From Chloroflexota bacterium (GTDB lineage: Bacteria; Chloroflexota; Anaerolineae; Aggregatilineales; Phototrophicaceae): 36,609 nucleotides of DNA. Positions 1 to 36,609 of the stretch are shown one piece after another (the stretch's first letter is position 1; every line of letters starts with the position of its first letter). The position numbers were made by a program, and so were the translations under genes. The notes below the pieces were generated by a model. It worked only from the letters and a program-made list of their open reading frames with translations, did not search any database and was not told where the DNA came from. The stretch spans positions 1 to 36,609 of the forward strand of contig JAPOYT010000152.1 in assembly GCA_026706445.1 (NCBI GenBank), written 5' to 3'.

Positions 1-101
1 ACTGTAATAACTTCTGAGATAACTCACAAGGAATTTCGTCAATTTTGCACAGTAGCGAGCTTAAAGTTAGACTTAAATGTGACTCTTGGCAAAGAAAACA
101 G

Positions 102-122
102 GGGCGACTCTGTGAGTCGCCC
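102..122. repeat. Intergenic hairpin repeat, family A (copy 1)
   Basis: Perfect inverted repeat with 9-base arms (GGGCGACTC / GAGTCGCCC) around a TGT loop, just upstream of the thiamine pyrophosphokinase gene. The same hairpin, with one extra 5' G, recurs letter for letter at 33755-33775, and relatives occur at six further sites. Confidence 0.85.
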
Positions 123-149
123 GATTCGTATAATCAGAGGCAAAGGAAC

Positions 150-800
150 GTGCATATCCTGCTCTTCGCCAACGGCGAACTCAATCGCGGCGTGATGCTA
201 GCCCGCGTGCTTGACTCGCTCGATTCGCCCCGCGTCATCTGCGCCGACGGCGGCGCCCTCCACGCCCGCGCGCTCGGTCTGACGCCGCATGCGATCATCG
301 GCGATCTCGATTCGCTGACCACCGAGCAAGTCGCCGATTTCAAAGTTGCCGGCGCGGAAATCATCCAACATCCGCCGGAAAAAGACGAAACCGATCTCGA
401 ATTGGCGCTGCGCCATTGCCAGGACATTGGCGCCAAATCGGTACATATCCTGGGCGCCTTGGGCGGCCGCTTCGACCAGACGATTGCCAATATCCTCTTG
501 CTTGCGCATCCCGAATTCAGCGAAATACGCATTGAAGTGGTCGACGGCGACCAAGTCCTGCGCCTCCTGCAGCCAGGCGCTCACAAGATCGCCGGCGCGC
601 CGGGCGACACCGTCTCGCTGATTCCGCTTGCCGCCGCCGTCGAAGGCGTCACGACATCGCAGCTGCAATATCCCCTCCGCGACGAAACACTCTACCTGGG
701 TCCGGCGCGCGGGATCAGCAACGTCATGCTGGCTGACGCGGCCGCGGTCGAGTTTGACAGCGGGCTGCTGCTGTTGGTACACACCAGCGGACGAGCCTGA
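150..800 (+). CDS. thiN: Thiamine pyrophosphokinase
   Basis: Transfers pyrophosphate from ATP to thiamine to make the cofactor thiamine diphosphate in the cytoplasm. Family signatures are present in order: DGG at 33-35, GDLDS at 51-55, KDETD at 78-82, and GGRFDQ at 105-110. The last is normally GRxDH, so the His is replaced by Gln here. The reading frame is open back to base 45, but the GTG at 150 is preferred. It gives 216 residues, the usual family length, begins right at the first core strand (HILLFANGE), and has AGAGG about nine bases upstream. The stop overlaps the next start by one base (TGATG), implying translational coupling to the DUF402 gene. The assignment is firm; the start is likely but not proven. 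Confidence 0.9.
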   Translation: MHILLFANGELNRGVMLARVLDSLDSPRVICADGGALHARALGLTPHAIIGDLDSLTTEQVADFKVAGAEIIQHPPEKDETDLELALRHCQDIGAKSVHILGALGGRFDQTIANILLLAHPEFSEIRIEVVDGDQVLRLLQPGAHKIAGAPGDTVSLIPLAAAVEGVTTSQLQYPLRDETLYLGPARGISNVMLADAAAVEFDSGLLLLVHTSGRA

Positions 801-1270
801 TGACCGCAATCACCGTTATCAAACGCGATGCTCGCGGAGAAGACGAGCTTTCATATCAAGCCGTCCTGCGCGAAGTAAACGAAGAATTCATCTGCGTCGA
901 CGCGCAATTTGCGCTGGCGGATCGTGATTTGGGCTATATCAAATTGCGCCGCGGCGACCACTTTCGCGAGTGGTTCTACCAGGATCGCTGGTTCAACATC
1001 TTTCGTGTGGCTGATGGCGAAACGAATTCGCTGAAGGGCTGGTACTGCAATATCACGCGGCCACCCATCCTAGGCGCGCGGCAAATTGCGGCGGAGGATC
1101 TGTGCCTGGATGTCTTCGTCTACCCCGACGGGCGGACGCTGCTGCTGGATGAAGAAGACTTTGCGAAACTGAAGTTAGCGAAACATGAAGTGCAAAAGGC
1201 CTGGCAGGCGGTGTCCGCGATCGGTCGCCTCGTCGACAAACGCCTGCCGCCCTTTGATGAAATCCGCTGA
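800..1270 (+). CDS. DUF402 family protein
   Basis: A 156-residue cytoplasmic protein that resembles the DUF402 fold. That family includes FomD-like and NtdP-like nucleoside di-/triphosphate or nucleotidyl-ester hydrolases. The recognisable core is FNIFR near 70, GWYCNI at about 81-86, then LDVFVYPDGR and LLDEEDF, which supplies the acidic residues used for metal binding in characterised members. The ATG overlaps the stop of the thiamine pyrophosphokinase gene by one base, so the two are almost certainly one transcript. Enzymatic activity and substrate cannot be assigned from sequence. Pairing with a nucleotide-cofactor enzyme is compatible with a phosphohydrolase role, but this is inference. 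Confidence 0.75.
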   Translation: MTAITVIKRDARGEDELSYQAVLREVNEEFICVDAQFALADRDLGYIKLRRGDHFREWFYQDRWFNIFRVADGETNSLKGWYCNITRPPILGARQIAAEDLCLDVFVYPDGRTLLLDEEDFAKLKLAKHEVQKAWQAVSAIGRLVDKRLPPFDEIR

Positions 1271-1400
1271 ACCTGCGACTGCCAATGAATGGCTTCAACA
1301 CTGTGAGAATGCGGCATTACAACTGATTCCCCGTGCCTCCCTGTGGGTGCGCGTAGACACTGCACTTCGGGCAGGGCTTAGGGGATGGGGGCAGCCCGCG

Positions 1401-1862
1401 TCACTCCAGATCAGGCCGGATGACCAGCACCGGCACATTGACATCGTGCATCACCTTATTGGCGACGCTGCCGAATACCATACGCACCAGTCCCGAATGA
1501 CCGTGCGTCGTCATTACCGCGAGGTCGATTTTTTCTTCTTCGATGTAATCAACGATGTGCTGCGCTACGCCTACCGCGTCAATGATATGCAAGCGGCAGG
1601 CAATGTCCTGTTCCCGCACTTCATTGCGCAGCCCGAGCAAGTGCTGTTTGATCTCCTCGCGTATCCGGTTGGCTAATTCATATTCGCCTGCAATCGCAAG
1701 CGAGTCAACAAATTCATGCATCGGCGGCGTGAATACATGCAGCAGAATCACCTCGCCGCCGCTGATGCGCGCGAAGTCGACCGCATAAGGAATCGCGCGC
1801 TCGCTCCAAGCCGAGCCATCGGTCGGCACGACTATCTTCTTGAACGGACGATGTTGGAACAT
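1401..1862 (-). CDS. Universal stress protein, UspA family
   Basis: A single Usp domain of 153 residues, the normal size. It starts with the typical KKIVVPTDGSAWSERAIPYA strand-loop-helix carrying the conserved Asp of the ATP site. It ends with MTTHGHSG followed by GSVANKV and PVLVIRP. The first Gly of the G-2X-G-9X-G-S nucleotide motif is Thr here, a variant seen in many Usp proteins, so ATP binding is plausible. The start has GAGAGG five to six bases upstream. The gene is divergent from the PucC-like transporter, with a 140-base shared control region. The family acts as cytoplasmic stress modulators; the specific trigger is unknown. Confidence 0.92.
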   Translation of the reverse strand: MFQHRPFKKIVVPTDGSAWSERAIPYAVDFARISGGEVILLHVFTPPMHEFVDSLAIAGEYELANRIREEIKQHLLGLRNEVREQDIACRLHIIDAVGVAQHIVDYIEEEKIDLAVMTTHGHSGLVRMVFGSVANKVMHDVNVPVLVIRPDLE

Positions 1863-1899
1863 CTGAACCTCTCTTCACTGGTAAATCGCGACTAATTTC

Positions 1900-1908
1900 A
1901 GTATAGCA
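1900..1908 (-). promoter_or_regulatory. Extended -10 promoter for the universal stress gene
   Basis: On the minus strand the bases read TGCTATACT, an extended -10 (TGn plus TATACT) about 38 bases before the start codon. No good -35 lies at the expected distance, which is typical for extended -10 promoters. Predicted by eye. Confidence 0.5.
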
Positions 1909-1937
1909 CAGCTTGTGAATCTTTTCTCATTTCACCA

Positions 1938-1965
1938 TTGACGCGCCGACATGAAACTGTATGAT
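1938..1965 (+). promoter_or_regulatory. Sigma-70 type promoter for the PucC-family gene
   Basis: TTGACG at 1938-1943 and TATGAT at 1960-1965 are separated by 16 bases. The predicted start of transcription is near 1972, about 30 bases before the ATG at 2003. It is divergent from the stress-gene promoter. Confidence 0.5.
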
Positions 1966-2002
1966 TGGTGGCTGAAATCTGCAAAAATCTAAACAAACAT
2001 AT

Positions 2003-3397
2003 ATGGTAAAGCCGAAGCGCCCTGACCTTTCCCTCGGTCACAATCTCAAAATCGCCCTCTTCCATCTTGGTTCGGGCATCGCCGATGTCTTGACCACCGG
2101 CGTATGGAATCGGATCATGGTCGCCGATCTCGGTTTCAGCGCCGCCTTTGTCGGTTTGCTTACCGGCTTGCGCTACTTCCTCGCGCCAATCGGCGTCATC
2201 GCCGGACGCTATTCCGACACGCACACAATTGGCGGATACAGACGCCTGTTTTGGATCTGGCTCGGGCGGGCGATGATGGCGATCAGCACGCTGACGCTGG
2301 GTTATGCCACCGCGGAACTGGTGCGGCGCGCCAGCAGCGAATCGCTTGGGCCGACGCCGGCCGCGCTCTGGATTGCGCTGGTCTTTTCCTTCCTCCTCTT
2401 TAGCCTGGGCGGCGCCATATCCGGCAGTACCTTCCTTGCCTTGATCTATGATCGAGCAGCCGAGCATCAGCGTGGACGCGCCGTCGGTTTAGTGTGGACT
2501 TTTTTGCTCCTCGGCTTCACCATCGGCGGCATCTTTTTCAGCATAATGTTGCCCCATGACGAGAGCGCCGGCGCCATTGCCTTCTCCGCCGACTCCGTCC
2601 TGACGCTCTTCATCGTCACCGCGGCTTTGCTCACCTTGATCTGGTTTCTTTCGCTCTTGGGCGAAGAGAAACGAAGGCGGGGCAGCCCGTTATCGCAGGA
2701 CGAAGACGCCAGCAGCCTGCGCCATGACCTGGGTCTCGTTTGGCGCAGCCGGCCGATGCGCTTCTTCCTCTTCTACCTAACCATGTCCATGGCTTTCGCC
2801 TTCTTGCAGGACACAGTGCTGGAACCCTTCGCCGGGCAAGTTTTCGGCATAGAGGCCTATATCACCAATCGCTTCGCCGCCTATTGGGGCGGGATGGCGA
2901 TTTTGGGCTCCTTCGCGTCGCTGATTCTTTTGCGTCGCTCAGCCGCCTTCAATCATGGCAATATGTCGCAAGCGGGCGTCATGGCGCTCATGCTAGCCTA
3001 CATCGTTTTCGCCATCTCTTCGCTCGCTGAAATCCGTCCGCTGGTGACACCTGGCTTGATCCTGCTGGGCTTTGGACTGGGGGTCTGGAATATCGGCACG
3101 CTCGGTTTGATGATGGACCTGAGCCCGGCCGGACGCGCCGGTACCTTCCTCGGCTTTTGGACTTTATGCGTCACCTTTGCGAGGGGCGCGGGCGTCGCCG
3201 GCGGCGGCATCGCGCGCGATCTTATGCTGGCGCTCTCTGGCGAGCACACTGTGGCTTATGGCGCCGTCTTCTGCTTAGGTTTCATCGGGCTGGCCTGCGC
3301 CTGGGTCGCGCTGCGGCGCGTCAGACTAGGAAATGCAGCTAGCAAGTCGGCCTCAGATTTCGATGTGGCGGCCGCCTTGTCGCATTCCATGGAGTAG
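2003..3397 (+). CDS. PucC/BCD-family major facilitator transporter
   Basis: A 464-residue inner-membrane protein with about twelve hydrophobic segments. The N-terminus (GSGIADVLTTGVWNRIMVADLG, then FVGLLTGLRYFLAPIGVIAGRYSD and GGYRRLFWIWLGR) matches the PucC / bacteriochlorophyll-delivery branch of the major facilitator superfamily, including the loop-2 G-x-x-SD and G-x-RR pattern. In phototrophs such proteins help assemble light-harvesting complexes, and non-phototrophic Chloroflexota also carry homologues. No chlorophyll or light-harvesting gene is visible in this window, so the cargo is unknown. The ATG has only a weak Shine-Dalgarno (AAACAAAC upstream). The gene converges on fabI with 48 bases between stops. 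Confidence 0.75.
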   Translation: MVKPKRPDLSLGHNLKIALFHLGSGIADVLTTGVWNRIMVADLGFSAAFVGLLTGLRYFLAPIGVIAGRYSDTHTIGGYRRLFWIWLGRAMMAISTLTLGYATAELVRRASSESLGPTPAALWIALVFSFLLFSLGGAISGSTFLALIYDRAAEHQRGRAVGLVWTFLLLGFTIGGIFFSIMLPHDESAGAIAFSADSVLTLFIVTAALLTLIWFLSLLGEEKRRRGSPLSQDEDASSLRHDLGLVWRSRPMRFFLFYLTMSMAFAFLQDTVLEPFAGQVFGIEAYITNRFAAYWGGMAILGSFASLILLRRSAAFNHGNMSQAGVMALMLAYIVFAISSLAEIRPLVTPGLILLGFGLGVWNIGTLGLMMDLSPAGRAGTFLGFWTLCVTFARGAGVAGGGIARDLMLALSGEHTVAYGAVFCLGFIGLACAWVALRRVRLGNAASKSASDFDVAAALSHSME

Positions 3398-3445
3398 AGA
3401 CGCGTCGCCGCCAATTCAGCGCTGTCCAAGGTCTTCAGGCGGCGC

Positions 3446-4246
3446 TCAGGTCACTTCCCCCAGCAAAGCCTCAACATCGGTGAAGCCCATAATGTTGTAA
3501 CCCGCGTCGACATAAATGACTTCGCCAGTGATGCGCCGCGACAGATCCGACGCCAGGAAAAGCGCCAAATCGCCAACATCGTCCTGGCTGACCAATTCAT
3601 TCATCGGCGAGGTGACTTCGGCATATTTCAGCAAGTCGCGGAAACCCTGGATCCCGCCGGCCGAAAGCGTCTTGATGGCGCCGGCGCTAATAGCATTGAC
3701 GCGTATCTTGCTGCGGCCCATGTCGGCCGCCAGGTACATCGTGATTGCTTCCAGCGCCGCTTTGGCGATCGCCATCGCGTTGTAATTGGGGATGACCTTG
3801 CGCGACGCGTTGTATGTCAGGCTCATGATGCTGCCGCCGTCTTTCATTAGTGGCTCGGCGCGCCGAGTCAGTTCAATCAAGCTGACCGCGCTGACATCAA
3901 TGGCGCTGAGCAGCGCCTCGCGCCGCATATCGACGAAACGCCCGCCCAGCGCGTCCCGTTCGGCGAAAGCTACCGAATGCACTAGTACATCGAGCGCCCC
4001 ATATCGCTCTTCCACGGCCGCGAAGACCGCGTCCATCTCATCGGCATTGCTGACATCCGCTTTCACAAATAATTCGCAGCCGATTGACTCGCCCAGTGGC
4101 TTCACCCGCCGCTCCAGCTTGTCCATGGCGTAGCTTAAGGCGATGGCGGCGCCTTCGCGATGCAAAGCTTTTGCGATGCCCCAGCCGATCGAGTTCTTGT
4201 TGGCGACGCCGAAAATCAAGGCGATCTTGCCGTCCAGTAAGCCCAT
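3446..4246 (-). CDS. fabI: Enoyl-[acyl-carrier-protein] reductase (NADH), FabI type
   Basis: Reduces trans-2-enoyl-ACP in the last step of each fatty-acid elongation cycle. It is a 266-residue short-chain-dehydrogenase fold. The FabI-specific variant of the nucleotide motif is GVANKNSIGWGIA at 13-25. The active-site stretch has Y145, Y155 and K162 (LTYNASRKVIPNYN..AIAK), matching Y146/Y156/K163 of the E. coli enzyme. The C-terminal ITGEVIYVDAGYNIMG is also typical. GAGGA sits five to six bases before the ATG. Two small genes lie upstream on the same strand, 30 bases away, so fabI may be the third gene of an operon. It is distinguished from ordinary SDRs by the Y-x6-K spacing. Confidence 0.96.
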   Translation of the reverse strand: MGLLDGKIALIFGVANKNSIGWGIAKALHREGAAIALSYAMDKLERRVKPLGESIGCELFVKADVSNADEMDAVFAAVEERYGALDVLVHSVAFAERDALGGRFVDMRREALLSAIDVSAVSLIELTRRAEPLMKDGGSIMSLTYNASRKVIPNYNAMAIAKAALEAITMYLAADMGRSKIRVNAISAGAIKTLSAGGIQGFRDLLKYAEVTSPMNELVSQDDVGDLALFLASDLSRRITGEVIYVDAGYNIMGFTDVEALLGEVT

Positions 4247-4276
4247 TGCGTCCTCGTTAGGTTGCTTGTGCGCTGT

Positions 4277-4588
4277 TTATTTTTCCTGCTCGTTGCTGGC
4301 GTCAAGTCTGAGCTTTGATTCCACTACCAGAATCCGCGCGCTCAGGTTACCGCGTCCGTCCTGCGCTTCCATCTCATTTTGATGCCGCTGTGTCTTCTCT
4401 CGATCTAGGCGGTTGGTCACGTCCCTACTGTGATTGTCGACCCTCGTCTCCAGATTACCAATGCGCTCGTCATGACTGTCAAGCTCTCTTTGGATAGAGT
4501 GCGCAAGCAACCGGTACGCTGTCCATACGCCGCCCAAGACCGCGATCAATCCTCCAGCGAATCCCAGGATAAGGTTTCCATCTATCAT
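4277..4588 (-). CDS. Small membrane-anchored coiled-coil protein, unknown function
   Basis: 103 residues. A single N-terminal hydrophobic segment at about 6-28 is followed by a charged helix (34-100) with heptad-like spacing (HDERIGNLETRVDNHSRDV), so it should be a one-pass membrane protein with a soluble coiled coil. No family was recognised. It resembles in layout many small phage-holin-like or scaffold proteins, but no specific motif supports that. GGGGAG lies about eleven bases before the ATG. It starts 16 bases after the upstream 112-residue gene and ends 30 bases before fabI, so co-transcription with both is likely. Coding status rests on position, start signal and coherent protein architecture. 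Confidence 0.55.
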   Translation of the reverse strand: MIDGNLILGFAGGLIAVLGGVWTAYRLLAHSIQRELDSHDERIGNLETRVDNHSRDVTNRLDREKTQRHQNEMEAQDGRGNLSARILVVESKLRLDASNEQEK

Positions 4589-4604
4589 AAAGCGGCGCTC
4601 CCCG

Positions 4605-4943
4605 CTAACCGAATACGTCGAAGCCGCTTAGATCCGCGGGTTCCAGAATCTCACGGTACTTTTCGTTGCTGTAATTGACCAGCTTCTTGAGGTGCTCGGC
4701 GTCGCGCTCGTCGAAAATCTTGGGACCGCCCCAAACGACCAGATTCTGCCCTTGGACTTCCGCCATCCTGCCCAACCTGCCGGGCGTACCCCCCAGCGCG
4801 GCGGTACAGATCTCCGCCCAACGCGGTGGGGGCATCGCGGACAGCACCAAGACTTGCTTGGTCAACTCAATATCGTCAGCCGTCGGACGCTCACTTTGCT
4901 GCTTGTCGTGTCGCACAATTGTGATGTCTTCCCATTCGCTCAT
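4605..4943 (-). CDS. Hypothetical protein, 112 residues
   Basis: A soluble, acidic protein without signal peptide or membrane segment, and no family was recognised. The start is well supported by AGGAGG six bases before the ATG, one of the best ribosome-binding sites in the window. It is the first of three closely spaced minus-strand genes (this, the coiled-coil protein, fabI). The middle part (VLVLSAMPPPRWAEICTAAL) looks like a helical segment and the end is helix plus an acidic tail. No catalytic motif is visible. Confidence 0.6.
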   Translation of the reverse strand: MSEWEDITIVRHDKQQSERPTADDIELTKQVLVLSAMPPPRWAEICTAALGGTPGRLGRMAEVQGQNLVVWGGPKIFDERDAEHLKKLVNYSNEKYREILEPADLSGFDVFG

Positions 4944-5060
4944 AACGCCCTCCTAATGTCTGCCAGACAGCTTTTGCCGTTTTTGGGCGCGCCGCCGGAA
5001 CAGCCGCTGACTGCGCGTATCTTATCGTAATGCTGAGAGGCTCGCCAGACCACGACCGCA

Positions 5061-5089
5061 TTGACCGAAACCATGCGACCTGCTAACCT
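5061..5089 (+). promoter_or_regulatory. Sigma-70 type promoter for the 2-hydroxyacid dehydrogenase
   Basis: TTGACC at 5061-5066, a 17-base spacer, and TAACCT at 5084-5089 preceded by TGC (extended -10). The predicted transcription start is near 5096, about 73 bases before the start codon. The rest of the 225-base gap 4944-5168 shows nothing else recognisable. Confidence 0.5.
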
Positions 5090-5168
5090 CGTACATAGAC
5101 ACAATGCAAGCATTGACAGTTGAGACCGACACCGCCCTCAATTCCAGCGCGGCGACAGGATTCGCAAA

Positions 5169-6185
5169 ATGTCAGAACCTGAGCGCATATTCGTCACCAT
5201 CGCCATGGACTTCTCCCAGGATATCCTCGTTGAGCTGCGCGAGATTTCGCCGCGACTGCACATCGAGCGCCACTTCCCCGATGTCCCGCTCGAAGCGATC
5301 GCCCGGACCGAAGTCCTATACACCGCCGGCTATTTTCCTCAACCGGAGCAGGCGCCTAAGCTGCGCTGGATTCAAATGAACACGGCCGGCATGAACCATG
5401 CGCTTGAGCATGACATTGTCCAGGCGGAAGACATCGTCGTCACCTCCACCAGCGGCATCCACGCAACCAATATGGCGCACTATAGCCTAATGATGATGCT
5501 GATGTTCAACTACCAGATGCGCCGGGCATTTGAGCTGCAGAACAAAGCGGAATGGCCCGAGCATCCCCATCAACAATTTCTGCCAGTCGATATGGATCGG
5601 CAAACTGTCGGCATCGTCGGTTATGGCAGCATCGGCCGCGAATTGGCGCGCCTTTGCGCCGGCATGGGCATGACCGTGCTGGCCTCAAAGCGTGATTTGA
5701 GCAATACAGCAGAGGTTAATGCCTTCGTTATGCCCAATACCGGCGATCCAACCGGCGACATCCCGGACCGCATCTATCCCGCTGATACGGTCGCCTCCAT
5801 GGCGAAAGATTGTGATTACCTGGTTGTGACCACGCCCCAAACAGCCGCGACCGAGCGCCTAATTGGCGAAGAAGTCTTTGAAGCGATGAAGGATTCGGCG
5901 GTCCTGGTTAGCGTCTCGCGCGGCGCAATCGTCGATGAAAAGGCGCTGATCACCGCCCTCTCGTCTGGGCAGATCGGCGGCGCCGCCCTCGATGTGTTTG
6001 AAGAAGAACCGCTTTCCAATACCAGCCCGCTCTGGAACTTGGAAAACGTCGTCATCACGCCGCATCTTTCCGGCTTCACGCGCGATTACCACGACAAAGC
6101 GGCGCTCGTCTTCAAAGAGAACCTGCGCCGCTACCTCGAGAATCGCCCCCTGCTCAATCAGTTGGATCGCGCCAAAGGCTATTAG
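5169..6185 (+). CDS. D-isomer-specific 2-hydroxyacid dehydrogenase
   Basis: NAD(P)-dependent oxidoreductase that interconverts a 2-keto acid and the D-2-hydroxy acid (338 residues, usual length). The Rossmann motif is GYGSIG at 151-156 in the central domain. The catalytic triad is R251 (SVSRGAIVDE), E280 (DVFEEEPL) and H299 (ITPHLSG). The substrate-binding N-terminal domain (NTAGMNH near 71-77) is complete. About 30 residues between 180 and 210 (PNTGDPTGDIPDRIYP) form an extra loop not needed by the fold. AGGA precedes the ATG by about nine bases. The substrate cannot be read from sequence. Glyoxylate/hydroxypyruvate reductase or phosphoglycerate-dehydrogenase-like activity are both possible, and a glycerate kinase gene lies 10 kb away. 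Confidence 0.9.
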   Translation: MSEPERIFVTIAMDFSQDILVELREISPRLHIERHFPDVPLEAIARTEVLYTAGYFPQPEQAPKLRWIQMNTAGMNHALEHDIVQAEDIVVTSTSGIHATNMAHYSLMMMLMFNYQMRRAFELQNKAEWPEHPHQQFLPVDMDRQTVGIVGYGSIGRELARLCAGMGMTVLASKRDLSNTAEVNAFVMPNTGDPTGDIPDRIYPADTVASMAKDCDYLVVTTPQTAATERLIGEEVFEAMKDSAVLVSVSRGAIVDEKALITALSSGQIGGAALDVFEEEPLSNTSPLWNLENVVITPHLSGFTRDYHDKAALVFKENLRRYLENRPLLNQLDRAKGY

Positions 6186-6210
6186 CGTCGCCCCTTCATA
6201 ACAAGAAAAT

Positions 6211-6257
6211 GTAGGGACGACTGACGGTCAGTGTCTACGCGACCCGGTGAGTCGCCC
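6211..6257. repeat. Family A hairpin repeat, long composite variant
   Basis: Begins GTAGGGACGACT and ends GAGTCGCCC, so the outer arms are those of family A. Between them lies an inner palindrome ACTGAC-G-GTCAGT and a 21-base segment (6225-6245) that recurs exactly at 34618-34638. It lies between the convergent dehydrogenase and pheT genes. Confidence 0.75.
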
Positions 6258-6282
6258 TCCCGCCATTTCTATGCCCCGGTAG

Positions 6283-6302
6283 GGGCGACCCTTGGGTCGC
6301 CC
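6283..6302. repeat. Family A hairpin repeat (copy 3)
   Basis: GGGCGACCC-TT-GGGTCGCCC, a perfect 9-base stem with a two-base loop, preceded by GGTAG. It lies between convergent genes. Confidence 0.85.
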
Positions 6303-6320
6303 GCCAATGTCCACCTATCT

Positions 6321-6343
6321 AAGGGCGACCTGCCAGGTCTTCC
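6321..6343. repeat. Family A hairpin repeat, decayed copy
   Basis: The left arm GGGCGACCT is intact. The inner stem GACCT-GCC-AGGTC is complementary, but the distal right arm has drifted (TTCC instead of GCCC). It lies directly after the pheT stop, where it could also act as a 3'-end hairpin. Confidence 0.55.
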
Positions 6344-6353
6344 GCAAAAGCGC

Positions 6354-8906
6354 CTATTGCGACCGCAACTCCGCATTGAGCCGATGCCGCGCCGCGCCTA
6401 TGATCTTCCTGCGGATCTTCGCCGCGTTCTTGTCCGTCAGTGTGCGCTTAGCGTCTTGATAAGTCAGCGCGTAAGCCAGGCTCTTCTTTCCCGGCGGGAT
6501 CTGGTCGCCGGTGTAAACATCAAAGAGCAGCGCGTCTTTCAAGAGTCGCCCGCCCGCCTGCCGGATCACCGCCTCAACCTCGCTCGCAGGCGTGCTGGCA
6601 TTGACAACCAACGCGATATCTTCCAGCACCGCCGGTGTGGTCGGCAGCGCCTCAATCTCGTGCAATCGTTGATGATGCTGAATAAGCGGCTCGACCTCGA
6701 TTTCACCGTAGATCACGCTGGCTTCGGTCAGCTTGAAGCGCGCCGCCACCTCGGGGTGAATCTCGCCGAAGCTGCCGATGCGCTCGCCCGCCACCAACAA
6801 GTTCGCCGAACGCCCGGGATGCAAGCTGCCGTGCGTGCTTTTATCCATCGCGACATCGCGAATGTGCAAGGCCTGCAGCAAGCTTTCCACCACGCCCTTC
6901 ATATCGAAGAAATCCATCTCGCCCGCCGAAGCCGCGCCATCCCACCAAGATGCGATCCGCGGACCCGTAAGCAGAATGCCCAGATGCAGCGGCTCTTCCG
7001 GCAGCAAGTCAGCCGCGCCTAGATAAACCTTGCCGATCTCGAAGACCTGCTGCGTTTTCTGGTAACGCGCATTATTGACTGCGTTCTCAAGCATATTGAT
7101 CATCAAGGTATGCCGCAGCACATCGCGCTCGCTGGCGGCCGGATTGGCAATCTCCACGTAGTCCGCCTGTGGCAAGGAAGACGCCGCGCCCGACGGCAGC
7201 AGCAGCGCTTCGCTCTCGCGGCTGGTGAAGCGATAATTGATTACCTCGTACAAGCCCGCCCCGACCAAAGAATCGCGAATGCGCTCTTCAATGAGAAGGC
7301 TCGTATTCTCGCGCTGTGGCGGCATCTCATCCGCCATGATCGTTTCCGGGATCTGGTCATAACCGATGATGCGCGCGATCTCTTCCAGCAGATCATGCTG
7401 CCCGACGACCGGGTCGGCACTGATATCCAGCCGATGATCGGGCGCTGTCGCCCTGATGACTTCTCCCTCGACCGCCACCTCAAATTCCAACCGCCGCAAA
7501 ACATCGGCTGCCTGGTCGATTGTGACTTCCATGCCCAGCAGCCGATTGACCCGCTCAATTGGCGCATCGACCGTGACCGTTGCCGGCGGCAGGGGATAAG
7601 CGTCCAGCACGCCGTCCGCGATCGCGCCGCCACCCAAGAGCCGCATCATCTCGATGCCGCGCTGGCAGCCGAGTATCGCCTGCGATGGATGCACGCCGCG
7701 GCTGAAACGCGCCGATGCTTCGGTATGCGCTCTCTGCTCGCGAATCGTCTTGCGGATGCTAATATTGTTCCAGGCAGCCGCTTCCAGCAGCACGTTGCGC
7801 GTCGCGTCGCTAATCTCGGTCTCGCCGCCGCCGATGACGCCGCCCAGGCTCAGCGCGCCAGCTGAATCCGCCACCAGAATCGTCTCTTCGCCAAGATCAC
7901 GAGTGACGTCGTCCAGCGTCTCCAACTGCTCGCCGGGGTGGGGCAGGCGTGTGATGATCGTCGGGACGCCACCGGCGCGCTTGACCAGTTTGTCGTAGTC
8001 AAAGGCATGCAAGGGCTGACCGAGCTCGAAGGTCAAGTAATTTGTCACATCGACGATATTGTTGCGCGGACGCTGACCGATTAGTTTCAAACGATGCTGC
8101 AGCCAGAAGGGCGACGCCGTGACTTCTGTATCGCGCAGAAGCGTCAGCGTGAAGCGCGGATTTAACTCCGGCTCGCGAATGTCGATGTAGACTTGTCCCT
8201 CGATAGGCGCGCCCGTAGCGGCGTAATCAAAGGCGGGATAGCGCATCTCGACGCCCAGGATGGCCGCCACTTCCCGCGCCACGCCGATCATGCTGAAGCA
8301 GCGCGCCAGATTGGGCGTGAATTCGATATCCAGCACCACATCGCCCAGCACATCTGCCAGCGGCATCCCGGCGACATAGCGCTCATCGTGATCCATCACA
8401 ATCACGCCCTCATGCTCTTCCGAAATGCCCAGCTCCTTCTCCGAGCAGACCATGCTCCTATTGAATATGCCGCGCAGTTCCTTGCCTTTCAGCGTCATCC
8501 GCTTTGGCTTGTCGCTCTGCCCATCCCAGACCTCGGACCCTTCCAGCGCGAAGGCGCTCCAAATCGGCGGATTGATCGGACCCTTATCCTTGTACCTGAA
8601 GAGATTGGTCGCGCCGGTGACGCACTGCTCCAACTCCTCGCCGCCATATTCGACCATTGCCAACACCAGGCGATCGGCATTGGGATGCGCCCGTACCTCG
8701 TCGATTCGCGCCAACAGCAGCTTTTCGCGATCCCAAACCAGATGATCCGAACTAGGCATCCGCACCCCGGGCGCCGTCTGCTGGGGAAGGCCAATATACT
8801 TGAGATGCGCCACTTCCAGCCCAGCTACAGTCAAGCGCTCCGCCAGCAATTCGACCGGCACATCAATGTCTACGTATTCCTTAAGCCATGAGATGGGGAC
8901 AAGCAT
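6354..8906 (-). CDS. pheT: Phenylalanine-tRNA ligase, beta subunit
   Basis: Beta subunit of the (alpha-beta)2 enzyme that charges tRNA-Phe. At 850 residues it is slightly longer than the usual ~800. Domain order is canonical: N-terminal MLVPISWLKEYVDIDVPVELLAERLT, an EMAP-like tRNA-binding domain (LLARIDEVRAHPNADRLVLAMV), the B3/B4 editing region, B5, the catalytic-like core, and the C-terminal ferredoxin-fold anticodon-binding domain (LEDIALVVNASTPASEVEAVI to the end). AAGGAGC sits about nine bases before the ATG. It is the last gene of the T-box operon. Unusually, it is separated from pheS by a membrane glycosyltransferase gene, with only 39 bases between that gene and pheT. Confidence 0.96.
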   Translation of the reverse strand: MLVPISWLKEYVDIDVPVELLAERLTVAGLEVAHLKYIGLPQQTAPGVRMPSSDHLVWDREKLLLARIDEVRAHPNADRLVLAMVEYGGEELEQCVTGATNLFRYKDKGPINPPIWSAFALEGSEVWDGQSDKPKRMTLKGKELRGIFNRSMVCSEKELGISEEHEGVIVMDHDERYVAGMPLADVLGDVVLDIEFTPNLARCFSMIGVAREVAAILGVEMRYPAFDYAATGAPIEGQVYIDIREPELNPRFTLTLLRDTEVTASPFWLQHRLKLIGQRPRNNIVDVTNYLTFELGQPLHAFDYDKLVKRAGGVPTIITRLPHPGEQLETLDDVTRDLGEETILVADSAGALSLGGVIGGGETEISDATRNVLLEAAAWNNISIRKTIREQRAHTEASARFSRGVHPSQAILGCQRGIEMMRLLGGGAIADGVLDAYPLPPATVTVDAPIERVNRLLGMEVTIDQAADVLRRLEFEVAVEGEVIRATAPDHRLDISADPVVGQHDLLEEIARIIGYDQIPETIMADEMPPQRENTSLLIEERIRDSLVGAGLYEVINYRFTSRESEALLLPSGAASSLPQADYVEIANPAASERDVLRHTLMINMLENAVNNARYQKTQQVFEIGKVYLGAADLLPEEPLHLGILLTGPRIASWWDGAASAGEMDFFDMKGVVESLLQALHIRDVAMDKSTHGSLHPGRSANLLVAGERIGSFGEIHPEVAARFKLTEASVIYGEIEVEPLIQHHQRLHEIEALPTTPAVLEDIALVVNASTPASEVEAVIRQAGGRLLKDALLFDVYTGDQIPPGKKSLAYALTYQDAKRTLTDKNAAKIRRKIIGAARHRLNAELRSQ

Positions 8907-8945
8907 CGTTTTCCGCTCCTTTTGGGAGTCTTCTCGTTCAGATTG

Positions 8946-10850
8946 CTATTCGGGTATCACCAGGTCCGCCAGCGCTTGCATAAATTTGGGATCGCCAGGA
9001 TTGTCAGTCCAGTCCTGCCTTTCGCCCGTTTCGCTGTCATAGAGAATCGCCATTAGCCGGTAATTGCCAGCTGGCGCCTCGGCGATATCGATTGAAAAGC
9101 GTCGCAGCCGGTCTTCGTTCACCAGTGGCAGATCAAGCTGCGCGACCCGTTCCCAATCGGCGCTGATCAGCTGATGCGACAGCTTCAAGCCGTCGGCCGG
9201 CATACCAGCCTTTGCCGTCCACCGGTCGACGAAGAGCAAGGCTTCGCCATCCAGGCTCAGCGCCGCTGTGTAAAACTCGTATTCCAAATGCGCGGTTCTG
9301 TGGGTAGAAGCAAGCCGCGGCGGCCCGCAATCCAGCGTCTCCCAACGGTATTCGGTGAGAATAGTGTCGATTCCCAGCTCGCGCGAACTGCAAGGTTCAT
9401 AGCGCGCCTCCCGCATAATCGCTTCCAACTCTGACGCTACGGTCGCGTTTACGTTATTCCTTCGATACATCAGCCATTGCGCTGGTTTGGTGATCGAACG
9501 AAATCGAATCGCCTCCTGGAATCCGGCAGAATCTTCGACCGATCGGACCTCGATTCCATGCCGAGTGAAGTAGAATTCGCTCTGCGGATAATCGATTTTG
9601 GCGGGCCATTTCAGCCGAAAGTCATCAAACTGGTAGCCCATTACGGTAGTATTCGCCGCGTCTAGTCGACCAATCTCGCGGCTGATCGCATGCCAAGGGA
9701 TCAGCTCCTCATATCGTCCGCTGATGGACAGGTAGCCCGTCCACTCTTCCGACTGCTGATAGGCAGTTCCAGCCAACACCCAGACGAGCGCGATCAATCC
9801 CAGCATTTTGCGCAGGCGATATAGCTGATATACGCTGATCGCAATGCCGGGAATCAACAGCGTGAGCCCCGGTATAATCAGGCGCATCGCGCCCGGCACG
9901 ATGATGCCGACAAATTGCGTGAAGAGCGCCAGAGCGATCAAGTAGTAAGCCAGCAGCGGCAATAACGGGTTGTATTGCTTGCGTCGCTGTATAAGCAGCA
10001 GCGCCAAGCCCGCAATGGACAGAATCAGCAGTGTGACGCTGCCATTGAAACCGATTGACAACCAACTTTCGAGAACGTCCAATGTGTTTTCGATCGTCGG
10101 CGCGGCGCTGCTAAATGTCTGGCTCACACCGGCCGAAAGCAGCAGGACCGCCCAGGGTGAAAACAGCGCCAGCGACAGCATCACGGTGAGCGAAACACTC
10201 AGCCAGCGCCGGTCTTTGCGGACATGCAGCACATGATACAGCCCCAGCGCGATGAGCGGCAGCGCGCTGATGGCGTGTGTGTTCACCAAGGCATAGCAAG
10301 CCGCCGCGAGCGCGACATACTCCTGCCGCCTGGGCGTCTGCCTTTGCCGAACGATCCGCAGATACAGCCAGCAGACCAGCGCCGTGTTCAACATGAGTAG
10401 CGGATACATGCGCAGGTATAGCTGATAGAAGTTGATAAACGTGTTGCTCGCCAGAATGATTAGGGCAAAGATAGCCGCCAGCGGCGATGCGAAGTCGCGT
10501 GTCAGCCGGTATATCATCGCTGCCGAGAGCAAGCCGGCGAAGACGGATAGCAGACGCCCTGTCGCGACATCGGCGCCAACCAGATGACCCCAGATATTGA
10601 GCAACAGAAAGTACAGCGGTGTATGATCCGGGCTGTTGGTCGCCAGCGAATGCAAGGCGTCAATTGGCGAGTAGGGTCCGTCGACGATCCAGCCGACGTT
10701 GTACATCGAAATGAATTCATCGGTCCGCGGCGGATATAGATCAACCGCCCGGCTGCCAAGCAGAGTCAGCGCCAATAAAATGGGCGGTGCCCAAGCCCAG
10801 TGACTCATGTCTGTGATTCCGCTTGGGATTGCGAGCCGATTGCGTATCAT
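8946..10850 (-). CDS. GT-C membrane glycosyltransferase (GT39/ArnT-like)
   Basis: A 634-residue polytopic membrane protein. The N-terminal layout is typical of the GT-C superfamily, which transfers sugars from lipid-linked donors on the outer face of the membrane: a first membrane helix (about 19-35) followed by the acidic pair D44-E45 in PPRTDEF. About ten further hydrophobic helices occupy the region up to ~370. The last ~240 residues are soluble, presumably extracytoplasmic, and carry a beta-rich end (LMAILYDSETGERQDWTDNP). GAGGA lies eight bases before the ATG at 10850. It sits between pheS (24 bases) and pheT (39 bases), on the same strand, so it must share their T-box-controlled transcript. 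Donor and acceptor are unknown. Confidence 0.8.
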   Translation of the reverse strand: MIRNRLAIPSGITDMSHWAWAPPILLALTLLGSRAVDLYPPRTDEFISMYNVGWIVDGPYSPIDALHSLATNSPDHTPLYFLLLNIWGHLVGADVATGRLLSVFAGLLSAAMIYRLTRDFASPLAAIFALIILASNTFINFYQLYLRMYPLLMLNTALVCWLYLRIVRQRQTPRRQEYVALAAACYALVNTHAISALPLIALGLYHVLHVRKDRRWLSVSLTVMLSLALFSPWAVLLLSAGVSQTFSSAAPTIENTLDVLESWLSIGFNGSVTLLILSIAGLALLLIQRRKQYNPLLPLLAYYLIALALFTQFVGIIVPGAMRLIIPGLTLLIPGIAISVYQLYRLRKMLGLIALVWVLAGTAYQQSEEWTGYLSISGRYEELIPWHAISREIGRLDAANTTVMGYQFDDFRLKWPAKIDYPQSEFYFTRHGIEVRSVEDSAGFQEAIRFRSITKPAQWLMYRRNNVNATVASELEAIMREARYEPCSSRELGIDTILTEYRWETLDCGPPRLASTHRTAHLEYEFYTAALSLDGEALLFVDRWTAKAGMPADGLKLSHQLISADWERVAQLDLPLVNEDRLRRFSIDIAEAPAGNYRLMAILYDSETGERQDWTDNPGDPKFMQALADLVIPE

Positions 10851-10874
10851 CGCTGTATCCTCGTCCAGCGCGCT

Positions 10875-11909
10875 TTAGAATTGCTGCAAGAAGCGCAGGT
10901 CATTGCCCCAGAAGTAGCGGATATCCTGAATGCCGTGCTTCAGCATCGTAATCCGTTCCGGTCCCATGCCAAAGGCGAAGCCGCTCCATACGCTGGGGTC
11001 GTAGCCGCCGTTGCGCAGCACATCCGGATGCACCATGCCGCTGCCGGCGATCTCCAGCCAGCCGGTATATTTGCAGACGCGGCAGCCCTCGCCATCACAG
11101 AGAAAACACTCGACATCAACTTCCATGCTTGGCTCAGTGAAAGGGAAGTATGAGGCGCGATAACGCACCTTGGCCTTGGGGTTATACATGCGCTTGGCGA
11201 ATTCGGCGATCGTGCCCTTCAAGTCGCTCATGCGGATATTGCGCCCGATCGCCAACCCCTCCACCTGGGTGAACTGAATCTCGCTGCGCGCCGTCACTTG
11301 CTCTTGGCGATAGCACATGCCCGGCAAGATGACCCGGATCGGCTTCGTGCCGCCGGCGCCCAACTCTCGCATCGCCCGAATCTGACCCGGTGATGTATGC
11401 GTGCGCAGCAGAACGCGAGGGTCAGTCGTATAAAACGTGTCTTGCATATCGCGCGCCGGGTGATGGGGCGGCAGGTTGAGCAGGGTAAAGTTGAACTTGT
11501 CCTCTTCGACATCGCGGCTCTGGTAAACCTGGAAGCCCATATCGGCCCAGATCGTCTGGAATTCGCGATGCGTCCGCGTCGATGGATGCAAGCCGCCGCG
11601 CCGCCGCGGATAAGCTGGCAAGCTGATATCGATCTCGCCTTCTTCCAGGTCGCGCGCCAGCAACTGACTTTGAATCAGCGCCTCGCGCTCTTCAAAGGCC
11701 GCGCCAAGGTCCTTTTGCAGCGCATTTACCCGCTGCCCAAAGGCGGCTCGTTCCTCCGGCGGCAAACCGCCGATCGTGCCGAAGAGCCTGCCCACCGCGC
11801 CGCGCCGCCCCAGGTACTGGCTGTGCCAATCGGACAACGAATCAGAATCGGTACGTTGCTCCAGCGCAGAAAGCGCTTCTTCGCGGATATCTTCTATCGC
11901 ATCCGACAT
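10875..11909 (-). CDS. pheS: Phenylalanine-tRNA ligase, alpha subunit
   Basis: Catalytic alpha subunit of phenylalanyl-tRNA synthetase. It has class II motif 2 (ILPGMCYRQEQVTARSE...FTQVEG) and motif 3 (GFAFGMGPERITMLKHGI). A Cys-rich insert, CFLCDGEGCRVC followed by TGWLEI, has two CxxC pairs as in many bacterial PheS proteins. The N-terminal helical arm binds tRNA. The frame is open to 11963, but the ATG at 11909 is chosen. It is preceded by AAGGAGA eight bases upstream, gives 344 residues as expected, and keeps the T-box terminator (11961-11995) outside the gene. First gene of pheS / glycosyltransferase / pheT. Confidence 0.95.
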   Translation of the reverse strand: MSDAIEDIREEALSALEQRTDSDSLSDWHSQYLGRRGAVGRLFGTIGGLPPEERAAFGQRVNALQKDLGAAFEEREALIQSQLLARDLEEGEIDISLPAYPRRRGGLHPSTRTHREFQTIWADMGFQVYQSRDVEEDKFNFTLLNLPPHHPARDMQDTFYTTDPRVLLRTHTSPGQIRAMRELGAGGTKPIRVILPGMCYRQEQVTARSEIQFTQVEGLAIGRNIRMSDLKGTIAEFAKRMYNPKAKVRYRASYFPFTEPSMEVDVECFLCDGEGCRVCKYTGWLEIAGSGMVHPDVLRNGGYDPSVWSGFAFGMGPERITMLKHGIQDIRYFWGNDLRFLQQF

Positions 11910-11960
11910 ATCGTCTCCTTCGCCTGCATTTCGCGGCTCGGTCAGCGACCGATGCCCCAA

Positions 11961-11995
11961 CAAAAACGCCCTCAGTCCAGCTAGGGACGAGAGCG
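11961..11995 (-). terminator. T-box leader intrinsic terminator
   Basis: On the minus strand a stem CGCTCTC / GAGGGCG (7 pairs, extended by TCC / GGA) is followed by TTTTTG. Its left arm overlaps the bases (TCGTCCCTA) that pair with the T-box to make the antiterminator, so the two structures exclude each other. Confidence 0.85.
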
Positions 11996-12248
11996 TAAAC
12001 GTTCCCGCGGTACCACCCTATTTCAGCGCCGTCCGCCAGCGCCGCACTCTTTACGCCCTGTCACGCCGGGCCAGCGGAGCGGGCTACTAGAGCCAGCCAA
12101 GCCCTTTCACCCGTCAGCTCGGAAGTGAATTCCACAACTGCCTCCGCGGCCGCTCCCAGTCCATGGCAACCGCTCCCTGCTTCGGCAGGCGCGTCTCCGC
12201 GCGCTTGCGGACTGTCTTCGTCTTCGCCTTTGCTTCCGCTATTTGCTT
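11961..12248 (-). ncRNA. T-box riboswitch, tRNA-Phe specific, leader of pheS-GT-pheT
   Basis: Read on the minus strand. The antiterminator carries the canonical AGGGTGGTACCGCGG (T-box core TGGTACCGCG, within 12004-12019) and its partner TCGTCCCTA, followed by a terminator ending in a T-run. Further upstream are Stem I elements: a GAAGACGAAGACAG segment at the base, an AG-bulge/distal-loop-like region (AGGGAGCGG ... CTGGGAGCGG), and the specifier region GAA-TTC-AC followed by CGAG. The specifier UUC (12127-12129) is a Phe codon, agreeing with the downstream pheS. Uncharged tRNA-Phe should stabilise the antiterminator and switch on the operon. The motif and specifier are read from sequence; exact helix borders are not modelled. 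Confidence 0.92.
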
Positions 12249-12254
12249 GGAGAC

Positions 12255-12284
12255 ATTATCCTGCGCCGCGCGCGTCGGTGTCAA
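12255..12284 (-). promoter_or_regulatory. Promoter of the T-box / pheS operon
   Basis: On the minus strand TTGACA (12279-12284) is separated by 18 bases from GATAAT (12255-12260), giving a transcription start near 12248, just ahead of Stem I. It begins 30 bases after the proA stop, so the phe operon has its own promoter. Confidence 0.75.
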
Positions 12285-12313
12285 GTGGATTTTCGGCGAT
12301 CCTGGCGCGCCTC

Positions 12314-13591
12314 TTAGGGCCGCGATGTATAGTCGCCTTTCACGATCCATTTGTAGGTGGTCAACTCTTCCAGCGCCATCGGCCCCCGCGCATGCAGCTT
12401 CTGCGTGCTGATCGCCACTTCCGCGCCCAGGCCCATCGCGCTGCCATCGGTGAAGCGCGTACTCGCGTTCCAATACACCGCCGCCGAATCGACCTCGTTT
12501 AGGAAGCGCTCGGCATGCGCCGCCGTCTCGGTTAAGATGCTGTCCGAGTGCTGCGTTCCGTGCCGGGCGATGTGAGCAATCGCCTCGTCCACATCATCGA
12601 CCACTTTCAAATTCAGCGTCAGGTTGTACCATTCGGTGTCGAAGTCCTCGGCGGCTGCCGCCACCACTCGCTCATCAGCGCCGACAATGCGATAGGCGCG
12701 CTCGCCCGCGTGGAATGCTACGCCAGCGCCGCCCAATACTTCGACAACTTGCGGCAGCAGCTCATGCGCCACCGACCGGTGAACCAGAAGCGTCTCCATC
12801 GAATTGCAAACGGCGGGCCGCTGCGTTTTGGCGTTATCCAGCACCGGCAAGATCTTGTCCAGCCGCGCGCTCTCGTCAACGAAGATATGGCAGACGCCGA
12901 TGCCGCCCGTGATCACCGGAATGCTGCTGTTCTCTCGGCAGAAGGTATGCAAGCCGTTGCCGCCGCGCGGGATGATCATGTCGATATGCTCATACAGTCG
13001 CAGCATCTCGCTGACGTAGCGACGGTCGGCGCTGCTGATGTACTGAATGGCCTCAGCCGGGAAATCATGCGCCGCCAAAACCGCTTGCATCACCTGGGTC
13101 AGCCGCATATTGCTGTGGAGAACATCGGAGCCGCCGCGCAGGATGACGGCATTGCTCGTCTTTAGCGCCAAGGTCGATACATCCACCGTCACATTTGGGC
13201 GCGATTCATATATCGTGCCGAGCACACCGAGAGGACTGCGCCGCTTGATCAACCGCAAGCCATTATCAAGCGTCGAATCTTGCAATACCTCGCCGACCGG
13301 ATCCGGCAATTCAGCGACCTTGCGCACATCGGCGATGATGCCCGCCATCCGCATTTCCAAATCGATGCGGTCGCGAATCCAAATCGGATCGATGCCATTC
13401 TGAGCCGCCAAATCCAGGTCGCGCTGGTTGGCTTCCAGAATACTCAAGGTATTCGCTTCCAGCGCATCGGCGATTGCGAGCAGGGCGGCATTCTTGTCAG
13501 CGGTGGACTTCTGCGCCAGCAGCGCGGCCGCCGTCCTGGCGCATGCGCCCATTTGCGCGAGATCGAGTGCTTCCAGAACAGCTTGTGCCAT
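12314..13591 (-). CDS. proA: Gamma-glutamyl phosphate reductase
   Basis: Second enzyme of proline synthesis: NADPH-dependent reduction of L-glutamyl-5-phosphate to the semialdehyde. It has the aldehyde-dehydrogenase fold and 425 residues from the chosen ATG. Characteristic segments are LGVLGTIYESRPNVTVD (about 121-137), ILRGGSD, the MIIPRGG nucleotide loop, and the catalytic C262 in QRPAVCNSMETLLVH. The C-terminal FTDGSAMGLGAEVAISTQKLHARGPMAL is also a family signature. The frame is open to 13657, but ATG 13591 starts at the normal N-terminus and has a GGA-type ribosome site about six bases upstream. proB lies upstream on the same strand with a Uma2-family gene between them. Confidence 0.96.
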   Translation of the reverse strand: MAQAVLEALDLAQMGACARTAAALLAQKSTADKNAALLAIADALEANTLSILEANQRDLDLAAQNGIDPIWIRDRIDLEMRMAGIIADVRKVAELPDPVGEVLQDSTLDNGLRLIKRRSPLGVLGTIYESRPNVTVDVSTLALKTSNAVILRGGSDVLHSNMRLTQVMQAVLAAHDFPAEAIQYISSADRRYVSEMLRLYEHIDMIIPRGGNGLHTFCRENSSIPVITGGIGVCHIFVDESARLDKILPVLDNAKTQRPAVCNSMETLLVHRSVAHELLPQVVEVLGGAGVAFHAGERAYRIVGADERVVAAAAEDFDTEWYNLTLNLKVVDDVDEAIAHIARHGTQHSDSILTETAAHAERFLNEVDSAAVYWNASTRFTDGSAMGLGAEVAISTQKLHARGPMALEELTTYKWIVKGDYTSRP

Positions 13592-13707
13592 AGTTTTTCC
13601 TAGAGTCCTTCCGTGAAGTTGCAAGCCTAATATCCCATAGGATGCGCGGTTATGCAATGATGTTCAATTTAGGCAGTTCGGGGCGGGGCAGTCCAGCCTG
13701 CCGGCGC

Positions 13708-14280
13708 TCAGCGCTTAAACAGCCGGCGCAAGTCCAGCTCGAACCCGGGCAGGACGTCTTCGCCGGATAGAGGGACGTCAATGCCGAAGGACTCGGCCTT
13801 CAGATTTGCTTCATCGTCGAGGCGGCAGACCTCCGCGCTCTCTCGCACAGGATACAGAATCCAAACCAGTTGCGTCCCGTTGCGCAAGTAAATCAAAGCC
13901 TTGCTATGAAGCTCGGCGACCGTGTTGCTGGGCGAAGCGATTTCCACAGCGAGGTCCGGCATGAAGCCCGCGAACTTCTGCGGAATCGGATCAGGCATCC
14001 TAGCCTTGGAGACGAACGCGACATCTGGCGCATATAAGTTGTGCCGGTCATCAGACAGAAAGTAGCCCCCCTCAACAAAGGAATAGCCCAATTCTCTTTC
14101 TTCCGCGAAATTGCCAATCATTCTGTCTACTCTTGAAGCAAGCCATGCATGCAACATATTCGCTGGCGACATTTCACGGAGTTCTCCATTGACCAACTCA
14201 TATTTTCTGTCTCTAATGCCGTCCCAGCCTTGCAACTCCAAGACATCATCCACGGTATAGAGGCGCTTCTTGACTTCCAT
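13708..14280 (-). CDS. Uma2-family (DUF820) putative endonuclease
   Basis: 190 residues with the DUF820/Uma2 pattern: RKYELVNGEL near 25-34, APDVAFVS, PDLAVEIASPSNTVAELHSKALIYLRNGTQLVWILYP, and a C-terminal LPGFELDLRRLF. The family adopts a restriction-endonuclease-like fold, and the D...E-x-x-S...K arrangement here could form the nuclease site. Cellular function is unknown for nearly all members, which are abundant in cyanobacteria and Chloroflexota. AAGGAGG sits nine bases before the ATG. It interrupts proB-proA (78 and 116 bases of spacing), so it is probably co-transcribed with them. Whether it cuts DNA cannot be told from sequence. Confidence 0.88.
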   Translation of the reverse strand: MEVKKRLYTVDDVLELQGWDGIRDRKYELVNGELREMSPANMLHAWLASRVDRMIGNFAEERELGYSFVEGGYFLSDDRHNLYAPDVAFVSKARMPDPIPQKFAGFMPDLAVEIASPSNTVAELHSKALIYLRNGTQLVWILYPVRESAEVCRLDDEANLKAESFGIDVPLSGEDVLPGFELDLRRLFKR

Positions 14281-14358
14281 ATCTCAATGCCTCCTTATCC
14301 CACCTACTCAGATTCTAACACGGCAGAGCGCAGGCTGGTCAATCGGCGGAAGCAAGCG

Positions 14359-15453
14359 CTACAGCAGCGCCAGGTTGTTGCGATGCAGCGCGGCATCGCC
14401 ATAGCTGTAGCCGAGGATATCGACAATCTCGCTCGACTTGAGGCCGCAAATTCTGCGCAAATCCGCGCTTTGATAGTTGCTCATGCCGTGGGCGATCGCG
14501 CGTCCCTCCGCCGTCAGCACCGTCAGCGTCGCCCCGCGCTCAAACTCGCCCCGAACCTCGCGGATGCCCACCGGCAGCAGGCTCGCGCCACCGCGCAGCA
14601 AGACCTTGGCCGCGCCGGCGTCCACCACCAGCGAACCTTGCGTACGATCCGTCAGCAGCCAGCGTTTGCGGCTCTCCGACCGATCCTTGGCCGCCTGAAT
14701 CCGAGTGCCCAGCTTCTCGCCCGCCACCAGCCGCCGGACCACCTCTTGCTCGCTCCCGCTGGCGATAATTGTCTCGATGCCGCTGCGGCTGGCGATCTGC
14801 GCCGCCTGAATCTTGGTGACCATGCCGCCGGTCCCGATATTGCTGCCGGCGCCGCCAGCCAGCTCAAACAATTCATCGGATACCTGCGAAATGTTCTGTA
14901 TGAGCGCCGCTTTCGGATTCTTGCGCGGATCATCGCTGAAGATGCCCGGCTGGTCCGTGAGGATGATCAGCAGATCGGCATCGACAACGCTGGCCACCAG
15001 CGCCGAAAGATTGTCGTTATCGCCAACGCGAATCTCTTCCGTGGCGATCGTGTCATTTTCGTTGACGATGGGGATGATGCGCTGCTCGATGAGCGTGTCC
15101 AGTGTATCGCGCGCATTGAGGTAACGAACGCGGTGGCTTAGGTCATCGCGCGTCAGCAGGATCTGCGCCGCGGTAATCTCAAACAAATCAAACAGGTCTT
15201 GATAAATGCGCATCAAATGGCTCTGCCCGACCGCGCTGAGCATCTGCTTCGCCGGCACCGACTTGCCTAAATCGGGGAAGTCAAGCTTGCTGCGGCCCGC
15301 TGTCTGCGCGCCCGATGAGACAACGATGACCTCGTAGCCGGCCTCATGCAAAGCCGCCACTTGCTGCACCAACTCCAGCATGCGCTGAAGATTCAGATTG
15401 GGCGTGCCCTTGGTCAGTACGCTTGTGCCCAGCTTGAGTACGATTCGTCTCAT
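14359..15453 (-). CDS. proB: Glutamate 5-kinase
   Basis: First enzyme of proline synthesis: phosphorylates L-glutamate with ATP. The amino-acid kinase domain opens with RRIVLKLGTSVLTKG and includes VIVVSSGAQTAGR, NENDTIATEEIRVGDNDNLSALVA and the GTGGMVTKIQAA glycine-rich loop. A C-terminal PUA domain (about 275-360; RGASLLPVGIREVRGEFERGATLTV) makes the full two-domain form of 364 residues. PUA-bearing kinases are usually feedback-inhibited by proline. AGGGGG is placed upstream of the ATG. It follows glycerate kinase by about 75 bases on the same strand and precedes the Uma2 gene and proA. Confidence 0.96.
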   Translation of the reverse strand: MRRIVLKLGTSVLTKGTPNLNLQRMLELVQQVAALHEAGYEVIVVSSGAQTAGRSKLDFPDLGKSVPAKQMLSAVGQSHLMRIYQDLFDLFEITAAQILLTRDDLSHRVRYLNARDTLDTLIEQRIIPIVNENDTIATEEIRVGDNDNLSALVASVVDADLLIILTDQPGIFSDDPRKNPKAALIQNISQVSDELFELAGGAGSNIGTGGMVTKIQAAQIASRSGIETIIASGSEQEVVRRLVAGEKLGTRIQAAKDRSESRKRWLLTDRTQGSLVVDAGAAKVLLRGGASLLPVGIREVRGEFERGATLTVLTAEGRAIAHGMSNYQSADLRRICGLKSSEIVDILGYSYGDAALHRNNLALL

Positions 15454-15527
15454 TCGCCGCCCCCTGTCGCTGGCATTCTATGGCAGCTTGCCGCTACTTA
15501 GTAGGCAGAACCGATAGCGGCCCATGT

Positions 15528-16682
15528 TCAGTTCCGCCTCGTCAATTGCAGCGCGTACCCAAGCCGCAGCGCCGCTCGCCGCGTCAGGTCCTCAGCGTCC
15601 GCCAGCGCCTGCTCCAGCGTCATCGGTTTGTCCACGATGGAGAAAGCCGCCTGTACGCCGGCTTCATGCAACAAGCGGTCATCGATATTCAAGCCGCCGA
15701 CGATGGCGATGGCCGGCACGCCGTATTCCGCCGCCAGCTTCGCCACGCCCAGCGGACCCTTGCCATCGAGCGTCTGCGCATCAATCTGTCCCTCGCCCGT
15801 GACTGCCAGCGCGCAATCGGCCAGCTTCTCGCGAAAGCGATTATGCGCCAGCACCAGGTCGATTCCCGACTCCAGCCGGCAGTTGAGAAAAGCCATAAGA
15901 CCGGCGGCGAAAGCGCCGGCCGCGCCCCCTCCCTTGACCGTCCGCAGATCGACCCCGCGCTGCGCGTTCACCGTGGCGAAGCAATGCCGCAAGTTGCGCT
16001 CAAGCAACTCTACCATCGCCGGGTCGGCGCCCTTCTGCGGTCCAAATACGCGCGCCGCGCCCCGCTCGCCCAAGGTTGGATTCTCCACATCGGACGCGAT
16101 CACGATCTCAACATCGCCCCAACGCTTATCCAGTCCGCTGTCGTCAATGGTTGCGAGTTCCGCCAATCCACCACCGCCGGACGGTATAGCATTCCCGTCC
16201 GCGTCCAGCAGCTTCAATCCCAACGCGCTAAGACAGCCCATGCCGCCATCGACTGTGGCGCTGCCGCCCAAGCCGATGATGATCCGCTCGACGCCGCGCG
16301 AAAGCGCATCCGCCATCAACTGCCCAGTTCCGTATGTGGTCGCGGCCAGCGGATTCAACTCGGCCGGCGCCAGCAGCTCCATACCCGATGCCAGCGCCAT
16401 CTCAATGACCGCCGTCCGACCCTCTTCAATTAACCCGTATGCAGCCTCTATCGGCCGCATCAGCGGATCCATCACCGGCAGGGATATCCGATCGCCGCCA
16501 GTCGCGAGAAAGGCATCCAGCGTGCCATTACCGCCATCGGCGATCGGCAGTTGCTCGATAGCTGCGTCCAAGCCCGACTCGCCCAGCCCGCGAGCGATGG
16601 CGGCGCAAGCTTCCGCCGCGGTCAGGCTCTGCTTGAAGGCGCCGGCCGCAACCAGGATCCTCACGCGCTCTCTTTCGTTCAT
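15528..16682 (-). CDS. Glycerate kinase (GarK/GlxK family)
   Basis: ATP-dependent phosphorylation of D-glycerate, giving 2-phosphoglycerate in the best-studied members of this family (PF02595-type). Landmarks are ILVAAGAFKQSLTAAEA at the N-terminus, PIADGGNGTLDAF, the long GLGGSATVDGGMGCLSALG glycine loop, GAARVFGPQKGA, VTGEGQIDAQTLDGKGPLGVA and a C-terminal AVVGG-like strand (AIAIVGGLN). The frame is open to 16700, but that codon is TTG. The ATG at 16682 (384 residues) has GGAGCG about nine bases upstream. It is divergent from the KDPG-aldolase-like gene across a 76-base gap. Together with that aldolase and the 2-hydroxyacid dehydrogenase it suggests sugar-acid or glycolate/glycerate metabolism (inference). 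Confidence 0.92.
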   Translation of the reverse strand: MNERERVRILVAAGAFKQSLTAAEACAAIARGLGESGLDAAIEQLPIADGGNGTLDAFLATGGDRISLPVMDPLMRPIEAAYGLIEEGRTAVIEMALASGMELLAPAELNPLAATTYGTGQLMADALSRGVERIIIGLGGSATVDGGMGCLSALGLKLLDADGNAIPSGGGGLAELATIDDSGLDKRWGDVEIVIASDVENPTLGERGAARVFGPQKGADPAMVELLERNLRHCFATVNAQRGVDLRTVKGGGAAGAFAAGLMAFLNCRLESGIDLVLAHNRFREKLADCALAVTGEGQIDAQTLDGKGPLGVAKLAAEYGVPAIAIVGGLNIDDRLLHEAGVQAAFSIVDKPMTLEQALADAEDLTRRAALRLGYALQLTRRN

Positions 16683-16702
16683 TGGCAAAAGGCGCTCCAA
16701 AC

Positions 16703-16730
16703 ATTATCATTAACGATGGCAGTCGACCAA
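16703..16730 (-). promoter_or_regulatory. Putative glycerate kinase promoter
   Basis: The minus strand reads TTGGTC, 16 bases, then GATAAT (-10 at 16703-16708), about 20 bases before the start codon. It overlaps the putative aldolase promoter in the shared 76-base gap. Confidence 0.4.
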
Positions 16731-16737
16731 TTATATC
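16710..16737 (+). promoter_or_regulatory. Putative aldolase-gene promoter
   Basis: TTAACG (16710-16715), 16 bases, TATATC (16732-16737), giving a short leader before ATG 16759. It is face-to-face with the glycerate kinase promoter, so one regulator could control both. Confidence 0.3.
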
Positions 16738-16758
16738 AGCTTGAGGCAGGGCGGAGAG

Positions 16759-17397
16759 ATGGACACTGAGGCGGCGCTACAGGCAATCAAATCCAGCGGC
16801 ATCGTCGCCGGCATGCGCGGCGCCTTCCCGCCCGATGTCGCCCTGCGCGTGGCTGAAGTGCTGATGAATGAAGGCATTAACGTATTTGAAATGATGATGA
16901 ACTCGGATGAGCCGATCGCGGCGATGCAAGCGCTAAAAGCCGAATACGGCGCAGAGGCCTGCGTCGGCATGGGCACCGTGCTGAATGTCGAATCGGCGCA
17001 TCGCGTACTCGACGCCGGCGCCGATTTCGTCGTTTCGCCCGCCTTCCAAGCTGATGTCGTGACGGCGGTCATGGATCGCGGCGTATTGATGGGACCGGGC
17101 GCCGCGACGCCCTCCGAAGCGGTGGCCGCCTGGGGCCTGGGCGCGCCGCTGATCAAGCTCTTCCCGATTGGCGCGCTCGGCGTCGATTACTTCACGGCGA
17201 TCTTCGGTCCGCTGAAGCATATGACCTTTATGTGCAACGGCGCTATCAACGACCAGAACGCGCGCGAATTCATCCGCGCTGGCGCGGTCGCTTGCGGCAT
17301 GGGCGCCTGGCTGGTCGGCGATGGGACCTGGTCGAAGCCGCAACTGCGCAGCCGCGCGCGGATTTTGGTGAACGCTGTGGCGAGTGGGCGACAATAA
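16759..17397 (+). CDS. eda: KDPG/KHG aldolase family protein
   Basis: Class I aldolase that splits 2-keto-3-deoxy-6-phosphogluconate or 4-hydroxy-2-oxoglutarate to pyruvate and an aldehyde. It has 212 residues and a TIM-barrel. The Schiff-base lysine is K133 (PLIKLFPIG). The conserved acid/base glutamate is E44 (NVFEMMM), in place of the usual IEVT strand. GMGTVLN (70-76) and FVVSPAF (90-96) are typical. The codons upstream (MRQGGE) are possible but ATG 16759, with AGGG and GGAG just before it, fits the family N-terminus. The substrate may differ from KDPG, because the phosphate-binding end is not clearly conserved. Divergent neighbour: glycerate kinase. Confidence 0.82.
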   Translation: MDTEAALQAIKSSGIVAGMRGAFPPDVALRVAEVLMNEGINVFEMMMNSDEPIAAMQALKAEYGAEACVGMGTVLNVESAHRVLDAGADFVVSPAFQADVVTAVMDRGVLMGPGAATPSEAVAAWGLGAPLIKLFPIGALGVDYFTAIFGPLKHMTFMCNGAINDQNAREFIRAGAVACGMGAWLVGDGTWSKPQLRSRARILVNAVASGRQ

Positions 17398-17445
17398 TTT
17401 GGGAAGAGATGTTGCATAGGCGAATGTGCGAATGACTGTGCTACA

Positions 17446-17454
17446 TGGTATGCT
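17446..17454 (+). promoter_or_regulatory. Extended -10 promoter of the restriction-modification module
   Basis: TGGTATGCT is a TGn plus TATGCT element, 34 bases before the methyltransferase ATG. No convincing -35 is seen. The element sits in a short AT-richer gap. Confidence 0.35.
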
Positions 17455-17488
17455 TTAATCAATACAAGCCAACCGTGTAGGATTAACA

Positions 17489-18307
17489 ATGCAATCTTCA
17501 CATTACTATTTCTACCGAGACGATGTAGCAATCATTGACGACAACGTGCTGAAAACAGATGCCGTATTTGATGAATCGATCGACCTGATTGTTACATCCC
17601 CGCCGTACAATGTCGATATTAAATACAACAGCAACGAAGACGACTTGTCCTACGATGAATACCTGCAATTCTCCCGCGAATGGATGTCGCGCTGTTTCGA
17701 ATGGCTCAAGTCAGACGGGCGATTCTGCCTAAACATCCCGCTGGACAAGAACAAAGGCGGACAACAGAGCGTCGGCGCAGACTTGACGACCATTGCCAAA
17801 GAAATCGGTTATCAGTACCACTCGACTATTGTTTGGAACGAAGGAAATATTTCGCGCCGCACGGCCTGGGGCTCCTGGATGAGCGCCTCGGCCCCTTATG
17901 TCATCGCGCCTGTCGAACTAATCGTTGTGCTCTATAAAGACAGTTGGAAGAAAACATCAGGTTCGCGCGAAAACGACATCACTCGCGACGAGTTCATGGA
18001 ATGGACTAACGGCGTATGGACCTTCAATGGCGAGAGCAAAAAACGCGTCGGGCATCCAGCTCCGTTTCCGCTTGAATTGCCGACGCGCTGCATTAAGTTG
18101 TTCAGCTATGTTGGCGATACGGTGTTTGATCCTTTTATGGGCAGCGGTACTACGTTGATTTCAGCTGTGATGAACAACCGATTGGGGCTAGGCGTAGATA
18201 TTGATGAGGCCTACTGCGAACTTGCCAAGACGCGCATAGAAGCAGCAATCAAATGTTCCGACTCAATTGGCTCTGAAGTGGGAGCGACCGATGAGCAATT
18301 GGCATAG
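17489..18307 (+). CDS. DNA methyltransferase, beta-class (N4-cytosine or N6-adenine)
   Basis: S-adenosylmethionine-dependent DNA methyltransferase of 272 residues. The catalytic motif IV, TSPPYN (36-41), precedes the cofactor motif I, DPFMGSGTT (214-222). That is the circular order of beta-class enzymes. The GHPAPFPLELPTRCI segment (189-203) is motif X just before motif I. Members with TSPPY include both m4C and m6A enzymes, so the base is undecided. The variable stretch between the motifs (ISRRTAWGSWMSASAPY) probably contributes to target choice. TAGGA lies eight bases before the ATG. The downstream endonuclease gene begins inside its last codons. Base composition is clearly less GC-rich than flanking genes. 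Confidence 0.93.
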   Translation: MQSSHYYFYRDDVAIIDDNVLKTDAVFDESIDLIVTSPPYNVDIKYNSNEDDLSYDEYLQFSREWMSRCFEWLKSDGRFCLNIPLDKNKGGQQSVGADLTTIAKEIGYQYHSTIVWNEGNISRRTAWGSWMSASAPYVIAPVELIVVLYKDSWKKTSGSRENDITRDEFMEWTNGVWTFNGESKKRVGHPAPFPLELPTRCIKLFSYVGDTVFDPFMGSGTTLISAVMNNRLGLGVDIDEAYCELAKTRIEAAIKCSDSIGSEVGATDEQLA

Positions 18308-18875
18308 CAGGTTGGGGTTCCTACCATACGTTGAGAGCGCACTTGGCGGCATCCCTATAGACATGGCAGGTTCGAAACTCGTTCTCGCTGGCTACCGCAA
18401 CTACATAGCTGCACACGGATCAAACCGAAGCGTCAACGGCAGAGTTTTTGAAGGGCTTGTTCTCGAATCACTGTATCGTGAAGGTATACTTCCTGCATAT
18501 TATCAGGCCTCAGTAGAGTTTATCCCCAGTGTGAACTACGACATTCTCTTGTATCATCCGAAGACCCCAGTTGTCCTGTCTTGCAAGACATCATTGCGTG
18601 AACGTTGGAAACAGGCTGACCTGGAAGGATTGGCGATAAAACAAGTATATCGTGGTGCGCGTAGTTTCCTTCTTACTATGAATGAAAAGGAAGGCAACTC
18701 AATCCAACGCAAGGTGTCAGATTCTCAGGCGGTCGGTTTGGATGAGTGCGTGGTAGTACAAGGTAAAGGCGACCAATTTGATCAGCTACTTGAGAAGCTT
18801 AAGCTGACCCAGTTTGTAGAGGCGAACGCGGTCATTCCAGTGCGCGGACGTGTAGTAAATGCTGCATCTTCGTGA
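18291..18875 (+). CDS. Putative type II restriction endonuclease partner
   Basis: A 194-residue protein overlapping the methyltransferase gene by 17 bases, the classic layout of a type II restriction-modification pair. ATG 18291 has GGGAG seven bases upstream. A PD-(D/E)xK-like core can be drawn: E54 in the first helix, D84 (VNYDILLYHP), then S97-C98-K99 (VVLSCKTSLRERWKQADLEG), with Ser where the second acidic residue usually stands. The helix after the Lys and the following FLLTMNE strand fit the fold. I cannot name a recognition sequence. Composition matches the methyltransferase and differs from the host genes, supporting joint acquisition. Nuclease function is inferred from motif and context. 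Confidence 0.72.
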   Translation: MSNWHSRLGFLPYVESALGGIPIDMAGSKLVLAGYRNYIAAHGSNRSVNGRVFEGLVLESLYREGILPAYYQASVEFIPSVNYDILLYHPKTPVVLSCKTSLRERWKQADLEGLAIKQVYRGARSFLLTMNEKEGNSIQRKVSDSQAVGLDECVVVQGKGDQFDQLLEKLKLTQFVEANAVIPVRGRVVNAASS

Positions 18876-18886
18876 CTCATTAGCCG

Positions 18887-21670
18887 ATGACCAGCCCCCC
18901 GCACCACCAACCCCCCCGCCGCCCCGCGGCGCCCTGCCTAGTCGCCCTCACATCCCTGCTCATCGCCGCCGCCCTCATCAGCCTCAGCCTCTTCCTCCCG
19001 CCAATCAACCTGCCCGACCGCCTCCTCGCCGCCCAATACAGCCCCCTCAACGCCGCATCGCCCGCCATCGCCCTCGACGCCGAGCTCCGCCTAAGCCTGC
19101 CCCCCGCCGAGCCCAGCGCCGACTTCGCCGTCAAGCTCGCGCGCCTGCCAGCGGAAGAATTCGAATCCGCCGCCGACCGGTCCCCCTGGCTCTCAGCCGC
19201 CCGCGATGCGCTTCCCTCATTCCTGACGCTGCGCAGCCCCCTCTACCACATCGAATCCCGCGGGGGGGCGCCATCGACGCTGAACCTGGAATTGCAGCCG
19301 GGCGCTGCTGAAATGCCCACAAACCGCCTCTCGCTTTACGGCTGGACCGGCGAAAACTGGCGCTTCATCCCGTCTGAGCCCGCTGCCGGTGTGCTGTATG
19401 GCGCCGCCGATTTCGCCCCGCGCGCAATTGCCGCCTTTGAAATCATCCCATCCGCGCCAATCCTGTTGATTGCGCAAGAGATAAGCGAAGACCTTGATGC
19501 CGATATCGCCGAACTCGCGACCATTCTCAGCCCCGCGGGCTTGCGTCCCACGGCAAATGGCGGCTTGATCGGGAGCCTGGCGCCCGGCGGCGTCACCAAC
19601 GCGCCCTATCTCTTCATGCCGCTGATCCGAAACTTCGCCGACCCGCGCGCCCTTGATATCACAACCATCGACGCGCTGATCGCGGACCCGCGCCTGCGCG
19701 CCGAGCATAGCGCCCGCATCACCGACTTAGTCCTTTACAACCAATTTGACGGCGTCTTCATCGATTATCGCGGGCTTTCGCCTGAGCATCGCGCCGATTT
19801 CGCGCGCTTCATCGCCGAGTTGTCCCAAAGCTTTGCGCCGCATGGTCTGCGCCTCGGCCTAGTCGTTTCGGCGGAAGCAGGCGGCGCCTACGATTGGCCT
19901 CAGCTCGGCGCGGCGGCGGATTATATTCAATTGCGCGCGATCATCGATCCTTCCGCCTATCTGCCGCATGGGGCTGCTTCTGTAGCTGATCTTCTGCGCC
20001 AGCTAACCGCCGAAGTCGCCAGAAACAAAGTCTTGCTTGGTTTGAGCGTCCGCTCCGTCCGCGAGGTCGACGGCGTCCAGAGGCGCATTGGCTGGCACGA
20101 CGCCTTCGCCGCCTTGGGTGATGTGATCGTCACCGCCGCTGAGGTCAGCCAGACCGGCTCGATTGAACCAGGCGCCCTTATCCGCGCTTCCCTCAGCGGA
20201 TACACAGCGCGCGCCGGCCTAGAGCGCGATATCCAAACAGCCTATATCGATTATCATGACGAATCCGCCGCCGCTATTTCGCGCATCTGGCTCACCGACC
20301 CTGCCGCCTTGCGCCATCGCCTGGAAAGCGTCACATCCGCTGCTATCGGCGGCGTCGCCTTTATTGACCTGCTGGCGGGCGATCACAACCGAGACCTGGA
20401 ATCGACGGTACGCGAGTTTGCATTGGGGCAGCCAGCTGGCGACGAACCCAGGCAGCTCAAGGCGCGTTGGTCGGTCGAAAGCGCGGAAGGCGAGCTCAAT
20501 CATGTCTTGACTGACCTGGATGCCGAACTGGTATTGACGATGGAGGCGCCCGATGGCAATTACGCCATCAATTGGGCGGCTGTCGCTGACGGCGAAGCGC
20601 AAAGCATCCGCCGCGGCGCCATCGTACCCTTGTTCCGTCCGACCGCCACGCCAACCCCGACGCCGACGCCCACTCCGCTTCCGCGTCCCGTTGCGGTAGC
20701 GCCCAGCAGTCCACAATATAGCGCCGCCGCGCCGCCGCCAGGCAGCATCAGCATCGAGATCGGCGGGCACGTGTCAAATACGGGCAGCGGCCGCGCCCAT
20801 CAGGCGATGCGGTCGGCGGGCATGACCTGGATGAAAATCCAGTCGCGCTATTACCAGCATGGTCCGCCAGATGTCGGGCCCGACATCAGCGCCGCGCGCA
20901 ACAACGGCTTCAAAATCTTGGTGGGTACCGTCGGCGACCCGGCGGAATTGGCCCGCGGCGGCGACGCGTATATCAATGGCTATACCAATTGGCTGCAGCG
21001 AATCGCCGGGCAAGGCGCCGACGCCATCGAAGTGTGGAACGAGCCAAACATTGACCGCGAATGGCCCCGCGGCCAGATTAGCGGCATCGCCTACGCGCGC
21101 ATGCTAGCCACCGCCTATCAGAAGATCAAGCAAGCTAACGGCTCGACCATGGTCATCAGCGCCGCCCCCGCCCCCACCGGCGCCGAGAACGCCTTTCCCG
21201 GTCAGGTGATGAACGATGACCGCTGGCTGCGCGAGATGGTCGCCGGCGGCGGACTCAATTATCTGGATTGCGTCGGCGCCCACTACAATGAAGGCATCAT
21301 CCCGCCCAGCCAAACCAGCGGCGATCCGCGCCAGGGCGATTATTACACCCGCTACTTCCATGGCATGCTCAATACCTATTACGGCATCACCCGGCGCCCC
21401 ATCTGCTTTACCGAATTGGGTTATCTCACGTCCGAGGGCTTGCCCGGCTTGCCCTCATACTTCAGTTGGGCGCAGCATGTCACCGTGCAGCAGCAGGCGG
21501 CTTGGCTGGCGCAAGCGGCCGCGCTCGCCTCGCAGAGCGGGGTGGTGCGCTTGTTCATCGTATGGAATATCGACTTCCAGCATTATGGCGCCGATCCGCA
21601 AGCGGGCTTCGCCATCATCCGTCCCGATGGCTCTTGCCCAGCTTGCAGCGCCTTGGCTGGCGCCCGCTGA
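18887..21670 (+). CDS. Membrane-anchored fusion: degenerate GH18-like domain plus clan-A glycoside hydrolase-like domain
   Basis: 927 residues. There is a short basic tail, one hydrophobic anchor or uncleaved signal (about 17-38), and a beta-rich region. Next is a GH18/YaaH-like barrel whose catalytic strand reads DGVFIDYR (288-295). The active Glu of DGxxIDxE is Arg295, so this half should be inactive. A Pro/Thr linker (FRPTATPTPTPTPTP, about 582-596) leads to a second barrel of GH5/GH39 type. Its acid/base is E719 (VWNEPNIDREW) and its nucleophile E843 (CFTELGY), both intact. The product should be extracytoplasmic. It starts 11 bases after the endonuclease stop without a clear ribosome site, so a downstream start is possible. 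Family is assigned at clan level only; substrate is unknown. Confidence 0.75.
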   Translation: MTSPPHHQPPRRPAAPCLVALTSLLIAAALISLSLFLPPINLPDRLLAAQYSPLNAASPAIALDAELRLSLPPAEPSADFAVKLARLPAEEFESAADRSPWLSAARDALPSFLTLRSPLYHIESRGGAPSTLNLELQPGAAEMPTNRLSLYGWTGENWRFIPSEPAAGVLYGAADFAPRAIAAFEIIPSAPILLIAQEISEDLDADIAELATILSPAGLRPTANGGLIGSLAPGGVTNAPYLFMPLIRNFADPRALDITTIDALIADPRLRAEHSARITDLVLYNQFDGVFIDYRGLSPEHRADFARFIAELSQSFAPHGLRLGLVVSAEAGGAYDWPQLGAAADYIQLRAIIDPSAYLPHGAASVADLLRQLTAEVARNKVLLGLSVRSVREVDGVQRRIGWHDAFAALGDVIVTAAEVSQTGSIEPGALIRASLSGYTARAGLERDIQTAYIDYHDESAAAISRIWLTDPAALRHRLESVTSAAIGGVAFIDLLAGDHNRDLESTVREFALGQPAGDEPRQLKARWSVESAEGELNHVLTDLDAELVLTMEAPDGNYAINWAAVADGEAQSIRRGAIVPLFRPTATPTPTPTPTPLPRPVAVAPSSPQYSAAAPPPGSISIEIGGHVSNTGSGRAHQAMRSAGMTWMKIQSRYYQHGPPDVGPDISAARNNGFKILVGTVGDPAELARGGDAYINGYTNWLQRIAGQGADAIEVWNEPNIDREWPRGQISGIAYARMLATAYQKIKQANGSTMVISAAPAPTGAENAFPGQVMNDDRWLREMVAGGGLNYLDCVGAHYNEGIIPPSQTSGDPRQGDYYTRYFHGMLNTYYGITRRPICFTELGYLTSEGLPGLPSYFSWAQHVTVQQQAAWLAQAAALASQSGVVRLFIVWNIDFQHYGADPQAGFAIIRPDGSCPACSALAGAR
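20640..20690 (+). repeat. Pro/Thr linker repeat at DNA level
   Basis: Short tandem alternation of CCG/CCC/CCA and ACG/ACC codons encoding the TPTPTPTP linker between the two barrels. Such tracts often vary in length between strains. Confidence 0.6.
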
Positions 21671-21751
21671 TGCGGCGGAAAACTCTCCCGCGCTGAGGCA
21701 AATTGATGTACCCTCAAGGAGTCGCTCAGCGGACGCGCACCAGGACTTGAC

Positions 21752-23185
21752 GTGGTAACCAAGGCAGTTCACAAACAAATCCGCGGCTTTGTCTTAATTT
21801 GGCTCGCCATCACATTTATCATGGTCACGGCTACCTTCCTCGCCATTTACTTTACGTCCAGCGCCGAACGGCTTGAACCCGGAATGGGCAATCCGTTGCC
21901 TCTTCTTGTCGCCGATACCGAAGAGACGCAATCAACCGAGGTCGCGGTCGCGCGGCCGAGCGCCTCGCCATTGCCGACATTCACGCCGACTCCTGTCCCG
22001 CCCGAGCCGACCGTGCCCTTGTACATGGAAGAAGTCACGCCCGAGCCGACCGATACGCCAGTACCCTCGCCGACCCCAACGCCGCTGCCCGTCGATGTCT
22101 TGAGCTATGAGGTCGGCATCCAGGTGCAAGAAGCGCTCGCCTTCAATCCGGTAAATCAGGACAACTGGTTTCGCTCGGTCTCAGCGGATCTCGGCATGAG
22201 CTGGGTGAAGCAGCAAGTGCGCTGGGAGCAGATTGAAAAAGAACAAGGCCAAATCGACTGGAGCCTGCTTGATTTCGTCATGCCCAGCGCTCAGAAATTC
22301 AACATCAAGATGCTGCTCTCCATCGTCACCGCGCCGGAATGGGCGCGCGAAGCTGACGTCAACCTGGAGTGGCACGGTCCGCCAGCAGACCCGCAGAACT
22401 TTGCCGACTTCGTCGCTGCGATTCTTAATCGCTACCCCGGCCAGATTCACGCCGTTGAAATCTGGAACGAGCAAAACCTGAATCGCGATTGGACATCAGT
22501 TCATGGGCTAAACGCGGCGAAGTACGTTGAATTGCTGCGCGCCAGCTACGAAACAATAAAGGCGACAGACCCAGGAATAATCGTAATCAGCGGCGCCCTT
22601 TCGCCTACTGGCATTGACGACGGCGTCCACGCGGTTGACGACTTCAAGTATATGGAGCGGCAAATCGAAGCCGGAATGCTCGATTGGGCTGATTGCGTCG
22701 GCGCCCATCACAATGGCTATAACGTCAGCCCCGATTATCGTTATCTCGATATCCCGGTGGATCCGTCCGCGATCTTCACCGGTCCCTTCACCAACCGGCA
22801 CCATAGCTGGAGCTTCCGCAGCACCCTGGAAGGCTACGCGCAACGCATCCGCGTGGCTGGACGCGATACCAAACTCTGCGTAACCGAATTCGGCTGGCCC
22901 TCGTCCGAGGATCTTGGCGGCGCGCGCCCGGGCTTCGAATTCTCCCTCGATAACTCCCTGGCCGAACAGGCTGAATGGATTCCCAAAGCCATGAGCAATA
23001 TGGAAGAATGGGGCTTCGTCTGGCTCGCATTCGTATGGAATTTCAATTTCGGTCCCCAAGCCGGCTACGCAATCAGCAACGACAACGTTCCCTATTCATT
23101 GATCGGTCCCGGCTTCACCTTCCGCCCCGCCTACGATTCGATCAGGGCTTGGCAGCAAGACTATCTGGCGCGCGTGAATGCCTGA
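21752..23185 (+). CDS. Membrane-anchored clan-A glycoside hydrolase-like protein (477 residues)
   Basis: Second of three tandem paralogous barrels. There is an N-terminal anchor (about 11-31, FVLIWLAITFIMVTATFLAIYF) and a Pro/Thr/Glu-rich linker (about 65-112, TFTPTPVPPEPTVP and PSPTPTPLPVDV). The GH5/GH39-type domain follows, with acid/base E240 in EIWNEQNLNRDW and nucleophile E379 in CVTEFGW. The usual NEP is NEQ here; the catalytic Glu is kept. The start is GTG at 21752, with AGGA nine bases upstream. The next gene begins eight bases before this stop. It is expected to be anchored outside the membrane and to act on a cell-surface or environmental polysaccharide. Substrate is undetermined. 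Confidence 0.78.
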   Translation: MVTKAVHKQIRGFVLIWLAITFIMVTATFLAIYFTSSAERLEPGMGNPLPLLVADTEETQSTEVAVARPSASPLPTFTPTPVPPEPTVPLYMEEVTPEPTDTPVPSPTPTPLPVDVLSYEVGIQVQEALAFNPVNQDNWFRSVSADLGMSWVKQQVRWEQIEKEQGQIDWSLLDFVMPSAQKFNIKMLLSIVTAPEWAREADVNLEWHGPPADPQNFADFVAAILNRYPGQIHAVEIWNEQNLNRDWTSVHGLNAAKYVELLRASYETIKATDPGIIVISGALSPTGIDDGVHAVDDFKYMERQIEAGMLDWADCVGAHHNGYNVSPDYRYLDIPVDPSAIFTGPFTNRHHSWSFRSTLEGYAQRIRVAGRDTKLCVTEFGWPSSEDLGGARPGFEFSLDNSLAEQAEWIPKAMSNMEEWGFVWLAFVWNFNFGPQAGYAISNDNVPYSLIGPGFTFRPAYDSIRAWQQDYLARVNA

Positions 23186-24404
23186 AATCTTGGCCTTGAC
23201 TCGACGCAAGCTGGTCGCCCTCGCGCTGGCTTTTCTCCTGGTTACTGCCTTCGGCGTCCTCGCTTGGACTTACCTGCAGCCGCATTGGGATCCATTCAAA
23301 GCAAGCGCCACTGTCGACGGTCCCTTTCCATCGTTGACCTACGGAGTTCATACATTCTTGTGGTGGGATGGCGGTTACGCTGGCGCGCATTTGGATCTGG
23401 TCCGCCTCATGTCCTTCAGTCACGTCAAACAGATCTTCGCCTGGCGCGATCTTGAGCCTCAACGCGGTGTCTGGCATTGGCATCAGGCTGACCGTATCCT
23501 AGAAGAGATTGAAAGCCGAGGTCTGCAGTTGGTCGTTCGCTTGGGTCAAACGCCATCCTGGGCGCGCATGCCCGGCGAGGAAATCGCCCGCGACGCGCCA
23601 CCGGCCGATCTGTCGGATTTTGGCGCCTACTGCGCCGCCGTTGCCCAACGCTACCAAGGGCGAATCAGCGCTTACCAAATCTGGAACGAACCCAATCTCA
23701 GTCGTGAATGGGGCGATCAACCACCCAACCCCGCGCGCTACGTCGAATTGCTCGCCGCTTGCAGCAGCGCCATTCGCCAGGCTGATCCCGCCGCCATCCT
23801 GATCTCGGCCGGCTTGGCGCCAACTGGAAATAACGATGATGCCGCTCTTCCGGACGATGTCTACTTCGATCAGATGTATCGAAACGGCTTTCAGCGCTAC
23901 ATAGATGTGGTGGGCGTACACGCGCCGGGCTTCGCCCCGCCGGAGATCGGGCCCGACGATGAAGAGGCTGCTCACCGGTGGTTCACCTTTCGCCGCGTTG
24001 AGGATCTGCGAAAAATCATGCTGCGTTACGGCGATGAAGCGCGGCAGATAGCGATCCTGGAATTTGGCTATACTACCGACCGCGTCAATCCCGATTATCA
24101 ATGGTTCAGCGTGACAGAACAGGAGCAAGCCCACTATATCGAGCGCGCATACGAGTATGCCATCGCCAATTGGCGCCCATGGATCGGATTGATGGTCTTG
24201 ATTTATATGCCAGACCCGGCCTGGCAGCCGGCAGACGAAGAATACTGGTGGGCGATTCTCGAGCCCGATGGCAGTGGTCCGCGGCCAGCCTATATCACCG
24301 TCGCCAATATGCGAAAGGTCTGCGGCGATACCATAATCGCCGAGCGCGCTTCAAATAGTCCCGTCGCCTTGGGCGAGATAAGGGCGCCAATTTGCCCTGC
24401 ATGA
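23178..24404 (+). CDS. Membrane-anchored clan-A glycoside hydrolase-like protein (408 residues)
   Basis: Third tandem barrel, the shortest version. The N-terminal membrane anchor (about 11-31, LVALALAFLLVTAFGVLAWTYL) is followed almost directly by the hydrolase domain, with no Pro/Thr linker. The acid/base is E171 (QIWNEPNLSREWG) and the nucleophile E295 (ILEFGYTTD). Shared landmarks with the two upstream paralogues are the W/Y-NE-x-N-x-x-R-x-W strand, the ISAGLAPTGNNDD segment (compare ISAAPAPTGAENA and ISGALSPTGIDDG) and the late W-x-x-x-I/F-W strand. Its ATG overlaps the preceding stop, implying translational coupling. Substrate is unknown. Confidence 0.78.
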   Translation: MPEILALTRRKLVALALAFLLVTAFGVLAWTYLQPHWDPFKASATVDGPFPSLTYGVHTFLWWDGGYAGAHLDLVRLMSFSHVKQIFAWRDLEPQRGVWHWHQADRILEEIESRGLQLVVRLGQTPSWARMPGEEIARDAPPADLSDFGAYCAAVAQRYQGRISAYQIWNEPNLSREWGDQPPNPARYVELLAACSSAIRQADPAAILISAGLAPTGNNDDAALPDDVYFDQMYRNGFQRYIDVVGVHAPGFAPPEIGPDDEEAAHRWFTFRRVEDLRKIMLRYGDEARQIAILEFGYTTDRVNPDYQWFSVTEQEQAHYIERAYEYAIANWRPWIGLMVLIYMPDPAWQPADEEYWWAILEPDGSGPRPAYITVANMRKVCGDTIIAERASNSPVALGEIRAPICPA

Positions 24405-24430
24405 CGCCTATTTGTTTCATAACATACAAT
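24401..24430 (+). promoter_or_regulatory. Putative promoter ahead of the GT-C gene
   Basis: ATGACG (24401-24406), 18 bases, TACAAT (24425-24430), in a locally AT-rich 186-base gap. The gap suggests that the glycosyltransferase, rnz and methyltransferase genes can be transcribed separately from the hydrolases. The remainder of the gap shows nothing recognisable. Confidence 0.35.
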
Positions 24431-24590
24431 AGAATGAATACAATGTCGTCTCGCATTCTTGCATGCGCCCAGCCTAAATCTGCGGCATACTCTAGCCCGA
24501 CCGTTCTGCTGCAACAGACTGGATAGTATTCTGTCTCATCCAACGAAGGTTCAACCGACCTTGATCAACATGGTCAAGGGTCACGCCTTG

Positions 24591-26633
24591 ATGACCAGCC
24601 GGATGAGCCGTTTCTTGGTCATCATCCTGCTTTTGCTCGCTGCCCTCTTGCGCACCCACGATCTCGCGACCCTGCCGCTGGGCTTCAGCGATGACGAAAT
24701 CATCAACATCAGACTGGTCGACAATGTGCGGCAGGGCGATATTTTTGTCTTCTATCCCGATGAAGACGGCGGGCGCGAAGGCGCCTATCACGTCTTTGCC
24801 GCCTTCATGACCTCGCTTGTAGGCGAAGGCACTATAGGATTCCGCATTTCCTCCCTGTGGCTGAGTCTGCTGTCGCTTGCCATCATCTATACGCTGGGCA
24901 ATCACCTCTTTAATCCGATTGTGGGCGTTCTGGCGGCCGGTTTAGTCGCCGTAAATATGAGCAGCATTTTGCTGGCGCGCACGGTTTCAAGCGATGCGGC
25001 TCTTCTGTTTCTTGTATCGGCGACCATGCTGGCGCTGGCTCGTTCGCTGCCCGTGTACCGTCGCACTCGCGTCGTCACGTCGAACATCGTCTCTTTCGCC
25101 GCATTGGGCGCCCTTTTGGGCATCGGCTTTTATCTGCATCCGTCCAGCCTGTTTATCGTCCTGGGCGCGATGCTCTATATTGCCCATTTGCTCTATGTCC
25201 GAAATGTCATGATTCGCCAGCGCCGCAGCTACACTGGCTTTGCCATTCTGCTGATGCTGATTATCAGCATGCCTTATCTCATATCGTCCATCAATCTGCC
25301 ACAGTATTCCGCGGGCCAGCGCATTCTCGCTCATTATGATGACGGCTTGCTGCGCTCAATTGCCGACGGCTTGCTTGCGCTCGTCGCCAACGGCGATGCG
25401 AATCCGCTGCATAACTTGCCCGGGCGCCCACTGGTTGATGCCTTCAGCGGGCTGCTGATGCTGGCGGGAATCGTCATTTGCGCGCTCAGGCGGCATCGTC
25501 CGCGCTTTATGCTGATGCTCATCATGTTTCTCGTGACGCTGCCGGCCGCCCTCATTGTTGACAGCAGTCCCAATTTCGCGCGCATGACCGTCGTAATGCC
25601 TCAGTTGGCGATCTTCTTCGGCATCGGCTTCTATGCGCTGATCCGCACGCCCATATTCGTCGACGTCATTTTCCGCCACATGGCAGTCGCGGGCGTGTTG
25701 CTGCTGCTGGCCATCAATGTCGTTTGGACCTGGTCCGACCTATTCGACGATTGGCGCGATAACGAAGCCGTTGTGCCGCTTGTCAACGGCGGGCTAGGCC
25801 AGATCGCGCACTACCTGGACACCGTCGCTTATGAGGCGCCCGTCGTATTCTGCAACTCCGCCTGGGACACAGACGCGCCGGAGCAAGTGTTAAGTCTCAG
25901 CGACAAAACGCTGCTGATGATGAATCGCTCGAATTTCGCTTTTCGTGAAGCCGATTGCAGCCTGAGCCTCCTGCTGGCCAACGGCGGCGAAAAACAGCGG
26001 GTCGTTTTCTTCGACGCAGCAATGCTGGATGGCTTGCATCCTTATATTCTGGAGTGGCTGTCACACGGGCAATGGGTATCGGGCAATCTGCCGCGCGACA
26101 CGGTCATCGAGCTCGAAGCAGCCCAACTGCTTGCCGACCGCGCCGGCGCCTTCACCACCACCGCGCCACTTTCCTACGCGCCGGAAGTCGCCGACCCCGA
26201 ACCCATTGCGCCCCCTATCCGCTTCGGCGGCAATCTCACCTTGCTCGGTTACGAACCCGATATCGAACGCTCCTATTTGCCGGGAGACGCTGTCGATGTC
26301 ATCACCTACTGGCGCGTCGAGGGCGACTTTCTGCCCGATATCATCCTCAAAAATCACATTCTTTCTGACCCGGTAACCGCGATAGGCATCCGTGATGTCA
26401 TCAGCGTCAATCCGCTTTTGCTGCGCGAACGCGATGTCTTCATTCAGGTGACTCAAGTAAACTTGCGCGAAACGATCTTGCCTGGAAATTACATCGTCGC
26501 GGTCGGCGCCTATCGACAAAGCGACCAGGAACGCCTGCCAGCCCTGAAAGATGACCAGCCACACGGCGACCGCATCTTTCTGTATGACATCGAGGTGCTT
26601 CCCTTGCCCGAATCTGACGAAAGCGGCGGCTGA
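24591..26633 (+). CDS. GT-C membrane glycosyltransferase (GT39-like)
   Basis: 680 residues from ATG 24591. The frame is open to 24459, but this start has AAGGG ten bases upstream and begins right before the first membrane helix. The GT-C signature acidic cluster D34-D35-E36 (GFSDDEI) follows helix 1. About ten to twelve membrane helices run to ~380. Residues from ~540 onward form a soluble beta-rich domain (RFGGNLTLLGYEPD ... GDAVDVITYWRVEG ... PGNYIVAVGAY), a C-terminal module often attached to such enzymes in Chloroflexota. It should move a sugar from a polyprenyl-phosphate donor to an extracytoplasmic acceptor. It follows the three hydrolase genes and overlaps rnz by one base. Confidence 0.82.
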   Translation: MTSRMSRFLVIILLLLAALLRTHDLATLPLGFSDDEIINIRLVDNVRQGDIFVFYPDEDGGREGAYHVFAAFMTSLVGEGTIGFRISSLWLSLLSLAIIYTLGNHLFNPIVGVLAAGLVAVNMSSILLARTVSSDAALLFLVSATMLALARSLPVYRRTRVVTSNIVSFAALGALLGIGFYLHPSSLFIVLGAMLYIAHLLYVRNVMIRQRRSYTGFAILLMLIISMPYLISSINLPQYSAGQRILAHYDDGLLRSIADGLLALVANGDANPLHNLPGRPLVDAFSGLLMLAGIVICALRRHRPRFMLMLIMFLVTLPAALIVDSSPNFARMTVVMPQLAIFFGIGFYALIRTPIFVDVIFRHMAVAGVLLLLAINVVWTWSDLFDDWRDNEAVVPLVNGGLGQIAHYLDTVAYEAPVVFCNSAWDTDAPEQVLSLSDKTLLMMNRSNFAFREADCSLSLLLANGGEKQRVVFFDAAMLDGLHPYILEWLSHGQWVSGNLPRDTVIELEAAQLLADRAGAFTTTAPLSYAPEVADPEPIAPPIRFGGNLTLLGYEPDIERSYLPGDAVDVITYWRVEGDFLPDIILKNHILSDPVTAIGIRDVISVNPLLLRERDVFIQVTQVNLRETILPGNYIVAVGAYRQSDQERLPALKDDQPHGDRIFLYDIEVLPLPESDESGG

Positions 26634-27622
26634 TGTTCGAGCTTGTTTTCCTCGGCACTTCAGCCTCGGCGCCGTCCATTTACCGTGGCTTGCCGTCCCT
26701 CGCCGTGCTGGCTGGCGAGCAGCGCTTCCTGGTCGATTGCGGCGAAGGCGCGCAGCGTCAAATCTTGCGCAGCGGCATCGGCTTTAAGCGGCTCAATCGC
26801 ATCTTCTTGACCCATGCGCACCTGGATCATATTCTCGGCTTGGGCGGCCTGCTCTCGACCTTCGGCCGCTGGGAAGCGCTGGACGAGATTCACATTTGGG
26901 GCGGTTTGCCTGCAATTGAACGCGTGCAATCGCTGATCTATCAGGTCGTTTTTCGCCGAGAATCGCCGCCTGTCCCGATCTATTTCTATCGCGCCATGCC
27001 CGACGAAATCCTCTTCAGCGGGCGCAATTTTTCCATTCGCGCCTTCCCGGTCTCGCATCGCGGGCGCGAATGCTACGGCTATATTTTCGAGGAAGATTCG
27101 CGCCGCCCCTTCCTGGCTGATAAAGCGGAGGCGCTTGGCGTGCCGCATGGTCCCGAACGCAGCCAACTCGTCGCCGGGGAATCAATCGTCACGCCCGCAG
27201 GCCGAATCATTGATCCCGACGACGTCTTGGGCGAGCCTATCCGCGGCGCCAAAGTCGTCGTCACCGGCGATCTCGCCCGCACCGACGACATTCGCGACGC
27301 CGTGCGTGATGCCGACGCCCTGGTGATCGAATCGACATACCTCGACAGACACGCCGATATCGCGCGTCAAGTCGGCCATATCACCGCGCGCCAAGCGGGT
27401 GAACTGGCGCGCGAATGCAACGTGAAGTTTCTCTTTCTCACTCACATATCACGTCGCTATCGCGAATTCGAGGTGATCAGCGAGGTACGCAAAATCTTTC
27501 CCGATTCCTATGTCGCGCGCGACCTGGACCATTTCGCCATCTTTCGGGATAAACTGCCGCAGAAACTGGAATCGTCTTTTGAAGATGGCGCCGAAGACGA
27601 CCTGCCCGAAGGAGGCGAATAG
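26633..27622 (+). CDS. rnz: Ribonuclease Z
   Basis: Metallo-beta-lactamase-fold tRNA 3'-end endonuclease. Landmarks are ELVFLGTSASAPSIYRGLPS at the N-terminus, the zinc motif THAHLDH (60-66), SHRG, VTGD and a late THIS histidine. Length is 329 residues versus about 305-310 in most relatives; the extra part is an acidic C-terminal tail (SSFEDGAEDDLPEGGE). The usual EATF motif is ESTY here. The start overlaps the stop of the glycosyltransferase gene by one base (TGATG), so translation is coupled. The function is housekeeping and probably unrelated to the glycan genes it is attached to. Confidence 0.93.
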   Translation: MFELVFLGTSASAPSIYRGLPSLAVLAGEQRFLVDCGEGAQRQILRSGIGFKRLNRIFLTHAHLDHILGLGGLLSTFGRWEALDEIHIWGGLPAIERVQSLIYQVVFRRESPPVPIYFYRAMPDEILFSGRNFSIRAFPVSHRGRECYGYIFEEDSRRPFLADKAEALGVPHGPERSQLVAGESIVTPAGRIIDPDDVLGEPIRGAKVVVTGDLARTDDIRDAVRDADALVIESTYLDRHADIARQVGHITARQAGELARECNVKFLFLTHISRRYREFEVISEVRKIFPDSYVARDLDHFAIFRDKLPQKLESSFEDGAEDDLPEGGE

Positions 27623-27624
27623 CT

Positions 27625-28266
27625 ATGAGCCAAAGTCTGTCACCGCGCTACAGCGAGTATGTCAACGAACTCTTCACCCGCGAAGACAAGACGCTGCGCC
27701 ATGTGCGCGAGCAAACGTCCGCCCGCGGCATTCCGCTGATCAGCCTGGAACCAAATGAAGCGAAGCTGCTGCAAATGCTGGTCAGGCTTTGCGGCGCTGA
27801 ACGCGTCGTCGAAGTCGGCACGCTTGCCGGCTATAGCGGAATCTGCATTGCGCGCGCGCTGCCCGCTCATGGCAGGCTGATCACCATCGAGGTCAGCAGC
27901 GTCCACGCCGAAGTGGCGCGCGCCCACTTTGAATACGCCGGCCTGACCGATAAAGTCACCATCCTGCAAGGCGCTGGGCTGGAAGTCCTGCCCAAGCTGG
28001 CTTCCGAGGGTCCCTTCGACCTCATGTTCATTGACGCCGACAAAGCCAGCTATCCCAGCTACCTGGAGTGGGCGGCTCATAACCTGCGCGTCGGCGGCGC
28101 TGTGGTGGCTGATAACGTATTCTGGCAGGGACAGATCTTCGACCCGAAAACCGAGGACGATCACGGCGTGGTCAATTTCAATCAAACCCTGGCGCAGCAT
28201 CCACAATTTGACAGCACCATTATCGAAGTCGGCGATGGCATCGCCCTGGGCGTGAAAACCTCCTGA
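27625..28266 (+). CDS. SAM-dependent O-methyltransferase (CCoAOMT/COMT-like family)
   Basis: 213 residues, a class I methyltransferase. VVEVGTLAGYSGICIARAL is the cofactor loop, ITIEVSS the second strand, and FDLMFIDADKASYPSYLEW and VVADNVFWQG carry the family's metal-binding acidic and Asn residues. Bacterial members methylate catechols or other small hydroxylated compounds. One subgroup (TrmR/YrrM) methylates hydroxyuridine in tRNA, which would fit its place directly after rnz, but that choice is inference. GAAGGAGG lies inside the end of rnz, nine bases before the ATG, with only two bases between genes. Confidence 0.88.
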   Translation: MSQSLSPRYSEYVNELFTREDKTLRHVREQTSARGIPLISLEPNEAKLLQMLVRLCGAERVVEVGTLAGYSGICIARALPAHGRLITIEVSSVHAEVARAHFEYAGLTDKVTILQGAGLEVLPKLASEGPFDLMFIDADKASYPSYLEWAAHNLRVGGAVVADNVFWQGQIFDPKTEDDHGVVNFNQTLAQHPQFDSTIIEVGDGIALGVKTS

Positions 28267-28289
28267 TTACTCCGACACGGACTTTGTAG

Positions 28290-28310
28290 GGGCGACATAT
28301 CATGTCGCCC
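28290..28310. repeat. Family A hairpin repeat (copy 5)
   Basis: GGGCGACAT-ATC-ATGTCGCCC, a perfect 9-base stem preceded by TGTAG, between the convergent methyltransferase and rimO genes. Its inner three pairs (CAT/ATG) differ from the other copies but remain complementary. Confidence 0.85.
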
Positions 28311-28344
28311 GCAACTCGATATCGTCAATTCTGTAATTCCAGTG

Positions 28345-29811
28345 TCAGTTGATCGTGCCGACGTCAATCATCCCCTCGCCAAACACCTGTCCCGGCTCGA
28401 TCACCATCGGCGCCGCCACATCGACCGTACCGATCAAATCGTAGGTCGTCGCGCCAGTGATTCGCACCGGCGCGATTTCGCCGATCGGCAGCTCGCCCTC
28501 AACCAGCACATAGCCATCGATCTCGGGCGCGTCGCGATAACTGCGTCCCAGGCTGATGACATCGCTCGTCTCGGCGCCATTTTCATCTTCGCCGGCGCCA
28601 TGCCCCTCCACCAGGATATTCAGCGTCCGGCCGACCAGCGCTTGATTCTTCTTCAGGCTGATGCCGCTCTGCAATTCCATCAGCCGCTCGTAGCGCTCTT
28701 GCTTGATCGCGTCATCGACCTGATTCGGCAGCGCCGCGCTCGGCGTGCCCAATTCGTAACTGTATTGAAAGGCGCCAACGCGGTCGAATTCCAACTCGCG
28801 AACCAGCTTCAGCAGCGCCTCAAACTCCTCATCGCTTTCGCCCGGATAGCCGACGATAAAGGTCGTGCGAACAGCCAACTCCGGCATCAACTCGCGCAGC
28901 CGGCCGATCGTCTCGTACACCCATTCGACCTTGGCGGGCCGCTTCATCCGTTTCAGCGTCTCGCGGTGCCCGTGCTGCAGCGGAATATCGAGATAGGGCA
29001 GCGCCTGCTCGTGCCGCGCCATCGTCTCCATCAGCCGCGGCGTCACATATCCCGGATACGCGTACATGATGCGCAGCCAGGGGATGCCCGGCGCCGCTTC
29101 CACAATCGCGTCCAGCAGATGCGCCAAGCCGTCCTTCATGCCCAGGCCGTAACCATAATCGGTGCTGTCCTGCGCGATCAGCATCACTTCCTTGACGCCC
29201 ATTTCACCCAGCCGCATCGCCTCAGCCACGATCGCTTCCAGCGGTCTGCTCACCGCCGTGCCCTTGATCCGCGGGATGGCGCAAAATGCGCAGGGCCGCC
29301 GACAGCCATCGGCGATTTTCAAGTAAGCCGAGGCGCCTTGCACGCTCGCCCGCAGCACACCGCGTTCATCGCGCCCGACCACCGCGGCCTCGCCCGGCAG
29401 ATGATACAGCGGCTCGGGATGCTTCCGCGCCCGCAGCCGCCGGATCAGATCGAATATGTCCATCCAGCGCCGCGTGCCGATGACGCCATCTAACCCGGGC
29501 GCCTCTTGCACGAGCGTATCGCCATAACGCTGCGACAGGCAGCCAGCCGCGATCACCATCTGATCGGCGCGCTTGATCGCCACCAACTCGCGCAGCGCTT
29601 CAACCGATTCTTCCTTCGCCGCGTTGATGAAGCCGCAAGTATTGACGATCAGCACCTCAGCCGCTTCCGGGTCGCCCACGCCGCGCATGCCGCTCTGCTG
29701 CAAGACCTGCGCCATGCTCTCGCTGTCCACCGTGTTCTTCGAGCAGCCGAGGCTGAGCAGATAGTATTTGTCTTTCTGTCTATTAGTCGCGCTTGTCAAA
29801 TTGATTTTCAT
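28345..29811 (-). CDS. rimO: Ribosomal protein S12 methylthiotransferase
   Basis: Radical-SAM enzyme with two iron-sulfur clusters that adds a methylthio group to the conserved Asp of ribosomal protein S12. The N-terminal MTTase domain has Cys23, Cys59 and Cys91 (SLGCSKN, VNTCGF, AAGCLSQ). The radical-SAM motif is C170-R-R-P-C174-A-F-C177. The TRAM domain is at the C-terminus. The frame is open to 29925, but ATG 29811 is preferred: GGAGG lies just upstream and the ATG overlaps the rodZ-like stop (TGATG). From there it has 488 residues, longer than the usual ~440, partly through an acidic insert in the TRAM region (EGHGAGEDENGAETSD). Confidence 0.95.
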   Translation of the reverse strand: MKINLTSATNRQKDKYYLLSLGCSKNTVDSESMAQVLQQSGMRGVGDPEAAEVLIVNTCGFINAAKEESVEALRELVAIKRADQMVIAAGCLSQRYGDTLVQEAPGLDGVIGTRRWMDIFDLIRRLRARKHPEPLYHLPGEAAVVGRDERGVLRASVQGASAYLKIADGCRRPCAFCAIPRIKGTAVSRPLEAIVAEAMRLGEMGVKEVMLIAQDSTDYGYGLGMKDGLAHLLDAIVEAAPGIPWLRIMYAYPGYVTPRLMETMARHEQALPYLDIPLQHGHRETLKRMKRPAKVEWVYETIGRLRELMPELAVRTTFIVGYPGESDEEFEALLKLVRELEFDRVGAFQYSYELGTPSAALPNQVDDAIKQERYERLMELQSGISLKKNQALVGRTLNILVEGHGAGEDENGAETSDVISLGRSYRDAPEIDGYVLVEGELPIGEIAPVRITGATTYDLIGTVDVAAPMVIEPGQVFGEGMIDVGTIN

Positions 29812-30929
29812 CACGCCCCCTCCTTCGTCGGCGGCAAACCCGCCTGCGTCACCCGCGGCGGCAAGAGCGCCGTCGGCGGACCCGGCGTCGACGTATCGCT
29901 TGGTATCGGCGTTATCGTCGGCCAAGGCGTATTCGTCAGCGTCGGTATCGGCGTCGCGCTCGGTATCAAGGTTTCCGTCGGCGTCGGACTCGGTCCCTCG
30001 GTCGCCGTCGGCTCAACCACAGGCGCTGTCGCAAGGCCCTCCGCTGTCGGACTCTGCGGCGTCGGCGCCCCCGCCGGACCCAATTCGACAATCGACTCGG
30101 TCGCCGTGAAGCGGATATCGGCTCGCTGCCCGCGCCCGCCGATCTGCCCCTGCCGCTGCCCATTCCAAATCACATCGAGCGCCATTGCGTTGGCCGCCGC
30201 CACCCGCACTTCGCTCCGCGCATTGTACTCCAGCAGCGTATCCGGCGCCGCGATGCCGCTGAATTGCTCGACCCCGTCCACCTGCACATTCATCCAACTT
30301 CGCTGCGTCAGCAACAGGCTGACCAGGATGCCGCTGCCGCCATACTGCGCCCGATTCGCATCGGTCGGCGCGGCCGCCACCGGCGCGGTCGGCGGAGGCG
30401 CCTCGGCTTCCGCCGGCGGCGAGAAGACGGTCGCCTCAGTTGCTTGACCAGGCACTACGATATTCTCCAGCCCGACCAGCTGGACCGTCACATAGCCGAT
30501 AATGGCGAGCGCCGCCGCCGAAAACAGCAGGAGCAACAGAAGCCGCAGCAGGCTGCCGCAGGTGGACGAACGCCGCTCCGCCAGCTGCATCTCCTGCATC
30601 GGCTGCGTCGAACTGAGGACGCGCTCCGCTTCCGCTTCTTCCCGCTGCCGTCTCCTTCCCCGTCGGCTTCGTCGCGCTTTCTCTTGCGCCACGCGCATTT
30701 GGCTGTAAAGCCGCAGCACATCCTCTTCGTCCAGCTCGAGGAAGCGCGCGTAAATCCGCAGCATGCCGCGGACTTGTATCTCCGGCACGCCAGCGATCTC
30801 GAACTCGCCCGCTTCAAAGGCTTCCAGTATCGGCTGACGAATCTTCAGCCCGGCGACCGCGTCTTCGATTGTAATTTCGTTGGCTTCGCGCGCTTCGCGC
30901 AGTATCTGCCCGAGGGAGTAGGCATCCAT
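29811..30929 (-). CDS. rodZ: RodZ-like cytoskeletal membrane protein with Pro/Thr-rich tail
   Basis: 372 residues with RodZ architecture. The N-terminal helix-turn-helix (about 5-75; LGQILREAREANEITIEDAVAGLKI ... VRGMLRIYARFLELDEE) contacts MreB in known members. It is followed by a basic stretch (86-98), one membrane helix (about 125-149) and an extracytoplasmic DUF4115-like domain (about 200-285; SWMNVQVDGVEQFSG). The tail from ~289 is almost only Pro, Thr and Ser, a feature not found in E. coli RodZ. It lies between rplI and rimO, and a rodZ-rimO neighbourhood is known in other phyla. The ribosome site is weak. Role in cell shape is inferred from the family; no mreB is in the window. Confidence 0.82.
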   Translation of the reverse strand: MDAYSLGQILREAREANEITIEDAVAGLKIRQPILEAFEAGEFEIAGVPEIQVRGMLRIYARFLELDEEDVLRLYSQMRVAQEKARRSRRGRRRQREEAEAERVLSSTQPMQEMQLAERRSSTCGSLLRLLLLLLFSAAALAIIGYVTVQLVGLENIVVPGQATEATVFSPPAEAEAPPPTAPVAAAPTDANRAQYGGSGILVSLLLTQRSWMNVQVDGVEQFSGIAAPDTLLEYNARSEVRVAAANAMALDVIWNGQRQGQIGGRGQRADIRFTATESIVELGPAGAPTPQSPTAEGLATAPVVEPTATEGPSPTPTETLIPSATPIPTLTNTPWPTITPIPSDTSTPGPPTALLPPRVTQAGLPPTKEGA

Positions 30930-30950
30930 CAGCTTCGGCGGCCCTCAATG

Positions 30951-30990
30951 AAGAAACCCCGTCGTTCAGTATAACCGCTAAGGGACGGGG
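30951..30990 (-). terminator. Intrinsic terminator after rplI
   Basis: On the minus strand CCCCGTC and GACGGGG (7 perfect pairs, 20-base loop) are followed by TTTCTT. The loop contains TATACT, which might serve as a -10 for the rodZ-like gene, so this could be a terminator with an embedded downstream promoter. Confidence 0.55.
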
Positions 30991-31032
30991 CAAGGGCGTC
31001 TGTATCACTAATTGTTTGAAGGATGCTGCCTT

Positions 31033-31686
31033 TTACTCCTCGACCGCCTCGAATTCCGCCACCGGCTCCGTTTCGTCGGCGGCCGCGGGCGCTTCGTCTT
31101 CGCTTTCCGCCGCTTCCTCAACATCCGTCAACTCTTCGGCGCCGTCATCGGCTGATGTCGCATAGCGGAATCCTTCCGCCATGATGTCTTCCGCGCTGAC
31201 GATCTCGCCCCGTTCGCGCGCCGCCAGGAACTCCGGCAGATCGTCTTCCGGCACGATGGTAATCGTCAGCGTCGGCGCAATCTCTGTGCCCAGCCGTACT
31301 GGCACGCGGTGCGTCCCCACCTCGCGCAGCGATTGCTGGCTGATGCGCCGCCGATTGATATCGACGCTGGTCACGCGGTCCAACTCATCGGCGATCTCCT
31401 GTGTCGTCACCGAGCCGAAAAGCTTGCCCGTTGACGCCGCCCGTCGGCCAAAAAACAATTCGACGCCATCGATTTGACGCGCCAGCTCGTTGAGCATATT
31501 ATTGTATTGCGCCTTTCGCGCTTCGACATTCTGGCGGATCGTTTCCGTCTGGCGCAGGGCTGACGTTGTCGCTTGCATCGCGATCTTGCGCGGGATCAAA
31601 TAATTGCGCGCAAAGCCATCAGCCACCTTGACCACCTCGCCTGCTACCCCGTGCTTGTACAAGTCCTGAAGCAAAATAACTTGCAT
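31033..31686 (-). CDS. rplI: Ribosomal protein bL9 with long acidic C-terminal extension
   Basis: Large-subunit protein that binds 23S rRNA near the L1 stalk. The N-domain (MQVILLQDLYKHGVAGEVVKVADGFARNYLIPRKIA), the connecting helix and the C-domain (to about 146) are all normal. The remaining ~70 residues are not part of the usual ~148-residue protein and end in a strongly acidic, Ala/Glu-rich tail (179-217). GAGGG lies seven bases before the ATG. A strong promoter stands about 60 bases upstream. It is first of the minus-strand group rplI, rodZ-like, rimO. Confidence 0.95.
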   Translation of the reverse strand: MQVILLQDLYKHGVAGEVVKVADGFARNYLIPRKIAMQATTSALRQTETIRQNVEARKAQYNNMLNELARQIDGVELFFGRRAASTGKLFGSVTTQEIADELDRVTSVDINRRRISQQSLREVGTHRVPVRLGTEIAPTLTITIVPEDDLPEFLAARERGEIVSAEDIMAEGFRYATSADDGAEELTDVEEAAESEDEAPAAADETEPVAEFEAVEE

Positions 31687-31753
31687 GTGAATCCCTCACA
31701 TTTTCCGCGTCAACCGCCGCGCAGACTGCGTCTTCCATCGACTAAGCTGGTAT

Positions 31754-31781
31754 ATTATAGCCATATCGCCGCCCCTGCCAA
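31754..31781 (-). promoter_or_regulatory. Strong sigma-70 promoter of rplI
   Basis: The minus strand reads TTGGCA (31776-31781), 16 bases, TATAAT (31754-31759): a perfect -10 and a five-of-six -35. The predicted transcription start near 31747 leaves a leader of about 60 bases. Confidence 0.75.
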
Positions 31782-31832
31782 GTGGCAAACGAAGCCCGGA
31801 AATGGTGAAACTCTTGGGTTTTCCCTTTGACG

Positions 31833-32024
31833 AAGGCTGAAAAGCCTTTTCACATAGAGGACGCGCAAAACATAGAGTGTTTTGTTGGTTGAGCAAAGTT
31901 CACATGGTGTCGGAACCTAGCAAACCAGCGGACGTGACTTGATATGAGCCTACACAAAGCACAGAGAAATATAGCGGAAACCTCTGTGTTCTTTGTGTTT
32001 CCCCTTTTCCCCTGTGGTGAATGC
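31833..32024. repeat. Decayed CACAGAG-type repeat cluster in the rplI-murJ gap
   Basis: The 412-base gap between rplI and murJ holds no gene. Several hairpins are packed in it. AAGGCT-GAAA-AGCCTT is at 31833-31848. CAAAACA-TAGAG-TGTTTTG is at 31866-31884. A larger inverted pair has ACACAAAG CACAGAG (31952-31966) against CTCTGTG TT CTTTGTGT (31983-31999). CCTGTGGTGAA follows at 32011. The words CACAGAG, CTCTGTG and CTGTGGTGAA are those of a widespread bacterial intergenic repeat, here degenerated. Its relative is at 34753-34787. Confidence 0.65.
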
Positions 32025-32098
32025 TTCGGTGGCTCTCAACACCTAAGAAATTTCCCACTCCCCCATGCCCCGCCAACGAGCGCGGCTGAGGCATGACG

Positions 32099-33733
32099 AT
32101 GAGCCAGAGCAACGCGCTGGACAATCGAGAAATCATCGAAAAAACGCTGATTGTGCTCGCTGGATTTGTCGCCAGCGGTCTGCTCGGTCTCGTTCGGCTG
32201 GCGGTGGTCGGCGCGCAATTCGGCACCGGCGCCGCCTATGATGCTTTTGCCGCCGCCCAGCAATTGCCCGAGTCCGTCTTTGTGCTGGTCGCCGGTGGCG
32301 CGCTCGGCTCGTCCTTCATCCCCATCTACGCCAAATACCGCGTAATCGACCAGGAAGCGGCTTCGCGCCTGGCCAGCGCCGTCATGACCCTGTCCGCAGC
32401 CGGCGCGGCAATGCTCGGCGCCGTCGTCCATATCTTGGCGCCCCAACTGGTGACGCTCGTCCTTTACCGCGATCGTTCCCCGCAAGAGCAGCAGCTGATG
32501 ATCGACATGGTCCGACTGATGATGCTGACGCCCTTCATTTTCAGCGTCAGCGGCTTGCTGATGGGCTTGCTGCAATCGCACGCCGCCTTCTGGCTGCCCG
32601 CCATCGCTATCAGCATGAATAATATCGGCATCATCATCGGCGCTCTGTTCATCGCCCCGGTCTTGCCGGCGCATCCGGATGTGGGGCAGGTCGGCCAACT
32701 CAACATCATGGGCTTGGCTTATGGCGCTGTATTAAGCGCATGCCTGCATCTGCTCGCGCAGCTTCCCGGCCTCAGCAAGCTGCCTGTGCGGCTGCGGCCC
32801 CTGCTTTCCCCGCGCATCCCCGGCGTCCTTGATGTCCTGCGCCTGATGCTGCCGCGCGTTTTTGGCTTAGCGGTTGTGCAGATCAATTTTCACGTCAATA
32901 TCATTCTGGCGAACACCATGGTCGCCGGCAGCGTCGGCGCGGTTCGCTACGCCTTCATGCTGACCTTCTTCGCGCTCGGCATCATCGCCCAAAGCCAGGG
33001 TTCAGCCGTCTTTCCCACATTGGCGGCGCTAAAAGCCGAGGGCGATTACGACGGCTTCAAAGACCGCCTCTCGCGCGCCATGCGCAATGTGCTCTGCCTG
33101 TCCTTTCCCGCTACAACCTTGCTGATCGTACTGGGCGAGCCGCTGGTCAGCGTCCTCCAGCGGGGTGAATGGACCGCCGACAGCACCGCGGCTGTCGCTT
33201 GGGCGATGGGCTTCTACGCCATCGGCATCGGCGGTTTTGCCCTGCTTGAAGTGCTTTCGCGCGCCTTCTACGCCCTGGAAGACAGTCGTACGCCAGCCAT
33301 CGCCGGCGCCCTCGCCATGCTCGGCAATATCGCGCTCAACCTCATCTTCATCCAGCTGATCGGCGATCCCGACAGTCTGGCGCGCGGCGCATTCGCCGGC
33401 TTGGCGCTCGCCAACGCCCTCACCACCATCGTCGAAGCGCTGGCGCTCTGGTGGCTGATTCGCCGTCGACTGGCAAACCACGGCTCGGAGCGCGGTATCC
33501 ACGACCGGGAGATTCTCACGAGCGCCGCTGGCAGCTTGCTGCTCTCGCTCTTGATGGCGGCTTCGCTTGGTCTCGTGATGGGGGCATTGCCCGCTGGCGG
33601 CTTGACGCTGGCGATCGTCGGCTGCGCCACTGCCGGTCTGATTTTCTTCGGCGGCGGCTATTTGTTCAACCTCAGCGAAGTGCGCGAGCTGCTCCGACCT
33701 TTCCTTCGCCGCTTGCTGCCCGTCAATGAATAA
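32099..33733 (+). CDS. murJ: Lipid II flippase MurJ/MviN
   Basis: Polytopic membrane protein (544 residues, about 14 helices) of the MOP superfamily that moves the peptidoglycan precursor lipid II across the membrane. The N-terminal GLLGLVRLAVVGAQFGTGAAYDAFAAAQQLPESVF and GGALGSSFIPIYAKYR are the diagnostic MurJ region, with the functionally important Arg residues and the PE before the membrane helix. A later signature is FYALEDSRTPAIAGALAMLGNIALNL. ATG 32099 has GAGG seven bases upstream; an in-frame ATG at 32093 is the alternative. It is preceded by the repeat-rich gap and followed by two family A hairpins. Confidence 0.93.
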   Translation: MSQSNALDNREIIEKTLIVLAGFVASGLLGLVRLAVVGAQFGTGAAYDAFAAAQQLPESVFVLVAGGALGSSFIPIYAKYRVIDQEAASRLASAVMTLSAAGAAMLGAVVHILAPQLVTLVLYRDRSPQEQQLMIDMVRLMMLTPFIFSVSGLLMGLLQSHAAFWLPAIAISMNNIGIIIGALFIAPVLPAHPDVGQVGQLNIMGLAYGAVLSACLHLLAQLPGLSKLPVRLRPLLSPRIPGVLDVLRLMLPRVFGLAVVQINFHVNIILANTMVAGSVGAVRYAFMLTFFALGIIAQSQGSAVFPTLAALKAEGDYDGFKDRLSRAMRNVLCLSFPATTLLIVLGEPLVSVLQRGEWTADSTAAVAWAMGFYAIGIGGFALLEVLSRAFYALEDSRTPAIAGALAMLGNIALNLIFIQLIGDPDSLARGAFAGLALANALTTIVEALALWWLIRRRLANHGSERGIHDREILTSAAGSLLLSLLMAASLGLVMGALPAGGLTLAIVGCATAGLIFFGGGYLFNLSEVRELLRPFLRRLLPVNE

Positions 33734-33754
33734 CCTCGCCACGTCCAACTGTAG

Positions 33755-33775
33755 GGGCGACTCTGTGAGTCGCCC
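33755..33775. repeat. Family A hairpin repeat (copy 6)
   Basis: GGGCGACTC-TGT-GAGTCGCCC with TGTAG in front, identical to the copy at 102-122. It lies 21 bases after the murJ stop. Confidence 0.85.
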
Positions 33776-33798
33776 TCCCGTCACTGCCATAATGTAGA

Positions 33799-33816
33799 GG
33801 CGGCCCTTGGGTCGCC
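33799..33816. repeat. Family A hairpin repeat (copy 7)
   Basis: GGCGGCCC-TT-GGGTCGCC, eight pairs of which one is G-T, preceded by TGTAGA. It lies head-to-tail 23 bases after the previous copy, ahead of the short-chain dehydrogenase gene. Confidence 0.7.
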
Positions 33817-33850
33817 CGCTATGCTGAAAAGTAACGATGGAGCTTCGACC

Positions 33851-34588
33851 ATGACCAACCAACTAAAAGGCAAGGTCGCTGTCATTACCGGCGCCGGCCG
33901 CGGCATCGGACGCGCACTCGCCATCGGCTTCGCCGAGCAGGGCGCCAGCGTCGTATGCGCCGCCCGCACGGAAGCGCAGCTAGATGAAACTGTCCGCGCG
34001 ATTCACGACGCCGGCGGCGGCGCCATCGCCATCCGCTGCGATGTGACCAGCGCTGCCGATGTAGAGCGCCTCTACGCCGAAACCCGCGACCAGTTCAGCG
34101 CCCTCGATATCGTCATCGCCAACGCCGGCGGCAACTTCTCCCGCGCCTCGGTAGAAGATAGCGACATCAGCGACTGGGAGCTTACCGTCCACGTCAATCT
34201 CATCGGCGTCTACTACACTTGCAAGTTCGCCATCCCTGACCTGAAAGGGCAGGGCGGGCATATTATCGTTGTCGGCTCCGGCGTTGGTCACCGCGTCGTC
34301 GATGACGCGCACTCGGCTTACGGCGCTTCCAAAGCTGGCGCCTGGATGTTCGTCCGCGCCCTGGCCGCCGAACTGCGCCAATACAATATCTGCGTCAACG
34401 AACTGATTCCGGGTTTGGTCCAGACGGAGATAACCGCGGACGTCAATCGTTCCGACGAATCCGCCTTCGGCGTCGAGTGGTTCAAGACGCCGGCTGATGT
34501 CCTGCCCCTGGCGCTCTTCCTGGCTACCCAGCCCCTGACCGGTCCCACGGGCCAGAGCTTCAGCCTCATGCGCCGCGACTCGCAGTAG
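33851..34588 (+). CDS. Short-chain dehydrogenase/reductase
   Basis: 245 residues, classical SDR with NAD(P) motif TGAGRGIG (13-20), NAGG (91-94) and catalytic S143, Y157 and K161 (SAYGASK). The Arg after the second strand (CAART, 36-40) suggests NADP preference by analogy with related enzymes. The C-terminus, TGPTGQSFSLMRRDSQ, replaces the usual DGG ending. The frame is open to 33821, but ATG 33851 with GATGGAGC upstream gives the standard N-terminus. Substrate is unknown; FabG-like or sugar/alcohol oxidoreductase activity are both possible. It converges with the rlmI-like gene across a 225-base repeat-bearing gap. Confidence 0.9.
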   Translation: MTNQLKGKVAVITGAGRGIGRALAIGFAEQGASVVCAARTEAQLDETVRAIHDAGGGAIAIRCDVTSAADVERLYAETRDQFSALDIVIANAGGNFSRASVEDSDISDWELTVHVNLIGVYYTCKFAIPDLKGQGGHIIVVGSGVGHRVVDDAHSAYGASKAGAWMFVRALAAELRQYNICVNELIPGLVQTEITADVNRSDESAFGVEWFKTPADVLPLALFLATQPLTGPTGQSFSLMRRDSQ

Positions 34589-34604
34589 CGCTCGCGCGAC
34601 TATG

Positions 34605-34646
34605 TAGGGGTGATCGGCGGTCAGTGTCTACGCGACCCTCGCGCCC
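34605..34646. repeat. Family A hairpin repeat, long composite variant (copy 8)
   Basis: Starts TGTAGGGGTGAT and contains the 21-base segment (34618-34638) shared exactly with 6225-6245. The right arm is eroded to CGCGCCC. Confidence 0.65.
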
Positions 34647-34685
34647 TATCAGGTTGCCCGTAGTTGCAGAAAAGTATAATAAAGA

Positions 34686-34706
34686 GGGTGACCCAATGGG
34701 TCGCCC
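34686..34706. repeat. Family A hairpin repeat (copy 9)
   Basis: GGGTGACCC-AAT-GGGTCGCCC: nine pairs including one G-T, between convergent genes. Confidence 0.75.
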
Positions 34707-34752
34707 TTACAAATCATCATTGTTGTGCTTTGGCTGAGATAATCAGCACATC

Positions 34753-34787
34753 CTCGGTGCTCTCAATGAAACTCGGTGAACTCGGTG
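34753..34787. repeat. CTCGGTG word repeat
   Basis: CTCGGTG occurs three times (34753, 34772, 34781) in CTCGGTGCTCTCAATGAAAC... followed by a GGTGGTAAAA end. It resembles the CTCTGTG / GTGGTGAA repeat at 31952-32024 with systematic T-to-G change. Confidence 0.5.
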
Positions 34788-34813
34788 GTAAAACAGACGC
34801 GTCGCGTTGACGG

Positions 34814-36055
34814 CTACTTCCGCAGCCGCGCGAAGAGCGCCTTCAAATAAGCCGCCTCGGGGAATCCCACCGGATGATCCAGGGCGTGACCCGTCTTCTC
34901 AACAATGTCCAGTTTGTATCCCGATACCTTCGCCGAGCGCTCTACCAATTCAAAGAACATATCGGCTTTGATGCGGCTCGAGCACGAAGCCATCATCAGT
35001 AAGCCATCTTTCGCCAGCAGCCGCAGCGCCATTTCCACCAGTCTTCGATATGCCATCACCGCATTGCGCATGCTGGCGCGGCTGTTTGCAAAGGCTGGCG
35101 GATCGACGATCACCAGATTGAATTGACGCCGCGCTTGAATCAGCTGCATCAGACCAGAAAAGGCGTCGCCCGCTATCACATCGACCAGCTTGGCTTCGTA
35201 GCCATTCTTCTCGACATTGACCTTCAGCGTCTCCAGCGCCGGCTCGCTTATGTCCAGCGCCGTAATCGTCCGCGCGCCGCCCGCCAGCGCATAGACTGAA
35301 AAGCCGCCAGTGTAAGAAAAGACATCGAGTACGCGCCGCCCCTTCGCCATTTCCCGGACCATCTGCCGATTGTCACGCTGATCATAGAAGAAGCCGGTCT
35401 TGTGCCCCTTTCTTACATCCGCTTGGAACAGCAAGCCGTTCTCGACAAAGGTAACCGGCTTATCAGCGCCGGCGCCAATCAGCTGCTGCCCATCTTCCAG
35501 ACCATAGAGCTTGGCGACATTCAGCCGATCCGATTGCAGCGCCCGGCTCAAGCGCAAGACCAGATTGTCAAATACGATGGCCTCCTCCAGCGCGCCAATT
35601 AAGGCTTGCAAATGCGGCAGCCAGGCGCTGGTATAGAGCTTCATCACCAGCGTATCGCCATAGCGGTCGATGATCAGCGCCGGGAAGCCATCGCTCTCGC
35701 CATAGACGAGCCGATAACCGGTCGTGCCTTCGTTGATCAACGCTTCCCGCTTCGCTTGCGCCGCCTTCAGCTTTTCCGCGAAGAAGTCGCGGTCGATCCG
35801 CATCGGTTGAAGCGCCTGCAAAACCTTGATGCGGATCGGCGACAGCGGATCATATAAACCCACCGCCAGAAAATTGTTCTTCTCCCGATCGTAAATCACC
35901 GCCAGGTCGCCCGCGTTGCCCAGGTGGCTCTGCCGCAAGATGGCGTCTTCAAACACCCAGGGATGCCCCTGCCGCAGCGCCCGCTCGGCCGCGCCTTTGA
36001 CCCGTACCGAGATATTCTTCGCGGAACTTGTCGGCAGACGGCTGTAATCAATCAT
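34814..36055 (-). CDS. rlmI: Class I rRNA cytosine-5 methyltransferase, RlmI family
   Basis: RlmI-type enzyme; the E. coli protein makes m5C1962 in 23S rRNA. 413 residues from ATG 36055. The frame is open to 36151, but the extra N-terminus is Gly/Ala-rich, lacks family similarity and overlaps xseB. An N-terminal PUA-like domain includes GHPWVFEDAI and GDLAVIYDREKNNFLAVGLYDP. An EEHEH-type central region follows. The methyltransferase domain has VLDVFSYTGGFSVYAL (motif I), LVIVDPPAFA (motif IV) and MMASCSSRI (motif VI, catalytic Cys). GHKTGFFYDQRDNR is characteristic of the family. It lies 26 bases downstream of xseB on the same strand. Confidence 0.9.
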   Translation of the reverse strand: MIDYSRLPTSSAKNISVRVKGAAERALRQGHPWVFEDAILRQSHLGNAGDLAVIYDREKNNFLAVGLYDPLSPIRIKVLQALQPMRIDRDFFAEKLKAAQAKREALINEGTTGYRLVYGESDGFPALIIDRYGDTLVMKLYTSAWLPHLQALIGALEEAIVFDNLVLRLSRALQSDRLNVAKLYGLEDGQQLIGAGADKPVTFVENGLLFQADVRKGHKTGFFYDQRDNRQMVREMAKGRRVLDVFSYTGGFSVYALAGGARTITALDISEPALETLKVNVEKNGYEAKLVDVIAGDAFSGLMQLIQARRQFNLVIVDPPAFANSRASMRNAVMAYRRLVEMALRLLAKDGLLMMASCSSRIKADMFFELVERSAKVSGYKLDIVEKTGHALDHPVGFPEAAYLKALFARLRK

Positions 36056-36081
36056 GTTCTGCGCTTTCCCGCTTCGCGCCG

Positions 36082-36288
36082 CTAATCCGCCGGACCAGCT
36101 TCGTCCACCAGCTTGATCTTGAGCTCCGCCGCTTCCAGCAGCGCCTGACAATGGGCGGAGAGCTTCTGCCCCCGCTCGTACAGCGCCACCGATTTCTCCA
36201 GCGGCAGCTCGCCGCTTTCCATCCGCGCCACCAGCGCTTCCAACTCTTCGTAGGCTTCTTCGTAGCTCAAGCTATTCATCTCGTCCAT
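36082..36288 (-). CDS. xseB: Exodeoxyribonuclease VII small subunit
   Basis: 68-residue helical small subunit that binds the large subunit XseA; the complex degrades single-stranded DNA. The typical core is SYEEAYEELEALVARMESGELPLEKSVALYERGQKL. ATG 36288 overlaps the xseA stop by one base (TGATG), the usual coupling between these genes. A TTG one codon earlier is possible but less likely. Confidence 0.93.
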   Translation of the reverse strand: MDEMNSLSYEEAYEELEALVARMESGELPLEKSVALYERGQKLSAHCQALLEAAELKIKLVDEAGPAD

Positions 36289-36609
36289 CAATCATCGACC
36301 CTGACCCGGATACGGTCTCTTAATAATTGTACGTTTAATCGCTGATTCTTGCTGACCTGCGTCGCTTCGCGGATGAGCGCGCCGCCCTCATCGCTGACCA
36401 GCGCATAACCGCGCGCCAGAATCTGATGCGGGCTCGCCGCCGTAAGCGCTCTCGTCGCGCTCGCCAGCCGATCGCGCAGCCGCTCCAGCCTGGACTCGGC
36501 CGCGCGCGCAAGACGCACTCGCCTCTCCACGACGTCGCGCCGCGCCGCTGAAACTGCCTTGCCCGGCGTGACGAAACGCAAGGCGCTTTGCAGCCGCTCC
36601 AAGTCACGC
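36288..36609 (-). CDS. xseA: Exodeoxyribonuclease VII large subunit, C-terminal part (runs off the window)
   Basis: The last ~106 residues of XseA: a long charged helix (ARRDVVERRVRLARAAESRLERLRDRLAS) followed by SPHQILARGYALVSDEGGALI, the diagnostic end of the family where the RGY segment precedes the C-terminal beta strands. The rest, including the OB-fold and catalytic part, lies beyond base 36609. The stop overlaps the xseB start. Confidence 0.9.
   Translation of the reverse strand, partial: RDLERLQSALRFVTPGKAVSAARRDVVERRVRLARAAESRLERLRDRLASATRALTAASPHQILARGYALVSDEGGALIREATQVSKNQRLNVQLLRDRIRVRVDD

Follow-up and report, generated by a model that had tools for sequence, protein, structure and literature searches.

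The glycosidase PslG of Pseudomonas aeruginosa (GH39; PDB 5bx9, 4zn2 and 9g17) trims a biofilm sugar. Among proteins of the GH18 fold, SleL carries LysM, and the chitinase-like lectins CHI3L1 and Ym1, together with other non-catalytic GH18 proteins, are catalytically dead sugar binders. Passages of one report (PMC11912335) identify Glu165 and Glu276 as the acid/base and nucleophile of PslG, and an exopolysaccharide as its substrate. Here we describe a locus from a bacterium of the class Anaerolineae in which PslG-like barrels are encoded by tandem paralogous genes, one of them fused to a SleL-like domain. The locus lies within a stretch of 36,609 nucleotides that was analysed as a whole (the window). 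A published account of such an array was not found in the literature searched, which agrees with the initial annotation, where it could be matched to no described system.

Architecture of the tandem array

Three consecutive plus-strand genes (A, B and C), with open reading frames of 927, 477 and 408 codons, are directly followed by a GT-C gene (D). The features of the locus are as follows:

18887..21670, plus strand: gene A, 927 amino acids (open reading frame, Pfam scan and model), with modules in the order transmembrane helix, beta-rich domain, GH18-like domain, beta domain, PT linker, GH39/PslG-like barrel
18932..18988, plus strand: N-terminal membrane helix of A, residues 16-34 (model and hydropathy)
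19454..20431, plus strand: GH18/SleL-like domain of A, about residues 190-515 (PDB match list; weak, sub-cut-off Pfam GH18 match)
19769..19771, plus strand: codon for Arg295 of A, where GH18 enzymes have their catalytic Glu (alignment to 5jh8; conservation)
20741..21667, plus strand: second barrel of A, about residues 619-927, with predicted catalytic Glu719 and Glu843
21752..23185, plus strand: gene B, 477 amino acids, with anchor, PT-rich linker and PslG-like barrel (Glu240, Glu379)
23178..24404, plus strand: gene C, 408 amino acids, with anchor and PslG-like barrel (Glu171, Glu295)
24591..26633 (listed open reading frame start 24459), plus strand: gene D, PMT_2-type GT-C protein
26633..27622, plus strand: RNase Z-type gene, adjoining D

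Gene B starts with a GTG codon and overlaps gene C by 8 bases. Hydropathy reveals a hydrophobic N-terminal segment in each of the three window proteins, and structural models place a helix at residues 16-34 of A and 9-37 of C, in line with the membrane anchoring that had been proposed for all three.

A, B and C have homologous barrels. Those of A and B align with 28% identity (E 8e-29), as do those of B and C (E 7e-33), both values being far past chance, and all three carry the W-N-E-x-N and E-[F/L]-G strands from which the initial annotation had recognized clan-A hydrolase-like proteins. When solved structures are searched by sequence, PslG is the top match of both B (E 9.8e-12) and C (E 4.1e-14). 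The AlphaFold2 model of C (pLDDT 91) likewise retrieves PslG at ranks 1-3 (TM 0.66) and another GH39 enzyme at rank 4. For A, the same sequence search yields GH18 proteins only. In its PDB match list the rows shown include no GH39 chain either, and because the GH18 domain fills this list they are uninformative on the second barrel, which is tied to PslG through its likeness to B. Pfam matches are weaker guides. GH18 and GH113 match A weakly and below cut-off, GH10 and GH42 match B below cut-off, and C is matched by GH42 and GH10 just over cut-off and by GH5 and GH39 below it. Since the GH39 model PF01229 does not reach its cut-off of 26 bits with C (16.6 bits) and leaves A and B unmatched, we call the barrels PslG-like rather than GH39 enzymes. 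Among the candidates scored, PF01229 is listed for several close relatives of C, and the names given to relatives vary by source from hypothetical protein to beta-galactosidase, cellulase-family hydrolase and PslG, two of them (P0111 and P0313) being labelled 'polysaccharide biosynthesis protein PslG' by JGI.

Both glutamates at the predicted acid/base and nucleophile positions are retained in 54 of 58 A, 71 of 78 B and 69 of 69 C barrels, and in 32 of 34 barrels of a fourth type, A0, described below (window copies included; 249 of 260 proteins were kept after those of odd length or coverage had been dropped). The pair is replaced by Q and A in five B orthologs (L066, L068, L069, L070 and L086), so B would be a pseudoenzyme in part of its group. 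PslG and the array thus have in common a homologous barrel and its two glutamates. However, PslG is only about 22% identical to C in structural alignment, and the array consists of three or four tandem paralogs with extra modules and no surrounding Psl-type cluster: the hydrolases do not lie within a polysaccharide synthesis/export cluster, and D is the sole glycosyltransferase directly in the block.

The N-terminal half of A has the GH18 TIM-barrel fold and is closest, in the PDB match list, to SleL, tied with class V chitinases. The GH18-like part named in the initial annotation is therefore real, but its DxxDxDxE motif lacks the catalytic Glu. Arg occupies this place in 58 of 60 block orthologs, and the Glu is present in 2 of 40 proteins sampled across the class. 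Unlike SleL and the class V chitinases, then, A has this residue replaced, mostly by Arg; it also differs from SleL in having no Pfam match to LysM and in being fused to a second, different barrel. Lectins of the CHI3L1/Ym1 type, which share the fold and also appear in the match list, are set apart from A by its bacterial origin, membrane anchor and two-barrel organization, and sugar binding by A is putative. The domain is probably a glycan-holding arm that places the catalytic second barrel, and its dead site disfavours a muramidase-type action.

Distribution and history of the barrels

Conservation of the array was assessed in two samples. The first comprised the best 80 of 132 loci by likeness to B, from which loci with fewer than 6000 bases upstream (22 of 80) or fewer than 5000 downstream (18 of 80) were left out of the respective counts. 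A full or nearly full A lies upstream of B in 52 of 58 of these loci, and C lies downstream in 59 of 62. The second sample was selected by A and took one region from each of 40 families; of the 31 regions that extend at least 2.5 kb downstream, 28 have a barrel gene after A, the exceptions being L126, L127 and L159. A search with residues 1-588 of A finds matches in 102 of 120 class genomes, among them that of the window. Three of these matches are incomplete: those in G104 and G168 are partial, and that in G158 covers residues 257-363 only and may be an ordinary GH18 protein. A search among relatives matched A in 61 of 61 genomes, and the block sought by the initial annotation in related genomes is clearly conserved there rather than absent. 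In a phylum-wide sample 22 of 151 genomes match the front of A; five of these belong to the window's class, its own genome among them. Beyond that class, frames close to A in length occur in G180, G188 and G192, and the rest are mostly short GH18 stretches.

Some lineages do without the module. We considered 20 class genomes without a match to A, namely 12 of the 18 such class genomes and eight others from the phylum sample (G064, G084, G114, G136, G156 and G175 were outside this set). At a threshold of E <= 1e-20, C-type barrels are missing from twelve, all near-complete, and present in the other eight. The twelve (11 of family f34 and one of f54) show the module to be dispensable in some lineages, and the f34 and f54 genomes that lack both the A front and C-type barrels offer a clean natural comparison for its role.

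The breadth of this distribution bears on whether the array might degrade external sponge, plant or microbial glycans as food. Such a function would fit the weak GH10-, GH42- and GH5-type Pfam matches, and Anaerolineae are described in parts of one study (PMC10608941) as degraders of complex organic matter. However, the proteins carry membrane anchors, a scan of window genes around the block found no uptake system, and the array is present in most class genomes, from many sources, with conserved synteny rather than variable content. We consider a feeding role quite improbable; with matches in 102 of 120 class genomes, A looks like a housekeeping protein rather than a diet enzyme.

The initial annotation took the three genes for duplicates progressively trimmed at their front ends. 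Adjacency, a common strand and a common superfamily are compatible with a recent triplication followed by stepwise loss. In a 91-row tree, however, B (96/89) and C (100/99) are each a single group, of 21 rows apiece, while A and A0 share a long branch, amounting to 1.71 changes per site, with the unlinked paralogs L007, L009 and L010. C falls on the side of the tree that also contains L002, L003, L004 and L013, unlinked paralogs from its own genome; several paralogs have long branches, which leaves their placement unsure. The barrels are thus old and deeply separated lineages, and the array is old as well. In a 60-row tree, a single-clade origin of the block, apart from the unlinked paralogs tested, is 20 log units worse but not rejected (AU p 0.16), so that an old tandem origin is compatible with the data and only the recent duplication is contradicted.

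The front ends behave as separate modules. Of the family representatives that have a barrel (38), 32 combine the GH18-like module with a barrel of B type and six with one of A type, which argues that modules were exchanged rather than trimmed. The fourth barrel, A0, precedes a full A in 20 of the 35 loci whose neighbourhood is not window-like and in none of 23 loci with the window-like upstream gene, and it carries SH3 domains in L087, the one example scanned. The [AS]PTG segment that had been offered as a sign of local duplication also occurs in the unlinked paralogs L005, L007, L009 and L010, and was rejected as proof. Given the tree and the exchange of modules, we reject recent triplication with trimming as very improbable indeed.

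A search of the window's own genome for paralogs gave 14 matches on 11 contigs, three being the window genes and two very weak (L013 and L014). One paralog (L003; L173:8361-11489) is a barrel fused to a Wzy_C O-antigen ligase membrane domain; its neighbours, part of a polysaccharide gene cluster, encode an epimerase, another Wzy_C protein, GtrA and a glycosyltransferase. Another shares its stretch with GT4- and GT9-type genes, and a third is followed by a PMT_2 GT-C gene weakly like D (26% over 183 residues), forming a second, unlinked pair of barrel and GT-C genes. LysM repeats were at first ascribed to three A-type paralogs; they are present in L010 and L011 and absent from L007 and L009. 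The L011/L012 protein (contig C243) has six LysM repeats, and both of its catalytic motifs look broken by eye; it is probably a dead relative.

Neighbouring genes and the cell wall

Gene D resembles membrane glycosyltransferases of the PMT_2/GT-C type in matching PF13231 over cut-off and in the D/E-D-E-type motif found early in many of its orthologs, but a simple search for this motif is empty in 23 of 60 orthologs. The GT-C gene reported directly after C is thus genuine, with its start probably near 24591 rather than at the TTG at 24459, because ortholog matches listed mostly begin at query residues 17-45. In the sample picked by likeness to B, 56 of the 62 loci that extend at least 5 kb downstream retain D, and RNase Z is retained in 52 of 56. 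Among the 40 family-representative regions, several of them short, D is found in one and RNase Z in two. They are therefore conserved neighbours in the window's relatives and were rejected as class-wide parts.

Several other neighbours were recorded. The window contains another PMT_2 GT-C gene (8946-10850, minus strand; E 3.8e-10), which is hardly like D. A CopD-type membrane protein gene separates C from D in one relative, which belongs to another family (L087:12614-13126), and among the matches listed similar gaps occur in further loci from outside the window's genus. At 17489-18875, between a KDPG-aldolase-type gene and A, lie a DNA methyltransferase (PF01555) and a candidate for a small BsaWI-like endonuclease (sub-cut-off); because they recur in only 6 and 2 of 80 related loci, respectively, they look like an inserted restriction-modification pair and were rejected as part of the unit. 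RodZ-type (PF13464) and MurJ-type (PF03023) genes lie at 29811-33733, separated by a gene for ribosomal protein L9. Clustering of neighbouring open reading frames gave mostly antisense frames and a few small gene groups.

Cell-wall genes near the array raise a second possible function, in which the barrels would act on peptidoglycan or an attached polymer, placed by the SleL-like domain and in step with MreB-driven elongation. This is on the unlikely side, yet a serious candidate. It accords with the likeness to SleL (tied with class V chitinases), with LysM or SH3 domains on related barrels, and with the RodZ- and MurJ-type genes some 6-8 kb downstream of the block. A gene for MreB, MurA, MreC, PBP or MurJ occurs no farther than about 7 kb from A in 8 of the 40 family regions (in L140 Pfam confirms MreB, MreC and PBP; in L141 it confirms MreB and, at the MurA position, an EPSP-synthase-family protein), but 32 regions have no such gene. 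Of the 102 genomes with A, 8, belonging to 5 families, have MurA no more than 15 kb away (G065, G077, G082, G113, G142, G155, G160 and G166, with G102 just outside) where we estimate about 0.8 by chance, and RecA in 0 of 102, distances having been compared by hand from listed places. Because MurA was examined after being seen beside C, this linkage is suggestive only, and related genomes are not independent for the count. The dead GH18-like site opposes muramidase-type action, and PslG itself acts on an exopolysaccharide according to the passages cited above (PMC11912335). For sponge Chloroflexi, portions of one study (PMC6306507) report CBM50 (LysM) as the most abundant CBM, restricted to Caldilineae and Anaerolineae, and peptidoglycan synthesis genes in both classes. 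In the boldest version of this idea, the array would be an envelope machine that defines the class Anaerolineae: a dead SleL-like domain, reading nascent peptidoglycan or a polymer attached to the wall, would guide the tandem PslG-like glycosidases as they process an undescribed secondary wall glycan during MreB-driven growth. This seems to us rather doubtful.

Proposed role and significance

We favour the reading that A, B and C are outward-facing, membrane-anchored PslG-like beta-glycosidases that act on the cell's own glycan, because PslG is the top solved relative of B and C, both glutamates are kept in most copies, the front of A is matched in 102 of 120 class genomes, some paralogs lie beside polysaccharide genes or carry LysM repeats, and two relatives already bear the PslG name at JGI. 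Against it stand the position of the block outside a polysaccharide cluster, the absence of linked D in most other families, the lack of a GH39 match over cut-off, the twelve class genomes without C-type barrels and the five B orthologs that lack both glutamates. Taken as a whole, we judge this own-surface reading to stand at an even chance. By analogy with PslG, the three proteins, perhaps in cooperation, would trim or release lipid- or wall-linked surface polysaccharide chains as these leave the membrane; the GH18-like arm of A would hold the glycan and position A's catalytic barrel, and D may be a synthetic partner in the window's relatives only. The cell-surface glycan unit envisaged in the initial annotation accordingly survives in its homologous, anchored barrels and conserved block, whereas linkage of D (1 of 40 family regions) does not extend to the class. 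The array is probably a core surface-glycan module, hitherto undescribed, with a conserved dead SleL-like domain.

Anaerolineae are a large class that has been little studied; their envelope is little known, and the array provides a concrete entry to their surface glycan. Its largest protein, A, which pairs a dead GH18 domain with a PslG-like barrel, occurs in most of the class genomes sampled. Names such as beta-galactosidase or cellulase-family hydrolase call for caution, lest these genes be counted as food-degrading. The array is probably an ordinary, previously undescribed part of how Anaerolineae build their surface.
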